The notes under the pieces were generated by a model. That model was not told where the DNA came from and searched no databases. It saw only the letters and a list, made by a program, of their open reading frames with translations. From positions 2,049,001-2,113,000 of the forward strand of contig NZ_AP027266.1 in NCBI RefSeq assembly GCF_036322625.1: a stretch of 64,000 nt of DNA, read 5' to 3'. Shown here in pieces: positions 1 through 64,000 of the stretch (positions are counted from its first letter, which is position 1; each line of letters opens with the position of its first letter). This DNA is from Roseicyclus marinus. GTDB taxonomy: Bacteria; Pseudomonadota; Alphaproteobacteria; Rhodobacterales; Rhodobacteraceae. The translations under genes and the position numbers were made by a program.

Positions 1-683
1 TCGCGCCCGGCAGCCAGTCCCTGCTTCAGATGCAGCAACAAATCTAGATTGGCCTTCTGAAAATCTTGCCCGACACTGCGCAACCTGCCGCGAACCATCG
101 CAAAATACAGCCCGCCTGCTGTCGCCAGCACCAAAGCAGCGCTCACCGCAATCCTGGCCTCGACGATCAAGAGCATACCGAAAACGGCAATCACCAAAAG
201 CGCCTCGACGGCGAGCGTCATCATCGGGATAAGATATGACAGGAACAGATTGCTGACGGAAACCGACGCGTTCCGCATCATTTCGGAAGAGTTTCGCTGG
301 CTTGTGTATTGCCATGGGTCGCGAAGATAGCGCGCGAAAAGCCGCGTGCCCACCCGCGCCTCAGCGCGCGACAAGACGTGATATTGCCAGCCCACTAGCC
401 AGGCCGACAGGACGTTCTTTGCCAGAAAAACGCCGATGACCAAGACACCCAGAACCATGCCTTCGACCGGAAGCCAGCGCGCAAACTGATACATCATCCC
501 GCCACTGCCCGTCGGATCGGCGACCGGTTCGGGGGAAAAGAGCGAAAGCATCAAGGGAAAGACCAGACCGATACCCAGCGCATCGAGAGCTGCGATCACA
601 GCAAAGGTGACAAGCAATGGCACAAGGGCGCGGCGCGTATCCGCGTCCAAAATCGCAATCGTTCGTCCAAGATCACCCCACAT
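1..683 (-). CDS. ABC transporter, transmembrane domain (partial, flippase-like)
   Basis: The minus strand reads an open frame from an ATG at 683 out of the window at base 1, giving about 227 residues. The protein begins MWGDLGRTIAIL and has several hydrophobic segments (around residues 22-45, 75-95 and 145-190). Between them is a soluble stretch with R-x-G-T-R-L-F-x-R-Y-L, typical of the membrane half of type I ABC exporters of the PglK/MsbA kind. The ATP-binding domain lies beyond the left edge and cannot be seen. It is divergent from a polymerase-like gene in a glycan locus, so export or flipping of a lipid-linked oligosaccharide is the likely job. That role is inferred from context. Confidence 0.75.
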   Translation of the reverse strand, partial: MWGDLGRTIAILDADTRRALVPLLVTFAVIAALDALGIGLVFPLMLSLFSPEPVADPTGSGGMMYQFARWLPVEGMVLGVLVIGVFLAKNVLSAWLVGWQYHVLSRAEARVGTRLFARYLRDPWQYTSQRNSSEMMRNASVSVSNLFLSYLIPMMTLAVEALLVIAVFGMLLIVEARIAVSAALVLATAGGLYFAMVRGRLRSVGQDFQKANLDLLLHLKQGLAAGR

Positions 684-775
684 GGCGTGGGCATATCGGT
701 TGCAGCAACCGCTGTCACCTGGAAAGGATGTCCACCGCGAAGCGATATTGCCTTCCCCTGCGGGCTGCCGTAGTG

Positions 776-794
776 TTTAATAAAGAATATTAAA
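776..794. promoter_or_regulatory. AT-rich inverted repeat between divergent genes
   Basis: TTTAATA, a five-base spacer and TATTAAA form a perfect 7-bp inverted repeat. It sits 20 bases before the polymerase-like gene start, in the 131-bp gap shared with the divergent ABC transporter. The tract is far more AT-rich than its surroundings. It could be a protein-binding site or simply a promoter region; no clear -35/-10 pair was assigned. Confidence 0.35.
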
Positions 795-814
795 ATTTTT
801 TTCGGTTCTGGTCG

Positions 815-2449
815 ATGGTAAACGAAGTCAAGGAAAGCCTTTCATATTCAACATCGAAACTGCTTTTCATCGCGACAGCAGTCTTCGCTATTGCAACTTT
901 AGTGATCGGAAAAACTCCGTTGATGGATCACTCTGGCGCGCTTCTCGTGTGCGCCTTTACCGCGTTACTGGCCCTTGCGCTTCGTTATTCCCCCATTGAG
1001 CTTAAGCCGCATGTTCTTGCTATTGCATGGTTCGCAATTGTTTTTTTTCTCCCACGCCTGTTCACTTTTGCCACGTTCCCTCCCCAGACACTCGGTGCAA
1101 TAGGCCTCGAGCACCTCACGCCGGATCAAGTGACGAAGGGCATGGCCTTTGTCACAATAGGAACCATGGCATTGCTTTTTGGCCTTTGGATCGGCAATCT
1201 TCCATTTTCCAAGAAACCGCTGCTGAATGAAAAGCCCAGTAGGTTAAAATCTCTACCACTTGGTCCAATACTCCTTTATTGGATAGCAGCGCTGGCTGCT
1301 TCATACTATATTTCAATCGTGCTTGAGATAAGCATATTCGGCCCCCCGGAAAACTGGGGAAGCCGCAGCGGCTGGCTCATGCGGATTTTTGACACTGATG
1401 TTGCGTTACTGCTTTTACTCGTCTGGACAGCAGTTCAACTAACCCGGAGCAAGCCGAATTACTGGCTAATTGCGGGGCTACTGATCATTTGGCTTTTTGT
1501 GTCGATGTACCTCGGCTCACGTGGTGGCCCGCTTCGTATTCTTTTTCTTCTTGGACTTGCAAGCATAGCCCTCCACGGCGATCCACGCGTAGGGCTAAGA
1601 AGACTTATCCTTATCGTATCCTTGACTTTTGTGGCGAATGCGCTCGTTTATCCTTTGTCCTCGGCAATACGCTACGGGATTGGCGGGGTTGAGAACGCCG
1701 GTGAACAACTGGTCGCAGATTGGCAGCGAAACCCGCATCCCCCTTCTTACGATCCGGTGCAATTCACTCCGGTGCAACGCATTCTATGGAACAACCAAAC
1801 CATCATCCACGGCGCGCGTCTTGTGACTCCAATTACAACACGGTTAGGCGTCATCGACTATCCGCTGATAATAGTTAATCGGCCGCCGGATCAAGAGGTT
1901 ATCGATCGGTATCTCTCATTAGGATACGCACTACGCAACTACGCCAACAACATGGTGCCGGGTGAACTGTTTCCCGACAATGACGTAATGACCTCACGAG
2001 TTTTCACTATGGCCTATCGTGGCGCGACCGAGTCCCACATTAGACAAGCGTTCCTTTCAGAGCCATGGACATCATGGGGGTATGCTTGGATCAAGGGGGG
2101 GGCCATAGGTGGGCTCTTTATTCTTGCTGCATTGGCGGCCGTATCGCAGTTCGGATATCGTTTAATGGGGCAGATCCTCCCCTCCGCAGTCGCGCCCTAT
2201 GTCTTGACGACATGGCTTTTCGTTGGCTCGCTCAACGGGCCCTTGCAACTTTTCGGGATCGACCACTGGTTGACGGTTGCCAGCCATGTGTTCATGGCGC
2301 TCACAGTCGCAGGTGTGTTGGGATGGATTACGTCACGCTCGCTTGGCAAACTCGGCTTAACTTCAGCGTTCTGGGTGCTGCAATCTCACCGCGCGCGCAA
2401 ATCCCCAGCCAACTCTGAAAGCATGGCGTCCCAGGACGGCACGTCATAA
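815..2449 (+). CDS. Wzy-like polysaccharide polymerase (membrane protein)
   Basis: This is a 544-residue protein with roughly ten or more hydrophobic segments and a long loop in the second half (residues ~295-420). It carries the G-S-R-G-G tract near residues 234-238, where O-antigen/oligosaccharide repeat-unit polymerases have their conserved S-R-G. The family joins repeat units at the periplasmic face of the inner membrane. The sequence is noticeably more AT-rich than the flanking genes, as is common for Wzy genes. Its 3' end overlaps the convergent reductase gene by 64 bases. An O-antigen ligase-like protein is the alternative. There is no strong ribosome-binding site before the chosen ATG. 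Confidence 0.6.
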   Translation: MVNEVKESLSYSTSKLLFIATAVFAIATLVIGKTPLMDHSGALLVCAFTALLALALRYSPIELKPHVLAIAWFAIVFFLPRLFTFATFPPQTLGAIGLEHLTPDQVTKGMAFVTIGTMALLFGLWIGNLPFSKKPLLNEKPSRLKSLPLGPILLYWIAALAASYYISIVLEISIFGPPENWGSRSGWLMRIFDTDVALLLLLVWTAVQLTRSKPNYWLIAGLLIIWLFVSMYLGSRGGPLRILFLLGLASIALHGDPRVGLRRLILIVSLTFVANALVYPLSSAIRYGIGGVENAGEQLVADWQRNPHPPSYDPVQFTPVQRILWNNQTIIHGARLVTPITTRLGVIDYPLIIVNRPPDQEVIDRYLSLGYALRNYANNMVPGELFPDNDVMTSRVFTMAYRGATESHIRQAFLSEPWTSWGYAWIKGGAIGGLFILAALAAVSQFGYRLMGQILPSAVAPYVLTTWLFVGSLNGPLQLFGIDHWLTVASHVFMALTVAGVLGWITSRSLGKLGLTSAFWVLQSHRARKSPANSESMASQDGTS

Positions 2450-3300
2450 CCCGTCACATGGGCAAAGCGCGATCCGTCGAGACTGCGATCAACGACAACA
2501 GAATCGTCAGGGACAAGGTCCACGGGCAATGCCGCCATCCGGGCGAACTTCTGCAACAGCTCGAACTTGCTGATGGGCGCAGACGCCACATGATAAAGAC
2601 CGCTCATCTGACTGTGATCGGTCAGCAAGGCAGAGATCACCCGTGTCAATTCCGCGGTCGTCAAACCGGAAAAAATCGCACGCCGATAGCCAGGAACCCG
2701 GCCCCGCTGCCGCAGAAACCATTCAATAAGACTTCGGAAGCGGGCCAATTCCAGCCCGATGATCGAAGTTCGCAGTGTAAGGCACCCCTCTCCCGTCACC
2801 TCGCCCAGAAGTTTCGTTCGCCCATAGGTATCATTCGCATCGGGCGTGTCATTTTCCGCATAGCCGCCCCGCGTCCCCGCAAAGACGCAATCGGTACTCA
2901 TGTGGACAAGGCGAATCCCGCGCTCGCCACAAGCCCGCGCAAGACGATGTGGCAACAGCGCGTTCAACTCGAGACTTTGGAGGACATCCGTCGAGATCGG
3001 ACGCTGCTTTACAATGCCGACGGCGTTGACAACGATCTGCGGTGCAACCTCGTCGAGAGTGCGCAGCAACACGCCCTCGGAGGCCATGTCGCGACCGAAC
3101 ACCGTATTTGTCGCTTCGAACAACCGCTGCGCCAGAGCCTCCGGTTTCTCGGAGCGGACGGATCCGACCACGTCGAAATTTCCGCGCAGACCCAGAAACA
3201 ACTGGTGCCCCAGCATCCCGTCCGCACCCAGAACCAACACGCGTTTCTTCAAGGCTTGTCCACCGTCATGATTGTGGCCCCGTCGTTGCATCAAGGTCAT
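2386..3300 (-). CDS. RmlD-like NAD(P)-dependent sugar reductase (SDR)
   Basis: An extended short-chain dehydrogenase of about 304 residues. The nucleotide-binding G-A-D-G-M-L-G is at residues 25-31, the S-T-D-C-V-F active-site strand at 135-140 and the Y-G-R-T-K catalytic pair at 159-163. This matches the dTDP-4-dehydrorhamnose reductase (RmlD) branch, which reduces 4-keto nucleotide sugars, but no rmlA/B/C lie nearby, so the substrate is open. It is the only gene on its strand within the first 20 kb cluster and overlaps the polymerase gene tail to tail. The first ATG is used here. A later start, for example TTG at 3252, would remove a 16-residue non-conserved extension. Confidence 0.75.
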   Translation of the reverse strand: MTLMQRRGHNHDGGQALKKRVLVLGADGMLGHQLFLGLRGNFDVVGSVRSEKPEALAQRLFEATNTVFGRDMASEGVLLRTLDEVAPQIVVNAVGIVKQRPISTDVLQSLELNALLPHRLARACGERGIRLVHMSTDCVFAGTRGGYAENDTPDANDTYGRTKLLGEVTGEGCLTLRTSIIGLELARFRSLIEWFLRQRGRVPGYRRAIFSGLTTAELTRVISALLTDHSQMSGLYHVASAPISKFELLQKFARMAALPVDLVPDDSVVVDRSLDGSRFAHVTGYDVPSWDAMLSELAGDLRAR

Positions 3301-3377
3301 GGCCTTGGCAACGACGATCTGCCCACCCTAGCTTCACACTTTACATTTCATGGCGGACAGGCAAGAAGCCGCGCGAC

Positions 3378-5012
3378 ATGAAGCCCGGCCTTCTGAACCC
3401 AATCTCGGCCCTGTTGCGACGACGCCACCTGCGCCGGTTGCTTGTGCTTCGCCGTGCTTGGCAAGAGGTGATCGATGGACCTGATCCCGATGCCGCCTCG
3501 CGCGTCGCGTCAGAGTTGTCACTTCATCGCGTGCCGGTCCCGCGCTGGCTGCTTCTGCTCTCGGGGCTGCCGCGTGAACTTGATGGCGCTGTCGAGATTA
3601 CCTTACGGCAGGCTTTCCTCACGCAGTTATATTCCCACCTCCTCCCCGGCCTCCTCCTTCTCGTAACGGATCGGGCGGTCGCGCTTCCGATACCTGCCGC
3701 TTGGCATGCGCCCCTTCTGGCGCATGGCTTTCCGCTCCGGACCCGAGGATCTGCCTGGCTCTGCGGCGGGATGGCGGTGACCGGACTGGCGCGCGGGATG
3801 CGGCAGATCATGCGCACCCTCATTTCGGCATCGCGGGGGCGCTTGTGGGCGGCACCGGGAGCCCCTTACGATGTGGCGGTCGAGCTGCCCGCAAGCTTCC
3901 TGCGCGGCACTGTTCACAATGCCGACTACAACTTTTCCGACTGGCTTCAACGCAGAGCGCCAGAAGGCGGGCTGTGGCTGCATAGCAACAGACGAGTGCC
4001 TGAAAAAGGACGCAAGATTGCTGAGTCGCCCTTGCCCGACTTTCCGGACCTGAGCGCGCGCGCGGCCTTTGGTTTCTCGGCGCTGCGCCTGACAGTTGGG
4101 GCAATGGTCGGATTGCTCTTCGCGCGCCCAGAGGGCGCCATTATCCTGCCGGAGACGGTTATGCTCGCCCATGCCCGGGCGGTTGGAGTCGATCGCCTCG
4201 CCCGGAACTACTATTTCGAAAATTCGCGTTGGTTTTCACGTCCGCTGTTTACCCGCTGGGCGGCGGGCGCTGCTGGATCACGGGCTGTGCTGGCGTTTTA
4301 CTCCACCAATACGGACGAATGCCTTCGCCTTGCCCCGTCGGATCGGATGCCCTGTTTCACTCCCGGATATCAGAGCATGGATTGGGACCGTTATCTGGTC
4401 TGGGACGACCACCAGGCCGATCTTCTCTCGGCCTGGGGTCACGAAAGGTTGCGCGCCTGTGTTGTCGGACCGGTTCCGCTTACCGATAGCACAGCCGACC
4501 TTCCACATATCCCGCAACGCAGCGTCGCTGTCTTCGATGTCGCGCCCTTGAGGCCCGCCGGACTCGCCGCGATCGGTCTGGTTTCGGAATATTATCGCGA
4601 CAGCATTGCAGCAGCTTTCCTCGATGATCTCCGCGAGCAATCACGTCACGCGGGTATCACGCTGGTCCTCAAACAGAAGCGAGAACGCAAAAGCAGCGCC
4701 CCCCCCCTTTACGAGGCCGCCTTGCGCAGGATGCAAAACGCCCCTCATGCGATCATCGTCGACCCGCAGATCAGCGCCGCGCGCGTGGTCGCAGCCTGCG
4801 CTGCGACCGTGTCCATGCCCTTTTCCAGCCCGTCGCTGATCGCGGCGCGGGAAGGCAAGCCGGCAATCTTCTATGATCCAACTGGTCGGCTGATCGCTTC
4901 GTCCCGCCAAGCTCATGGCCTTAATCTGATTCAGGGAACCGATGCGCTCGGGCATTGGCTGCAAGGAACCGTATCGGCGGGGATGGCCGCTCCATCGGGA
5001 GAAAATGAATGA
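3378..5012 (+). CDS. Surface-polysaccharide biosynthesis protein, PFTS-motif-like
   Basis: A 544-residue protein, probably cytoplasmic. The frame is open upstream, but the ATG at 3378 fits a protein starting MKPGLLNPISALL, and the upstream part is antisense to the convergent reductase. A late S-M-P-F-S-S-P tract (residues ~475-481) resembles the P-F-T-S signature of a family seen in surface-carbohydrate clusters. The C-terminal half looks like a glycosyltransferase-B fold. The exact reaction is unknown; transfer to or assembly of a glycan is inferred from family and context. The stop overlaps the next gene's start (ATGA), so the two are translationally coupled. Confidence 0.5.
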   Translation: MKPGLLNPISALLRRRHLRRLLVLRRAWQEVIDGPDPDAASRVASELSLHRVPVPRWLLLLSGLPRELDGAVEITLRQAFLTQLYSHLLPGLLLLVTDRAVALPIPAAWHAPLLAHGFPLRTRGSAWLCGGMAVTGLARGMRQIMRTLISASRGRLWAAPGAPYDVAVELPASFLRGTVHNADYNFSDWLQRRAPEGGLWLHSNRRVPEKGRKIAESPLPDFPDLSARAAFGFSALRLTVGAMVGLLFARPEGAIILPETVMLAHARAVGVDRLARNYYFENSRWFSRPLFTRWAAGAAGSRAVLAFYSTNTDECLRLAPSDRMPCFTPGYQSMDWDRYLVWDDHQADLLSAWGHERLRACVVGPVPLTDSTADLPHIPQRSVAVFDVAPLRPAGLAAIGLVSEYYRDSIAAAFLDDLREQSRHAGITLVLKQKRERKSSAPPLYEAALRRMQNAPHAIIVDPQISAARVVAACAATVSMPFSSPSLIAAREGKPAIFYDPTGRLIASSRQAHGLNLIQGTDALGHWLQGTVSAGMAAPSGENE

Positions 5013-5812
5013 CGCTGGGAAAGTATCTCGATCCGAAACGGTATCTGCGCAGATTGCGCCAAGCCCGCGCTCTAAGAAGCTATGACTTGGCAAGCATAGA
5101 CCGCGAGGAGCGGATCAAGTTTCAAACCCTGGGCCTTGATCCCGATGCCGCGCGCCCGCATCTCGACGCCGCACTGGCAAGCTTGGGAAGCAAATCCTAC
5201 GATGATCTGACAGGGACCGACTCGGTTCACTGGCTGGTGTTTGCGGCGCTCAGCCTTTCGCCGCAAGCAACATCAATCAACAGAATACTTGAGATCGGCA
5301 CATTCCGCGGCAAAACGGCCGCCCTGCTCAAGGTCCTGTTCCCCCATGCTCGTGTGACAACCCTCGATCTGCCGACGTCGGATCCGATCATGCAACAGAC
5401 GTATCGGCGTGACACACCCGAACAACTTGCAGAGTATCGCGCGACGCGTGACGCGCGCGTAAAGCATGGAGGCATTGAATTCGTCGAAGCGAATTCATTC
5501 TTTTTGCCCGGACGGACGCCTGGACCATTCGACCTGATCTGGATGGATGGAGGGCATCTCTATCCAGAGGTGGCATGGGATTTCTGCAATGCTTGGCATG
5601 CGTGCCGAAGCGACGGAATACTGATGTGCGATGACATCATCCCAGACCCGCGCGGGCGTGATGCCTACGCCTCGGACGAAAGCCACAAAGTGATTTCTTA
5701 TGTTGCGCTTCGAACCGGCATTTCGCCGGTGTACTTGCTCAAGAGAAGAAATCCGGCATGGTCGGCCGATCCCACGACACGCAAATTCGTCGCAGTCATC
5801 CGCAGGCCCTGA
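5009..5812 (+). CDS. Class I SAM-dependent methyltransferase
   Basis: A 267-residue protein. The SAM-binding motif I is I-L-E-I-G-T-F-R-G-K-T (residues ~95-105), an acidic residue follows in the next strand (T-L-D-L), and W-M-D-G-G-H (~181-186) occupies the motif found in Methyltransf_24-type enzymes. Such enzymes in glycan loci often O- or N-methylate a sugar; the acceptor cannot be read from the sequence. It starts inside the stop of the preceding polysaccharide gene (ATGA overlap), which argues for one transcript and a joint role. Confidence 0.75.
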   Translation: MTLGKYLDPKRYLRRLRQARALRSYDLASIDREERIKFQTLGLDPDAARPHLDAALASLGSKSYDDLTGTDSVHWLVFAALSLSPQATSINRILEIGTFRGKTAALLKVLFPHARVTTLDLPTSDPIMQQTYRRDTPEQLAEYRATRDARVKHGGIEFVEANSFFLPGRTPGPFDLIWMDGGHLYPEVAWDFCNAWHACRSDGILMCDDIIPDPRGRDAYASDESHKVISYVALRTGISPVYLLKRRNPAWSADPTTRKFVAVIRRP

Positions 5813-5949
5813 GAGGGTTCGCCTGAAGCAGCCGCCTTGCGCCACTTCCGACTTTCAGCATATCCAAACAACATGAATCGGAATGAAAAGCGTCAACCTG
5901 CCCCTGCCTGCACGGACGAGCCCGAGGTGCAGAAAACGGACGGATTCGG

Positions 5950-6867
5950 GTGAACGGCCTACCAATTCTTGTCACCGGCGGAGCGGGTCTTCTGGGCCTG
6001 CACTGGGCTGCAGCATGCCGGGAAGGGCACCCGGTGACGCGCACACTCCATCAACGCAATCTCCCTCTCGATGGCACATCTGCCGTCTTGCTGGATCTCT
6101 CTGATCCTGACGCCCTGGACAGGGCCCTCGGCGCCGCGCGCGTCGGATGCGTTGTTCATACCGCAGGCCTCACCAGCGTCGAACGCTGTGAGCAAGACCC
6201 GGGAGCAGCCGAACACCATAACGTCAAGATCGCAGCTTGCGTCGCTGCCGCCGCGGAGCGCGCCGGGGCGGCGATGATCCACATATCGACCGATCACCTT
6301 TTTGACGGCAAAGCCGAGGCCTATGACGAGGATAGCCCCGTCTCGCCGATCAATGTTTATGGGGCGACGAAGGCACGCGCGGAAGAGGCTGTACTTCGCG
6401 CACATCCCCGGGCCCTCGTGTTACGGACGAATTTCTATGGGTGGGGACCACGTCATCGCCCCTCCTTCAGCGACTGGGTGCTTGACGCTCTCAGGCAAGA
6501 CCGATCCCTGCGCCTCTTCACGGACATACGATACACGCCGATTCACATCTCGGCCCTGATCGAGATCGGTATGCGACTTTGGGCCACGGGACAGTCGGGC
6601 ATCTTCCATGCAGTAGGCGACGACGTTCTAAGCAAGTACGCTTTCGGCGTGCATCTGGCCAAGGCATTCGGCCTGCCAACCAATCGAATTGAAGCTGCCC
6701 GCCTCGCCGACGAAACTGAACTTGTCCGCCGCCCCCTGTCGATGGCACTTTCCAACAGCCGCCTGCACAAAGCGCTCGGGCAGAGTCCGGGCAGCCTATC
6801 AAATCAACTGTCTCTCCTGCGTCATCAGGAGACCACCCCAGCGATCACGGAGATCCGCAACCTATGA
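5950..6867 (+). CDS. RmlD/epimerase-type SDR, first gene of the nonulosonate operon
   Basis: A 305-residue extended SDR with a GTG start. It has G-G-A-G-L-L-G at residues 10-16, S-T-D-H-L-F at 113-118 and the catalytic Y137-x3-K141. It lacks the look of the usual PseB dehydratase (a longer protein with its own glycine motif), so it does not obviously supply the missing UDP-GlcNAc 4,6-dehydratase step. It may reduce a keto-sugar in the same pathway. The stop overlaps the pseC start by four bases. The 137 bases before it hold no gene that I can support. Confidence 0.7.
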   Translation: MNGLPILVTGGAGLLGLHWAAACREGHPVTRTLHQRNLPLDGTSAVLLDLSDPDALDRALGAARVGCVVHTAGLTSVERCEQDPGAAEHHNVKIAACVAAAAERAGAAMIHISTDHLFDGKAEAYDEDSPVSPINVYGATKARAEEAVLRAHPRALVLRTNFYGWGPRHRPSFSDWVLDALRQDRSLRLFTDIRYTPIHISALIEIGMRLWATGQSGIFHAVGDDVLSKYAFGVHLAKAFGLPTNRIEAARLADETELVRRPLSMALSNSRLHKALGQSPGSLSNQLSLLRHQETTPAITEIRNL

Positions 6868-8036
6868 TTCCCTACGGTCGCCACCACATAGATGCGGACG
6901 ATATTGCCGCGGTCGTGGACATCCTGACCGGCAAGCCGCTGACCCAAGGTCCGATGATCGAGGCCTTCGAGGCCGCTGTTGCCGATTACGTCGGGGCCCG
7001 ATATGCGGTTGCGGTGTCCAGTGGCACCGCCGCGCTGCACCTAGCAGCGATGGCAGCGGACGTTGGGCCCGGGCGCTGTCTCGTGACGTCGCCAATTACC
7101 TTCGTCGCAAGTGCGAATGCAGCACTCTATTGCGGCGGACACGTGGCCTTTGCAGATGTGGATCCGCGCAGCGTTAACATGTCACCAGAGGCGCTGGGGG
7201 CGACCCTGCTGCGTCACCCGGAGACATCCGCTATTGTTCCGGTCCACTTTGGCGGATTGCCCTGCGACATGGAGTCGATCCGCGACCTTGCCCGCACGAG
7301 CGGCGCTCGTGTGATCGAGGACGCAGCGCACGCCTTGGGCGCGCGGCACGCTGACGGCGCACAGGTCGGAAGTTGCACCCACTCGGACATGACCTGCTTT
7401 TCCTTTCATCCTGTCAAGGCCATCGCTGCGGGCGAAGGCGGCATGATCACGACCAACGACCCTGCCCTTTATCGACGGCTCCTGCGCATCCGCAGCCACG
7501 GGATCAACAAGTTGGACGACCCGTTCCAACTGCCCGAAGCAGCCACCGAGGACGGCCAGCCCAATCCTTGGTATTACGAGATGCAGGAACTCGGCTACCA
7601 TTACAGAATAACCGACATTCAATGCGCTCTGGCGCTCTCGCAAATGAAGAAACTGGACGCCTTCATCGCTCGAAGAAGGACCCTTGCCAGCGTGTATGAT
7701 GCAGCCTTTGCGGGTTTTTCGAACCTTCGGCCGGGGCAACCCGACGGGCGGGATCGTTCGGGCCTGCACGTCTATGTGTTGCGAATCGATTTCGCCGCAA
7801 TCGGAAAGTCGCGCGGGCAGGTCATGCGCGAGCTGCGCGCGCGCGGCGTGGGCAGTCAGGTGCACTATATTCCCGTCACGATCCAGCCGCATTATCGCAA
7901 GATGGGCTTTGTCGCGTCCGATTGCCCTGCCGCGATGAGCTATTACGAGCAGGCCCTTTCCATCCCGCTGTTCTTCGATCTAACCGATGAGCAGCAGGCA
8001 GAGGTCATCGCTGCCCTTCGCGACGTTGTGGGATGA
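6864..8036 (+). CDS. pseC: UDP-4-amino-4,6-dideoxy-sugar aminotransferase PseC
   Basis: A 390-residue DegT/DnrJ/EryC1/StrS-family PLP aminotransferase. E-D-A-A-H-A is at residues 152-157 and the PLP lysine K185 lies in F-H-P-V-K-A-I. The run W-Y-Y-E-M-Q-E-L-G-Y-H-Y-R-I-T-D is a hallmark of PseC proteins. PseC transfers an amino group to the 4-keto carbon of the UDP sugar made by PseB, the second step of pseudaminic acid synthesis. It is coupled at both ends by ATGA overlaps. Assignment to PseC rather than a legionaminate or bacillosamine homologue rests on this signature and on pseG and pseI in the same operon. Confidence 0.85.
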   Translation: MIPYGRHHIDADDIAAVVDILTGKPLTQGPMIEAFEAAVADYVGARYAVAVSSGTAALHLAAMAADVGPGRCLVTSPITFVASANAALYCGGHVAFADVDPRSVNMSPEALGATLLRHPETSAIVPVHFGGLPCDMESIRDLARTSGARVIEDAAHALGARHADGAQVGSCTHSDMTCFSFHPVKAIAAGEGGMITTNDPALYRRLLRIRSHGINKLDDPFQLPEAATEDGQPNPWYYEMQELGYHYRITDIQCALALSQMKKLDAFIARRRTLASVYDAAFAGFSNLRPGQPDGRDRSGLHVYVLRIDFAAIGKSRGQVMRELRARGVGSQVHYIPVTIQPHYRKMGFVASDCPAAMSYYEQALSIPLFFDLTDEQQAEVIAALRDVVG

Positions 8037-8929
8037 AGATTGCCGTCGGAACCGCCCAGTTCGGGCTGCCCTATGGCATTGCCAACAGGGCCGGCAAGAC
8101 CCCGCGCGACGTTGCTGCATCAATCTTGGCGCGGGCAAAAGCGGCGGGAGCTCGGGTCCTCGACACTGCGATCGCCTATGGCGATGCAGAGACCGTACTC
8201 GGGGAAATCAACGCGGCTCAGGACGGCTGGCAGATCGTCAGCAAACTGCCGGCGTTGCCTGCCGATCTGCACCCTCGCGAGGTCGAAAACTGGTGTCGAG
8301 CGACGATCAACGCCTCTTTGGGTCGTTTGCGGACCGATCATCTCTGCGGTCTACTGCTTCATCGCCCTGATGACTTGCTGGGCCCGAAAGGTCCGGCCCT
8401 GGCAAACGCGCTGATCGCTCTGCGCAACGAGGAGATCGTCCACGCGACGGGGCTTTCCATCTATGGGCCTGACGACCTCGACGCCTTGCTGCCCGGAGGG
8501 CCTGCCGGCGCCCCCATTCCACTGGACCTTGTCCAGTCACCCGCAAGCCCGCTGGATCGCAGGCTGGAACAATCGGGCTGGGCGGAGAGGTTGGTGCAAT
8601 CTGGCACGCGCATCCATCTTCGCTCTGTCTTCCTGCAAGGCCTTCTGGTGATGCCCCTCTCGCAAGTGCCGCACCGCCTGTCGCATGGCACTTCGGACCT
8701 TCAAAGGTGGCACGATTGGCTGACCAGGGAGCGGGTCGATCCGGTGACGGCAGCCTTGCACTTCGCCCTGTCGCGTTCCTATGCCGAATACGTCGTCCTG
8801 GGCATGGACAGTTCTGAGCAACTGGAGCAGATACTCAACGCAACACAGATGCATTTCGTGATCCCGCCCGCCGATCTTCAAAGCACGAACTCCAACCTCC
8901 TCGATCCCAGAAAATGGACCGCACCGTGA
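8033..8929 (+). CDS. Aldo/keto reductase of the nonulosonate operon
   Basis: A 298-residue aldo/keto reductase. The N-terminal strand V-G-T-A-Q-F-G-L-P-Y-G is characteristic of AKRs in sugar-acid clusters. The catalytic residues D45 and Y49 lie in L-D-T-A-I-A-Y-G-D, and a lysine follows in I-V-S-K-L-P. Such enzymes reduce a carbonyl with NADPH. It starts inside the pseC stop codon and its end overlaps the next synthase gene by 16 bases. It is not part of the standard pseudaminate pathway, so it probably serves the second, divergent synthase branch. Confidence 0.8.
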   Translation: MKIAVGTAQFGLPYGIANRAGKTPRDVAASILARAKAAGARVLDTAIAYGDAETVLGEINAAQDGWQIVSKLPALPADLHPREVENWCRATINASLGRLRTDHLCGLLLHRPDDLLGPKGPALANALIALRNEEIVHATGLSIYGPDDLDALLPGGPAGAPIPLDLVQSPASPLDRRLEQSGWAERLVQSGTRIHLRSVFLQGLLVMPLSQVPHRLSHGTSDLQRWHDWLTRERVDPVTAALHFALSRSYAEYVVLGMDSSEQLEQILNATQMHFVIPPADLQSTNSNLLDPRKWTAP

Positions 8930-9942
8930 CCCAAACCGATGGCAGCAAGATTGAGATCATCGCCGAACTGGCACAGGGTTTCGAGGGCAAGCCGATGCAG
9001 GCGTCCCTCCTGATCAAGGCGGCGGCGCGGTCCGGCGCAGACGCTGCAAAGTTGCAGATGGTGTTTGCAGACGAACTCGCGACGCCCGGGTACAAATATT
9101 ACGACCTGTTTCGTTCACTTGAAATGAGCGACGAGGTTTGGGCTGGTCTGGTCTCCGAGGCGCGAGCTTACGGGATCGACCTACAGGTCGATATCTTTGG
9201 TCGACGCAGTCTTGCTCTTGCCGAAAAGATCGGCATCCGCACGGTCAAGCTTCATGGCACCGACATTGGTAATCCCGGCTTGCTTCGCGATGTCGCAGCG
9301 AGCGGCATCAATCGTGCACTGCTCGGTGCCGGCGGTGCGCATCGAGACGAGATTGCATCGGCCCTGGATATTCTCGCCGCCAAACAGGTGGTGGTGCTGC
9401 TTGGCTTTCAGGCCTATCCGACACCGACCGAAACAAACCAGATCGACAGAGTCCGCAGCCTTGGGGATGAATTCAAAGGCCGTTCGGGCCTGTCCATCGG
9501 CTTTGCCGATCATGCCGATCCGGAGAGCCCGCTTCGACTCGCGCTCGCAAGCGCAGCAGTTGGGGCTGGGGCAACGGTGATCGAAAAGCACCTGACGCTT
9601 GGCAGGAACATGGAGATCGAAGACTTCGAATCGGCGCTGAACCCGGATCAGTTCCAGGAATTTGTCGCCACCTTGCGCGGCGTGGCACAGGCTATGGGCG
9701 CCACCTCGGCTTCGGATGACTACGGCATGTCTGATGCTGAACTCGGTTATCGCAAAATGATCCGCAGGCACGTGGTTGCCGCCCGAGATCTCGCCGCCGG
9801 CGAAGTCATTTCGCCAGAGGAAATCGTACTCAAACGTGCCGATATCGAAGATCCGATCACTTCTCCGCTCGAAGTCATCGGTCGCAAATTGATTGCCTCG
9901 ATCAAGGCCAACAGTGCCTTGACCCGCAGCGACATGGAGTGA
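8914..9942 (+). CDS. Divergent NeuB/SpsE-family sialic acid synthase-like protein
   Basis: A 342-residue NeuB-family protein: a TIM-barrel part (residues ~10-270) followed by a SAF/antifreeze-like domain (~285-342). The two metal-binding histidines are kept (D-H200 in G-F-A-D-H, H226 in I-E-K-H). The usual N-H-N/N-H-G loop after E-I-A-E is replaced by Q-G-F-E-G-K-P, the K-I-A-S substrate motif by K-L-H-G-T-D, and the S-T-G motif by L-G-A-G-G. The pseI product in this operon has all the canonical versions. The family condenses phosphoenolpyruvate with a sugar; the altered loops suggest a different acceptor. A GTG at 8926 is an alternative start. Confidence 0.8.
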   Translation: MDRTVTQTDGSKIEIIAELAQGFEGKPMQASLLIKAAARSGADAAKLQMVFADELATPGYKYYDLFRSLEMSDEVWAGLVSEARAYGIDLQVDIFGRRSLALAEKIGIRTVKLHGTDIGNPGLLRDVAASGINRALLGAGGAHRDEIASALDILAAKQVVVLLGFQAYPTPTETNQIDRVRSLGDEFKGRSGLSIGFADHADPESPLRLALASAAVGAGATVIEKHLTLGRNMEIEDFESALNPDQFQEFVATLRGVAQAMGATSASDDYGMSDAELGYRKMIRRHVVAARDLAAGEVISPEEIVLKRADIEDPITSPLEVIGRKLIASIKANSALTRSDME

Positions 9943-10715
9943 TGAACGTGACACGCCGGCTCGTCGCCGTCATCGCCTGCCGCAGTCAGGGCAGCCGCCT
10001 CTACGGCAAACCAGTTCAAAATCTCGACGTGAGCAAAGGGGTCCGCATACTGGACAATATTGTCGACTGCCTTTCAAGCTTGCCACAGATCGACGAGATC
10101 GTGCTGGGCATCGCGGAGGGAGACGAGAACTCGGTCTATAGGCGCTTCGCCGAAGAGCGCGGGCTGCGTTTCGTGATCGGGGATGAAGTGGATGTCCTGG
10201 GGCGCCTCGTCGCTGGCGGACGGCTCGCAGGGGCAACCGACATTTTCCGGGTCACCAGCGAAAGCCCTTTTCCCTTCTTCGAAGCTGTGCCCGCCGCATG
10301 GACGACATACCTCAACTCGGGGGTGGACGCGCTGTTCCTTGACGACATCGTTGATGGCTGCGGTTTCGAGATCATATCACTTGCCGCATTGGAAACATCG
10401 CATCGTGAAGGAGAGGAGCGACATAGATCGGAACTTTGTACACTCTACATGCGGGAAAACAACAAACGATTCCAGATACTCCGGATCAGCGGCCCGCCAG
10501 AGCTCAATCGAAAGGATCTGCGATTGACGGTCGACAATCCCGAGGATCTGGTGGTCGCACGTGCAGTCTATCAGGCCTTTGTACAGCAGGCACCGCGCAT
10601 CCCGTTAGGGCACGTTGTTCGTTTCCTTGACGCGAATCCATCCCTCATCGCCTTGACCGCTCCCTTCGCCGAGGTCGGATACAAGACGATGTATGTCTGG
10701 GGAAAACAGCAATGA
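9942..10715 (+). CDS. SpsF/NeuA-like cytidylyltransferase
   Basis: A 257-residue nucleotidyltransferase-fold protein. The N-terminal A-C-R-S-Q-G-S-R-L-Y-G-K-P is a variant of the CTP-binding motif of CMP-sugar synthetases and SpsF proteins. L-R-L-T-V-D-N-P-E-D near residue 190 is typical of SpsF. It could activate the product of the divergent synthase or of PseI as a CMP sugar; no other PseF candidate is visible here. The ATG shares one base with the preceding stop, and a GTG just before it is an alternative start. The next gene overlaps its stop (ATGA). Confidence 0.7.
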   Translation: MNVTRRLVAVIACRSQGSRLYGKPVQNLDVSKGVRILDNIVDCLSSLPQIDEIVLGIAEGDENSVYRRFAEERGLRFVIGDEVDVLGRLVAGGRLAGATDIFRVTSESPFPFFEAVPAAWTTYLNSGVDALFLDDIVDGCGFEIISLAALETSHREGEERHRSELCTLYMRENNKRFQILRISGPPELNRKDLRLTVDNPEDLVVARAVYQAFVQQAPRIPLGHVVRFLDANPSLIALTAPFAEVGYKTMYVWGKQQ

Positions 10716-12052
10716 CGTCATCCTCCAACCGCCCATCCGCAACTGCCGGAACCGGTCAGGCACTTTGGCGACGCGCCAAGCAGATCATCCCTGGCGGCAA
10801 CATGCTGCTGTCAAAACGGGCAGAAATGCTGTTGCCCGAACACTGGCCGGCCTATTTCAGCCGCACCTCAGGCGCGACGGTCTGGGATATGGACGGCAAT
10901 CCGTTCACCGACATGTTCCTCATGGGTGTCGGAACCAACACTTTGGGCTACTCACACCGCGAAGTCGACGCCGCCGTCCTGAAGGTCGTGCAGGACGGCA
11001 ACCTTTCGACCTTCAACGCACCTGAAGAAGTCTGGCTTGCAGAACGCCTGATCGCGATGCATCCCTTCGCGGACATGGCCCGGTTCTGCCGCACCGGCGG
11101 CGAGGCGAATGCTGTCGCCGTTAGGATCGCCCGCGCAGCATCGGGACGCGACAAAGTGGCATTTTGCGGATATCATGGTTGGCATGACTGGTATCTTGCC
11201 GCGAACCTTGCACAAGGCGAGATGCTGGCGGGCCACTTGCTGCCTGGCCTTGAGCCCAATGGTGTTCCAAAAGAGTTGGCAGGGTCTGTCCGCCCATTCC
11301 CCTACAATGACATCGCGGCATTCGACGAAGCCGTTTCGGACCCCGAGGTGGGCGTGATCTTCATGGAAGTGTCGCGCAATGCGGGCCCCAACCCGGGCTA
11401 TCTGGAACATATCCGCGACATGGCGACCCGCAAGGGCATCGTCCTTATCTTCGACGAATGCACCAGCGGCTTCCGCGAGACTTTCGGTGGGCTCTACCTG
11501 AAGTATGGTGTCGAACCCGATATGGCGGTGTTCGGCAAGACCATCGGAAATGGCTACGCCATCACCGCGATACTTGGCCGCCGCGCCGTCATGGAGGCAG
11601 CGCAGACAACCTTCATCTCCTCTACTTTCTGGACGGAACGGATCGGCCCTGCCGCCGCGCTTGCCACACTCGATGTGATGCAGCGGGAAAGATCGTGGGA
11701 GCGCATAACAGCCACTGGCAACGCCATTCGCGACCGATGGACCCAACTCGCCGCCGAGGTCGGGATCACGCTTGACCACTGGGGCTTGCCTGCCTTGTGC
11801 GGCTTCACCATCCGCAGCCCCCATGCACAAGCCTACAAGACGCTGATCACGCAAGAAATGCTCGGGAAAGGCTGGCTTGCGGGCAATTCGATCTATTGCT
11901 CTCTCGCACATGACGAGACGACCGTGAACCGCTATTTCACCGATCTGGCCGAGGTCTGGGCCAAGGTCGCAAAATGCGAGTCGGACGGAACGGACCCGGC
12001 AACTTTGTTGGACGGCCCGGTCGCCCATAGCGGCTTCCGCCGTCTGAACTGA
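10712..12052 (+). CDS. HemL-like class III aminotransferase/aminomutase
   Basis: A 446-residue fold-type I PLP enzyme resembling glutamate-1-semialdehyde 2,1-aminomutase. It has A-K-Q-I-I-P-G-G-N near residue 22, D-E at 248-249 and the PLP lysine K276 in F-G-K-T-I-G-N-G. The place where aminotransferases carry S-G-T/S-E-A reads R-T-G-G-E-A-N. The location in a sugar-acid operon argues against haem synthesis. HemL-like genes next to SpsE/SpsF-like genes are a recurring association in surface-sugar loci, where they would transaminate or move an amino group on a sugar. Substrate unknown. Confidence 0.75.
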   Translation: MTSSSNRPSATAGTGQALWRRAKQIIPGGNMLLSKRAEMLLPEHWPAYFSRTSGATVWDMDGNPFTDMFLMGVGTNTLGYSHREVDAAVLKVVQDGNLSTFNAPEEVWLAERLIAMHPFADMARFCRTGGEANAVAVRIARAASGRDKVAFCGYHGWHDWYLAANLAQGEMLAGHLLPGLEPNGVPKELAGSVRPFPYNDIAAFDEAVSDPEVGVIFMEVSRNAGPNPGYLEHIRDMATRKGIVLIFDECTSGFRETFGGLYLKYGVEPDMAVFGKTIGNGYAITAILGRRAVMEAAQTTFISSTFWTERIGPAAALATLDVMQRERSWERITATGNAIRDRWTQLAAEVGITLDHWGLPALCGFTIRSPHAQAYKTLITQEMLGKGWLAGNSIYCSLAHDETTVNRYFTDLAEVWAKVAKCESDGTDPATLLDGPVAHSGFRRLN

Positions 12053-12057
12053 CGAAG

Positions 12058-13137
12058 ATGCGCGTCGCCTTCCGCGCGGATGGCGCAAGCCACATGGGCG
12101 GCGGGCACATAACGCGCTGCCTGGCGCTGGCCAATGCGCTTGGCGCAAACGGGGCCAAATGCCGATTTCTGAGCCGCCATCTGACGGACACCCTCGCCCA
12201 ACGGATACGCGACGCGGGGCATGATTTAGCAATGCTGCCCACCCGCCCGATCGAGGTTGAGAGCGGGCCACTCGCACCACCCCATGCCGATTGGCTCGGG
12301 ACAACATGGCGCGACGATGCGACGGATACTGCCGCCGCACTCAAGGAGACATGTGATTGGCTGATCGTCGATCACTATGCGATCGATGCCCGCTGGCACA
12401 CCGCCCTCAGAGCGAGGGCACGGAACATCCTCGTCATCGACGATCTGGCCGATCGACCGCTGTCTTGCGATGCGCTGCTTGATCCGAACTACCGCCCTCG
12501 GGGAGACAACCCTTTCGCCACCAAGCTTCCCGCAGGCTGTCTGCACCTTTCGGGACCACGCATGGCGCTCCTCGACCTAGCTTTCGCAAGAGCCCATCTT
12601 CGTGCGCAGGTCCGTAGCACGGCGCGACGTGCCTTCGTCTATCTCGGCACTACCCCTGCCGGCCTCCACATCCCCGTGCTCGATGCTCTTTGCGAAACCG
12701 ACCTGACTGCCGATCTTGTCTGCGCGTCCGCCGTCGCGGCGGATCCCCGCGTGTCAGCACATCCAGCCATCCTGTCGGGGCGCGTGAGTCTTCACGGCCC
12801 GCAACCGACGCTTCTTCCCTTCATGGAGAAAGCCGACTTGGCAGTGGGCCCGATAGGCACCTCGACCTGGGAGCGTTGCACCGTTGGCCTGCCGACGATC
12901 GCGGTTACCATTGCCGCAAATCAGGAAAGGATCGCAGCAAACCTAGCCGAAGACGGCCTTGTCATTTTGATAGGCCCATTGGAGAAAGTCCGAGACCAAG
13001 ATTACCTTTTGGCGCTTCAAAAGCTTACGCAACCGGATTGCCTGAGCCTGATGTCCCAGCGCAGTCTTGCACTCTGCGACGGGCGCGGGGTACAGGTGCT
13101 AACGGATGTGCTTGTTGGCAATTCACGGGGCGTCTAA
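12058..13137 (+). CDS. pseG: UDP-2,4-diacetamido-2,4,6-trideoxy-altropyranose hydrolase PseG
   Basis: A 359-residue protein with the PseG N-terminal signature F-R-A-D-G-A-S-H-M-G-G-G-H at residues 5-17 followed by T-R-C-L, and the GT-B style C-terminal part with G-P-I-G-T-S-T-W-E-R. I-D-D-L-A-D-R and D-P-N-Y in the middle are typical as well. PseG removes UDP from the diacetamido sugar to give the free substrate for PseI. It starts five bases after the previous stop. The family is well known and the match is strong. Confidence 0.85.
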   Translation: MRVAFRADGASHMGGGHITRCLALANALGANGAKCRFLSRHLTDTLAQRIRDAGHDLAMLPTRPIEVESGPLAPPHADWLGTTWRDDATDTAAALKETCDWLIVDHYAIDARWHTALRARARNILVIDDLADRPLSCDALLDPNYRPRGDNPFATKLPAGCLHLSGPRMALLDLAFARAHLRAQVRSTARRAFVYLGTTPAGLHIPVLDALCETDLTADLVCASAVAADPRVSAHPAILSGRVSLHGPQPTLLPFMEKADLAVGPIGTSTWERCTVGLPTIAVTIAANQERIAANLAEDGLVILIGPLEKVRDQDYLLALQKLTQPDCLSLMSQRSLALCDGRGVQVLTDVLVGNSRGV

Positions 13138-13178
13138 CCTGTAGCAAAGATTGATCTCGTCGCAGAGGGACGCGCGTC

Positions 13179-14084
13179 ATGGTCTGGAGCAATGTGGAAT
13201 TCGAAGGCCTCGCTCCAGAGGGCGTCGAGCGGACGGAAGATGGTTATTGGCGAGTAAAGAGCCCGCCCTCCCCGGAAGATCTGGCTGCCTACTATGCAAA
13301 GCGCTACTACCAAGAGGCGCGTGGCAGCTATGAACAGAGCTACAGCGCCGAGGAACTCCGGCATATCCGGGGAAAAATCGCCTTGCGCTGGACGATAGTG
13401 ACCGATGGCAGAAAGGATCCCGGCCGTCTTCTGGATGTCGGCTGCGGCGAAGGCTTCGTCCTCGCGCATGGAGCGGAGGCTGGGTGGGACGTTCGAGGGC
13501 TGGACTTCAGCGATGCCGGATTGCGAAGCCAAAATCCACGAATGCTTGATCGCCTCACCACAGGCGACCTGTTCGTTAATCTTGAGAATGAAATTGCACG
13601 TGGCGAACGATATGAAGTCGTATGGCTGCAGAACGTTCTCGAGCATGTGATTGACCCGTTGCGTCTGCTTGAGCGACTGAAGACTCTCACCATGCCTGGC
13701 GGGCGACTGGTTGTCACGGTTCCGAACGACTTTTCGCGGCTCCAGCATCTCGCCCTGACTACCGGCCGCATCGACCGCAATTTCTGGGTCGCCCTGCCCG
13801 ACCATCTCAGCTATTTCAGTGCCGACAGCCTGCGGCGCGTCTCGGAAAAGACGGGTTGGAGCTGTCGCAACCTCCTTGCCGATTTTCCGGTTGATTGGTT
13901 CTTGTTCAACGATCAGTCGAATTATGTGGCGGACCCGACCAAGGGAAAATCAGCGCATCATGCGAGGATCGCGCTGGAAAACCTTATTCTCGAAGCAGAT
14001 CCTCCCAGGATCCAGAACTTTTTTGAAAGCCTTGCCGATATGGGGATGGGCCGTGATCTGACAGCCTTCCTTGAACCTGTCTGA
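13179..14084 (+). CDS. Class I SAM-dependent methyltransferase
   Basis: A 301-residue protein with motif I L-L-D-V-G-C-G-E-G-F (residues ~87-96), D-F-S in the next strand, and W-L-Q-N-V-L-E-H-V at the motif IV position, as in Methyltransf_11/23 enzymes. It lies between pseG and a phosphoesterase in one co-directional array, with a GAGGG-type ribosome-binding site. Methylation of the nonulosonate or of another sugar in this glycan is the obvious possibility, but the acceptor is not shown by the sequence. Confidence 0.75.
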   Translation: MVWSNVEFEGLAPEGVERTEDGYWRVKSPPSPEDLAAYYAKRYYQEARGSYEQSYSAEELRHIRGKIALRWTIVTDGRKDPGRLLDVGCGEGFVLAHGAEAGWDVRGLDFSDAGLRSQNPRMLDRLTTGDLFVNLENEIARGERYEVVWLQNVLEHVIDPLRLLERLKTLTMPGGRLVVTVPNDFSRLQHLALTTGRIDRNFWVALPDHLSYFSADSLRRVSEKTGWSCRNLLADFPVDWFLFNDQSNYVADPTKGKSAHHARIALENLILEADPPRIQNFFESLADMGMGRDLTAFLEPV

Positions 14085-14098
14085 CCCGCCGAGGACCG

Positions 14099-14806
14099 AT
14101 GAAAATCCTTGTCCTTTCGGACATTCACGGGAATGCCACCGCGCTTGAGGCCGTGCTGCGTGCGGCAGCCTCGCGAGGTGCGGAGCACATCATCAACGCG
14201 GGCGACCTGATAGGCTATTACCACCAACCCGAGCGCGTCCTTTCGCTGTTGGCAGAATGGCCCATGGATTGCGTTCGTGGAAACCATGAGAACATGTTAC
14301 AACGCGCAATAAAGGACCCTGCATTCCTTGCCGATTGCACAGCGCGCTATGGAAGTGGCCTTGCCCGGGCGATCGAATGGCTACGTCCAGCGCAAATCGA
14401 ATGGCTTTTGGATCTCCCCGCCATCACGCAGTTCCAACGAGGTCGGTTTAGAGTCCTGCTTGCACACGGCACGCCAAAGGATGTGGATGAATATCTCTAT
14501 CCAGACGCCTCCGAGGAAAAGCTTGAACAGGTCGAAGCTGCCTGCGGTCAGGGCGTCGACTTGCTGGTCCTCGGCCATACGCATTACCAGAAACTCTGGG
14601 ATCGCTCTGCGCTGCGCATCCTGAACCCCGGCTCCGTCGGCCAACCGCGAGACCGCGTCCCCGGTGCAGCATGGGCCTTACTCGATACCGAAAGTGGAGA
14701 GATTGACTTGTATCGGCAAGCCTATGATAGCGTTCCAGTCGCGGACGCGGCTCGGCGCCTTGATCCCGCGCAGCCCTATCTTTGGACGGTCCTGGAACGT
14801 CGATGA
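14099..14806 (+). CDS. Calcineurin-like metallophosphoesterase
   Basis: A 235-residue YfcE/MJ0936-type phosphoesterase. All metal-binding signatures are present: D-I-H at residues 8-10, G-D-L-I (~39), G-N-H-E-N (~60), a histidine in L-A-H-G-T and G-H-T-H-Y (~159). The family hydrolyses small phosphomonoesters or phosphodiesters. It is followed by an ATP-grasp gene whose start overlaps its stop (ATGA), so the pair is probably made together. It could remove a phosphate from a sugar intermediate, although the canonical Pse pathway has no such step. Confidence 0.8.
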   Translation: MKILVLSDIHGNATALEAVLRAAASRGAEHIINAGDLIGYYHQPERVLSLLAEWPMDCVRGNHENMLQRAIKDPAFLADCTARYGSGLARAIEWLRPAQIEWLLDLPAITQFQRGRFRVLLAHGTPKDVDEYLYPDASEEKLEQVEAACGQGVDLLVLGHTHYQKLWDRSALRILNPGSVGQPRDRVPGAAWALLDTESGEIDLYRQAYDSVPVADAARRLDPAQPYLWTVLERR

Positions 14807-15750
14807 CAACAGTCTTCATCACAGCAATCGGAGGCGATGTGGCGCAAGGCGTTGCACGCGTCATCCGCGAATGTCGCCCGGACTGGCGGATCGTTGGGGC
14901 CGACATGGGGAACCACCATGGCGGCAGTCACTTTGTCGATCGTCTACTTGTCGCCCCTTCGGCAAACGATCCTGGCTATTCCGAATGGCTCGGAGCACAT
15001 TTGGAGCGGGAGGGCGTCACCTATTGCATCCCGATCAACGAGGCCGAGATCGAGAAGGTCGTCGCGCTGCCCTCTCCACTGCGCGTCGGGACGCATATGG
15101 TGAGCGCCGGAAGCAAGGCTGTTTCGGTCGCTGCCGACAAGGTCAAGACGGCGCGCTTCCTTGCCAGCCTCGGCATACCAGCACCATGGGTGGCCGAACG
15201 AGCCGAGGATGTGCCGCCAGACGCATTTCCTTGCATCTGCAAGCCTCGGGCTGGGGCTGGCTCCCGGGCCGTTTTCATCTGTACAGACGCTGAAGACGCG
15301 CGCTTTCTGCAAGCCCGTCATCCCGGATCCATGTTTCAAGAGCTGCTGCTCCCCGACGATGCCGAGGTGACTGTCGCGGTCTTTCGGGACAGGCTGGGCG
15401 CAACCGCGATGCTGCAATTGCAGCGGCGCCTCGTGAGCGGTGCGACAGCATGGGCCGAGGTAATTGACGACCCGTCGGTCACAGAACAATGTCTGCGGAT
15501 CGCAGAGGCGTTGGATTTGCGTGGCGCGATCAACGTCCAATTGCGGCGGACCGCTGATGGACCCCGCGTTTTCGAGATCAACGCGCGCTTTTCATCCACG
15601 GCGCTGATGCGCCACCGCCTCGGCTTCTCGGATGTGATCTGGGCACTCGATGATTTGTCAGGGTCACCGGTCACCACAAGCCACCCAAGACCCGGCCAAA
15701 GGATCGCCCGAATACAGGATGCTGTGATCCTGCAAACCGCAATCCTCTGA
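14803..15750 (+). CDS. ATP-grasp ligase (carbamoyl-phosphate-synthase-like)
   Basis: A 315-residue ATP-grasp protein. The ATG at 14803 is chosen because it puts T-T-V-F-I-T-A-I-G-G-D at the N-terminus and overlaps the previous stop. K-P-R-A-G-A-G-S is the ATP-binding lysine/glycine loop, and E-I-N-A-R-F-S near the C-terminus supplies the magnesium ligands. ATP-grasp enzymes of this type join a carboxylate to an amine through an acyl-phosphate. In this context an amino-acid or acyl group could be added to an aminosugar, or the carboxylate of a nonulosonic acid could be amidated. Substrate unknown. Confidence 0.75.
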   Translation: MTTVFITAIGGDVAQGVARVIRECRPDWRIVGADMGNHHGGSHFVDRLLVAPSANDPGYSEWLGAHLEREGVTYCIPINEAEIEKVVALPSPLRVGTHMVSAGSKAVSVAADKVKTARFLASLGIPAPWVAERAEDVPPDAFPCICKPRAGAGSRAVFICTDAEDARFLQARHPGSMFQELLLPDDAEVTVAVFRDRLGATAMLQLQRRLVSGATAWAEVIDDPSVTEQCLRIAEALDLRGAINVQLRRTADGPRVFEINARFSSTALMRHRLGFSDVIWALDDLSGSPVTTSHPRPGQRIARIQDAVILQTAIL

Positions 15751-15759
15751 AAGCATGAC

Positions 15760-16809
15760 ATGACAATCACCATTGGCCCCCACTCCGTCGGCCCCCGACA
15801 TCGCCCCTTCATCATTGCCGAGATGTCGGGAAACCATAACCAGTCCCTCGAACGCGCACTGGCCATCGTGGATGCCGCCGCCGCCTCGGGAGCGCATGCG
15901 TTGAAGCTGCAGACTTACACTGCCGACACGATCACCTTGGACGTGCGGGGTGGAGAATTCGACATCGAGGATGCAGCCAGCCTCTGGAAGGGGCGCAACC
16001 TGCACGACCTCTATCGCGAAGCCTCGACCCCATGGGAATGGCACGCCGCGATCATGGAACGGGCGAAGAGTCACGGTATGGCCTGCTTCAGTTCCCCCTT
16101 CGACGAGACGGCCATCGACTTTCTCGAAACCCTTGATGTTCCGGCCTACAAGATCGCCTCTTTCGAGAACATCCACCTTCCGCTGATCCGCAAGGCCGCC
16201 TCCACCGGCAAGCCGCTCATCATTTCCACGGGCTTGGCAAGCCTCGCTGAACTGGACGAGGCCGTGACAGCCGCGCGCGACGCCGGCTGTCGCGACCTTA
16301 TCTTGCTGAAATGCACCTCAACCTATCCCGCCACACCCACCAACACCAACATTGCCACCATCCCAAACATGCGGGATGTCTTCAGCTGCCAGATCGGTCT
16401 TTCGGATCACACGATGGGCGTTGGGGTCGCGGTCGCGGCGGTCGCCCTCGGCGCGACGGTGGTTGAAAAGCACTTCACCCTGTCACGCGCCGAAGGAGGT
16501 GTCGATAGCGCCTTCTCGCTGGAACCATCCGAACTCGCTTCACTGGTAACAGAAACGGAACGCGCCTGGCAGTCCCTTGGGCAGGTCACCTATGGGCCGA
16601 CCGAAGCCGAGAAGAAATCTCTCGTCTTTCGGCGCTCCCTGTATGTCGCAGAAGATATGAAGACAGGTGATAAATTCGACCGCAGCAATCTGCGCATCGT
16701 ACGACCGGGCCTCGGCCTGCCGCCGAAACTCATTGACAACATCCTCGGCAAGCGCATTACGCGAGACACCCGCAAGGGCACGCCCCTTGCTTGGGATCTG
16801 ATCGGGTGA
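15760..16809 (+). CDS. pseI: Pseudaminic acid synthase PseI
   Basis: A 349-residue NeuB-family synthase with all canonical motifs: N-H-N at 25-27, K-I-A-S at 131-134, S-T-G at 156-158, metal ligands H217 (S-D-H-T) and H238 (E-K-H-F), and G-G-V-D-S-A-F-S around 247-254, typical of PseI. A SAF domain closes the protein. It condenses phosphoenolpyruvate with the sugar released by PseG. It is the second NeuB-family protein in the operon and serves as an internal comparison for the divergent one at 8914-9942. Confidence 0.88.
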   Translation: MTITIGPHSVGPRHRPFIIAEMSGNHNQSLERALAIVDAAAASGAHALKLQTYTADTITLDVRGGEFDIEDAASLWKGRNLHDLYREASTPWEWHAAIMERAKSHGMACFSSPFDETAIDFLETLDVPAYKIASFENIHLPLIRKAASTGKPLIISTGLASLAELDEAVTAARDAGCRDLILLKCTSTYPATPTNTNIATIPNMRDVFSCQIGLSDHTMGVGVAVAAVALGATVVEKHFTLSRAEGGVDSAFSLEPSELASLVTETERAWQSLGQVTYGPTEAEKKSLVFRRSLYVAEDMKTGDKFDRSNLRIVRPGLGLPPKLIDNILGKRITRDTRKGTPLAWDLIG

Positions 16810-16817
16810 CCGGGACG

Positions 16818-17333
16818 ATGTGGGATGATGTAGATATCCGATCCGCACGATTCCACTTGCGCCCGATCCGTGAGGATGATGTGACGCAGCGCTATCTTGA
16901 CTGGTTTTCAGGTCGAGGTGCTGCTCAAATCTCACGTCATCCCGGGTCCTTGGATGCACTTCGCGTCTATGTCCGCGAGCGCAGAAATCGTCCGGATGTC
17001 CTTTTCCTTGCAATTCGATTTGCAGAAACCGGTTTACATATCGGAAACCTCAAGTTCGAACCGATCGACCATGAGCGTGCGGGGGCAGTCATGGGCATCT
17101 TCGTGGGTGATGAATCGTGGCAAGGAAAAGGTGTAGCGACGGAAACCATTCGCGCTGCAGCAGACTGGCTGCATGACCGACTGGGCTTGCGTTACCTCTG
17201 GCTTGGTGTGGCCAACGACAACCTCGCTGCCCTACAAGCCTATCAACGAAGTGGATTTGTGAAGAAGATCAGCCCATTGATCCCCGACAACCCGGATATC
17301 CATACCATGGAACTGGAACTATGGCGCCGTTAA
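16818..17333 (+). CDS. GNAT N-acetyltransferase, PseH-like
   Basis: A 171-residue GNAT protein: the N-terminal L-R-P-I-R-E-D-D strand, the acetyl-CoA loop W-Q-G-K-G-V-A-T-E (~105-113) and the C-terminal A-L-Q-A-Y-Q-R-S-G-F are all present. PseH acetylates the 4-amino group of the PseC product, and this is the only acetyltransferase of that kind in the operon, so it is the natural candidate. The ATG eight bases after the pseI stop is chosen; earlier GTG/TTG codons would overlap pseI. It closes the operon. RimJ/RimL-like activity is the alternative. Confidence 0.65.
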   Translation: MWDDVDIRSARFHLRPIREDDVTQRYLDWFSGRGAAQISRHPGSLDALRVYVRERRNRPDVLFLAIRFAETGLHIGNLKFEPIDHERAGAVMGIFVGDESWQGKGVATETIRAAADWLHDRLGLRYLWLGVANDNLAALQAYQRSGFVKKISPLIPDNPDIHTMELELWRR

Positions 17334-17422
17334 TCCCCGTAACAATCGGCAGGGGTTGAAATTCAGTCAAGTTAGGGGCATGCACCAGCCGAGGGCATCG
17401 CCCTAAAGTGCCGATCGGAGGA

Positions 17423-18310
17423 ATGGTGACCACGGACAAAATCGTAGAAGTCGGTTATGGCAATGTCGCCCGCGTTCGGATCGGCAAGGGGCTTCCGCTT
17501 GCCTACATCGGCGGGCCTTGTGCAATCGAATCCCGCGACCACACGTTTCGAATGGCCGAGGCCATAGGCGAAATTTGTCGCACATTAGAGATCCCATGGA
17601 TATTTAAGGCTTGCTACGACAAAGACTGCCGCTCCTCTGCGGACAGTTTCCACGGTGTCGGCCTTGAGGAAGGTCTCCGGATCCTTGCCGATGTGCGCGA
17701 TGCCTTTGGTATCCCCGTAGTGTCGGACTTTTCCGATCCTGCTTGGGGTCCTGCAACGGGCGAAGTTTGCGACCTTGTGCAGGTGCCAGCCTATCTTTGC
17801 CGACAGACTTCGGTCCTGCGCGCCGCCGCCAAGACGGGCCGTCCGGTTCATCTCAAGAAGGGACAGTTCATGTCCCCTTGGAACATGAAGAATTCCGTCC
17901 GCAAGCTTGAAGCTTTTGGCTGCGTCGGAACACTCCTCGCGGATCGCGGCACCTTTTTCGGCTACAACATGCTGGTCAACGACATGACCTGCTTCCCGAT
18001 CATGGCCCGCACGGGCTGTCCTGTCTGCTTTGACGCAACCCATTCGATCCAGATGCCGACATCCATGGGCAATGTCTCGGGCGGGCAACGTGAGTTCATT
18101 CCCGCGCTCGTTCGCGCAGCTGTGGCTTGCGGCGTTCAGGCGCTTTTCATGGAAACCCACGACAATCCCGCAAAGGCATTGTCCGACCCGAACACGGTGC
18201 TGGACATCAAGCATCTGAAATTCGTGCTCGCACAGGCCAAGCGCGTTCATGAAACCCGGCTCAGCCTCTTGCAGGAATTCGGAGAAGACAATGTCCACAC
18301 CGGTCAGTGA
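17423..18310 (+). CDS. kdsA: 3-deoxy-8-phosphooctulonate synthase
   Basis: A protein of about 295 residues with the KdsA motifs G-G-P-C-A-I-E-S, F-K-A-C-Y-D-K-D (normally F-K-A-S-F-D-K-A), R-G-T-F-F-G-Y-N and F-D-A-T-H-S-I-Q. It condenses phosphoenolpyruvate with arabinose-5-phosphate to form Kdo-8-phosphate. The start is uncertain: GGAGGA touches the ATG at 17423, so GTG at 17426 or 17408 may be used. A 73-base gap separates it from the pse operon, so it may begin a new transcript. In a glycan locus it may be an accessory copy supplying Kdo for a capsule or linker, not lipid A core. Confidence 0.85.
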   Translation: MVTTDKIVEVGYGNVARVRIGKGLPLAYIGGPCAIESRDHTFRMAEAIGEICRTLEIPWIFKACYDKDCRSSADSFHGVGLEEGLRILADVRDAFGIPVVSDFSDPAWGPATGEVCDLVQVPAYLCRQTSVLRAAAKTGRPVHLKKGQFMSPWNMKNSVRKLEAFGCVGTLLADRGTFFGYNMLVNDMTCFPIMARTGCPVCFDATHSIQMPTSMGNVSGGQREFIPALVRAAVACGVQALFMETHDNPAKALSDPNTVLDIKHLKFVLAQAKRVHETRLSLLQEFGEDNVHTGQ

Positions 18311-18722
18311 GCAGCGCCGCGTTTCGGATGTCGCCCTTGGTCTGGACCGTTTTCCGGTCCTGCGCCCGAACGATCTGTTGAAGACCGCACTGGAACAGAT
18401 GACCGCGAAGCGCCTCGGCATCGTTTGCATCACGAATGAAGCCGGGCTGCTTGAGGGCATCTTCACGGACGGAGACATCCGCCGCCATCTGTTGACTGTC
18501 CAGCGCCCCTTTGCAGCCCTCTTTTCCGACGATATCATTGATCACGCCCAGCGCAAGCCGACGACGGTGCCGGGAGACAGTTCCCTGCGCGCCGCGCTGG
18601 ATGTGATGGCGCGACTGCAAATCTGGGACCTCCCGGTGGTTGATCCCGCAGGGCGGCTGATCGGCCTGCTGCATCTTCACCCACTCGTCGAGGCGTTGAT
18701 GACCGCCTCCAACCAAGACTGA
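18291..18722 (+). CDS. Free-standing tandem CBS protein, KdsD-like C-terminal half
   Basis: A 143-residue protein made of two CBS motifs (about residues 10-65 and 75-140). The tracts L-G-I-V-C-I, G-I-F-T-D-G-D-I-R-R and L-P-V-V-D-P-A-G-R-L-I-G-L-L-H-L-H are those of the regulatory CBS half of arabinose-5-phosphate isomerase (KdsD/KpsF). The catalytic SIS domain is absent and nothing upstream encodes it, because the gene starts inside kdsA with a 20-base overlap and a GGAGAAG ribosome-binding site. It therefore looks like a deliberate stand-alone nucleotide-sensing module, not a broken gene. It may bind KdsA or a separate isomerase; that is inference. Confidence 0.7.
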   Translation: MSTPVSEQRRVSDVALGLDRFPVLRPNDLLKTALEQMTAKRLGIVCITNEAGLLEGIFTDGDIRRHLLTVQRPFAALFSDDIIDHAQRKPTTVPGDSSLRAALDVMARLQIWDLPVVDPAGRLIGLLHLHPLVEALMTASNQD

Positions 18723-18746
18723 AACCGCAAGACAGGGGAAACAGGA

Positions 18747-19688
18747 ATGCTGAACGAAGCACTTGAAGTCCTCGGCCGCCTCGGTCGCGCGGCTGATGCC
18801 GGGCGCATTGCTGCCGATGAGACTCGGGAAAAACTGGATCACCTGCGCGAACACGGATATGTCGCCTTCGATCATCTCGTGGGCACCGAGCACCTTGCAA
18901 AGATGCAGGCGGACTACAGGGACCGCCTTGAACGGCAGCTTGATTTCGACACCCCGACCCTTGCGCAATCAAAGATTGACCCGGTCCGCGACGCCGACCT
19001 GATCAAGTCGAACTTCTTCGGAACCCCTGCGCAACTCGCCGCGCGTGGGCTGACCTTCGACAAAAGCGACATACAATCCTACGAACAGGCGGTGCGCGAG
19101 TTTCGCCCTTCGACCCTCACAACCCGGATGCCGGATACCGCTGAATGGTTCGGCCTCTGGCTAGACCCCAAGATGCTTCCGGTGATCGAAGGTTATCTTG
19201 GCTTTGTCCCGGTTCTTGAAGAAGCCTTCATCCGCCGCAACTATCCGTCGGATTTCGTGGTGATGAACCATGCATGGCATCGTGATACCAACCACAGTCG
19301 TCACCTGTTGAAAGCTTTCTTCTTCCTCAACGACTGCACCTTGCGCAACGGACCGCATCACTACATCGCCGGCACGATTAAGGACCGACGCCTCGACGGA
19401 GGAAGCTACTTCAGCGAAGAAGAGGTCCGCGCGCTCTATCCGGCTGGCTCGGCCCGCGACATTGTCAGCGTCGTTCCTGCCGGGACGATCATCCTCGAAG
19501 ACACACGTGGCCTGCACAAGGCGGGAATCCCGGACGAAGGTTATCGCGACCTCGGCTTTGCGACCTTCCTGCCACCAATCGCGCTGCGCCGCCGCCCGGC
19601 CCTGTATCGGATGTCGCGCAGCACCTATACGCGCCTTACCCAAGAGCAGCGTCGTTATATCCCGCCGCAGGTCGTGCCGGCCTCTTGA
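18747..19688 (+). CDS. Phytanoyl-CoA dioxygenase (PhyH) family oxygenase
   Basis: A 313-residue protein. The iron ligands of the Fe(II)/2-oxoglutarate fold are visible as H178-x-D180 in A-W-H-R-D and a distal histidine H257 in R-G-L-H-K-A-G. H-H-Y-I-A-G-T after G-P fits the family core. It would hydroxylate or oxidise a small molecule or a sugar chain; a Kdo- or nonulosonate-containing glycan is possible given the neighbours. It follows the CBS gene by 24 bases with an AGGGGAAACAGGA ribosome-binding region. Confidence 0.75.
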   Translation: MLNEALEVLGRLGRAADAGRIAADETREKLDHLREHGYVAFDHLVGTEHLAKMQADYRDRLERQLDFDTPTLAQSKIDPVRDADLIKSNFFGTPAQLAARGLTFDKSDIQSYEQAVREFRPSTLTTRMPDTAEWFGLWLDPKMLPVIEGYLGFVPVLEEAFIRRNYPSDFVVMNHAWHRDTNHSRHLLKAFFFLNDCTLRNGPHHYIAGTIKDRRLDGGSYFSEEEVRALYPAGSARDIVSVVPAGTIILEDTRGLHKAGIPDEGYRDLGFATFLPPIALRRRPALYRMSRSTYTRLTQEQRRYIPPQVVPAS

Positions 19689-19703
19689 GGCGGGGCAATC
19701 GTG

Positions 19704-20561
19704 ATGGGACATCATCTGTTCAATCGAGTGACCCGTCGTTTCGCGCGGCTGACCTTCCCCTTTTTCGAGCGGGTCTTCAACCTACACATCACCCCGAACG
19801 ACTACTATTCGCCGATTCCTTCGGTCAAGGATTTACCAACGGACATTTATGATCGCCGCTTCGACATGGGCGGCGTGGACATGAACCTGTCAGGTCAGAC
19901 TGCATTCCTGCGCGATGTGCTTCCTCTGTATCTTTCGGAATTCACACCGAAGCAGAATGGCGGCTTGTCGCTGGCGGATGCCTATGTGCTCTACGCGCTC
20001 ATCCGCCATCGCAAACCAAGCCGGATGGTCGAGATCGGGGGTGGCGACAGCACCTTCATCTCCATGGCCGCCATCGAACGCAACAGGGCCGAGGGTCACC
20101 CGTGCCATTTCACCTGCATCGAACCTTATCCGCGCGATTTCCTGACCCGCGCCACATGGCCCGATTACCGCCTCGTGGTTGAAAAGGTACAAGACGCCGA
20201 CCTTTCGATCTTTGCCGATATTGACATGCTGTTCATCGACTCCAGCCACGTCAGCAAGATCGGCAGCGATGTCAATCACGAGATGTTTGAGATTCTTCCC
20301 CGGATGAAACCCGGCAGCCTGATCCACTGGCACGACATCGTCATCCCGACGAACTATTGGCGTGACTGGACGACAAACGGCACGCAATTCTGGAACGAAA
20401 GCTACCTCCTCCACGCATTCTTGATGTTCAACGCCGAATTCAGGGTGGTTTGGGCGGCCCGCTGGTTCAACCTGGAGCATCCCGACGCGCTCGCAGCCAC
20501 CCTGCCGTTCCTTGAGCCGTCTCACCGGCTGACATCGTTCTGGGTGGAGCGGGAAAAATAG
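19704..20561 (+). CDS. Class I SAM-dependent methyltransferase (Methyltransf_24-like)
   Basis: A 285-residue protein with M-V-E-I-G-G-G-D-S-T-F at the SAM-binding position (~112-122), C-I-E-P-Y in the next strand and L-F-I-D-S-S-H at the motif IV position. W-H-D-I-V downstream is typical of this group. ATG 19704 is used; a GTG one codon earlier is equally possible. It follows the PhyH-like gene by 15 bases, so it probably belongs to the same decoration unit. The acceptor is unknown. Confidence 0.7.
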   Translation: MGHHLFNRVTRRFARLTFPFFERVFNLHITPNDYYSPIPSVKDLPTDIYDRRFDMGGVDMNLSGQTAFLRDVLPLYLSEFTPKQNGGLSLADAYVLYALIRHRKPSRMVEIGGGDSTFISMAAIERNRAEGHPCHFTCIEPYPRDFLTRATWPDYRLVVEKVQDADLSIFADIDMLFIDSSHVSKIGSDVNHEMFEILPRMKPGSLIHWHDIVIPTNYWRDWTTNGTQFWNESYLLHAFLMFNAEFRVVWAARWFNLEHPDALAATLPFLEPSHRLTSFWVEREK

Positions 20562-20572
20562 AGCCGCCAATC

Positions 20573-21013
20573 ATGTTTGAACGGATATACCAATCAATCG
20601 GATTCAGGTTTGCGAAGTTTCTTCGCCCTTTTCTTGCAAGGTCACCTCTTATTTGGGGTGACCGAGATCGGCTGGTTCTTGGGAAGAACGTACACCTCGT
20701 TGATGCTGTCATTAACCTTCGCTCTGGAAGGGTGGTGATTGGGGACTATACTTTTCTCGGGCATGGCGTGATGCTGCTGACAGGTAAGCATGATTATCGC
20801 AGCAGAAACGACGAACGCCAAAAGAATGTGACGTCGTCAGGCAATGACATCATCATCGGGAAAAGTGTCTGGATTGCCTCAGGCGCCATCATTTCCGCGC
20901 CCTGCAATATTGGGGACAATGCTGTTATTGGAGCGGGATGTGTAATCTCTGGAGATATACCAGAGAACTCGATAACTACCGGCTCCAGACCGATCTCGAC
21001 AAGACCAATATAG
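20573..21013 (+). CDS. Hexapeptide-repeat acyltransferase (WcaF/Maa-like)
   Basis: A 146-residue left-handed beta-helix protein. Hexapeptide repeats run from about residue 36 to 130 (V-I-G-D-Y-T-F, I-I-I-G-K-S-V-W-I, I-G-D-N-A-V-I-G-A-G). G-K-H-D-Y near residue 73 supplies the catalytic histidine usual for sugar O-acetyltransferases. The C-terminus ends soon after the last repeat. Base composition is more AT-rich than the genes before it, marking the start of the mosaic region. It probably O-acetylates a sugar of the surface glycan. Confidence 0.75.
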   Translation: MFERIYQSIGFRFAKFLRPFLARSPLIWGDRDRLVLGKNVHLVDAVINLRSGRVVIGDYTFLGHGVMLLTGKHDYRSRNDERQKNVTSSGNDIIIGKSVWIASGAIISAPCNIGDNAVIGAGCVISGDIPENSITTGSRPISTRPI

Positions 21014-21014
21014 T

Positions 21015-21215
21015 AGCAAAAATAGCAAACTTTTCGTCAAGAGAGAGGTCCTAAGCCACCCTGACTGCCGTCGCGTCTATGTCGAAGTGATCGAAAATTT
21101 CCATGAGCAGGCCTCCAAGGTGACCGAAGTCTGCAAGGACTGCGGCTTCACCTTGCAGGAAAGCACGGCGGAAAGCTTCACAAGCAACCAGATCTGGACC
21201 AAGCCGCTGCGCTAG
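21015..21215 (+). pseudogene. Orphan C-terminal gene remnant
   Basis: A frame without its own start runs to a TAG at 21213-21215. It reads a protein-like tail containing H-P-D-C-R-R-V-Y-V-E-V-I and V-C-K-D-C-G-F-T-L-Q-E-S. It has a C-x2-C pair and a codon pattern typical of the GC-rich genes, unlike the AT-rich acyltransferase just before it. I do not recognise the family. It looks like the 3' end of a gene cut off when the acyltransferase or mobile segment entered. Confidence 0.45.
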
Positions 21216-21263
21216 TCACAAAAACCAGCCAGCTGCCGGTTTCGTGGACACAAAGATAAGATC

Positions 21264-21281
21264 TCGGGCGTTTGAGCCCGA
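21264..21281 (-). terminator. Possible hairpin after the disrupted acyltransferase gene
   Basis: TCGGGC, a six-base loop and GCCCGA form a 6-bp stem just past the 3' end of the minus-strand acyltransferase remnant. There is no T run directly after the stem on the minus strand, so function as a terminator is weakly supported. Confidence 0.25.
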
Positions 21282-21304
21282 TCGGCCGCCAGCCCACAAT
21301 CCTG

Positions 21305-22318
21305 TCAATGGGCATGGCCCTCGGCCCGATAGATGTTCACCAGCGGCCGCTCCATCAGTATGAACGACAGCCATGCGAGGAATAACGAAATCGAAAACGT
21401 TGCAAGCAATGAATCTTGCAGTGGCGCCCACAAGTTCAGAAGGAGCCCGTGCCAAGCGTATAGTCCATAGGCAAGGCACCCGATCACCATCAACGCCTTC
21501 ATGACAGGACCGGCGGGTACGGAGATGCGTTCAAGGATTGCATGTGCGCGCAAGAGTGCCACCAGCGCCACAATCGTGGAAATGGGGCCGAAATACCACC
21601 AAAATCTCGCTGGGTAGGTCAACGAACATATCATCAGGCAGACGATGGCCAGAGCCACCAAGGGCACCAGGCGGGCAAAATGGGCTTTGGGCGGGCTCTC
21701 CGTGTTCTGGCGCGCCGCCAGAATACCGGTCAGGAAGAACATCATGACTGATGGCAAGGTCCTGAGATCAATTGTAGATCCGAAAACAAACAAAAGCGCT
21801 ACAAGTGATCCAAGTCCGAGGACCAGCCAGCGTCGCGACGAAACGACAAGTAGCCAGCAGATCAACGGAGCAAGGACATAGAACTGTATTTCGATGCCCA
21901 GCGTCCAGAATATTCCGACCGGGTAGTTCAGGTGGTTGTACTGAATGGAAAAAAATGCAGAAAGAAGATCCCCCCAGTTTAGTTCCCAGGGTATCACACC
22001 TGCAAGGCAAGCGAAAACAGCAAGCAGCGACACCAGCCAAAACAGCGGCATGATCCGCATCGCCCTGCAGCGATAGAAATGCATGACTCCGGAAAGCGTG
22101 AAAGCATACCGGTTCGAGAAAAATCCAAAACCGATTACATAACCAGACAAGCCAAAGAACATCCAGACTGACGCCCGCCCCGGAAAATTCAGCGCCTGCA
22201 GAAACCCGCCTTCCAGTCGTCAACCCAGGACGTGCCAGAACACAACGCTTGAGGCGAAGAAACCCCGCAGAATAAGCGACAAATCGATGGTGTCAGGGGT
22301 CCTGATGAACGGTGTCAT
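21305..22318 (-). pseudogene. OafA-type acyltransferase 3, interrupted by an in-frame TGA
   Basis: From an ATG at 22318 the frame reads 32 residues ending F-W-H-V-L-G, meets TGA at 22222-22220, and continues in the same frame with R-L-E-G-G-F-L-Q-A-L-N-F and S-V-W-M-F-F-G-L-S-G-Y-V-I-G. The joined product of about 337 residues has the size and about ten hydrophobic segments of membrane acyltransferase 3 proteins that acetylate surface sugars. The histidine in F-W-H is the conserved one of this family. Either one substitution (from CGA or TGG) killed the gene or the base is an error. Internal re-initiation at 22162 would lack the catalytic histidine. Confidence 0.75.
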
Positions 22319-22411
22319 GTGATCCACTTGGACTTCGAGCGACTGTCTTGAGCGAGCGATGGGGACAAAAGAGGACGGTTGTCCGAGTCTTACGATGAAT
22401 GTGGTGGGCCC

Positions 22412-23260
22412 TCAGACCGAGGAAAAATAATCCCGCGCCTCTCGTTCGATTGCCACTGCGAGATTTTCGGCGGTTTCCATTTTTTCTGTAGTGATGCATA
22501 TGTCATGCTCTACAGCATATGGAACGGATATATCATCGCTGCTTTCACCCGGTTTTTCAATCCGGGCAATCGCATCGCACAATTCGGGGATCGATGCGCA
22601 TCCCCTGTCTGCAAAGTCGACGATGCCAAGCGGCTCTCTTGCTGCAGCCTCGCTCAGTGCCATTGCAGCAGCGCTGCGGCTCACCATGGAAAATCGATGC
22701 GCGGGGAAGGTATCGGGGTTCTTGGAACTGATCGCAAGTTGGCACAGCTTCTGGAAACGGCCCGAGTAATCGTCCGAAGAGAAAATGAACGGGAAACGGA
22801 ACACCGTGGAAATATCCCTGAGCGGTGAATTGCTCAGAACGTGCTCCATTTCGATTTTTCGCCGCGTGTAGCCGTCCATTTCAACCGAGGGGAGCGGCAG
22901 ATCAATCCAGCGCTCCTTAAACTCGGCATGTTCAAAATAGTTGTATACGAAAAAGCTCGATACTGTGATGTAGTGATATGTCTGCGACAGCAGGCCATAC
23001 TGATGGGCCAGAACAAGCCCTTCGCTATCGTCTTTCGCAAAATTCACCATATCAATGACGATTTCGGGGCGGAAAGTCTCAAAGACCTCATAGAGCCTCG
23101 ATTGGTCCTTTCGGTCGCAGACGAAATGTGAATGGTGGTAGTCTGGGGTTTCATTCCTGCTCAGCGTTCGCACGTCACGCTGCGGATCCTCTTGCCGCAA
23201 CAACGTGCACAAGCTGGAACCCACATATCGCGTTCCCCCCAAGACCAGAATTTTCGTCAT
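22412..23260 (-). CDS. NAD-dependent epimerase/dehydratase family protein
   Basis: A 282-residue atypical SDR. It has L-G-G-T-R-Y-V-G at residues 7-14 for nucleotide binding and S-S-F-F-V-Y in place of the serine strand. Y-T-R-R-K (residues ~130-134) provides the Y-x3-K pair. It may act on a sugar nucleotide in the neighbouring glycan pathway, or be cargo of the mosaic segment. It stands alone: 93 bases separate it from the acyltransferase remnant, and 248 bases on the other side, up to the IS256 end, hold nothing I can identify. Confidence 0.65.
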   Translation of the reverse strand: MTKILVLGGTRYVGSSLCTLLRQEDPQRDVRTLSRNETPDYHHSHFVCDRKDQSRLYEVFETFRPEIVIDMVNFAKDDSEGLVLAHQYGLLSQTYHYITVSSFFVYNYFEHAEFKERWIDLPLPSVEMDGYTRRKIEMEHVLSNSPLRDISTVFRFPFIFSSDDYSGRFQKLCQLAISSKNPDTFPAHRFSMVSRSAAAMALSEAAAREPLGIVDFADRGCASIPELCDAIARIEKPGESSDDISVPYAVEHDICITTEKMETAENLAVAIEREARDYFSSV

Positions 23261-23508
23261 TGCGGCAAGTCCTCAAGTGGCGATTTCAAGGGAAAGAAAC
23301 TTCACATTAAGTGCCTGGTTTTCAAGTCACGATGGGCTGCGTTCATCGGCATCATTGATTGGCTAAAGGTCGCAGCGCGTGCCTTCAGCGTTATCTTGCG
23401 AAGTCTCGGCGCACAATGATCGTTCTTCCGGCCGGGTGCATCGATTATCCGACTTCGACCGCGCTTCCAAAGGGCCTTGCTCGGCCGCGGGGCAAGGACT
23501 GGAGTGTG

Positions 23509-23824
23509 GAGCTATGATCGAAAGTTGGTGACGTTTTGATCAGGCGGCTTTGCTTTTGTGCTTGATCCCGTCGCGGAACTCAATCCCTTCGATGATTTCA
23601 GGCAGGCGATTTTGACCATCGCACTTGCGCCCCTTCTTCTTGGCTGACAGCATCAACTGGTGCGTCATCGCCAGTGCCGTCTGGCGGCTCAGGCAGCCCT
23701 TAGTCTTGGTTGTTCGGTGCCGGACGGTCGCGAAGGTTCTTTCGATCGGGTTCGTCGTTCTGATGTGCTTCCAGTGCTCGACTGGAAAATCATAGAGCGC
23801 CTGCAAATCGGCGCGGTCTTTGGT
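23509..23824 (-). mobile_element. IS256-family remnant, transposase C-terminus plus terminal repeat
   Basis: The minus strand encodes the last ~94 residues of a Mutator/IS256 transposase (T-K-D-R, then H-W-K-H-I-R-T-T-N-P-I-E-R-T-F, ending at 23540). Past the stop, GAGCTATGATCGAAAGTTGG starting at 23509 matches the usual IS256 end, so this end of the element is preserved. The coding part breaks off exactly where IS3-type coding sequence begins in the opposite direction at 23823. No functional transposase can be made. Confidence 0.75.
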
Positions 23825-24040
23825 CGAGCGTTACAACCGGACGGTCCGCCACGCATGGCTGGACATCCACATCTTTGAAACCATCGAGGAGGTGCAGCAG
23901 ATCGCAATTGAATGCCTATGGACCTATAACAACGAACGCCCCAACATGGGCATCGCAGGCGTCACGCCTGCCATGAAGCTGAAAATGGCTGCGTGAGTTC
24001 TACGGTCGCGCCCCATTAAAACGGGGAGGATTACCGCATG
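23823..24040 (+). mobile_element. IS3-family remnant, transposase OrfB C-terminus
   Basis: From 23823 to a TGA at 23994-23996 the plus strand reads V-E-R-Y-N-R-T-V-R-H-A-W-L and W-T-Y-N-N-E-R-P-N-M-G, the integrase-core tail of an IS3-group transposase, about 57 residues with no start. About 40 bases of element-like non-coding sequence follow (GCCCCATTAAAACGGGG). It is joined head-on to the IS256 remnant at 23822-23824. Confidence 0.7.
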
Positions 24041-24067
24041 AAGAGCAAAGTGCTCTGCCCCCGACAC

Positions 24068-24475
24068 TCATCCATCTAAAACCAGAGCCGGCGGGCGACA
24101 GTTGCCCGCTTGCGCGGAGGGAGCAATGGGCGATCGGTAGAACGCGTCCGTTTCGTGGAGCCGACCGCCCATTGCGGTGAGTTTGGCGGCGCAAACCGCG
24201 GGGGTCGTTAGCCGATGGTCGAATGTGACGGGGCCGCATTGTAGTCGGCGACCCAGCGTCCGACGACCTCTCGGGCATGATCGAGACCGAAGAACAGAAC
24301 CTTGTTCAGAAGCTTGTCCCGAATCTTCGAATTGAACGCCTCGCAGATGCCGTTCTGCATCGGCTTGCCCGGGGTGACGAAGTGCCAGGCCACGTCCGTC
24401 TCCTTGCTCCAGGTCAGCATCGCGTTCGCGGTGAACTCGGTGCTGTCAGGGGGCAGTAACATCATCTGAGCCCCA
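24068..24475 (-). pseudogene. Second IS3-family transposase remnant, with a one-base frameshift
   Basis: On the minus strand a frame reads D-S-T-E-F-T, then F-V-T-P-G-K-P-M-Q-N-G-I-C-E-A-F-N and W-V-A-D-Y-N, the second and third catalytic positions of an IS3 DDE transposase. It ends S-T-I-G-stop at 24208. Inserting one base in that TA-codon restores a frame that continues T-T-P-A-V-C-A-A-K-L-T-A-M-G to a TGA at 24068, as in intact relatives. The N-terminal half is missing; the coding match starts where the recombinase gene ends. Confidence 0.7.
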
Positions 24476-25394
24476 TCGATCGACCGGTCACCTCCCACAC
24501 ATTATGTTCTGCGCACTCCAAGTACCTGGCCAAGGTTGCCACTGACTTCCAACCTCCAGCACGCATGATAGCGACTGTGTCATGGCCCGCACAAAGAAGT
24601 TCCTGCGCCGCGCCTACCCGAAGCGAGTGCCCTCTGAACTCACCACTAAACTGCAAGCCTGCCCTCGCAGCCCCTTTTTGGATGGCTCGGCGAACAGTGA
24701 CTGAATTCAGGTCGCGACGCACCGCCTGTCCCTGATAAATTGGACAGAAGAGAAACTCGAAGTCCGCCCCCCTCCAATCAATCCAAGAACGAACAACACG
24801 CGCCGTTTCCCTTGATGTGAAGACGTAGCGCCCCAGACCGGCCTGATCCGTCTTGCTGCGACGGATCGTTACGCGCAGCGTACCATCCGACCGCCAGTCC
24901 AAGTCGTCGTCACGCAAGGCGACCAACTCCGACCTCCGCGCCAACATCTCGAAGCCGAGCGCGAGGATGGCGCTGTCGCGGATGCCCCAAGGCGTATCAG
25001 GCTGCACGGCTAGGACGTCGCGGAGTTGTGTCCGCGACATACCCCTCGCCTGCTGCGGTGGCTTTGTCCGCGACCTGATTGCTCTCCGCAGGGCAAGACG
25101 GACATCTTCATCTCGCGTCGGATCTAACATTCCCATCATGCGGTGCAGCTTTCCGATAGCCACGAGACGTCGGCGGACGGTTGTCGGCACCAACCGCCCA
25201 CCCTGCTCATCCACAAAGCCGCAGATAGTGCTGATTTCTGCTGGAAAGGGCACACGGCCATACCGGGCACACCAGTCGACAAAGCTTCTCACATCATCGT
25301 AGTATGCGCGGATGGTGGATGGGGCGTACGCACCTTCAAGCCGGAGCAACTGCTCTTCCCATCGCGGTCCGGGGCTTTTGGCTCTCAAGGTCAT
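24462..25394 (-). CDS. Tyrosine recombinase/integrase
   Basis: A protein of about 310 residues: an N-terminal SAM-like core-binding domain followed by the catalytic domain. Numbering from an upstream ATG at 25415, the active-site residues are R161 (A-R-R-S-E-L), K188, H263-x-x-R266 (G-H-S-L-R), W289 and Y298. The ATG at 25394 is preferred because the upstream ATG lies inside a perfect palindrome. The last codons overlap the start of the IS3 remnant, so the tail may have been altered by that insertion, but the catalytic tyrosine is kept. It probably mobilised part of this mosaic region. Confidence 0.8.
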   Translation of the reverse strand: MTLRAKSPGPRWEEQLLRLEGAYAPSTIRAYYDDVRSFVDWCARYGRVPFPAEISTICGFVDEQGGRLVPTTVRRRLVAIGKLHRMMGMLDPTRDEDVRLALRRAIRSRTKPPQQARGMSRTQLRDVLAVQPDTPWGIRDSAILALGFEMLARRSELVALRDDDLDWRSDGTLRVTIRRSKTDQAGLGRYVFTSRETARVVRSWIDWRGADFEFLFCPIYQGQAVRRDLNSVTVRRAIQKGAARAGLQFSGEFRGHSLRVGAAQELLCAGHDTVAIMRAGGWKSVATLARYLECAEHNVWEVTGRSMGLR

Positions 25395-25397
25395 AAT

Positions 25398-25414
25398 TGT
25401 CCAAATAGTGGACA
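25398..25414. promoter_or_regulatory. Palindromic operator candidate between integrase and HTH gene
   Basis: TGTCCA, five bases and TGGACA form a perfect inverted repeat. It lies directly in front of the preferred integrase start (25394, minus) and 15 bases before the HTH gene start (25430, plus). The size, symmetry and position between divergent genes suit a dimeric HTH repressor controlling both promoters. Confidence 0.5.
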
Positions 25415-25429
25415 TTTACAGGTGCGTCA

Positions 25430-25681
25430 ATGTTGAGCGGCATTCAAATCAAGATGGCTAGATCTGCTTTGGATTGGTCGCTGAAGGACCTCGCTGATGC
25501 CTGCGGCCTTTCGGAAAAGACCATCCGCCGCCTCGAAAGCGAACGGATGATCCAGTCGACAACCGTCAAGACCTTAACCTTGGTCAAGAGCACACTCGAA
25601 GCAGCCGGCATCGAGTTCTTAGGAACACCAGATGACCGGCCGGGCATACGCATCGGACGGCCATCCTCTAAGTGCGAATAA
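25430..25681 (+). CDS. Small XRE-family HTH regulator
   Basis: An 83-residue protein. Residues 6-60 form a helix-turn-helix domain (A-L-D-W-S-L-K-D-L-A-D-A-C-G-L-S-E-K-T-I-R-R-L-E). The remaining tail is short and has no other domain. An AGGTG stretch before the ATG serves as ribosome-binding site. It is divergent from the tyrosine recombinase with a palindrome between them, so it probably represses integrase and itself. It is small enough to be a complete regulator and shows no truncation. Confidence 0.7.
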   Translation: MLSGIQIKMARSALDWSLKDLADACGLSEKTIRRLESERMIQSTTVKTLTLVKSTLEAAGIEFLGTPDDRPGIRIGRPSSKCE

Positions 25682-25745
25682 CGCCCGGTCAACCCCCGCA
25701 GCTCCCTGCACCGTCGGCACCCGAGCGAAGGGCGTTCACCACTCA

Positions 25746-25774
25746 AAAATAGGTCATTTTTACTGACTTATTTT
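25746..25774. repeat. AT-rich inverted repeat in a 334-base gene-free stretch
   Basis: AAAATAGGTCA and TGACTTATTTT are inverted copies matching at 10 of 11 bases around a seven-base spacer. It lies 64 bases past the HTH gene. The whole stretch 25682-26015 shows no gene I can support. The repeat could be a terminator for the HTH gene or the scar of a mobile-element end. Confidence 0.3.
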
Positions 25775-26015
25775 GGCGGCACTCTTCGTTGATCCAACCC
25801 AGTGCCGCGTCCAGCAATTCGCAGTAACTTACTGAAAAAGCCGGGCCGCTTTCGACAGACAACCATTATTTTATCGAAACGGCGGCACTTCCCAGCCAAA
25901 TGTACAGAAGCACCAGCTATCCACCACGCCTGAAGGGTCGACTCGAAAATCAAAACTGAAAGCAACGACAATTTGCAGACTGCACCAGCGGCCTGACGGC
26001 GTTCGACCACACACC

Positions 26016-27299
26016 CTACAGTCGCAGATCGCTCTCGCCCGCAGCAAAGACGCTCTTGAGATCCCCAAAGACATGGCCTTCGCGCCCAAAGGCCCTCAGT
26101 GGCGCGACACCCTCCTGCCGAAACACGTCATGCGCTACGGCAAGGATCACGCCGTCGTACGCCCCGGCCTGCGGCTCGGCGACCAGCGCCAGGCCGTATT
26201 CCCGCGCCACGTCCTCGGCATCGACCCATGGGTCATGCACATCGACGTTCACGCCATAATCCTGCAACTCGTGCACCACATCGACCACGCGGGTGTTGCG
26301 CAGATCTGGGCAGTTCTCCTTGAACGTCAGCCCCAGAACGAGAACCCGCGCCCCGTCCACCTGAATGCGGTGCTTGAGCATGGTCTTCACCATCTGCCCA
26401 GCGACATAGGCGCCCATCCCGTCATTGATCCTGCGCCCCGCCAGAATGACCTGCGGGTGATAGCCCAACGCTTCGGCCTTGTGGGTCAGGTAATAGGGGT
26501 CAACACCGATGCAGTGCCCGCCGACCAGCCCGGGCCGGAAGGGCAGGAAATTCCACTTGGTCTCGGCCGCCTTCAGAACAGCGTCGGTATCGATCCCCAT
26601 CTTGCGAAAGATGATCGACAGTTCGTTGACCAACGCGATGTTCAGATCGCGCTGGGTGTTTTCGATGACTTTCGCCGCCTCCGCCACACGGATCGACGGT
26701 GCCTTGTGGGTACCGGCCGTGACGATGGAGCCGTAAAGCCGGTCGACCAGATCGGCGATTTCGGGCGTCGAGCCCGATGTGACCTTCTTGATCGTCGGCA
26801 GCCTATGCGCCTTGTCTCCGGGGTTGATGCGCTCCGGCGAATAACCGCAATAAAAGTCAATGTTGTAACGTAGTCCGGACACATGCTCGAGCACGGGCAC
26901 GCAATCCTCCTCGGTCGCACCCGGGTAGACAGTCGACTCGTAGACCACGATATCGCCGTGTTTCAGCACCTTTCCGATCATGGTCGAGGCCTGAACAAGC
27001 GCCGACAGGTCGGGCCGCTTCGAACTGTCGATGGGCGTGGGGACGGTGACGATGAATATTCGCGCCGCGCTTAGATCCCCGGGATCGTACGAAAACCTCA
27101 GATGCCGCGCCGTGGCCAATTCGTCGCTCTCAACCTCAAGCGTCGCGTCGACCCCCCGGCGCAGGGCGTCGATCCTGCCGCCATTCACGTCAAAGCCGAT
27201 GACCTCGCGGATCTTGCCGAATTCGACCGCAAGGGGCAGTCCGACATAGCCAAGCCCGATGATGGCAATGGGGGCCGTGCTATAGTCGGATAGGGTCAC
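26016..27299 (-). CDS. Nucleotide sugar dehydrogenase (WbpO/TviB type)
   Basis: A 427-residue UDP-sugar 6-dehydrogenase. NAD-binding G-L-G-Y-V-G is at residues 15-20, [11 protein letters not shown] at ~153-163, and the catalytic C263 sits in [11 protein letters not shown]. The last two are typical of the UDP-N-acetyl-hexosamine dehydrogenase branch (TviB/WbpO/WbpA), which makes uronic acids for capsules. The GTG at 27299 is chosen because AAGAGGAG precedes it at good distance and homology begins there; an ATG at 27353 would add 18 unlikely residues. The 212 bases upstream contain no gene and should hold its promoter. Confidence 0.85.
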
Positions 27300-27511
27300 G
27301 GGCGGCGCTCCTCTTGGACCGGATGGCCGGTCGGGCTCGGGACAACAACACACTGCATTCGTTCACGCATGAAGATCGCAACATCTTGCAGGATGGCAAA
27401 GGTCGAGGTCGACCGTTATAGCCTTGTTTAAACCCGCTTGAACCGCGAGATTCAAGGTGACAGCAGCCACGGATCTCGCTGTCGACGCAAGCCCCCCCCG
27501 GACCCCCGCCC

Positions 27512-28249
27512 ATGATCTACCTCCACAAACTCCTGCCCGCGCTTGCCAGCCCGATCATGGCGCTCTTTCTGCTCACGCTCCTCTCCCTCCTCACCCGATC
27601 CCGCGCCATCAAGCTCGTCACCCTCCTCCTCTTCCTCCTGACGACGAACCCCATCCTCGCCAACCGGGCGATCGCCTATCTCGAACGCGATTTTCCGCCG
27701 GAACCGCTCGCCACAATCGAACCGCTCGATCATGTGGTCGTCCTCAGCGGGATGATCCGCGCAATCGTGACCGAGGACGGCACCCTGATCTACGAATTCG
27801 GCGACGCCGTGGACCGGTTCGAGGCGGGGCTAACCCTCCTGTCCACAGACCAGGCCGACACCCTCATCCTCACCCGGGGCCAGCTTCCCTGGTCCACCGG
27901 CCGCCCCGAGGGGGAGGTGCTGCGCGACATCGCCCTTGCCCGTGGCATTGCGCCCGAAGATATCCTCCTCACCACCCCGGCCCAAAACACGGCAGAGGAG
28001 GCGCGGGCCATCGCCGCCATGCTACCCCCCGGCGCGCGGATCGGCCTTGTGACTTCGGCCTTCCACATGCCCCGCGCGCTCACGGTCTTCCGAGAGCAGG
28101 GCCTCGATCCCCGTCCAATCGCCGTAGATTACCGCCAGAATTTCGATGCCGTCTCGATCACGGATATCATCCCGAGCGCGGGTGCCCTGAACCAGATCTC
28201 CCTCTTCACCCGCGAGATGATCGGCCGCGCCTATTACGCGATCCGCTGA
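27512..28249 (+). CDS. YdcF/ElyC-like DUF218 membrane protein
   Basis: A 245-residue protein. Two hydrophobic segments lie at residues ~10-30 and 35-52, and a DUF218 domain follows with V-V-V-L-S-G, the N-T-A-E-E-A-R helix and V-T-S-A-F-H-M-P-R-A. The family includes ElyC and SanA, linked to envelope and lipid-carrier metabolism. Its position beside sugar dehydrogenase and glycosyltransferase genes suggests envelope work. It is convergent with the RfaH-like gene, nine bases apart. Confidence 0.75.
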   Translation: MIYLHKLLPALASPIMALFLLTLLSLLTRSRAIKLVTLLLFLLTTNPILANRAIAYLERDFPPEPLATIEPLDHVVVLSGMIRAIVTEDGTLIYEFGDAVDRFEAGLTLLSTDQADTLILTRGQLPWSTGRPEGEVLRDIALARGIAPEDILLTTPAQNTAEEARAIAAMLPPGARIGLVTSAFHMPRALTVFREQGLDPRPIAVDYRQNFDAVSITDIIPSAGALNQISLFTREMIGRAYYAIR

Positions 28250-28258
28250 AGGCCGCCC

Positions 28259-28807
28259 TCAACCCTTGGCGAGCTTTTCCGCGCTCACCACGATGCGCGA
28301 CTGGCGGCCCATGAAATCGATCAACAGATGCACCCGGTGCTGCGGATCGACCGCCTCCACCCTGGCCAGGAAATCGACGAAAGGCCCCTCGCGCAAGATC
28401 ACCTCTTCGCCCACGTCAAAGGGCGGCGGGGCCTCGCCCGTCAGGGCGTAGCGCTTGGCCATTTCCTCGACCAACCCCTTGGGCAGGGGCGCGGGACGGC
28501 CGCCGAAACTGACGATCCTTGCCACGCCATAGGTCGAATTGATCACCCGCCAGCCGCGATCTTCGGGGTTAAGTTCGACAAAGACATATCCCGGGAAAAC
28601 CGGCGCATCGACGCTCACGAACTTGCCCGCCCGCCGGACCGAGCGCCGCTCGCGGGGGACAAAGGGCACGAAACCCTGCCGCTCCAGATTGGTCACCGCC
28701 CGGTTCAAACCATTCGGCTTGAGCTGAACAAGATACCATTCCGCCTCGCTGGTCCGCGTCTCGGTCAAATCGCCCAATCCCGCCTTTCGCTGCGCCAGAT
28801 ATCCCAT
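28259..28807 (-). CDS. RfaH/NusG-paralog transcription antiterminator
   Basis: A 182-residue protein with a NusG N-terminal domain (W-Y-L-V-Q-L-K-P-N near residue 24, F-P-G-Y-V-F-V near 74) and a C-terminal KOW-like segment (F-D-V-G-E-E-V-I-L-R-E-G-P-F). Specialised NusG paralogs such as RfaH relieve Rho-dependent termination in long polysaccharide operons. It is the last gene of a five-gene minus-strand array of glycosyltransferases, so it may regulate its own operon and the large cluster at the left. No ops-like element was recognised. The ATG at 28807 is chosen over one 15 bases upstream. Confidence 0.8.
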   Translation of the reverse strand: MGYLAQRKAGLGDLTETRTSEAEWYLVQLKPNGLNRAVTNLERQGFVPFVPRERRSVRRAGKFVSVDAPVFPGYVFVELNPEDRGWRVINSTYGVARIVSFGGRPAPLPKGLVEEMAKRYALTGEAPPPFDVGEEVILREGPFVDFLARVEAVDPQHRVHLLIDFMGRQSRIVVSAEKLAKG

Positions 28808-28844
28808 GAATGCGCGTCTCACCCAAAGCTAAGGCTCGTAGCTA

Positions 28845-29657
28845 CTATCCGCGCGGGGCACCTTCAACCCCGCGCACCTCGACCCAAACCTCGGCCACGC
28901 GCACCGCCCGCCGCTCCGCCACGCGCGCGAACCGGATCTGCCGCCAGCCCATGCGCAGCTGCGCCATGACCCGCCGCGCCCGGTAGCCGAACCGCTCGCC
29001 GGCCGATCGCGCCGCAAGGGGCGGCTTTTTCACCACGTCGATCAACGATGTCGTCGGGATCGCCTGCGGCACGCCGTAGACCTCGCAATGATCCAGCTGC
29101 ACCGACAGTGCCGGATCGGCCTGCCAGCTCGCCATCCCGTAGGTGGAGGAGATCAGCGCATCCGACGGCGCCCCCGCACGGCGCGCATGGGCCAAAAGCT
29201 TCGCCGCCCCCGCGGGCCAGACCACATAGGCCGCCGATCCCGTCCGATCCTGATAAAGCCTTCGGATCGGTGCCCGATCATGCAGCCGCCGTCCCATCAG
29301 CTTCTTGCGCCCCCGCGCCTCTAGGCTGATATGCTCCACCCCCGCCAGACCTACGACAGCCTCCAGAAAACCGGGCAAACTTGCCGCCAGAACCGCATCA
29401 TCCTCCAGCACCAGACAGGGCGCGCCCAAGGCCACGACCCGCTCCCATGCCACCCTATGCGAGGCACAAAGCGCCATTTCCGTCACCCGCATCGGCCGCT
29501 GCCAGCGGTGCCAGACCGGATCTTGCTCGGGCGGCACCAGCGTCTCGGGCGTCACCGCCTCGATCCGTTCCCATGGCAGGCCCAGCGCCGCCATCTGCGC
29601 CTCCATGAACCCCATCCGCTCGGTCGCAGAAGCCATGTTGATGATCAGCGCCCGCAT
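28845..29657 (-). CDS. Glycosyltransferase family 25
   Basis: A 270-residue protein starting R-A-L-I-I-N-M, the usual GT25 first strand, with the donor-binding L-V-L-E-D-D-A near residue 84 and the domain ending around residue 195. A basic C-terminal tail follows. GT25 enzymes add hexoses to lipooligosaccharide. It lies eight bases after the GT4 gene at 29665-30696 in the transcription direction and 37 bases before the RfaH-like gene. ATG 29657 is preferred; an upstream ATG would overlap the GT4 gene. Confidence 0.8.
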   Translation of the reverse strand: MRALIINMASATERMGFMEAQMAALGLPWERIEAVTPETLVPPEQDPVWHRWQRPMRVTEMALCASHRVAWERVVALGAPCLVLEDDAVLAASLPGFLEAVVGLAGVEHISLEARGRKKLMGRRLHDRAPIRRLYQDRTGSAAYVVWPAGAAKLLAHARRAGAPSDALISSTYGMASWQADPALSVQLDHCEVYGVPQAIPTTSLIDVVKKPPLAARSAGERFGYRARRVMAQLRMGWRQIRFARVAERRAVRVAEVWVEVRGVEGAPRG

Positions 29658-29664
29658 GCCGCCC

Positions 29665-30696
29665 TCAGAATTCGCCATCGAAAATCCGCATGTATTGCGC
29701 GATCACCTGCGGCTTGGTGAATTTCGCCTCCAGCGTCTCGGCCCCGCCCGCAACCAGCCGCGCCGCCAATCCCGCCTCCTCGCGCAGCCGCGTGATCGCC
29801 GCGGCCATGCCCGCCGCATCGTCGATCTCGACCAAAAGCGCATCCTTTCCTTCGGTCGCGAACCAGCTTGGCCCCTCCGACCGGGTCGAGACCACCGGCA
29901 CCTTCGCGTGCCACGCCTCGAGGATGACATTGCCCAAAGGCTCATGGCGCGACGGCATCACGTAGACATCGGCCGAGGCCACGATATGCATCGGCTCCTC
30001 TACCCAGCCGAAAAACTTCGTCCGCTCGGCAATCCCCAATTCCTGGGCCAAGGCGCGCAATTCCGCCTCCCGCTCGCCCGCGCCCGCCAGCCAGAGCCAG
30101 GCACCGGGCACCAGGGCCGCGGCCCGGATCAGCGTGTCAAACCCCTTGCGCCCCACGAACCGCCCCGACCCCGCGATGACAAAGGCATCCTCGGGCGTGC
30201 CGTGATCGGCGCGGCGCACGGGCTTGATCTCAACCTGGCGCGCGAAATTCGACACGACCGGCACGGGCTTTTGCCAGCCCAGATCACGGCAAGCCTGCGC
30301 GATGCCCGGCGTATTGGCCACGATCAGGTCGTTGTTGCGGAAATTCTTCAGATGGCGGGGATAATCCCCCAGTCGCGTCAGCTTCACCGCCCCCGGCGCA
30401 TCCGGCACAAGACGCGACGACCGCGACATCCACGCCATGATCACATCGGGTTTCCAGTCGCGCACCATCCGCCGCACCCGCCATGTCAAAAGCAGGCTCA
30501 TGGGCGAAATGCGCCGGTAATTGCTCTCAAGGATCGGGCCCAGCTCCGCGATCTCGGCATGCCACATCCGCCCCGGCCGCGTGACGAAGCGCTGCTCCAT
30601 CCCCGCCTCGCCAAAGGCCTGGACAAGGTTCACGAAAAACCGCTCCGCCCCGCCATCCTTGCCGAAATGCATGTGCAAGATGCGTTTCGCGCTCAT
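29665..30696 (-). CDS. Glycosyltransferase family 4 (first of a tandem pair)
   Basis: A 343-residue GT-B enzyme. The N-terminal strand H-M-H-F-G-K-D-G-G-A-E-R-F-F is followed by G-R-F-V-G-R-K-G-F-D-T-L (~175) and the nucleotide-sugar site E-P-L-G-N-V-I-L-E-A-W (~265). It is clearly a duplicate of the gene just upstream: both share G-G-x-E-R-F-F, K-L-x-R-L-G-D and F-D-T-L-I-R-A in the same places. The ATG overlaps the stop of its partner (ATGA). It is expected to elongate a core or surface oligosaccharide on the cytoplasmic side. Confidence 0.85.
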   Translation of the reverse strand: MSAKRILHMHFGKDGGAERFFVNLVQAFGEAGMEQRFVTRPGRMWHAEIAELGPILESNYRRISPMSLLLTWRVRRMVRDWKPDVIMAWMSRSSRLVPDAPGAVKLTRLGDYPRHLKNFRNNDLIVANTPGIAQACRDLGWQKPVPVVSNFARQVEIKPVRRADHGTPEDAFVIAGSGRFVGRKGFDTLIRAAALVPGAWLWLAGAGEREAELRALAQELGIAERTKFFGWVEEPMHIVASADVYVMPSRHEPLGNVILEAWHAKVPVVSTRSEGPSWFATEGKDALLVEIDDAAGMAAAITRLREEAGLAARLVAGGAETLEAKFTKPQVIAQYMRIFDGEF

Positions 30697-31748
30697 CCCC
30701 TGCCCCCGTTCTTGTCCTTGGCGATCTCGTCGAACAGGCTCAGGTAGCGCGCCACCACCGCCTCTTTTGAAAACCGCTCCGCCAGCGTCCGCGCTCCAGC
30801 CTCGGCCAGCCGCGCGCGCAGGCCCCTGTCCGCCCCCAGCCGCGCGATGGCCGCCCCCATGGCGGGCGCATCCTCGAGATCGACAAGCATCATGTTGCCC
30901 CCGTCGACGCCATACCACATCGGCCCCTGGCTCCGCGTGGCCACAACCGGCAACCCCGCCGCCCAGGCCTCCAGGATGACATTGCCCAGCGCCTCGTCCC
31001 GGCTCGGCATCGCCAGCATGTCACAAGCCTGCAGGACGGGAATGATATCGGTCTGCCACCCGGCAAAGACGACCCGCTCGGCCACGCCCAGATCGGTCGC
31101 CAACTGGCGCAACTCCGCCTCTTTCGGCCCATCCCCGATGAGCCACAACTCGGCCTCCGGTGCATCGACCAAGGCGCGGATCAGCGTGTCGAAGCCCTTG
31201 ATCCAGACAAACCGCCCCACGGCGGCAACGCGCCCCCCCTTGGGCCTAGGCCTGTCGCGGATCGCGGCCGGGGCTTGCCCGCCGGTCTTGGGCGGCGGCG
31301 GGAAATTCGAGATCACCTCCGCCCGGCCCGTCCAGCCCTGGCCCCTGATATGGTCCACGATGTCAGGCGTATTGGCCACCACCGTATCCAGATGCCCGAA
31401 ATGCCGGACGTGAAAGGGAAAATCCCCAAGCCGCACCAGCTTGACCCGCCCCCATGCGGGGATGAGCCGCGCGGTCGGTCCACGCCAACCCATGATCACA
31501 TCGGGATCGAACCCCGCCATCCGCCGCCGCAACGCCCAGAGCCGGATCAAGGACACGGGATCGCGCCGCAGATAGGTGCCCTGATGCACCCTGCCCCGCC
31601 CCTCCAGCTCCGGCAACCAGACCTGCCCGGGCCTCACCGCGAATTCCTGCGTAATGCCCGCCTCGTGGAACCCTTGCGTGAGCCGCAGGAAAAACCGCTC
31701 CGTGCCGCCATCGCGGCCCATCATGACGTGAAAGATGCGGCTCACCAT
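30693..31748 (-). CDS. Glycosyltransferase family 4 (second of a tandem pair)
   Basis: A 351-residue protein with M-M-G-R-D-G-G-T-E-R-F-F at the N-terminus, G-R-F-V-W-I-K-G-F-D-T-L mid-way and E-A-L-G-N-V-I-L-E-A-W at the donor site. It is a paralog of the next gene, probably with another acceptor or linkage. It follows the GT25 gene at 31755-32513 by six bases. Order and overlaps indicate one transcript running GT25, GT4, GT4, GT25, RfaH-like. Confidence 0.85.
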   Translation of the reverse strand: MVSRIFHVMMGRDGGTERFFLRLTQGFHEAGITQEFAVRPGQVWLPELEGRGRVHQGTYLRRDPVSLIRLWALRRRMAGFDPDVIMGWRGPTARLIPAWGRVKLVRLGDFPFHVRHFGHLDTVVANTPDIVDHIRGQGWTGRAEVISNFPPPPKTGGQAPAAIRDRPRPKGGRVAAVGRFVWIKGFDTLIRALVDAPEAELWLIGDGPKEAELRQLATDLGVAERVVFAGWQTDIIPVLQACDMLAMPSRDEALGNVILEAWAAGLPVVATRSQGPMWYGVDGGNMMLVDLEDAPAMGAAIARLGADRGLRARLAEAGARTLAERFSKEAVVARYLSLFDEIAKDKNGGRG

Positions 31749-31754
31749 CCCTGC

Positions 31755-32513
31755 TCACCGCCCCCGCGACAGCGCCAGCCGCAGCCGGTAATTCGCCTGG
31801 TAGCGGATCGTCCGCCAGACCCGCCTCAGCGCCCCGTCGCGCTTGCCCATGCGCCTCCGGCTCTCGCCCACCGTGCCCTCGGGCGTCTCCTGTTCCCCGA
31901 TGGCGATGGGCTGGGGGTCGATCATCGCAACCTTCAGACCGAATTCCCAGAAATGCTTGTGATCCTCGTCCACGGGGCGAAAGATCGGCGGCACGCACGC
32001 CAAAATCTTCTCCGCCCCCGCCCGCGTCAGCACATAGCCCAGCGTGGTCGAGGGCACACGGTCGGGCCGGCCCACCGACACACCCGGCCCCACCTGGCGC
32101 ACCCCGCTCAACGCCACCGGCTTGAAGGAGAACAGCTTCACAAGGTCCCATTCCCCCGGCCGCGCCGCCAGATCGGCCTGCAATCCCGCGATCACGCCCG
32201 CCAGATCCCCCGTGACCCGCATGTCATCCTCGAGGATCACCGCCGCCTCGGCCCCGCCATCGCGCAACCATTCCGCCGCCCGCACATGGCTCAGGTAACA
32301 GCCGATCTCGGGCGCGACCAGGTCATGCCGCGCGCGTCTGGCATTGGCCTTCGCGTCGTAAACCCTCGCGGTTTCCTCGGCACTCAGAGCCCGGCCATTG
32401 ACCGCCGGCAACCTTTCCCACGCGACGCCCGCGCGCCCCAATTCCTCGGCCACGCGCGCCAACCTTGTCTGGTTGGCCTCCATGTTGATCACGTAGACAG
32501 GCCAGTCCGCCAA
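31755..32513 (-). CDS. Glycosyltransferase family 25, operon leader
   Basis: A 252-residue GT25 protein: W-P-V-Y-V-I-N-M-E at residues 4-12, G-C-Y-L-S-H and V-I-L-E-D-D-M in the first half, and T-T-L-G-Y-V-L later. No ATG lies ahead of the conserved first strand; a TTG at 32513 with GGGAG upstream is the best start. The frame stays open much further upstream, but that part is antisense to the plus-strand GT25 gene. It is the first gene of the operon and diverges from another GT25 gene across 93 bases. Confidence 0.75.
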   Translation of the reverse strand: MADWPVYVINMEANQTRLARVAEELGRAGVAWERLPAVNGRALSAEETARVYDAKANARRARHDLVAPEIGCYLSHVRAAEWLRDGGAEAAVILEDDMRVTGDLAGVIAGLQADLAARPGEWDLVKLFSFKPVALSGVRQVGPGVSVGRPDRVPSTTLGYVLTRAGAEKILACVPPIFRPVDEDHKHFWEFGLKVAMIDPQPIAIGEQETPEGTVGESRRRMGKRDGALRRVWRTIRYQANYRLRLALSRGR

Positions 32514-32606
32514 TTCGCCCGCTCCCTTGCTTCCCTGTCCGGCTACCTCGTGGCTTGTGGCGCTGCAAGCTTTCGTGACAAGTATCCCGGACCCGGCACC
32601 TTGGCG

Positions 32607-33437
32607 ATGGCTGACCCGCGCATGACCGCACAGATCCCCGTTTACGTGATCAACCTCGACCGCCGCCCCGACCGGCTGGCGCGGATCGCGGCCCATCTTG
32701 CGGATCGCGGCGTCACGTTCATCCGCCAATCCGCCTGCGATGCCGCCTCCGTCCCCGAGGCCGAGATCGCCAAGATCATCCACGCCCATGGCCCGCTCGG
32801 CCAACTGGGCCTTGGCGACCGCGCCTGCACGATCAGCCATACGCTGGCGTGGCGCGCCTTCCTCGAAACGGACGCCCGCCACGCCCTGTTTCTCGAAGAC
32901 GACATCTACCTCGCTCAGGATATCGCCCAAACGCTCGCCTCGGACGCTTGGATCCCGCCCAGCTGCCACGCCGTCAAGCTCGAGAAATTCAACGCAGGCA
33001 CCTCGCGCCTCCTCCTCGCCCCCGAGATCGGCCAGACGCCCACAGGCCGCGCGCTCCACCCGATGCGCTCGCGCCATGTCGGCGGCGGCGCCTATATCCT
33101 CTCGCGCGAGGGCGCGCGGCTCGCCCTGTCGCACCGAGGCCGCTACCGCGTGCCGATCGACCATTTCCTCTTCAACGACACGGTCTCCCCCATCCGCCGC
33201 GCGCTGGCGCCTGCCATCGTCGTGCCCGCCATGGCCACCCAACGCGCCTATGCCTACGAGAGCGACATCGCCCCCCTGGGCAAGGCGATCCGCCCCAAGG
33301 GCTGGAAAAAACGCCTCCGCACATTGCGCCGCGGGTTGAACGAGGTGAACCAGGCTCCCCGCCAGCTCTGGCAATGGGCAACGGGCCAGGCCCGCATCGT
33401 CGAGGTCAGCTTCGCGGAAACCCCGCCGCAACCGTGA
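32607..33437 (+). CDS. Glycosyltransferase family 25 (divergent copy)
   Basis: A 276-residue GT25 protein with I-P-V-Y-V-I-N-L-D-R-R-P-D-R at the N-terminus, A-C-T-I-S-H-T-L-A-W and A-L-F-L-E-D-D-I as core motifs, and G-G-G-A-Y-I-L-S-R-E-G-A in the second half. It is the third GT25 gene within 5 kb. A second ATG at 32622 is a possible start. It ends four bases from the convergent Hint gene. Confidence 0.8.
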   Translation: MADPRMTAQIPVYVINLDRRPDRLARIAAHLADRGVTFIRQSACDAASVPEAEIAKIIHAHGPLGQLGLGDRACTISHTLAWRAFLETDARHALFLEDDIYLAQDIAQTLASDAWIPPSCHAVKLEKFNAGTSRLLLAPEIGQTPTGRALHPMRSRHVGGGAYILSREGARLALSHRGRYRVPIDHFLFNDTVSPIRRALAPAIVVPAMATQRAYAYESDIAPLGKAIRPKGWKKRLRTLRRGLNEVNQAPRQLWQWATGQARIVEVSFAETPPQP

Positions 33438-33441
33438 CAGA

Positions 33442-34374
33442 TCACGCCGCCCGCGAAATCCCCAACCGCGCCCGCAGGCTTGCAGGCAACATCCGCGCAC
33501 AGGTCACACGCGGCGCCGGGTTTTCGACGATCCCCCGCTCCTCCCCATACAGCGCGACATAGTCCGCGTAATTGTCGAACACCCGCCGCCCGGCATATTC
33601 GATATAGGTCTCGGCCGGCACGCCCTCGGCGAGGATGATGTCATGGGCCTCGGTCTCGATGTGATGCACGACGTAAGCTCCGCCCAGCTCGGTCACGGGC
33701 ACCCGGTCGATCCCTGTCCCGTTCACCAGCGCGCCGGCATTCACCAAAACGCCCTCGATCATCAGCGCATGATCCGCCGTCACGACCAGATCGCGGGCGG
33801 GCAAACCGCCGCCCAACGCACCCGCCCGCACCCTGACCGGGCAGACACGTTCCGCCGGACCGAATAGTGTGGATACAATCTGGCGAAAATTGAAACGGAC
33901 GGCGACGACACGACCATCCGCCGTCAGGACAGGATCGCCCGGACGCAAGCTTTCGACCGCCCGCGCCCCGCCGGGCACGGCAATCCTTGTCCCCGACAGA
34001 AAGCAGACCGGCGCGTCCCAGAGCGTCAGGGACGTGGTGTCATTGGCAAAGGCTCTCAACTCGTCGTCCGTCGTAGCGGTCACGCCATTGGCCAAGGCAA
34101 GGATCGCGTCGGGATTGGTCAAAAGACCGTCCACCGTGAAGATGAAACAGGTCGCGCCTCCAAAATTGTTCGCGCCGACAAAGGTGGCCGTTCTCCCGTC
34201 GCGGATGCCGGAGAAGAGAGAAATGCTCGTGTCCAACCCGTATATGGTCACCTGATCACCCGGCGAAATCGTGCCGTCATCCACGGTGGCCACGATGGTC
34301 GCGTCACGGGTTCTTCCGGCCCAGTTCGCACCAGAAACAGCGATCTGAGTGGTGAAAACAAAGGTCGTGGGCAT
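33442..34374 (-). CDS. Hint-domain protein A
   Basis: A 310-residue protein. The first ~125 residues are acidic, beta-rich and secreted-looking. A Hint domain then starts at V-C-F-L-S-G-T-R-I with V-E-S-L-R-P-G-D-P-V-L-T-A-D-G, and T-A-D-H-A-L-M-I and L-V-N-A-G-A-L-V-N-G follow. This is the Hint_2 layout common in Rhodobacteraceae. The cysteine needed for self-cleavage is present, but the C-terminal H-N of inteins is not seen; a C-terminal tail of ~90 residues follows. Function is unknown. The last ~200 bases are nearly identical to the neighbouring copy. Confidence 0.75.
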   Translation of the reverse strand: MPTTFVFTTQIAVSGANWAGRTRDATIVATVDDGTISPGDQVTIYGLDTSISLFSGIRDGRTATFVGANNFGGATCFIFTVDGLLTNPDAILALANGVTATTDDELRAFANDTTSLTLWDAPVCFLSGTRIAVPGGARAVESLRPGDPVLTADGRVVAVRFNFRQIVSTLFGPAERVCPVRVRAGALGGGLPARDLVVTADHALMIEGVLVNAGALVNGTGIDRVPVTELGGAYVVHHIETEAHDIILAEGVPAETYIEYAGRRVFDNYADYVALYGEERGIVENPAPRVTCARMLPASLRARLGISRAA

Positions 34375-34516
34375 GATGACTCGTCACTCGTTATCAAACG
34401 AGGAATTTCTTAACCAAGGCCCCGCACAGCTGCAAACCCCGATCCTCTCGGGCTTGGCCGATGCCACAGCAAAGGCCTCGACGCGACCACCCCGGACCAA
34501 GCCCCCCAAACGAAAA

Positions 34517-34534
34517 GGGCGCCCAAAGGCGCCC
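34517..34534 (-). terminator. Intrinsic terminator of Hint gene B
   Basis: On the minus strand GGGCGCC, a four-base loop and GGCGCCC are followed by TTTT. It lies 24 bases after the stop of the gene at 34558-35454. The same stem recurs after acnA. Confidence 0.7.
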
Positions 34535-34557
34535 CGTAGCGGTCACTCCCCGGCCCG

Positions 34558-35454
34558 TTATGCCGCCCGCGAAATCCCCAACCGCGCCCGCAGACTTGCA
34601 GGCAACATCCGCGCACAGGTCACACGCGGCGCGGGGTTTTCGACGATCCCCCGCTCCTCCCCATACAGCGCGACATATTCCGCGTAATTGTCGAACACCC
34701 GCCGCCCGGCATAGTCGATATAGGTCTCGGCAGGCGTGCCTTCGGCAAGGATGATGTCATGGGCTTCGGTCTCGACGTGGTAGACGGTGACACGCTCGGG
34801 CAGACCGCGGACTTCGCTGATGGTGGTGCCGTTCACCAGCGCGCCCGCGTTGACCAGCAGCCCGTCGATCACCAGCGCATGATCCGCCGTCACGGTCAGG
34901 TCGCGCAGGGGCAGGCCAGCGCCCAAGGCCCCTGCCGTGACGCGGACCAGCCGGACGCGCTGGAACATCGGCGCAAGCGTCTGGCGGCCCAGCCATTTGA
35001 CAGGCACCGCGCGGCCGTCCGCCGTCAGCACGAGGTCGCCGATGGCCAGCGCCTCGACCGCCGCCTCGCCCGCATCCGTCGCGATCAGCGTGCCGGGGGC
35101 GAAGCACAGTGGAAAGGCAACCGCGTTATCCTCGTAGATCGTGGTTGCTCCGTTGTTCGGAAACACCGTCGCCAGATCCGCCACCACGGTATCGTAGGGA
35201 ATGAAGTAGTTGCCGTTGAAGTCGTTTCTGAAGATCGGATATCTCGTGCCGTCAGGTGCTTCCCACAGGAACCCCGTGAACGGATTCAGGGTAAAGGCGA
35301 AATAATCCGTGGCGACGTCCCAATTCCCGTCCTCGTTCGCATCCACGACATCGAAGTCTCTGACCTCGACATTGAACGAACTCCACCTCAGCTCTCCGCC
35401 GCTGACGGTTCCACTGAAAAAAAGGAAGGCATCAACGGGATAAAGGTTCGGCAT
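34558..35454 (-). CDS. Hint-domain protein B
   Basis: A 298-residue paralog of the neighbouring Hint protein. The N-terminal ~130 residues differ completely (F-F-S-G-T-V-S-G-G-E-L-R-W-S-S-F, a beta-rich secreted-type domain). The Hint part C-F-A-P-G-T-L-I-A-T-D-A-G-E, L-V-L-T-A-D-G and T-A-D-H-A-L-V-I matches family consensus even better than copy A. The C-terminal 45 residues differ from copy A at only one position. So the variable domain sits before a constant Hint and tail. Function unknown; an N-terminal domain-swapped secreted family is inferred. Confidence 0.75.
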   Translation of the reverse strand: MPNLYPVDAFLFFSGTVSGGELRWSSFNVEVRDFDVVDANEDGNWDVATDYFAFTLNPFTGFLWEAPDGTRYPIFRNDFNGNYFIPYDTVVADLATVFPNNGATTIYEDNAVAFPLCFAPGTLIATDAGEAAVEALAIGDLVLTADGRAVPVKWLGRQTLAPMFQRVRLVRVTAGALGAGLPLRDLTVTADHALVIDGLLVNAGALVNGTTISEVRGLPERVTVYHVETEAHDIILAEGTPAETYIDYAGRRVFDNYAEYVALYGEERGIVENPAPRVTCARMLPASLRARLGISRAA

Positions 35455-35650
35455 GCAAGTCCGGATCCATGTCGTTACGAGCTACACATCGCCGTGCCCC
35501 TGCGGCGCGGCAGGTCGGCCCACACATGGCCCCCCGAGGGTCAGCTAGGGGCCAGCCAAAAGACAAATCAAGAAAAATCTTGGCGCTCGGGCACAGGCAC
35601 CTCCGGGCCGCCGACCGACGACGGCAGACCCGCCCCCCGCGCAGGACAAA

Positions 35651-35668
35651 GGGCGCCCGAAGGCGCCC
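35651..35668 (-). terminator. Intrinsic terminator of acnA
   Basis: On the minus strand GGGCGCC-TTCG-GGCGCCC is followed by TTTG, 26 bases after the acnA stop. UUCG is a very stable tetraloop. The stem is the same as that after Hint gene B. Confidence 0.7.
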
Positions 35669-35693
35669 TTTCCAAACCGCCTCGCAGGCCCGA

Positions 35694-38393
<2,700 letters not shown>

Positions 38394-38497
38394 GAAAGCC
38401 TCCCTTCATCCGGACATGTGGGGGTCGTCTGTCTGGCGTGGCGATGCCACCGGATCGCCTGTCGATCAAGGGCAAAGCACGTTGCTGCGACATTATT

Positions 38498-38513
38498 GTA
38501 TGCGATTGCATAC
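38498..38513. promoter_or_regulatory. Palindrome upstream of acnA
   Basis: GTATGC, four bases and GCATAC form a perfect inverted repeat about 105 bases upstream of acnA and 239 bases before the methyltransferase gene. It resembles the T-N-GTATAC type sites of GntR-family regulators in general shape. The rest of the 358-base gene-free interval 38394-38751 shows no gene; it should hold both divergent promoters. Confidence 0.4.
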
Positions 38514-38751
38514 CGCAAGGGGTCAGATGGGGGTTTTCGGGGGCGGATCGCCCTGCCCCGGAAATGCCGCAATCGCGTGCTTCGATCAAGAACCAGACCC
38601 GGCGAACCGGGCGACCCGAGGCAGTTCACCACGCAGGATCACGATTGATGGCGCGTTTCGCCGCACTTACCCCAAGCCCCCGCTGTAAAGACTTCGTTAA
38701 CCCTCCGACCGCTAGGACAGGCGCGACAGGCCGAACCGGACGGGGGCGCGC

Positions 38752-40380
38752 ATGAACCACCTGCATTATGGCGACAATCTCGCGGTCCTGCGCAACGCGA
38801 TTGCAGATGCCTCGGTCGATCTCGTCTATCTCGATCCGCCCTTCAACTCGAACGCCTCCTACAATGTCCTGTTCAAAGGGCCATCAGGCAGCGAAAGCAC
38901 CGCCCAGATCGAGGCCTTCGACGACACATGGCATTGGACCGACGCCGCCGAGGAAGCCTTTGGCGACGTGCTGCGCTCGGGCAATGGCGCGGCGGCGGAG
39001 ATGCTGCGCGCGATGCGCTCCTTTCTGGGCGAAAACGACATGATGGCCTATCTGGCCATGATGGCGGTGCGGCTTCTGGAATTGCACCGGGTCTTGAAGC
39101 CCACCGGGTCGCTCTACCTGCACTGCGATCCGACGGCGAGCCATTACCTGAAGATCCTGCTGGATGCGGTGTTTGGGCCCAAGAGTTTTCGGACCGAGAT
39201 CAGTTGGCGAAGGCAAAGCGCACACAACGACGCTGCACAAGGAAGGAAGCAGCCTGGGAATGTAAGAGACATCATCTTTTTTTATTCAAAATCAAATGAT
39301 TGGACATGGAACTGGCAGTATACAGACTATGATGAGTCGTACGTTGAAAAGCATTATCGGCATATTGAAGCCGGGACAGGTCGCAGATATCGCCTCGGTG
39401 ATATAACTGCTCCGGGAGGAGCAGACCCCAAGAAGCGTAACCCTTTTTATGAATTTTTGGGCGTAAAGCGCTATTGGAGATATTCCGAGGAGCGCATGAA
39501 AGAATTATTTGTAGAAGGCCGCATAATTCAGACTGCTCCAGGCAGGGTCCCGCAATACAAAAGATATTTGGACGAAATGAAGGGCGTCGCGATTCAAAAC
39601 GACTGGACAGATATTCTTCCACTCCATGCGGCTCATGCTGAGAAACTCGACTACCCCACCCAGAAACCCGTCGCCCTCCTCGAACGCATCCTCTCCGCCT
39701 CCTCCAATCCCGGCGATATCGTCCTCGATCCCTTCTGCGGCTGTGGCACCACTGTCCATGCCGCCCAGAAACTCGGGCGCAACTGGATCGGCATCGACGT
39801 CACCCACCTTGCCATCGGCCTCATCGAAAAACGCCTGCGCGATGCCTTTCCGGATGTCGCCTTCACCATCCACGGCGTCCCGCAGGACATCGCGGGCGCG
39901 CGCGACCTCGCCAACCGGGGCCGGACCGACAAGAAATACTATTTCGAATTCGAGAAATGGGCGCTCTCGCTCATCAACGCCCAACCCGGCAACCTCGGCA
40001 AACGCGGCGCGGATCGCGGCATCGACGGCAACATCTATTTCGGCAAGACCAGCCGCGCCATCGTCTCGGTCAAGGCGGGCGACAACGTGGGCGTGTCCAT
40101 GATCCGCGATCTCGTCGGCACGATCCAACGCGAGAAGGCCGAAATCGGCGTCTTCCTCACCCTCACGCCCCCCACCAAACCCATGGTGGCCGAGGCGGCG
40201 GCAGCAGGCCAATACGAGGAAGACGGGTTCGCCCCCGTCCCCCGTCTCCAGATCGTCACCATCGAAGAGGCGTTGCAGCTCCGCGACCGCGCCGTCCGCC
40301 TCCCCGCCCGGCGCGACGACACCTTCAAACGCGCCGCCCGCGAAAAGGATGGTAAGGCGCAGGGCCAGCTCGACCTGTGA
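38752..40380 (+). CDS. DNA methyltransferase fused to an Mrr-like nuclease domain
   Basis: A 542-residue protein. D-P-P-F at residues 28-31 is the catalytic motif IV of amino-methyltransferases and D-P-F-C-G-C-G-T-T (~326) is motif I, an order typical of beta-class N4-C/N6-A enzymes. Between them (about residues 150-300, bases 39200-39640) base composition drops to AT-rich, as expected for a swapped target-recognition domain. The C-terminal ~130 residues include G-A-D-R-G-I-D-G (~420) and I-V-S-V-K-A-G, resembling the Mrr-type PD-D/ExK fold with S in place of E/Q. No separate restriction gene adjoins. It could be a one-protein restriction-modification enzyme or an orphan methylase. Confidence 0.7.
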   Translation: MNHLHYGDNLAVLRNAIADASVDLVYLDPPFNSNASYNVLFKGPSGSESTAQIEAFDDTWHWTDAAEEAFGDVLRSGNGAAAEMLRAMRSFLGENDMMAYLAMMAVRLLELHRVLKPTGSLYLHCDPTASHYLKILLDAVFGPKSFRTEISWRRQSAHNDAAQGRKQPGNVRDIIFFYSKSNDWTWNWQYTDYDESYVEKHYRHIEAGTGRRYRLGDITAPGGADPKKRNPFYEFLGVKRYWRYSEERMKELFVEGRIIQTAPGRVPQYKRYLDEMKGVAIQNDWTDILPLHAAHAEKLDYPTQKPVALLERILSASSNPGDIVLDPFCGCGTTVHAAQKLGRNWIGIDVTHLAIGLIEKRLRDAFPDVAFTIHGVPQDIAGARDLANRGRTDKKYYFEFEKWALSLINAQPGNLGKRGADRGIDGNIYFGKTSRAIVSVKAGDNVGVSMIRDLVGTIQREKAEIGVFLTLTPPTKPMVAEAAAAGQYEEDGFAPVPRLQIVTIEEALQLRDRAVRLPARRDDTFKRAAREKDGKAQGQLDL

Positions 40381-40496
40381 GGGGGCGGAGGTGCCGGACC
40401 AAGCCAGTGACGTTTGACCTCAAGTGCCCCCCCGATGCCCCCTCCTGACCCAAGCCGCGCTCGGGATGCAAACAGGGCGTTAACCGGGCGCCATGA

Positions 40497-40578
40497 CGTC
40501 AACACTTCGTTCGGAGTTTTCCCGCGCCCTTAACCTTCCGTCAACAAAGACCCCCGTTCCGGAAAGTTTTCGTCAACA
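40497..40578. repeat. Three CGTCAACA copies in a 302-base gene-free stretch
   Basis: CGTCAACA occurs at 40497-40504, 40539-40546 and 40571-40578. The stretch 40381-40682 between the methyltransferase and the YebC gene (convergent) contains no gene. Meaning unknown; they may be chance words in a low-constraint region. Confidence 0.25.
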
Positions 40579-40604
40579 CACCTTAACGCACCGACCCTGC
40601 GTAG

Positions 40605-40624
40605 GGTGCGCCTTCAGGCGCACC
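40605..40624. repeat. Perfect 8-bp hairpin downstream of the YebC gene
   Basis: GGTGCGCC-TTCA-GGCGCACC is a perfect stem with a tetraloop, 59 bases past the minus-strand YebC gene stop. No T run follows on either strand, so it may be a Rho-assisted or bidirectional terminator stem. A second, weaker TGCGCC/GGCGCA pair follows at about 40650-40670. Confidence 0.4.
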
Positions 40625-40682
40625 ATCCCGCACCCTCCGGCCCCCTATCGGATGCGCCCGTGACGGCGCACCAGCCACCCCC

Positions 40683-41444
40683 TCACAACTGCGCCATCAC
40701 CTCGTCCGATATCTCGAAATTCGCCGTGACGTTCTGCACGTCATCGTCGTCTTCCAGCGCCTCGATCAGCTTCATCAGCTTCTGCGCATCCTCCAGACCC
40801 AGCTCGGTCGTGGTGCTGGGCCGCCAGACGAACTTGGCCGAAAGGCTCTCGCCCAGCGCCTCTTCCAGCGCGTTGGACACTTCGCTCAGATCCGTATCCG
40901 CGCACCAGATGATGTGGGAACCGGGATCTTCGTCGCCATCCCCTTGATTTGTCTCGACATCCTCGGCGCCCGCTTCGATCGCGGCCATCATCACCGTATC
41001 GGCATCCCCGGCCGACAAGGGATAGCTCACCTGCCCCTTGCGCTCGAACATGAACGCGACCGAGCCCGTCTCGCCCAGGTTCCCACCATGCTTGGCAAAG
41101 AGCGAGCGCACGCTCGATGCGGTGCGGTTGCGGTTGTCGGTCATCGCCTCGACAATCACCGCCACGCCGTTCGGGCCATAGCCCTCGTAGCGGATTTCTT
41201 CATAGTTTTCAGCGTCCCCGCCGACCGCCTTCTTGATCGCGCGCTCGATCACGTCCTTGGGAACCGAGTTCGATTTCGCTTCCTTCACGGCCAGACGCAG
41301 GCGCGGGTTCTTGTCGGGATCGGGGTCGCCCATCTTGGCCGCGACCGTGATTTCCTTGGACAATTTGGAGAAAACCTTGGCGCGGATCTTGTCCTGCTTG
41401 CCCTTGCGGTGCTGGATATTCGCCCATTTGGAATGGCCTGCCAT
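40683..41444 (-). CDS. YebC/PmpR family protein
   Basis: A 253-residue member with the unmistakable N-terminus [13 protein letters not shown] and the middle [10 protein letters not shown]. The acidic C-terminal part ends D-E-V-M-A-Q-L. YebC proteins were long annotated as transcription regulators and are now also linked to translation of difficult motifs such as polyproline. It is a few residues longer than usual owing to an acidic G-D-G-D-E-D insert. Single gene, convergent with the methyltransferase. Confidence 0.9.
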
Positions 41445-41594
41445 GGCGTCCTCTAGATGCTGTGTGATCCTGATCGGGCGCTCCTTACTCCATCGCGCGC
41501 GCCATGGGCAATGCCCCGCCTTGCGCGTTCCTGCCGCCGCATCACTCCCGACACCGCTTCCCCTAGCGCGATCAATCCTTTACCGCTGCTGGCC

Positions 41595-42218
41595 ATGATT
41601 ACCTTGCGCGTCACCGATCTTGCCTGCGCCCGTGGCCCCGCCCAGATCCTGTCGGGCGTCACCTTCGCGGTGGCTGCAGGTCAGGCGCTGATCCTGCGCG
41701 GCCCGAATGGCGCCGGAAAAACCACGCTATTGCGCACACTTGCGGGCCTCACCCCGCCCTTGGCCGGCCGGATCGACGCCGATCCCGACGCCATCGCCTA
41801 TGCCTCCCACGCCGATGGGCTCAAGGCGCAGATGAGCGTCCTCGAGAACCTGCAATTCTGGGCCTCCGTCTTCGGCACCCGCGATCCCGCGCCCGCCATC
41901 GCGGCCTTTCACCTCGAACCCCTGCTCGACCGCCGCGCGGGCGAAATGTCGGCGGGCCAGAAACGCCGCCTGTCGCTGGCCCGCCTTCTGGTGACGGGCC
42001 GCCCGATCTGGTGCCTGGACGAGCCGACCGTCTCGCTCGATGCCGAAAACGTCGCCCGCTTTGCTGCCGCCGTCACCGCCCATCTGGAACAGGGCGGCAG
42101 CGCGGTCATCGCCACCCATATCGACCTCGGCCTGCCGCAGGCCGAAACGCTCGACATCACGCCCTTCGTCGCCAAACGCATCCGCACCGACGATCCGTTT
42201 GCGGAGCGTCTGGCATGA
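41595..42218 (+). CDS. ccmA: Haem exporter ATP-binding protein CcmA
   Basis: A 207-residue ABC ATPase. Walker A G-P-N-G-A-G-K-T is at ~36-43, the signature M-S-A-G-Q-K-R-R at ~119-126, and Walker B ends L-D-E-P. It has the short CcmA length. With CcmB and CcmC it acts in cytochrome c maturation, releasing haem-loaded CcmE. ATG 41595 begins the conserved first strand; the frame is open upstream but non-conserved. It overlaps ccmB by four bases (ATGA). Confidence 0.9.
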
Positions 42219-42871
42219 TCGGCCTGTTGAAACGCGACCTGACCCTTGCCATCCGCGCCGGTGGCGGCTTTGGCCTGTCCCTGGCATTTTTCCTGATATT
42301 CACGACACTTGTCCCCTTCGGCGTCGGCCCCGAAACGCAAATCCTTGCCGATATCGCGCCGGGTATCTTGTGGCTTGGCGCGCTTCTGGCCTGTCTCCTG
42401 TCGCTCGACCGGATCTTCCAGCTTGATTGGGAGGACGGCACGCTCGACCTGATCGCCACCTCGCCCGTCCCCCTCGAAGGGCTCGCCGCGATGAAAGCGC
42501 TGGCGCATTGGATCACCACGGGCCTGCCGCTGGTCGCAGCCGCCCCCGTGCTCGGCCTGTTGCTGAACCTGCCCGGCCCCGCCTATCCCTGGCTGGTCGC
42601 GGCGCTGGCTCTCGGCACGCCCGCGCTGTCGGCCATCGGCACCTTCGGCGCGGCGCTGACCGTGGGGATCAAGCGTGGCGGGCTCCTGTTGTCGCTCCTG
42701 GTCCTGCCGCTCTACATGCCGACGCTCATTTTCGGGGCGCTCTGCGTGACGCGCGGGGCCGATGGGCTCGACGCCATGACCCCCCTGATTCTCATGGGCG
42801 GCATCACGCTGGGCAGCCTTGCGATCCTGCCCTTTGCCGCCGCTGCCGCCCTCCGCGTCAATCTGCGCTAG
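42215..42871 (+). CDS. ccmB: Haem exporter membrane protein CcmB
   Basis: A 218-residue integral membrane protein with six hydrophobic segments. L-L-K-R-D-L at the N-terminus and D-W-E-D-G-T-L-D-L after the second segment are typical CcmB features, as is [10 protein letters not shown]. It is translationally coupled to ccmA. It forms the membrane part of the CcmAB complex in the inner membrane. Confidence 0.9.
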
Positions 42872-42927
42872 CCCCGCGCCGTGTTGCCCCATTGTGAGCG
42901 CAATCAGCCCTGTCTAAGTTCCGCGCC

Positions 42928-43659
42928 ATGGCTTCGATCTGGGAATACGCGAACCCGCGCAAATTCATGGCGACCTCCGCCTTTCTCCTGCCCTGGACGG
43001 CGGGGATCGCGGCGCTTTGCCTTGTCACGGGCCTTGTCTGGGGCTTTTTCTTCACGCCCGACGATTTCCGGCAGGGATCGACGGTCAAGATCATCTATGT
43101 CCACGTGCCCTCGGCCATCATGGCGATCAACGCCTGGCTGATGATGCTGGTGGCCTCGCTGATCTGGGTCATCCGCCGCCACCATGTGAGCGCGCTCGCG
43201 GCCAAGGCCGCAGCGCCCGTGGGCATGGTCTTCACCCTGATCGCACTGGCCACCGGCGCGCTTTGGGGCCAGCCCATGTGGGGGACATGGTGGGAATGGG
43301 ATCCGCGCCTGACCTCGTTCCTGATCCTGTTTCTCTTCTATCTCGGCTACATGGCTTTGTGGGAAGCGATCGACAATCCCGACAGCGCGGCCGATCTGAC
43401 GGCGGTCCTGTGCCTTGTCGGGTCGGTTTTCGCGATCATCTCGCGCTATGCGCTTTTGTTCTGGAACCAGGGCCTGCACCAGGGCGCGACGCTGTCGCTT
43501 GACCGTGAGCAGAACATTTCCAACGTCTTCTGGTATCCGCTCGTGATCACGTTGGCGGGTTTCGGCTTTCTCTTCATCGCGCTCGTGCTCTACCGCACCC
43601 AGACGGAAATCCGCGCCCGCCGCCTCAAGGCGCTGATCGCGCAGGAAAGGATGGCCTGA
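42928..43659 (+). CDS. ccmC: Haem handling protein CcmC
   Basis: A 243-residue membrane protein with six hydrophobic segments and the haem-handling tryptophan-rich motif W-G-T-W-W-E-W-D-P-R-L-T (~118-129). The flanking histidines lie in Y-V-H-V-P (~58) and G-L-H-Q-G. CcmC presents haem to CcmE. It lies 56 bases after ccmB and two bases before ccmD. Confidence 0.93.
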   Translation: MASIWEYANPRKFMATSAFLLPWTAGIAALCLVTGLVWGFFFTPDDFRQGSTVKIIYVHVPSAIMAINAWLMMLVASLIWVIRRHHVSALAAKAAAPVGMVFTLIALATGALWGQPMWGTWWEWDPRLTSFLILFLFYLGYMALWEAIDNPDSAADLTAVLCLVGSVFAIISRYALLFWNQGLHQGATLSLDREQNISNVFWYPLVITLAGFGFLFIALVLYRTQTEIRARRLKALIAQERMA

Positions 43660-43661
43660 TC

Positions 43662-43817
43662 ATGCCCGATCTCGGCACTTACGCCCTTCCCGTCCTGTCC
43701 TCCTATGCCGTGTCGCTGGGACTGCTTGTCGCGCTCATCGTCGCGTCGGTGTGGAAAGCACGCCGGGTCCGCGCCCGGCTTGAAGGCGTCGAGAACCGCC
43801 GGGGCCGCAGCGCATGA
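43662..43817 (+). CDS. ccmD: Haem exporter small subunit CcmD
   Basis: A 51-residue protein with a single hydrophobic helix (residues ~8-28) followed by a basic R-R-V-R-A-R tail, matching the size and layout of CcmD. It starts two bases after the ccmC stop, and its own stop overlaps the ccmG start (ATGA). CcmD helps release haem-CcmE from CcmABC. Confidence 0.88.
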   Translation: MPDLGTYALPVLSSYAVSLGLLVALIVASVWKARRVRARLEGVENRRGRSA

Positions 43818-44410
43818 AGATGAACTGGCTGATGGTGCTGCCCGTGGTGCTGACCATGGGGTTTTTCGGTGTCGCGGGCTATCAGTTGATGAACAACCAG
43901 AACGCCCTGCAACAGGGCGTCGACACACAGGCCCTGCCCTCTGCCCAACAGGGGCGCGCGGCCCCGGGCCTCGACCTGCAACCCTTGGGCCAGACGCCGC
44001 TGCTCACCCGCGAGGCACTTCAGGGCAATGGCCTTGTCATGGTGAATTTCTTCGCCTCCTGGTGCCCGCCCTGCCGCGCCGAACATCCCGTCCTGACCGC
44101 GCTGGCCGAAGCGGGTGTGCCGCTTTACGGCGTGAATTACCGCGACCGGATCGATCAGGCGCTGGGGTTCCTTGACGAGCTGGGCAATCCCTATGACGCC
44201 ATCGGGCGCGACGAACAGGCCCGCAACGGGGCTGATTGGGGCGTGGTGGCCATGCCCGAAACCTTCTTCATCGACGACACGGGCACGGTCGTCCTGCATT
44301 TCCGCGGTCCCGTGACCGAACGCTCGATCCGCACCCAGATCCGCCCCGCGCTCGAGGCGGCGGGCCACGATCTTCCCCGCCTGCCGGGTGAGGATGCGAC
44401 CGGCGGTTAA
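43814..44410 (+). CDS. ccmG: Periplasmic thiol:disulfide oxidoreductase CcmG/DsbE
   Basis: A 198-residue protein with an N-terminal membrane anchor (residues 5-24) and a thioredoxin domain whose active site is W-C-P-P-C (~79-83). G-V-V-A-M-P-E-T-F-F-I later is the cis-proline region typical of CcmG. It reduces apocytochrome c cysteines before haem attachment. It is the last gene of the ccmABCDG unit; ccmE, ccmF and ccmH are not in the window. Confidence 0.92.
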   Translation: MKMNWLMVLPVVLTMGFFGVAGYQLMNNQNALQQGVDTQALPSAQQGRAAPGLDLQPLGQTPLLTREALQGNGLVMVNFFASWCPPCRAEHPVLTALAEAGVPLYGVNYRDRIDQALGFLDELGNPYDAIGRDEQARNGADWGVVAMPETFFIDDTGTVVLHFRGPVTERSIRTQIRPALEAAGHDLPRLPGEDATGG

Positions 44411-44545
44411 GCCGCGCACCATCTGCCACAACATCTTGCAACACCGCGTCCATGGCGGAGTGTTCGCACTGGCCAAGCCCCGGATTTTTCCCTAGGCTCC
44501 CCCCGTGGTCGCAAGGCTACCCGCAAGCCACCTTGGGGAAGGCGG

Positions 44546-46966
44546 ATGCGGACGGAAGAAGAGCTGCCAGTGCTGGATTTCAGACGGTCTTCAAAACAGG
44601 CGCGCGACCGCCGTCGCAGGCTTTATACCAGCCTTGCCAAGTCGACCGTCTGGGCGGCGGCTTTCGGCCTGTCCGTGGCCAGCTCGACCGGTATCGCCGA
44701 AACCCCGACCGACTTTCAGGGCAGCTTCATGGTTGCCGATGAAATGCAATACGACCCGGCGACCGAAACGCTGGAGGCGCGCGGCAATATCGAGATCTAC
44801 AACGCCGGGCGGCGGCTGACCGCCTCCTCCGTGGTCTACCAGGGGGTGGATGGCCGGGTTTCGGTGATCGGGCCGCTGACCATCCAGGACAGCACGACCG
44901 GCACGCGCACCTTTGCCGAATTCGCCGATCTGTCCACCGACATGCAGGATTTCGTCGTGATCTCGGCCCGCCACCTGATGCAGGACCAGTTGCAACTGGC
45001 CTCTGCCGAAATGGAACGGACCGAGGGGCGTTTCACCGAATGGCGGCTCGTCACCGCCTCCTATTGCCAGGTCTGCGAGAATCGCCCGACGCCGCTGTGG
45101 GAAATCCGCGCCCAGCGCGCGACCCATGACCAGCTCGAGCGGATGATCTACCTGCGCAACGCGCAATTCCGCGTGGCGGGCGTGCCTGTCGGCTATCTTC
45201 CATACCTGCGGATGCCCGACCCGACGGTGGAACGGGCCAACGGGCTTTTGCGCGCCTCGATCCGGTCGAGCAGCGTTTCGGGCACGACGCTCCGCCTGCC
45301 CTATTTCATTACGCTCGGCGATCATGCGGATGTGACGCTGACGCCGAACTTCACCTTGGGCGGGGCCACAGGGGTCCTGAACACGCTGGAAGGTCGCTAT
45401 CGCCAATCCTTTGCGTATGGGGATATCGAGTTGAACGGGGCCGTGACGCGGCAGGGACCCAATTCGCGCGGCGCGCAGGCCTACCTTTTCGGAAACGGCG
45501 AATTTTCCTTTCCGTCCGGCTTTGACCTGGCCTTCCAGGTGCAAGATGCCAGCCACCGCACCTATCTGGCCGATCAGAATTTCTTTGGCGGCACGACCGA
45601 GACTTTCACCGGCACGCCGCTCAGATTCGACGCTGCGACCCTCATCTCCTCCCTGTCGGTCAACCGCACCAGGCCGGGCGAGATCGTGAGCTTCACCGGC
45701 CGCATCCTCGAAAGCCTGCAACCCCCGAACGCCACGCTCGATCACCCTTCGGCGGATCTGAATGCCGAATATGCCCGCTGGTTCGAGATCAACGGGATTC
45801 CGGGTGAATTCCTGTTCAACACCGTGGCGCAGGCCGAATACAACGATTTCGGCCCCACCAATGCCCGTCGGCGCGACATCGAACGCGTCTTCGCCGGCCT
45901 GCGCTGGCGGGAAAGCTGGGATATCGGCGCGGGCTTCGTTCTGGACGGGGAACTGGCCGGCTTCTCCGACAATTACAACATCAGCGACGATCCCGCAGCC
46001 TTGGCGCAACAGCGCACCGCCCACAGGCTCGCCGTGGTGGCGCTCCGCTGGCCATGGGAAGGGACCATGGCCAATGGCACGCGCCATAGCTTCGAGCCCT
46101 TCGTGCGCCAGATCGCCTTTCGCGGCGCCGGGGCCGTGGTGCCTAGCGTCGATGGCACGATCGACAGTTTCGATCCGAACAACCGCTTCGCCCTCAGCCG
46201 CTTTCGCCGTCTGGACCGGCCCCAGGATTTCGACGCGACCGAGATCGGCTTCGATTACGATATCTTCCTGTCCACCGGTTGGTCTGTCGGAACGCGGATC
46301 GAGCGGGATTTCCTCTGGAACATACCCGCGGGCGGCTATGACGGCGGCCCGCTCTATACGGCACGGTTGGGATACAGCAATGCCGGCCTGACTGCGACCG
46401 CAAGCCAGGTCCATAACGGCGATTTCGACCCTGTGCGCCGCGTTGCTGCCCTGTCCTATGGATGGGATCACGGGCAACTCGGCGCGACCTACAGCCGATC
46501 GGAAATCGATCAGGACCTCGGCACCACAAGCAGGACCGAACTGATCTCTGCCAACCTCTCCTGGACAGTTCTTGACGGACTCACGCTCCTGTCCGACCTC
46601 ACCCGCGACCGGAGCAGCACCGACTCCTCCTTCGCGGCGGGCGGCTTCACCTTCGATGATGGGGATGTCTGGTCCTCCAGCCTCATGACCAATTACAGCA
46701 TCGACGATGCCGAGGTGGACACCCATGCCTTTTCGCTCGCGCGCGATCTCGATTGGGGCGGCACGGCGCGGGTGACCTATGACTACGACCGCGACACGCA
46801 GCGCGCGATCGGCCTTGGCCTTGATTACGTGAATGAATGCGTCAGCCTGCAAAGCGAGCTCTTGCGCCGCCAGTCGGTGATCCAGGATGCGCAACCCGCG
46901 CTCGAACTGACCATCTCGGTCGAATTCGGCGGGTTCTCGCCCCGTCAGGGTCGTCGCTGCGGCTGA
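44546..46966 (+). CDS. lptD: LPS-assembly protein LptD-like
   Basis: An 806-residue protein. An arginine-rich head precedes a hydrophobic signal stretch (residues ~33-50). An OstA-like periplasmic domain follows (F-M-V-A-D-E-M-Q-Y-D, E-A-R-G-N-I-E-I), and then a long beta-barrel region to the C-terminus. Cysteines occur in Y-C-Q-V-C near residue 175 and near the end, where LptD forms disulfides. LptD inserts lipopolysaccharide into the outer membrane. The usual lptF/lptG/surA neighbours are missing, and the barrel is only loosely conserved, so a second LptD paralog is possible. The ATG chosen has GGGGAAGGCGG upstream. Confidence 0.8.
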   Translation: MRTEEELPVLDFRRSSKQARDRRRRLYTSLAKSTVWAAAFGLSVASSTGIAETPTDFQGSFMVADEMQYDPATETLEARGNIEIYNAGRRLTASSVVYQGVDGRVSVIGPLTIQDSTTGTRTFAEFADLSTDMQDFVVISARHLMQDQLQLASAEMERTEGRFTEWRLVTASYCQVCENRPTPLWEIRAQRATHDQLERMIYLRNAQFRVAGVPVGYLPYLRMPDPTVERANGLLRASIRSSSVSGTTLRLPYFITLGDHADVTLTPNFTLGGATGVLNTLEGRYRQSFAYGDIELNGAVTRQGPNSRGAQAYLFGNGEFSFPSGFDLAFQVQDASHRTYLADQNFFGGTTETFTGTPLRFDAATLISSLSVNRTRPGEIVSFTGRILESLQPPNATLDHPSADLNAEYARWFEINGIPGEFLFNTVAQAEYNDFGPTNARRRDIERVFAGLRWRESWDIGAGFVLDGELAGFSDNYNISDDPAALAQQRTAHRLAVVALRWPWEGTMANGTRHSFEPFVRQIAFRGAGAVVPSVDGTIDSFDPNNRFALSRFRRLDRPQDFDATEIGFDYDIFLSTGWSVGTRIERDFLWNIPAGGYDGGPLYTARLGYSNAGLTATASQVHNGDFDPVRRVAALSYGWDHGQLGATYSRSEIDQDLGTTSRTELISANLSWTVLDGLTLLSDLTRDRSSTDSSFAAGGFTFDDGDVWSSSLMTNYSIDDAEVDTHAFSLARDLDWGGTARVTYDYDRDTQRAIGLGLDYVNECVSLQSELLRRQSVIQDAQPALELTISVEFGGFSPRQGRRCG

Positions 46967-46977
46967 AGAGGCACGTG

Positions 46978-47106
46978 CCGGTTCTGACCCACCGTTCCGG
47001 TCCGGTTCTGACCTGTTCTTTTCGGTTCTGATCTGGGCTGCCCTATCCAGCCTTCGTCTGGACCGCCCTGTCCAGTGCTGGTCTGGACCGCCCTCTCAGG
47101 CCCGGA
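46978..47106. repeat. Short tandem repeats downstream of lptD
   Basis: GGTTCTGA(C/T)C recurs at about 46980, 47004 and 47024. Three units of a 25-base repeat follow, starting with TCTGGRCYGCCCT at 47032, 47057 and 47082, exactly in register. The rest of the 340-base stretch 46967-47306 has no gene I can support. Confidence 0.6.
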
Positions 47107-47306
47107 CACCTCCCCGTCTCTGCCCGCCCGGATGACCCATGCCTTGCAGGGCCGGACCTCTGTCTTGCCTTCGCCTTCTCATGCCCTCGCCGATGGCACG
47201 CCCCGCGACCACATTGCCGTAGTCAGGGGCGGCCCTCACCCCTCACCCCTCAGCCCTCAGCTCGCAGCCTCCCGCCCCAGCAGCCGGTCCAAGCACCCCA
47301 CCCCGC

Positions 47307-47804
47307 CTAGTAGATGTACCGGATCTGATCCGTCCAATACCGTTCGATCCGCTTGAGCGAATGGTTCACCCGGTCCAGACCGTCGATCCCCAGCACGCCG
47401 TGGCGTTCCAACCCCTCCGCATGGCGCGCGAACAACAGCGCCACCACCTCCCGGATATGGCGCCCCCGCTCGGTCAGGCGCACCCTGACAGACCGGCGGT
47501 CGATCTCGCAGCGTTGATGGTGCATGTAGCCCATGTCCACGAGCTTCTTCAGGTTGTAGCTGACGTTCGAGCCCTGGTAATAGCCGCGCGTCTTCAATTC
47601 GCCCGCCGTCACCTCGTGTTCGCCGATGTTGAACAGCAAGAGCGCCTGCACGGCATTGATGTCCAGAATGCCCAGGCGCTCGAATTCATCCTTGATGACA
47701 TCGAGCAAGAGCCGGTGCAGCCGTTCGACCATGGCCAGCGAATCGAGATAGGCGGACAGGAACCCTGTCCGGGTCGCCGCGGGGGGGGCATGCACGCTCA
47801 TCAT
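47307..47804 (-). CDS. ldtR: MarR-family regulator LdtR
   Basis: A 165-residue winged-helix protein. The sequence F-L-S-A-Y-L-D-S-L-A-M-V-E-R-L-H-R-L-L and G-Y-Y-Q-G-S-N-V-S-Y-N-L-K-K-L-V in the recognition helix match the LdtR regulators of alphaproteobacteria, which control L,D-transpeptidase genes and osmotic tolerance. G-Y-M-H-H-Q-R-C-E-I-D-R-R-S-V forms the wing. No L,D-transpeptidase gene lies beside it here. The start could be either of two adjacent ATG codons. Confidence 0.8.
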   Translation of the reverse strand: MMSVHAPPAATRTGFLSAYLDSLAMVERLHRLLLDVIKDEFERLGILDINAVQALLLFNIGEHEVTAGELKTRGYYQGSNVSYNLKKLVDMGYMHHQRCEIDRRSVRVRLTERGRHIREVVALLFARHAEGLERHGVLGIDGLDRVNHSLKRIERYWTDQIRYIY

Positions 47805-47878
47805 GGGCCTCGCATCATCTGCTACGGGCCCAGACCTCGCACGAGATTCGGAAATATCGGGTTAACGCCGCAGCAGCC

Positions 47879-48142
47879 TCAGCGCGCCAGACCCGCCCCA
47901 TCCACCAGGCGGTCGAGAAAGGGGCGATGCGCCACCGGCGCCTCGGCCTGACCCGACACCCATTGGTACAGGTCGTGATCGGCCTCGGCCATCACCGCCT
48001 CGAAGGCATCGAGCGTCGCATCATCGGCCAAGGCCAGATGCCGATCCGCCCAACCGCCCAGGATCAGGTCCATCTCCTTGATCCCCCGGTGCCAGGCCCG
48101 CATCCGCAGCCGCTTGATCCGGATCTCCCGCGTCTCGTCCAT
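47879..48142 (-). CDS. sdhE: Succinate dehydrogenase assembly factor 2 (SdhE)
   Basis: An 87-residue protein with the diagnostic R-G-x-x-E (R-G-I-K-E-M-D, residues ~19-25) and K-R-L-R-M-R ahead of it, as in the SdhE/Sdh5 family. It promotes covalent FAD attachment to the flavoprotein subunit of succinate dehydrogenase. It begins three bases after the HTH gene's stop on the same strand. The sdh operon is not in the window. Confidence 0.88.
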   Translation of the reverse strand: MDETREIRIKRLRMRAWHRGIKEMDLILGGWADRHLALADDATLDAFEAVMAEADHDLYQWVSGQAEAPVAHRPFLDRLVDGAGLAR

Positions 48143-48145
48143 CGC

Positions 48146-49906
<1,761 letters not shown>

Positions 49907-49920
49907 CGGGGCAACGGGGG

Positions 49921-50220
49921 CTAGCTCAGGCTCAAGACCCCCATCCAGACCAAGACCGCGATCCGGGCCAGATCGGCCTGGATCGCGGGTCCCACGTGGC
50001 GCGCCGCCGACCGCCACACGCCCATCGTGGCCACGAAGTTGAAGGGCAGGGACAGCCCATATCCCACCCCGAGCGCCAGTAGCGGCAGATCAAGGGTGAT
50101 GAGCCACAGAAATCCAAGGCTCGTGGACAGATTGACCAAAAGCCCGCCCAGAACCGCCCAGCTCCAGAAGGCATCGCCAAGCGGCAGGTCGCCCCGCCAA
50201 AGATCCCCGATCACGCGCAT
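49921..50220 (-). CDS. Small hypothetical membrane protein
   Basis: A 99-residue protein with two or three hydrophobic segments (~18-36, 40-60 and near the C-terminus) linked by a short basic stretch V-W-R-S-A-A-R-H-V-G. I do not recognise the family. The ATG at 50220 sits before the coherent part of the frame; further upstream the reading looks non-coding. It is convergent with the aminotransferase gene, 14 bases apart, so it is a single-gene unit. Confidence 0.55.
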   Translation of the reverse strand: MRVIGDLWRGDLPLGDAFWSWAVLGGLLVNLSTSLGFLWLITLDLPLLALGVGYGLSLPFNFVATMGVWRSAARHVGPAIQADLARIAVLVWMGVLSLS

Positions 50221-50334
50221 GGCGCAAAGATCGCACCACGGCACACCTCGCGCAATCTCTCCCGTTCCCCCCCGCGCGCGTCCCGCGTCACTTGCCCGCC
50301 TTGCGCCGCCCGCACCGACGCGCGACCAATTCCC

Positions 50335-50961
50335 ATGCCCCGCGAAACGCCCCAAGCCGCCTTCTGGAACCGTGTCGCGCAGCGTTATGCCGCCATGCCC
50401 ATGCGCAACCCCGCCACCTGGGAGGAAACGCTGGCGCGCACCATGGCCCTCCTCCCGCCCGGGGCCCAAGTCCTCGAACTGGGCTGCGGCACCGGCACGA
50501 CCGCCTGCCGCCTCGCCCCCCATGTCGCGCGCTACATCGCCACCGACGATGCCGCAGCCATGATCGCCATCGCCACCGAAAAGGGCGCGGATACGCCCAA
50601 TCTCACGCTCCTCCAGGCCCGCCCCGGCGACGGCAGCCTGCCCGAGGGCCCTTTCGACGCGATCCTTGCCTTCAACCTCCTGCATCTCCTGCCCGACCGC
50701 GCCGCCGCCCTGCGCGAGGCGCATCGCCTGCTGAAACCCGGCGGGCATCTCATCACCAAGACACCCTGCCTCGGCGGCCGCTGGCTCCTCCTCTGGCCGC
50801 TCCTGCGCAGCCTGCAACGCGCAGGCAAACTGCCCCCCTTCCGCTTCCTCTCCCCCCGCAAACTAGAGACCGAGATCAAAAGCGCAGGCTTCACCCTCAC
50901 CGACCGCGCCGACCTGCCCCGCCGCCCGCCACAACGCTTCCTCGTCGCCCGGAAACCCTGA
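50335..50961 (+). CDS. Class I SAM-dependent methyltransferase
   Basis: A 208-residue protein with V-L-E-L-G-C-G-T-G-T-T (~46-56) as SAM motif I, I-A-T-D-D as the acidic strand, F-D-A-I-L-A-F-N-L-L-H-L-L as motif IV and L-L-K-P-G-G-H-L as motif V. This is a Methyltransf_11/UbiE-like small-molecule methyltransferase with unknown substrate. It is followed by a repeat element and then the ligase/exonuclease genes, so it is probably an independent unit. Confidence 0.78.
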   Translation: MPRETPQAAFWNRVAQRYAAMPMRNPATWEETLARTMALLPPGAQVLELGCGTGTTACRLAPHVARYIATDDAAAMIAIATEKGADTPNLTLLQARPGDGSLPEGPFDAILAFNLLHLLPDRAAALREAHRLLKPGGHLITKTPCLGGRWLLLWPLLRSLQRAGKLPPFRFLSPRKLETEIKSAGFTLTDRADLPRRPPQRFLVARKP

Positions 50962-51067
50962 CCCCCTTCATCTTGGCCGAAAAACTCCGGGGGAGTCGCC
51001 TCTGGCGACGGGGGCAGAGCCCCCTAATCAAGGACTCGTCGCTTCCAGCGACGGGGGCAGAGCCCCC
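50962..51067. repeat. Dispersed hairpin repeat, one full and one partial copy
   Basis: A unit starting TTCATCTTGG, continuing AAAAACTCCGGGGGAG and ending GGGGGCAGAGCCCCC runs to about 51024. The 3' half is repeated to 51067 (CGTCGCTTCCAGCGACGGGG, then the same closing hairpin). A related copy lies at 57207-57261. GGGGGC-AGA-GCCCCC is a perfect stem, and variable arms such as GTCGCC/GGCGAC form a second stem. Confidence 0.75.
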
Positions 51068-51104
51068 ACCTTGCGCCGCCCGCACAGACCCCTACCTTCC
51101 CCCC

Positions 51105-52118
51105 ATGGTCCTGACCTTCACCGAGGCCGGCATCTATTGCCCGGCGGCCGATGCCCATATCGACCCTTGGCGCCCCGTGGACCGGGCGCTCATCACCCAT
51201 GGCCATTCCGACCATGCCCGCTGGGGCCACAAACGCTACCTCGCGACCGAGGCCGCCGCCCCCGTGATCCGCCACCGCCTGGGCGACATCACGCTCCAGA
51301 CCATCCGCTATGGCGAAAGCCTCCGCATGGGCGATGCCACGATCAGCTATCACCCCGCGGGCCATGTGCCGGGCTCGGCCCAGATCCGGGTCGAGGTGGG
51401 GGGCGAGGTCTGGGTCGTCTCGGGCGATTACAAGACCACGCCCGACGGGCTCTCCGAACCCTTCGAGCCGCTCCGTTGCCATGCCTTCATCTCCGAATGC
51501 ACCTTCGGCCTGCCGATCTTCCGCTGGCCGGACGAGGCGACACTGGCGCGCGAGATCAACGCCTGGTGGCTTGAGGCCCGCGCCAAGGGCCAGAGTGCCA
51601 TCCTCGGCGTCTATGCGCTCGGCAAGGCGCAGCGCGTCCTGCGCCTTCTCGATCCCGCGATCGGCCCGATCCTGACCCATGGCGCGGTGGAGGCCACGAC
51701 CGAGGTTCTGCGCGCCCAGGGCATCGCGCTCCCCCCCACGATCCCCGTCACCCAAAGCCTCGACCTCAAGGCGCATCGCGGCGCGATGGTGCTGGCCCCA
51801 CCCGCAGCCCTCGGCTCTTCCTGGATGCGCAAATTCGGCCCCGTCTCGACCGGTTTCGCCTCGGGCTGGATGCAGCTTCGGGGCGTGCGCCGCAGACGCG
51901 CGGCCGACAGGGGCTTCGTCGTCTCCGATCATGCCGATTGGGCGGGGCTGAACGCCGCCATCGCCGAAACCGGCGCCGAAAGGATCTTCGTAACCCACGG
52001 CTACACCACGCAATTCGCCCAGTGGCTCCGGTCCCAAGGCCATGACGCGGGTATCGTGGAGACCGAGTTCGGCGGCGAAACCCTCGACGATCCGACCCCG
52101 GCAGAGGGGGTGGAATGA
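51105..52118 (+). CDS. Ligase-associated DNA exonuclease (metallo-beta-lactamase fold)
   Basis: A 337-residue protein with the zinc motif H-G-H-S-D-H-A-R-W-G-H at ~32-42, a second histidine motif in H-P-A-G-H-V-P-G-S-A and V-S-D-H-A-D-W near residue 272. F-V-T-H-G-Y follows. This is the Exo family usually encoded next to an ATP-dependent DNA ligase in bacteria and thought to process DNA ends. ATG 51105 is chosen; the frame is open upstream but overlaps another gene. It overlaps the hydrolase gene by four bases. Confidence 0.85.
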   Translation: MVLTFTEAGIYCPAADAHIDPWRPVDRALITHGHSDHARWGHKRYLATEAAAPVIRHRLGDITLQTIRYGESLRMGDATISYHPAGHVPGSAQIRVEVGGEVWVVSGDYKTTPDGLSEPFEPLRCHAFISECTFGLPIFRWPDEATLAREINAWWLEARAKGQSAILGVYALGKAQRVLRLLDPAIGPILTHGAVEATTEVLRAQGIALPPTIPVTQSLDLKAHRGAMVLAPPAALGSSWMRKFGPVSTGFASGWMQLRGVRRRRAADRGFVVSDHADWAGLNAAIAETGAERIFVTHGYTTQFAQWLRSQGHDAGIVETEFGGETLDDPTPAEGVE

Positions 52119-53002
52119 CCGACCTGACCGCCCTTGACCGATTCTGGCGCTTCACCGCGCGTTGGCTCGACCGCCCGGTCCTGACAGCCCTCCCCTCCCA
52201 GCGCCTCCTGCGCGGCCTCTTCGCGCTTTCGGCCCGGATGGGCAGCGCGCTGCCCCCCGGCGCGACCCTCGCCCGTGACACGCGGGGATGGCTCTGGATC
52301 ACGCCACAGGGCGTGGCCCCCGACGCGCCCCTCCTCATGTATCTGCACGGCGGCGGCTTCACCATCGGCAGCCCGCGCACCCACGCGGCCCTTGCCGCCC
52401 ATCTCGCCGCCCATGCGAGGCTGCGCGTGGTCCTGCCGCGCTACCGGCTCGCCCCCGAACATCCCGCGCCCGCCGCCCGCCAGGACGCCATCGCCGCCTA
52501 CCAACGCCTGGTCGAAGCCGGAACGCCCCCCGCAGCCCTCGCAGGCGACAGCGCGGGCGGTAATCTGGCGCTTCTCCTCGCCCAGCATGCCCGCGACACG
52601 GGCCTGCCCCTGCCGCGCGCCATGGCGCTCATCGCGCCCGCAGCAGACCTCGGCGGCGACATCGCCGCCCGCTTCGCCGCCGCGCCCGGGGAAATCCTGA
52701 TCCCCCCCGCCTGGGCCCGCCGCATCCGCCGCGCCTATCTGCCCGGTGTCGACCCGACCGATCCGACCATCTCGCCCCTCTCGGGCGACCTCTCCGGCCT
52801 GCCGCCCACGCTCCTCCATGCCGGCGCCGAAGAGGCCTTGGCCGATGAGGCGCACCGCCTCGCCGCCGCCATGGACGACGCCCAGCTCTCCCTCTGGCCG
52901 GGTCTCCCCCATGTCTGGCACCTCCATGCGGGCCGCGCCCCCGCCGCCGACCGCGCGCTCGCCGATCTCGGGGCCTTCCTCGCGGCCCGGATCCGGCCAT
53001 GA
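52115..53002 (+). CDS. Alpha/beta hydrolase, hormone-sensitive-lipase type
   Basis: A 295-residue esterase. The oxyanion-hole H-G-G-G-F is at ~78-82, the nucleophile elbow G-D-S-A-G-G at ~145-150, an aspartate late in the protein (A-D-E-A-H-R) and the catalytic histidine in L-P-H-V-W-H complete the triad. It would cleave a carboxylic ester. It is sandwiched between exonuclease and ligase with ATGA overlaps on both sides, so it is translationally coupled to DNA-repair genes, which is unexpected for an esterase. Confidence 0.85.
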   Translation: MTDLTALDRFWRFTARWLDRPVLTALPSQRLLRGLFALSARMGSALPPGATLARDTRGWLWITPQGVAPDAPLLMYLHGGGFTIGSPRTHAALAAHLAAHARLRVVLPRYRLAPEHPAPAARQDAIAAYQRLVEAGTPPAALAGDSAGGNLALLLAQHARDTGLPLPRAMALIAPAADLGGDIAARFAAAPGEILIPPAWARRIRRAYLPGVDPTDPTISPLSGDLSGLPPTLLHAGAEEALADEAHRLAAAMDDAQLSLWPGLPHVWHLHAGRAPAADRALADLGAFLAARIRP

Positions 53003-54597
53003 AAGACTTCGCCACCCTCTTCACCACGCTGGACCAGACCACCAAGACCAGCGTCAAGACCGCAGCGCTGGCGGAGTATTTCCGCACGGCCCCGGCCGAT
53101 GACCGGCTCTGGACCGTGGCGCTCCTCTCGGGCCGCCGCCCCCGCCGCGCGATCACCACGACGCGCCTGCGCGAATGGGCCGCCGAACGCGCGGGCATCC
53201 CCCTGTGGCTCTTCGAAGCCTGCTACCCCGTCGTGGGCGATCTCTCCGAAACCATCGCCCTCGTCCTGCCCCCGCCCGCCACGACCCTCGAAAACTCCCT
53301 CACCGGCTGGATCACGCAACTCCGCGCGCTCGACCGCGCCGATGATGCCACCCGCAAGCACTTCGTCCTCACCGCCTGGGACGGGCTCGCCCCCACCGAG
53401 CGCTTCGTCTTCAACAAGCTCATCACCGGCGGCTGGCGCATGGGCGTGAGCCAGAAACTCATGACCCGCGCGCTGGCCCAGGCCACCGGGATCGACGAGG
53501 CCGAACTGACCCACCGCCTCATGGGCGACTGGTCCCCCGACACGACAAGCTGGGACAGCCTCATCACCGCCCCCGATCCCACGGCGGACCTCTCGCGCCC
53601 CTATCCCTTCAGCCTCGCCCATCCGCTCGAGGATGCGCCCGAAACGCTTGGCCCCGTCACCGACTGGATCGCCGAACACAAATGGGACGGCATCCGGGGC
53701 CAATTGATCCTGCGCGGCGGCGACCACCACCTCTGGTCGCGGGGCGAGGATCTGATGACCGACCGCTTCCCCGAACTGGCGCAGCTCACCGATTTCCTGC
53801 CAACCGGCACCGTCCTCGACGGCGAGGTCCTCGCCTGGAACCACGCCACCGACGCCCCGCTCGGCTTTTCCAGCCTGCAACCCCGCATCGGGCGCAAATC
53901 CGTGCCGAAAAAACTGCTGGCCGAGGCGCCCGTGATCGTCATGGCCTATGACCTGCTCGAATGGCAGGGCGCCGATATCCGCGACTGGCCGCTCTCACGC
54001 CGCCGCGACACGCTTGCGACCGTGCTGACCGCCCTCCCCCCCGGTCTGCCCCTGCGCCTCTCGCCCCCGATTGCCGCCAACGATTGGGCCGATCTCGCCC
54101 GCATCCGCGCCACCGCGCGCGACATCGGGGCCGAGGGGCTGATGCTCAAACGCACATCCTCCCCCTACCTGCCCGGCCGCCGCCGGGGCGATTGGTGGAA
54201 ATGGAAACTCGACCCCCTGACCATCGACGCCGTGATGATCTATGCGCAGGCAGGCTCCGGGCGGCGGGCCACGCTCTACACCGATTTCACCTTCGCCGTG
54301 CGCGATGGCGACGCGCTTGTCCCCTTCACCAAGGCCTATTCCGGTCTCACCGACGCCGAATTCCGCGAAATCACCGCCTGGGTCCGCAAGAACACGACAG
54401 ACCGTTTCGGCCCGGTCCGCGCCGTCACACCCCAGCATGTGTTCGAGATCGCCTTCGAAGGCATCCAGGCCAGCCCCCGCCACAAATCCGGCGTGGCGCT
54501 CCGCTTTCCGCGCATGGTGCGCTGGCGGCGCGACAAACCCGTGGCCGAGGCCAATACGCTCGACGATCTCAAGGCGATGCTCGCCCAATACGGCTGA
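52999..54597 (+). CDS. ATP-dependent DNA ligase (Exo-associated type)
   Basis: A 532-residue ligase. The N-terminal DNA-binding domain comes first, then the nucleotidyltransferase core with the adenylated lysine K228 in E-H-K-W-D-G-I-R, E-V-L-A-W as motif III, and G-A-E-G-L-M-L-K as motif IV. W-W-K-W-K marks motif V. An OB-fold domain follows. This family accompanies the MBL-fold exonuclease. The usual DEAD/H helicase (Lhr-like) and the phosphoesterase that often complete the four-gene cassette are absent here. It probably joins DNA ends in repair. Confidence 0.88.
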   Translation: MKDFATLFTTLDQTTKTSVKTAALAEYFRTAPADDRLWTVALLSGRRPRRAITTTRLREWAAERAGIPLWLFEACYPVVGDLSETIALVLPPPATTLENSLTGWITQLRALDRADDATRKHFVLTAWDGLAPTERFVFNKLITGGWRMGVSQKLMTRALAQATGIDEAELTHRLMGDWSPDTTSWDSLITAPDPTADLSRPYPFSLAHPLEDAPETLGPVTDWIAEHKWDGIRGQLILRGGDHHLWSRGEDLMTDRFPELAQLTDFLPTGTVLDGEVLAWNHATDAPLGFSSLQPRIGRKSVPKKLLAEAPVIVMAYDLLEWQGADIRDWPLSRRRDTLATVLTALPPGLPLRLSPPIAANDWADLARIRATARDIGAEGLMLKRTSSPYLPGRRRGDWWKWKLDPLTIDAVMIYAQAGSGRRATLYTDFTFAVRDGDALVPFTKAYSGLTDAEFREITAWVRKNTTDRFGPVRAVTPQHVFEIAFEGIQASPRHKSGVALRFPRMVRWRRDKPVAEANTLDDLKAMLAQYG

Positions 54598-54748
54598 ACC
54601 GCCGCCCCCACCGCCCAATCCTTTGGCAAACGCCCGCAATCCGGGCAGCCCACGGGATGGACCCGACCACCCCCGTCGCGCTACCCTGTCCCTCCACCGG
54701 AACCGGGCCCGCGCCCGCGCGCTGGCCCCAGCAAGGGGGAGAGACCCG

Positions 54749-54931
54749 ATGGACCACAAGGATCTCGTGCAATACGCGCGCAGCCTCTACGACGCCCATG
54801 GCGACAAGGCCGAAGCCGAAGCCGCCCGCAAAGCCGCCGCATCGCGTGACGCAGGCGATGCGCAAGACGCCGAAAAATGGGACAAGATCCGCCGCCACAT
54901 CAGCGAATTGCGCGGCCCCCGCGCGACCTGA
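54749..54931 (+). CDS. Small charged protein, conserved-looking
   Basis: A 60-residue, helix-rich hydrophilic protein (D-H-K-D-L-V-Q-Y-A-R-S-L-Y-D-A-H-G-D-K-A-E) preceded by a strong AAGGGGGAGAG ribosome-binding site six bases from the ATG. Composition and codon use are like the neighbours. No domain is recognised. It lies 151 bases after the ligase gene and 72 before the DUF4149-like gene. Confidence 0.6.
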   Translation: MDHKDLVQYARSLYDAHGDKAEAEAARKAAASRDAGDAQDAEKWDKIRRHISELRGPRAT

Positions 54932-55003
54932 CACGACCCTGCGACAAGCCACCGCGCAGCCCCATGGCTGGTCCTCTGCGCCCCGCCCGCTACGTCGCGC
55001 GGC

Positions 55004-55393
55004 ATGAGCATGATCGCCCTTCTTCTCGCCGCCACCCTGCTTGGGGGCATGGTGTTTTTCAGCTTCGGCTTCGCGCCGGTCTTGTTCGCGCAATTGCCGA
55101 TGGACAAGGTGCGCCCGCTCCTGCGCGGCACCTTCCCCTATTACTACCTCGCCGTGATCGCCCTCTCGGGCCTTGCGGCGCTGGTCACGATCCCGGTGTC
55201 GGTCCTCGCTGCGGCGCTTCTCGGTGCCATCTGCCTCGGCACGATCTATGCCCGTCAGGACCTGATGGGCCGGATCAATGCCGCGACCGACCGGGGCGAC
55301 AGCGGGGCCTTCAAACGGCTCCACGGGCTTTCGGTCGTGATCCAGCTCCTCCAGATCGGCCTTGCCGGCTGGGCCGTGATCTTGCTCGGCTGA
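55004..55393 (+). CDS. DUF4149/TMEM205-like membrane protein
   Basis: A 129-residue protein with four hydrophobic segments (~3-22, 45-62, 65-82 and 108-127). The pattern F-F-S-F-G-F-A-P-V-L-F, G-T-F-P-Y-Y-Y and F-K-R-L-H-G-L-S matches the DUF4149 (TMEM205-like) layout. The biochemical role is unknown. It is convergent with the PuuD-like gene, six bases apart. Confidence 0.7.
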   Translation: MSMIALLLAATLLGGMVFFSFGFAPVLFAQLPMDKVRPLLRGTFPYYYLAVIALSGLAALVTIPVSVLAAALLGAICLGTIYARQDLMGRINAATDRGDSGAFKRLHGLSVVIQLLQIGLAGWAVILLG

Positions 55394-55399
55394 TCCGCC

Positions 55400-56179
55400 T
55401 CAGGCGACGGCGGCCACCGGCATGGGCCTCCGGCTCTCCGCCCAGGCCCTCGCCGCCGCGCCAAAGGCCTCGAACAGGGGACGGCTCACCGGATCCTGCG
55501 CCGCGCGATATTCCGGATGCCATTGCACCGACAGGGTGAAGCCCGGCGCGCCCTCGATATAGATCGCTTCGGGCGTGCCATCGGGCGCATGCCCGTCGAT
55601 CACCACGCCGCCCCCGGGCCGCTTGATTCCCTGCCCGTGCAGCGTGTTGGTCATCACCTCCGTCGCGCCGAAGATGCGGTGAAACGGCCCGCCCTCGGTC
55701 AGCGTCACGACATGGCGCAGCGCGAATTTCTCCTCGATCGTGCCATCGGGCGGCATGCGATGGTTCATCCGTCCCGGCAGATCGCGGATCTCGGGGTAGA
55801 GCGAGCCGCCCATGGCGACATTCACCTCCTGAAAGCCCCGGCAGACGCCCAAAAACGGCTGGCCACGCTCGACACAGGCCCGGATCAGCGGCAGCGCCAC
55901 CGCATCGCGCGCCCGGTCGAATGCGCCATGCGCCTCCGTCTCGGCCTCGCCGTATTCCTCGGGATGGACATTGGGCCGCCCGCCGGTGAACAGGAAGCCG
56001 TCGCAGACCTCCACCAGCTCGGCCACGCTGACAAAGCGCGGATCGGCCGGGATCACGAGCGGCAGCCCCCCCGCCACCTCCGACACGGCCTCCGCATTCA
56101 TCGCGCCGCCCGCATAGGTGCGATACTGCTCGTTCACGAGATGCTGGTTGCCGATGATGCCGATGACGGGCCGCGCCAT
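55400..56179 (-). CDS. Gamma-glutamyl-gamma-aminobutyrate hydrolase-like (peptidase C26)
   Basis: A 259-residue class I glutamine amidotransferase-fold hydrolase. The nucleophile lies in L-G-V-C-R-G (~113), and Q-W-H-P-E-Y (~224) gives the histidine and glutamate of the triad. F-L-F-T-G-G-R-P-N is the substrate loop of PuuD-like proteins. It would split gamma-glutamyl compounds, such as those in putrescine degradation. GGGGAGA precedes the ATG. It follows RidA- and GlcG-like genes on the same strand, across a 134-base gap. Confidence 0.82.
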   Translation of the reverse strand: MARPVIGIIGNQHLVNEQYRTYAGGAMNAEAVSEVAGGLPLVIPADPRFVSVAELVEVCDGFLFTGGRPNVHPEEYGEAETEAHGAFDRARDAVALPLIRACVERGQPFLGVCRGFQEVNVAMGGSLYPEIRDLPGRMNHRMPPDGTIEEKFALRHVVTLTEGGPFHRIFGATEVMTNTLHGQGIKRPGGGVVIDGHAPDGTPEAIYIEGAPGFTLSVQWHPEYRAAQDPVSRPLFEAFGAAARAWAESRRPMPVAAVA

Positions 56180-56313
56180 GTGGTCTCCCCTGTGCATGCC
56201 CACCAGATGTAGCGCCATTTCCTGCAAACGAAAAGACCGCCGCAGCGGGCGATTGCCCTGCCGCGCTGCATCTGCCCGCAAAACAGGCAGGCGAAAGGCG
56301 CGCCGCCCGGGCG

Positions 56314-56715
56314 TTACGCCGGCGCGCCACAGGCCCCGGGCAGGCGCGCCGTGACCTCGATCTCGATCAGCATGCGCGGATCCTGCAACCCCGCCACGAT
56401 CATCGTCGCCGCAGGGCGCACCTCGCCCAGCCACTTGCGCGTCACGGGCCAGCAGGCGGGCCAAAGCGCGGCATCGGGCAGGATGTAGCGCACCCGCACC
56501 ACGTCGGCCATCGACGCGCCCGCCTGGCCCAGCGCCGCCGCGATATTGGCGAAGGTCTGCTCGGCCTGCGCCGCGACATCCGCCGAGATCTGCATCGTCG
56601 CGTAATCGAACCCCGTCGTGCCCGCGACAAAGATCCAGCCGTCCTGCACCACGGCCCGCGAATAGCCGATCTCCCCCTCGAAGGGAGATCCCGACGAGAT
56701 CAGCCTCCGGCTCAA
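56314..56715 (-). CDS. RidA family deaminase-like protein
   Basis: A 133-residue YjgF/RidA/UK114 protein with I-F-V-A-G-T-T-G near residue 28, A-Q-A-E-Q-T-F-A-N-I-A-A-A-L near 50-63 and the C-terminal strand I-E-I-E-V-T-A-R-L. The arginine that binds the carboxylate of enamine substrates appears as R-V-R-Y. The family hydrolyses reactive 2-aminoacrylate or related imines. It overlaps the GlcG-like gene by four bases. Confidence 0.85.
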   Translation of the reverse strand: MSRRLISSGSPFEGEIGYSRAVVQDGWIFVAGTTGFDYATMQISADVAAQAEQTFANIAAALGQAGASMADVVRVRYILPDAALWPACWPVTRKWLGEVRPAATMIVAGLQDPRMLIEIEVTARLPGACGAPA

Positions 56716-57131
56716 GCCAGCGCCTCGAACCCCGCCGCAGCGATCCCCGCGACAGCCGCCGCCGCGTCATTGTCCGAGGTGTCGCCGGTGACGCCAACCG
56801 CCCCCACGACAGCACCATCGCGCAGCACCAGCACACCGCCCGGCACCGGCACGACCTTGCCACCGAAAGCCCCGTTCACGGCCGCCATGAAATAGGCCTG
56901 CGCCTCCGCGCGGGCCATCTGCGCGCTGCCGGGCATCCCCAGCATCACCGCGCCATAGGCCTTGGCCCGCGCGATCTCGAACCGGCCCGGGCTCGCCCCG
57001 TCCTCGCGCTCGAAAGCCAGCAGGTTGCCGCCCGCATCCAGCACGCAGACCGACAGGGGCTTCAACCCCATCTCCCGGCCCTTGGCGCGCGCCACCGCGA
57101 TCATCTCGCGCGCTGCATCCAAAGTAATCAT
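56712..57131 (-). CDS. GlcG/HbpS family protein
   Basis: A 139-residue protein, the usual length for the family. V-C-V-L-D-A-G-G-N-L-L-A-F-E-R-E-D-G-A, a long amphipathic helix and the C-terminal V-G-A-V-G-V-T-G-D-T-S-D-N-D all match. Related proteins are found in glycolate utilisation loci (GlcG) and in haem sensing. Malate synthase G lies directly upstream in the same direction, which supports a glyoxylate link. The upstream 135 bases carry TTAA-rich repeats and a dispersed hairpin. Confidence 0.85.
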   Translation of the reverse strand: MITLDAAREMIAVARAKGREMGLKPLSVCVLDAGGNLLAFEREDGASPGRFEIARAKAYGAVMLGMPGSAQMARAEAQAYFMAAVNGAFGGKVVPVPGGVLVLRDGAVVGAVGVTGDTSDNDAAAAVAGIAAAGFEALA

Positions 57132-57154
57132 TTATCAACACTCCCTCTGATCTC

Positions 57155-57195
57155 TTAACCCGCCGTTAAGGCGCTTAACCCCCGATTAAGGTTAA
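57155..57195. promoter_or_regulatory. Cluster of five TTAA boxes upstream of glcG-like gene
   Basis: TTAA occurs at 57155, 57166, 57175, 57186 and 57192 in otherwise GC-rich DNA. Two units are near copies, TTAACCCGCCGTTAA and TTAACCCCCGATTAA, each partly self-complementary, with boxes 9-11 bases apart (about one helical turn). They lie 24-64 bases before the GlcG-like gene start, suiting a regulator site or promoter. Confidence 0.35.
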
Positions 57196-57206
57196 CGCGC
57201 CCCCCC

Positions 57207-57261
57207 TTCATCTTGGTAAAAAACTCCGGGGGAGCCCGGAACGGGCGGGGGCAGAGCCCCC
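57207..57261. repeat. Dispersed hairpin repeat, second site
   Basis: TTCATCTTGG, then AAAAACTCCGGGGGAG, short arms CCCG/CGGG and the closing GGGGGCAGAGCCCCC repeat the layout of the copy at 50962-51024. It sits four bases past the glcB stop, so in this orientation the hairpin follows glcB and precedes the glcG-like gene. Confidence 0.75.
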
Positions 57262-57265
57262 ATCC

Positions 57266-59416
57266 TCAGGCCGCCTTCAACTCCAGCCGCCGGGCATGCA
57301 GCACCGGCTCGGTATAGCCAGACGGCTGCTCGCGGCCCTTGAACACCAGGTCGCAAGCGGCGGCAAAGGCGATGCCGTTGAAGCCGGGCGCCATCGGCAC
57401 ATAGCCCGGATCGCCCGCATTCTGCCGATCCACGACCGCCGCCATCCGGCGCAGGATCTCCATCACCTGCGCCTCGCTGACCACGCCGTGATGCAGCCAG
57501 TTGGCGATGTGCTGGGCCGAGATCCGGCAGGTCGCCCGATCCTCCATCAGCGCCACGTCGTTGATATCGGGCACTTTCGAACAGCCCACGCCCGCATCGA
57601 TCCAGCGCACGACATAGCCCAGGATCCCTTGGGCGTTGTTCTCCACCTCGCGGGTGATCTGCGCCTCGGTCCAGCGCTGGTAGGAGGCCAGCGGGATATC
57701 GAGCAGCGCATTCACATAGGCGCGCCGCCCGCCCGCCTCCAGCTTTTGCTGGACGGCCGCGACATTGACCTGGTGGTAATGCAGCGCATGGAGCGTCGCC
57801 GCCGTCGGGCTCGGCACCCAGGCGCAATTGGCGCCCGCGCGCGGATGCTCGATCTTGACCTCCAGCATCTCGGCCATGGCATCGGGCTTGGCCCACATGC
57901 CCTTGCCGATCTGCGCGCGCCCGCGCAGGCCGCATTCCAGGCCGATATCGACATTCTGGTTCTCGTAGGCCGCGATCCAGCTCTTGCGCTTGATGAAATC
58001 CTTGCGGGAAAACGGCCCCGCCTCCATCGAGGTGTGGATCTCGTCGCCCGTCCGGTCGAGGAACCCGGTGTTGATGAAGGCCACGCGATGCTTGGCCGCG
58101 CGGATGCATTCCTTGAGGTTCACGCTCGTGCGGCGCTCCTCGTCCATCACGCCCAGCTTGACCGTGTAGCGCGGCAGGCCCAGCACCTCCTCGACCTTGC
58201 TGAAGGTCTCGTCGGCAAAGGCGACTTCTTCCGGCCCATGCATCTTGGGCTTCACGACATAGACCGATCCCGCATGACTGTTGCGCAGACCTGCATCCTT
58301 CTTCAGGTCATGCATCGCGATCAGCACGGTGATCATCGCATCCATCAGACCCTCGTAGACCTCGGACCCGTCCTCGAGCAGGATGGCCGGGTTGGTCATC
58401 AGGTGGCCGACATTGCGCACCAGCATCAGCGCGCGGCCCTTGACCTGCATCGCCTGCCCGTCGGGGGCGACGTAATCCAGATCGGGCGCCAGCGCGCGGG
58501 TCATCATCTGCCCGCCCTTCTCGAAGGTCTCCGACAGATCGCCCTGCATCAGACCCAGCCAATTGCCATAGGCCAGCACCTTGTCCTCGGCATCGACGCA
58601 GGCGACCGAATCCTCGCAATCCATGATCGCGCTGACCGCCGCCTCCATCCGCACATCGGCAAGCCCTGCCTGGTCGCGCGACCCGATGGGATGGGTCCGG
58701 TCGAAGACCAGCTCGACATGCAAGCCGTTGTTGACCAGCAAAACCCGCTCGGGCGCCTTGGGATGGCCCCGGTAGCCTGCGAATTTTGCGGGCGTTTCCA
58801 GCGGCTTGTCGTCGATCAGGAGCTGACCCTTGTCGATGTGGTAGCGCCGCGCATCGGCATGGCTGTGCCCCTCGATCGGAAAGGCGCTGTCCAGGAACAC
58901 CCGCGCCCGGGCCACGACCCGTGCGCCGCGACCACGGTCGTAGCCACCACCCTTGGGCTGGCTGCCCATCGCATCCGTGCCGTAGAACGCGTCATAAAGA
59001 CTGCCCCACCGCGCATTGGCCGCGTTCAGCGCAAAGCGCGCATTGGTGATCGGCACCACCAGCTGGGGGCCCGCGACCGTCGCGATCTCGGGATCGATGC
59101 GGTCGGTGTCGATCGCAAAGGCATCGCCCTCGGGCATGAGGTAGCCGATCTCGCGCAAAAAGGCCTCGTAGGCATCCGCGTCATGCGGCTGCCCCCGGCG
59201 CGCGACATGCCAGGCGTCGATCTTGGCCTGCAGATCCTGCCTTTTGTCCAAAAGCGCCCGGTTCTTGGCCGCAAAGCCGTTCAGCAGCTCCGAGAACCCC
59301 GTCCAGAACACATCCGCCGCGATCCCCGTGCCGGGAATCGCCCGCGTCTCGATGAAATCGGCCAGCACCGTCGACACCTGCAAACGCCCGCGCGTCACAT
59401 ATTCCGCCATGTTCAC
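57266..59416 (-). CDS. glcB: Malate synthase G
   Basis: A 716-residue protein with the malate synthase G layout: an N-terminal clasp (G-R-L-Q-V-S-T-V-L), then [10 protein letters not shown] and a long TIM barrel. The barrel carries the D-C-E-D-S substrate/metal residues (~272) and R-T-G-D-E-I-H-T-S (~470), and a C-terminal plug follows. It condenses glyoxylate with acetyl-CoA to malate. The start is either of two close ATG codons (59416, 59410). Two inverted repeats lie directly upstream. Confidence 0.93.
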
Positions 59417-59433
59417 CCCTCCGATGTTGTCTC

Positions 59434-59457
59434 GCCGGTATCCCGCAGCATACCGGC
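59434..59457. promoter_or_regulatory. Inverted repeat in the glcB leader
   Basis: GCCGGTAT and ATACCGGC are perfect 8-bp inverted copies separated by eight bases, 18 bases upstream of the glcB ATG. The symmetric arms suit a dimeric regulator or an mRNA hairpin near the start codon. Confidence 0.45.
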
Positions 59458-59475
59458 CCCTCGCGGTGCGGATTA

Positions 59476-59490
59476 CGGAAAAAGTTTCCG
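59476..59490. promoter_or_regulatory. Palindrome upstream of glcB
   Basis: CGGAAA-AAG-TTTCCG is a perfect 6-bp palindrome 60 bases before glcB. It is one of two symmetric sites in the 102-base gap and could be an operator in the promoter. Confidence 0.4.
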
Positions 59491-59518
59491 ATCGGCAACA
59501 GCCCCCGGACGCGATATC

Positions 59519-60385
59519 TCACCGAAGACGCGCGATGGCCTCCGCCTCGCTCAGACGGGGCAGGACCGGACCGGCCGCGCCCCCGTCCTGGGGGCGTCCA
59601 GCCCCCTCCTCGGGCGACCAGAGGCTTTCGCAGGCCAGCCCCTGCGCCAGGATCAGGCCATGCTGCGCCAGTTGCAGCTGATGCCAGGTCACATTGGCCC
59701 CGAACTCGAAAACCCCGTGCCCCAGCGCCACCAGGGCCGAGGCAGGCACAAGCACGCTCTCGCCGTGAAGCTCGGCCCGCAGCCCCAGGTTACCCGACAC
59801 CAGCAGATCGTCGCTCAGATCCCAGAACCCGCGCCGGAACCGGATCGGGGCGGCGCGCCCCCGCGCGGCCACGCTCTGCACCAGCCGACGCACCACCGGT
59901 TCGAACCTCTCGGCCCCGGTCCAGACCAGGTCGCCCTCTTCGATCTGCTCGATGGGCCGCTTGCCCTTCACGGTCAGGATCAGCGTGCCGGAATGGAACC
60001 CGCCATGAAACCTTGCGCCCTCGCCCTTCAGCGCCACCGGCAGCGACAGGTTGTAATCCTGCCCCGCGCGCAGGGGCAGCGGCGCGGTGATCACCGTCAC
60101 GGGGCCGGACCGGCTCTCGATCACATGCGCGCTCAGCGTCACGTTCTTGGCCGCATCGACAAGCGTCCAGACGGGTTGGACCACATCCCCCGCCACAACC
60201 TGCACCCGTCCGATCCGCACGGGCTCCGCCACGCTTCCCGCCTCCAGCCGCAAGGGCACCGGCACGGCGCCGCGCGACAGGGCCACGGGCAGGCTTTGGC
60301 CCGTCTGGGCCGCCAGATGGGGATCGGCGGGCAGGCTGCCGCCGAAATCCGTTTCAAGATAGGCATAGACCGTATTGGTCGACAT
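59519..60385 (-). CDS. Hint-domain protein C, without the usual cysteine
   Basis: A 288-residue protein. The first ~135 residues form an unknown beta-rich domain. The second half has F-H-S-G-T-L-I-L-T-V-K-G-K-R-P-I-E-Q-I-E-E-G-D-L-V-W-T, which aligns with the Hint start of the other two copies. The position of their cysteine (C-F-x-x-G-T) is a glycine here, so self-cleavage chemistry is unlikely. D-L-L-V-S-G-N-L-G replaces the T-A-D-H motif. It is the last gene of a minus-strand set that includes the photolyase. ATG 60385 or 60388 may be used. Confidence 0.65.
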   Translation of the reverse strand: MSTNTVYAYLETDFGGSLPADPHLAAQTGQSLPVALSRGAVPVPLRLEAGSVAEPVRIGRVQVVAGDVVQPVWTLVDAAKNVTLSAHVIESRSGPVTVITAPLPLRAGQDYNLSLPVALKGEGARFHGGFHSGTLILTVKGKRPIEQIEEGDLVWTGAERFEPVVRRLVQSVAARGRAAPIRFRRGFWDLSDDLLVSGNLGLRAELHGESVLVPASALVALGHGVFEFGANVTWHQLQLAQHGLILAQGLACESLWSPEEGAGRPQDGGAAGPVLPRLSEAEAIARLR

Positions 60386-60432
60386 CATGACACCCCCACC
60401 GCGCGGCAGGGGCGCGATGCACCGCAGTTTGA

Positions 60433-60618
60433 TCAGCCGCGCCTCTGCCCGCGCTCCCCGCCCGTGTCGCCGCCCTTGGGCCGCGTATCCCGGCACCGAT
60501 CCGAGCAGTAGCGCACCTCGTCCCAGACCTTTTCCCACTTTTTCCGCCAGGTAAAGGGGCGGCCACAGGTGGCGCAGGGCTTCTGGGGCAGATCGGATTT
60601 CTTGCGCATGCGGGCCAT
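60433..60618 (-). CDS. DUF2256 zinc-ribbon-like small protein
   Basis: A 61-residue protein: [16 protein letters not shown], then V-R-Y-C-S-D-R-C-R, the four-cysteine pattern of DUF2256. These small proteins are often encoded beside photolyase/cryptochrome genes. It lies 40 bases after the photolyase stop. An ATG nine bases later is also possible. The molecular role is unknown. Confidence 0.88.
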
Positions 60619-60658
60619 GCAGGCGCATCTATGGCGGACCGGGCGGGCGGCAAGCCCC

Positions 60659-62197
60659 TCACAGATCGAGGCTCAACTGCCCCGCCCCGCCCCCGCCGCG
60701 CCGCGCCTTTTTCGGGCTTCGGTCATTGACGAAGTGCCGCCCCGCGCCCCCATCCTTGCGGCTTGCGTGCTTTTCGACGATCCGCGCCGCCTCCGACCGA
60801 AAGGCATCGCCGTGGCGCAGGCCCCAGACCTTTTCGCGCGCCGCCCGGCCCGCCTGGACCAGGTCGATGACCGGCACCGGATAGCGCTTGCCCAGGATGC
60901 GCCCTGCCCCCTCCCAGCGCCACGGCTCCTGCAAGAAAGCGTCGGGCAGCTCGCGCAATTCGGGACACCAGTGCCGGGTGAATGCCCCGGTCGGGTCCTG
61001 GTCCAGCCCCTGTTTCACCGGGTTGTACATCCTGACCGTGTTCATGCCCGTCGTGCCCGATTGCATCTGCATCTGCGACCAATGGATGCCCGGCTCGTAA
61101 TCGGTGAACATCCGCGCCAGATGCGGCCCTGTGGCCCGCCAATCGAGCCACAGGTGATAGCTCGCAAAGGACACAAGCATCGCCCGCATCCGGAAATTGA
61201 GCCAGCCCGTCGCATTCAGCGACCGCATGCAGGCATCGACAAAGGGAAAACCCGTCTCCCCCGCCTCCCAGGCCGCGCGCCGCACGGCATCATCGCCCCG
61301 CAACCCCTCATAGGCCGAATGCAGGCAGCGATGTTCCAGCGCGGGCTCATCCTCCAGCTTCTGCATGAAATGATCGCGCCAGGCGAGCCGCGCCTCGAAA
61401 CTCTGCATCGCGCCCGACCAGCCTTCGCGCGTGCCCTTGGCCTGCCGTTTGCGCAGCGCCGCCGCCTCCGCCGCCTCGCGCGCCGAGATCGTGCCCCAGG
61501 CCAGATGCGGACTGAGCCGCGAACAGGCCGTAGCCCCCTCGAGCGGCGAGGACATGGCGCGCCGATAGTCGCGGCCACGGGTCTCGAGGAACGAGGACAA
61601 AAGCCCCAGCGCCTCTGCCCTGCCCCCCTTCTGCCGACCGGGGCAGGGGTCAAAGGCAAGGGACAGATCGCGCGCCTCCGGGATCTGTCCGGGGTCGAGG
61701 TCAAAGCCCTGGATCGCCTCCGGCACGGGCACCTGCGCGCCCCGGATCACCCGGTCGCGCCGCGCGGCCCAACCGTCGCGGCCCTTCAGCCGCCGGATGA
61801 CCCCCATTTGCGGCAGCTCGTGCCAGGCAACGCCCATCGCGCCCAGCATCCCCGCCACGGCCCGGTCGCGCGCATAGCTCCAGCCATTGCCGGTTTCCTC
61901 GAGGCTCACAACCTCGCGGATGCCCGTCGCGGCGAGAAGCCCCGCCAGCACCTCGCTCGCCGGTCCCACCCGGACGATCAGCGGGGCGCCGAGCCGCGCC
62001 AGATCCTCGCGCAGCGCCCCAAGGCTCTCGGCCACGAACCGCCATTGCCGGGCCGAGGCGTCAGGTTGCGCCCATCCCTCCGGCTCCACGATGAACAGCG
62101 GCAGCACACGACCCCCCCGCGCCGCCGCTTGGGCCAACACCGGGTTGTCCTGCACCCGCAGGTCACGCTTGAACCAAACAAGAACATCCGCACTCAT
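60659..62197 (-). CDS. Cryptochrome/deoxyribodipyrimidine photolyase family protein
   Basis: A 512-residue protein. The N-terminal antenna domain begins [14 protein letters not shown], and the C-terminal FAD domain has [17 protein letters not shown] and N-x-x-R-x-Y-N-P-V-K-Q, then H-W-C-P-E-L. It would use light to repair pyrimidine dimers or act as a sensor. The group paired with DUF2256 proteins forms its own branch, so repair is likely but not proven. [10 protein letters not shown] tail ends the protein. Confidence 0.88.
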
Positions 62198-62254
62198 GGC
62201 GGGGCAGATAGCAGGTGGAACAGGCCTGTCAAAGGCCCTGACGCAAGTGCCCGG

Positions 62255-62434
62255 TCAGTTCGACACGGAGGGGGCGATGATCCCGTCCTCGGGGGCCTCG
62301 TCGCTGCCTGCGACCTGCAGCGCGATGAACCCCACCAGGATTACGGCGGCCAGAACGATCAGCCCGCGCAACACGGTCAGAACCGGCTTGTGGCGGCGTT
62401 CCTGTTTCTCGACATTGGTGCTCGGGGCGGACAT
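62255..62434 (-). CDS. Small single-helix membrane protein
   Basis: A 59-residue protein with one hydrophobic helix (V-L-R-G-L-I-V-L-A-A-V-I-L-V-G-F-I-A-L-Q, residues ~22-41), a basic N-terminal side and an acidic C-terminus. AAAGGAG lies eight bases before the ATG. It precedes the photolyase gene by 57 bases in the same direction. Not recognised as a family. Confidence 0.65.
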   Translation of the reverse strand: MSAPSTNVEKQERRHKPVLTVLRGLIVLAAVILVGFIALQVAGSDEAPEDGIIAPSVSN

Positions 62435-62634
62435 GGCTGTCTCCTTTCGCCTTGGGTGTCGATCGGGCCGCAGACCCCGTCCGGGCCGGCGATCCCTGCC
62501 AGTCCACCTATGCGCGAAACCCAAGGAATCAAGGAATTTCCGCCCCCGCTGGCGGCCCGCGACCTTGCACAGCCCCGGCGCGCGGCCTAGCCTCCAGCCC
62601 GACCCATGCCCCCTCGGGCAGGACAGGAGAGACC

Positions 62635-64000
62635 ATGAAAGACGCAAGCCCCCAGCCCATCCGCCTCGCCGATTACCACCCGCCCTCGCACCTGGTCGAG
62701 GCGGTGGAGCTGACCTTTCGGCTGGCCCCCCGGGGCACCCGCGTGCGCTCGAAAATCCGCTTCCGCGCCAATCCCGCCGGGTTGGAGAACGGCAACCTCC
62801 GGCTCGATGGCGAAAACCTCCGGCTTGTCTCCTGCGCGCTCGACGGCACGCCGCTCACAGCCCTCGATTACCTGCTCACGCCCGAAGGGCTGACCGTGCC
62901 CGCCGAACGCCTGCCCGGCCCCAGCTTCACCTGGGAGGCCGAGGTCGAGATCGACCCGGCGGACAACACCGCCCTCGAAGGGCTCTATACCTCCGGCGGC
63001 ATGTTCTGCACCCAATGCGAGGCCGAAGGGTTCCGCAAGATCACCTTCTACCCCGACCGCCCCGACGTGATGGCCCCTTTCACCGTGCGCATCGAAAGCG
63101 ACCTGCCCATCCTCCTGTCGAACGGCAACCCCGCCGCCTCCGGCCCCGGCTGGGCCGAATGGCACGATCCCTGGCCCAAACCCGCCTATCTCTTCGCGCT
63201 GGTCGCGGGCGACCTCGTGGCCCATTCCGACCGCTTCACCACGATGTCGGGCCGTGACGTCGCCCTCAACATCTGGGTGCGCCCCGGCGACGAGGACAAA
63301 TGCGCCTATGCGATGGATGCGCTCAAACGGTCCATGCGCTGGGACGAAGAGGTCTATGGCCGCGAATACGATCTCGACGTGTTCAACATCGTCGCCGTCG
63401 ACGATTTCAACATGGGCGCGATGGAGAACAAGGGGCTGAACATCTTCAACTCCAAATACGTCCTCGCGAGCCCAGAGACCGCGACCGACCGCGATTACGA
63501 TTTCATCGAAAGCATCGTCGCGCATGAATATTTCCACAACTGGACCGGCAACCGCATCACCTGCCGCGACTGGTTCCAGCTCTGCCTCAAGGAGGGGCTG
63601 ACGGTCTTTCGTGACCAGCAGTTCAGCGCCGATACCCGCAGCGCGCCCGTGCAGCGGATCGAGGATGTGCTGCAACTGCGCGCCCGCCAGTTCCGCGAGG
63701 ATGCAGGCCCCCTGGCCCATAACGTGCGCCCCGACAGCTATGTCGAGATCAACAATTTCTACACCGCCACCGTCTATGAAAAGGGCGCGGAACTGATCGG
63801 GATGCTCCGCCGCATCGTTGGCGCGCAGGAATATCGCGCGGCCCTCGACGAATATTTCCGCCGCCATGACGGGCAGGCCTGCACGATCGAGGATTGGCTC
63901 GCCGTGTTCGAGGATGTGACGGGCCGCGACCTGTCGCAATTCAAGCGCTGGTATACCCAGGCCGGCACGCCCCGCGTTTCGGCCGAATGGCAGGTGGCCG
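62635..64000 (+). CDS. pepN: Aminopeptidase N, partial (runs off the right edge)
   Basis: The first ~455 residues of a M1 metallopeptidase. G-A-M-E-N starts at residue ~261, the zinc-binding H-E-Y-F-H-N-W at ~297-303, and the third zinc ligand lies in L-K-E-G-L-T-V-F (~322). T-A-T-V-Y-E-K-G-A-E, with the catalytic tyrosine, follows. The sequence order is that of the E. coli PepN branch. It removes N-terminal residues from peptides in the cytoplasm. AGGAGAG precedes the ATG. The C-terminal half is outside the window. Confidence 0.92.
   Translation, partial: MKDASPQPIRLADYHPPSHLVEAVELTFRLAPRGTRVRSKIRFRANPAGLENGNLRLDGENLRLVSCALDGTPLTALDYLLTPEGLTVPAERLPGPSFTWEAEVEIDPADNTALEGLYTSGGMFCTQCEAEGFRKITFYPDRPDVMAPFTVRIESDLPILLSNGNPAASGPGWAEWHDPWPKPAYLFALVAGDLVAHSDRFTTMSGRDVALNIWVRPGDEDKCAYAMDALKRSMRWDEEVYGREYDLDVFNIVAVDDFNMGAMENKGLNIFNSKYVLASPETATDRDYDFIESIVAHEYFHNWTGNRITCRDWFQLCLKEGLTVFRDQQFSADTRSAPVQRIEDVLQLRARQFREDAGPLAHNVRPDSYVEINNFYTATVYEKGAELIGMLRRIVGAQEYRAALDEYFRRHDGQACTIEDWLAVFEDVTGRDLSQFKRWYTQAGTPRVSAEWQVA

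Follow-up and report, generated by a model that had tools for sequence, protein, structure and literature searches.

Flagella, capsules and O-antigens carry coats of nonulosonic acids, and the type produced by a strain is predicted from its gene content. Several described systems resemble the locus reported here. In the flagellin glycosylation islands of Aeromonas (subgroup IA-IE), the gene order is pseC-AKR-pseF-AT-pseG, with an aldo/keto reductase (AKR) and an aminotransferase (AT) without described function (PMC7874193). In Bacillus subtilis, the pair SpsE/SpsF makes CMP-legionaminate (PMC7439481), and in the pse cluster of Vibrio B9-25K2, an SpsF-type cytidylyltransferase (CT) is fused to an AKR and was proposed to substitute for the missing NeuA/PseF (PMC7371886). 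KdnB, KdnA and KdsB of Shewanella form a route to 8-amino-Kdo (KdnB, PMC5125639), and an 8-amino-pentadeoxy nonulosonic acid is known from Flexibacter maritimus (PMC3210612).

The pseudaminate operon of Roseicyclus marinus

The window, a stretch of 64,000 nucleotides from the genome of R. marinus, resembles the CMP-pseudaminate pathway encoded by pseBCFGHI in that PseC, PseG and PseI score over the curated cut-offs and the gene order is that of relatives, but the genome lacks pseF, the nearest pseB is below the cut-off and four extra genes are found in the position of pseF. Four coupled genes had been predicted between pseC and pseG and, indeed, all four ORFs are present at these positions and overlap; they encode an AKR, a divergent NeuB-type synthase (NeuB2), a CT and an AT. 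The features are:

5950-6867, + strand: RmlD-like SDR reductase (PF04321, 160 bits; TIGR01214, 154 bits, below the cut-off of 224)
6864-8036, + strand: pseC (TIGR03588, 480.6 bits, over the cut-off of 423.5)
8033-8929, + strand: AKR (PF00248; full catalytic tetrad D44/Y49/K71/H110)
8914-9942, + strand: NeuB2, divergent NeuB-type synthase with a C-terminal SAF (antifreeze-like) domain (PF03102, 122 bits; PF08666)
9939-10715, + strand: SpsF-like CT in the place of pseF (no Pfam match with the single sequence; family profile matches PDB 6oew)
10712-12052, + strand: class III PLP aminotransferase, AT, with HemL-like fold (PF00202, 125 bits; PLP lysine K276, D248)
12058-13137, + strand: pseG (TIGR03590, 201.9 bits, over the cut-off of 153.6)
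13179-14084, + strand: class I methyltransferase, variable accessory gene (PF13489, 77 bits)
14782-15750, + strand: ATP-grasp protein, variable accessory gene (PF15632, PF02655)
15760-16809, + strand: pseI, the canonical second synthase (TIGR03586, 497.6 bits, over the cut-off of 340.25)
16791-17333, + strand: PseH-like GNAT acetyltransferase (PF13302, 65 bits; PseH model, 21 bits, cut-off 93)

The CT gene starts with GTG (9939) or, alternatively, with ATG at 9942. The end of pseC overlaps the first gene of the module and pseG starts 5 bp behind the last stop codon; because of the overlaps and this short gap, the four genes are read, together with their neighbours, as one translationally coupled operon. 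The RmlD-like reductase gene overlaps pseC by 4 bp, and its counterparts adjoin pseC in L004 (46% identity) and pseB in locus L088 of genome G266 (37%); it probably encodes a 4-keto-sugar reductase that belongs to the module operon. The nearest pseB candidate encodes a CapE/FnlA-like dehydratase, which scored 324 bits with the PseB model and stayed under the cut-off of 407.75.

The same module was found in two further genomes, a MAG of the Hyphomicrobiales and a symbiont from the Gammaproteobacteria (L003, L004). In both, pseG and pseI are separated by a formyltransferase-like gene, in the place taken by the methyltransferase gene in the window. Identities to the window were 61-63% for NeuB2, 63-67% for CT, 65-72% for PseI and 66% for PseC, and lower for AKR (~42%), PseG (~36%) and PseH (43-45%). 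A match from the first genome scan (L005) covered 21 residues only and was treated as chance. The predicted four-gene insert stands between pseC and pseG, but a neighbourhood survey for the four-gene set revealed no fixed unit: the pairs AKR-AT and NeuB2-CT also occur separately (G266, Pseudosulfitobacter, Aeromonas). One indivisible cassette was rejected on the same grounds, since the pairs are separate in G266, Pseudosulfitobacter and Priestia.

NeuB2 represents a divergent clade of NeuB-type synthases

NeuB2 is a member of the NeuB superfamily (PF03102, 122.4 bits, gathering threshold 22.1; SAF, 37.9 bits, gathering threshold 21), but it remained below the curated equivalog cut-offs of NeuB_NnaB, the best curated model (148.8 vs. 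399.65 bits), and of PseI (113.6 vs. 340.25 bits). The structure predicted for the 8914-9942 product (pLDDT 85.6) confirmed the NeuB/PseI/SpsE fold (top folds with TM 0.72-0.81). Alignment to active-site residues, taken mostly from PMC6795526, revealed both metal histidines (H200, H226) named in the original prediction. The residues of phosphoenolpyruvate-condensing synthases are present as E18, K46, K112, H200, E224, H226 and R308 (R314-type, in the SAF domain), and the equivalents of E25, K53, Q55, K129, Y186, H215, E234, H236 and R314 are kept.

The N-H-N, K-I-A-S and S-T-G motifs had been described as lost. NeuB2 reads QGFEG, KLHGTD and GAGG where PseI of the same operon reads GNHNQ, KIASFE and STGL, so the PseI motifs are absent, but the KIAS lysine stays (K112) while the acid becomes D117 and the serine is gone; the N-H-N histidine is lost only in the three closest clade members, and most of the clade retains it. 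Changed acceptor loops beside a conserved metal site were found as proposed: the loop equivalent to N74 is deleted and N184 is replaced by Q166, which is invariant in the NeuB2 clade. However, Ser/Thr hydroxyls near the phosphoenolpyruvate site are gone as well (T110 to D93, S132 to G115, S154 to G138, T155 to A139, S213 to A198) and the donor site is, therefore, altered too. Judged from the sequence, such losses might leave the enzyme with a weak donor reaction or with another one, a point against the model proposed below.

NeuB2 falls into a monophyletic clade (support 100, n = 9) with members in the window, L003, L004, L036, L037, L039, L050, L051 and L068. The phylum-level genome set was re-checked with a profile of this clade (same genomes both times), class searches around G521 and G541 gave no further members, and no paper naming such a clade was found in the open-access literature. 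Orthologues from two other orders or classes (61-63% identity) show the same losses of the PseI motifs, as does, for the most part, the whole clade; the losses are therefore not due to chance. Since NeuB2 identities are in the range of PseI and PseC and above those of AKR, PseG and PseH, NeuB2 evolves like the core enzymes, and random decay of a dying gene was rejected. These findings support that NeuB2 is a real, divergent and conserved synthase-type protein. NeuB2 and CT are fused into a single protein in L036 and L051, adjacent in the window, L003, L004, L037, L039 and L068, and ~2 kb apart in L050; all nine members (9/9) are also near a canonical NeuB. In Priestia (L071), the SAF piece alone is fused to a CT in a pse cluster with an AKR, showing that the NeuB barrel is dispensable in some cases, again a point against our model. 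With the clade and its partner enzyme named, the function can be tested directly.

The cytidylyltransferase stands in the place of pseF

The family profile of CT matched PDB 6oew ('cytidylyltransferase') with 193 bits and KdsB with 62 bits, and 6oew was also the top Foldseek match of the CT model, which is of moderate quality (pLDDT 66). R15, R20, K24, D199 and D203 are invariant in 13 CTs. By fold and nucleotide-binding motif, the protein is an SpsF/KdsB-type cytidylyltransferase. In the congener G007 the order is pseB-pseC-pseF-pseG-fmt-pseI, with pseF at 330 bits (cut-off 205.7), and the module occupies the position of this pseF. No PseF (TIGR03584) over 205.7 bits was found in the whole R. 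marinus genome (99.93% complete), the best score being 39.8 bits for a KdsB-type gene at C1:3384653, nor in the genomes of L003 and L004. Since the module stands in the pseF place and no PseF over the cut-off is encoded in the three module genomes, it is likely that CT also replaces PseF; it would then activate pseudaminate. On the other side, a second, KdsB-like CT is encoded ~15 kb upstream of PseC (G000:C1:2039656) and could serve as pseudaminate activator. Prediction from gene content would fail twice here, because pseF is absent from a pathway that looks nearly complete and because the second synthase comes from an unstudied clade.

The reductase and the aminotransferase recur in nonulosonic-acid clusters

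The AKR tetrad Asp-Tyr-Lys-His is kept in seven sequences from nonulosonic-acid clusters, the window AKR included; the KidO model gave 129 bits, under the cut-off of 244. AT is a class III aminotransferase (PF00202, 125 vs. 30.5 bits), with K276 and D248 conserved across 11 sequences, but it stayed below the HemL cut-offs (hemL equivalog, 174.8 vs. 527.3; NF004856, 237.5 vs. 486). AT is fused to CT in Pseudosulfitobacter L049 (AT 65% identical) and in L087, is found together with CT in Halorussus, and lies inside a NanA-NanE-ROK catabolic operon in L084. The fusions and the sialic-acid operon argue against a heme enzyme, and a role in heme/tetrapyrrole synthesis was rejected; the HemL-like aminomutase of the original prediction should rather be regarded as a sugar aminotransferase that belongs to nonulosonic-acid clusters. 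In L088 of G266 the order is PseB-PseC-PseH-AKR-AT-PseG-NeuB, and reductase and AT are found in a nonulosonic-acid cluster of G267, too. The pair is a recurring accessory of such clusters, and its substrate is likely a nonulosonic acid. The AT of L004, however, is just ~27% identical to that of the window. The pair in G266 has its own NeuB and a PseF-like CT and is ~20 kb away from a NeuB2-CT fusion, and one common product for both pairs is therefore not required; both observations count against our model.

Possible function of the module

We propose two co-operating enzyme pairs, NeuB2-CT and AKR-AT, in a surface-polysaccharide locus (probability roughly 0.45). NeuB2 would join phosphoenolpyruvate to an acceptor sugar that differs from the usual substrate of PseI, CT would convert the resulting nonulosonic acid to its CMP form and also stand in for PseF, AKR would act as dehydrogenase on a hydroxyl of the nonulosonic acid or a precursor, and AT would turn the ketone into an amine, giving an amino-nonulosonic acid. 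By analogy with KdnB/KdnA and with the F. maritimus sugar, C8 would be the foremost candidate for the aminated carbon, although this assignment is tentative. It is rather probable that NeuB2 works as a synthase on a different acceptor. R. marinus probably produces an additional or modified nonulosonic-acid surface sugar, and the NeuB2 product is possibly a sugar acid not yet described. More speculatively, NeuB2 might be a functionally new NeuB branch, possibly with an altered phosphoenolpyruvate site, that builds an undescribed nonulosonic acid (e.g. a pseudaminic acid relative with an 8-amino or a 7-hydroxy group) beside the canonical synthase and with a dedicated cytidylyltransferase.

The Aeromonas islands share with the window an AKR after pseC, then a CT and a class III aminotransferase, but they have a canonical pseF and, going by the published description, no NeuB2-type gene (PMC7874193); the model suggests a concrete role for the AKR-AT pair, which dozens of Aeromonas strains carry without an assigned function. 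The Vibrio cluster shares the SpsF-type CT as proposed NeuA/PseF replacement, but NeuB2 and AT are not mentioned in its description (PMC7371886). The Shewanella route is analogous in the sequence of oxidation, transamination and CMP activation of an ulosonic acid, but its enzymes come from other families (KdnB, for instance, is an iron alcohol dehydrogenase) and act on a substrate of eight carbons.

The operon might also combine two unrelated pathways, in which AKR-AT modify pseudaminate, NeuB2-CT make a separate nonulosonic acid (e.g. from a 4-hydroxy hexose provided by the RmlD-like reductase) and the upstream KdsB-like CT activates pseudaminate. This CT is absent from 100 sampled relatives yet present in the L003 genome (64%), a diverged one (29%) lies 8 kb from the L004 locus, and the RmlD-like gene accompanies the pse genes (same operon or cluster) in the window, L004 and G266, and none was seen where a pse cluster lacks NeuB2, as in L049 and L052. 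However, the genes grouped with the KdsB-like CT (HpcH aldolase, two SDRs, KdsC-like phosphatase) read as a Kdo-type pathway of its own, and this CT reached only 23 bits with the PseF model; we consider this arrangement rather unlikely. A regular branch towards legionaminic or neuraminic acid, with NeuB2 as LegI/NeuB and CT as SpsF, would fit the synthase-CT pairing and the CMP-legionaminate product of B. subtilis (PMC7439481) as well as the top model NeuB_NnaB, but it is improbable given the score of 149 against 400 bits: SpsE and NeuB carry the canonical signatures (KIAS and SDH in SpsE) that are changed in NeuB2, which falls into another clade than SpsE, and no dedicated legionaminate genes were seen within the operon. 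Compared with our model of co-operating pairs, it is also unlikely that NeuB2 serves CT as a non-catalytic or regulatory partner, with PseI alone making the nonulosonic acid, CT activating it and AKR-AT decorating it. The lost Ser/Thr residues, the presence of two synthases but one CT in the operon, the NeuB2-CT fusions and the barrel-less Priestia protein would agree with such a pseudo-synthase. On the other hand, NeuB2 retains the metal ligands, both lysines, E18, D237 and R308, and its conservation equals that of PseI and PseC. Further, in L050 and L039 NeuB2/CT stands beside a canonical NeuB with its own NeuA/PseF-like CT, which suggests a separate product.

A divergent NeuB-type synthase in the pseudaminate operon

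The window genome is alphaproteobacterial, a single contig of 3.55 Mb with a completeness of 99.93%; the window covers G000:C1:2049001-2113000. Its pseudaminate operon has the following order (all + strand):

RmlD-like SDR
PseC
aldo/keto reductase (AKR)
NeuB-type synthase (NeuB2, 8914-9942)
SpsF-like cytidylyltransferase (CT)
class III aminotransferase (AT)
PseG
methyltransferase
phosphoesterase
ATP-grasp protein
PseI
GNAT protein

PseC, PseG and PseI scored above their curated cut-offs. Of the inserted proteins (AKR, NeuB2, CT and AT), none exceeded that of any equivalog listed, and the start of each of their genes overlaps the stop of the preceding one. The original prediction had described motifs kept by PseI and lost in NeuB2, and these differences are indeed present in the sequences. 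Two HMMs separated the NeuB2-type proteins (n=9) from canonical NeuB/PseI by >200 bits for clade members, a separation that is descriptive and not a test since both were trained on most of the scored sequences. A maximum-likelihood tree separated all nine from the rest by a branch whose SH-aLRT was 100. In most members KI[AG]SxE is replaced by K-[LI]-x-x-x-D and STGM by G-G-[AS], a GxQx[YF]PT motif contains an invariant Gln, and DH is followed by a short insertion. The AlphaFold model of NeuB2 (pLDDT 85.6) gave TM values of 0.72-0.81 to PseI-, NeuB- and SpsE-type structures, except for 1vli (0.64). The observation is genuine, and the main suspicion of the original prediction stands in modified form. 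The locus is a variant of a known locus type, centred on a synthase clade that is distinct and seems not to have been described before.

Active site of NeuB2

NeuB2 was aligned to Neisseria NeuB, whose ligand contacts were taken from the literature (PMC6795526). The equivalents of Glu25, Gln55, Lys129, Tyr186, His215, Glu234 and Arg314 are kept. So are those of Lys53, His236 and Asp247, which we take to be active-site positions of the family. In the same alignment Thr110 is replaced by Asp, Asn184 by Gln, Phe288 by Arg, Ser132 and Ser154 by Gly, and Thr155 and Ser213 by Ala, and the loop bearing Asn74 is deleted; several of the changed positions presumably line the phosphoenolpyruvate site. 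This pattern of kept and replaced residues supports NeuB2 as a putative metal-dependent synthase in which the acceptor pocket, and possibly the donor pocket too, has changed. A candidate acceptor would be a 4-hydroxy hexose, potentially made from the 4-keto intermediate by the RmlD-like SDR, which occurs together with NeuB2 in the window, in a gammaproteobacterial symbiont (L004) and in genome G266.

Partner genes and the missing pseF

An SpsF-like CT is found in 9/9 NeuB2 loci, fused in two (L036 of G266, L051 of G521), adjacent in six and ~2 kb off in one. All nine also carry a canonical NeuB gene or a shortened NeuB-like one, compared to 3/25 controls (Fisher p = 4e-6, indicative only, as the choice of control loci was not blind and their lengths vary). 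Since the canonical NeuB of L050 and L039 is accompanied by its own NeuA/PseF-like CT, these loci seem to make two separate products.

In a congener (G007, L052) the gap between pseC and pseG is filled by a single gene, a canonical pseF (330 bits, cut-off 205.7). PseF over cut-off was found neither in the window genome nor in the unfinished genomes of two other module carriers, a Hyphomicrobiales MAG (L003) and the symbiont. Because the module sits at the place of the congener's pseF and no PseF exceeds the cut-off in the three carriers, its CT is the natural candidate for the CMP-pseudaminate synthetase.

Radical SAM-like proteins adjoin or neighbour NeuB2-clade genes in four of the nine loci (L036, L039, L050, L068), with 61% identity between the L068 and L039 copies; in the operon of the window no such protein was noted. 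A Priestia plasmid encodes an SpsF-like CT with an N-terminal SAF-like domain (L071:7963-8934); the SAF domain caps the active site in NeuB, and the protein seems to be what is left of a fused NeuB-CT. The product of window 3042-5012, without a Pfam hit, is 29% identical over 438 residues to a G266 protein (L036:12-1307) whose gene precedes that of the NeuB2-CT fusion by ~7.6 kb on its upstream side; it is a candidate for the transferase that acts on the product of NeuB2.

Reductase and aminotransferase

AKR and AT accompany clusters for nonulosonic acids (sialic-acid-like nine-carbon sugars) whether NeuB2 is present or absent: in Aeromonas subgroup IA-IE (PMC7874193), in Legionella serogroup 6/12 according to the published gene table (PMC3694923), in G266 and G267, and in Pseudosulfitobacter, which has a CT-AT fusion whose AT domain is 65% identical to the window AT. 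In G208 and in Halorussus, AT and CT were found and AKR was not noted. When 289 alphaproteobacterial genomes were searched with AT, three of them yielded four additional sites; three of these sites are within NeuB-containing clusters and the fourth adjoins NanA-like, NanE and ROK kinase genes. This fourth AT homologue (G221, 57-58% identity) is part of an operon for sialic-acid catabolism (L084:9877-13721; NanA-like, NanE, ROK kinase, ABC transporter), which suggests that amino-nonulosonic acids are imported and deaminated there.

The catalytic residues of AKR and AT are conserved in all sequences compared. In Priestia AKR is accompanied by an SDR, and AT is absent. On one reading, AKR would make a ketone whose fate is set by the partner, giving an amine with AT and an epimer with SDR. 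In the 8-amino-Kdo pathway oxidation and then transamination come ahead of CMP activation, and AKR and AT are proposed to resemble this sequence of oxidation and transamination. KdnB catalyses the first step (PMC5125639), and the 8-amino-nonulosonic acid of Flexibacter maritimus is a real natural product (PMC3210612). These precedents favour C8, and by analogy we propose with modest confidence that AKR and AT may aminate C8 of a nonulosonic acid.

Spread of the module and neighbouring genes

The Olavius algarvensis Gamma 3 symbiont (L004) has pseC-AKR-NeuB2-CT-AT, then an acyltransferase gene and pseG; the MAG locus starts at AKR and reads AKR-NeuB2-CT-AT-pseG-fmt-pseI-pseH. Identities of the window proteins to these two are 61-63% for NeuB2, 63-67% for CT, 65-72% for PseI, 66% for PseC, ~42% for AKR and ~36% for PseG. 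AT is 65% identical in the MAG but only 27% in the symbiont, where it belongs to a different subfamily (NF004856, 570 bits, cut-off 486). No NeuB2 orthologue was found among 100 related genomes. The window genome and the MAG further have in common a polysaccharide-gene block comprising an HpcH aldolase (73%), two SDRs (66-70%), a KdsB-like CT (64%), a glycosyltransferase (63%) and a polymerase (40%). The patchy spread and the common block suggest that a large surface-polysaccharide locus was transferred horizontally.

Immediately downstream of the operon lie a KdsA-type 3-deoxy-octulosonate-8-phosphate synthase gene (17408-18310) and a CBS-domain gene (18249-18722), which brings the phosphoenolpyruvate-condensing synthases of the locus to three, by names read from sequence. 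A further ulosonic-acid-type cluster is found ~6.5-12 kb upstream of the window (G000:C1:2037311-2042474, L045:8212-13375), encoding an HpcH/HpaI aldolase, two SDRs, a KdsB-like CT and a KdsC-like phosphatase. The KdsB-like gene is missing from 100 relatives of the window genome; among NeuB2-module genomes it occurs in the MAG (64%) and, diverged (29%), in the symbiont, 8 kb downstream of the locus. The nearest PseB of the window genome (G000:C1:2045736-2046701, L045:16634-17644) is CapE/FnlA-like and, with 324 bits, below the PseB cut-off. Since its gene stands before a WecB-like gene, this one dehydratase may feed both the pse operon and another 6-deoxyhexosamine pathway.
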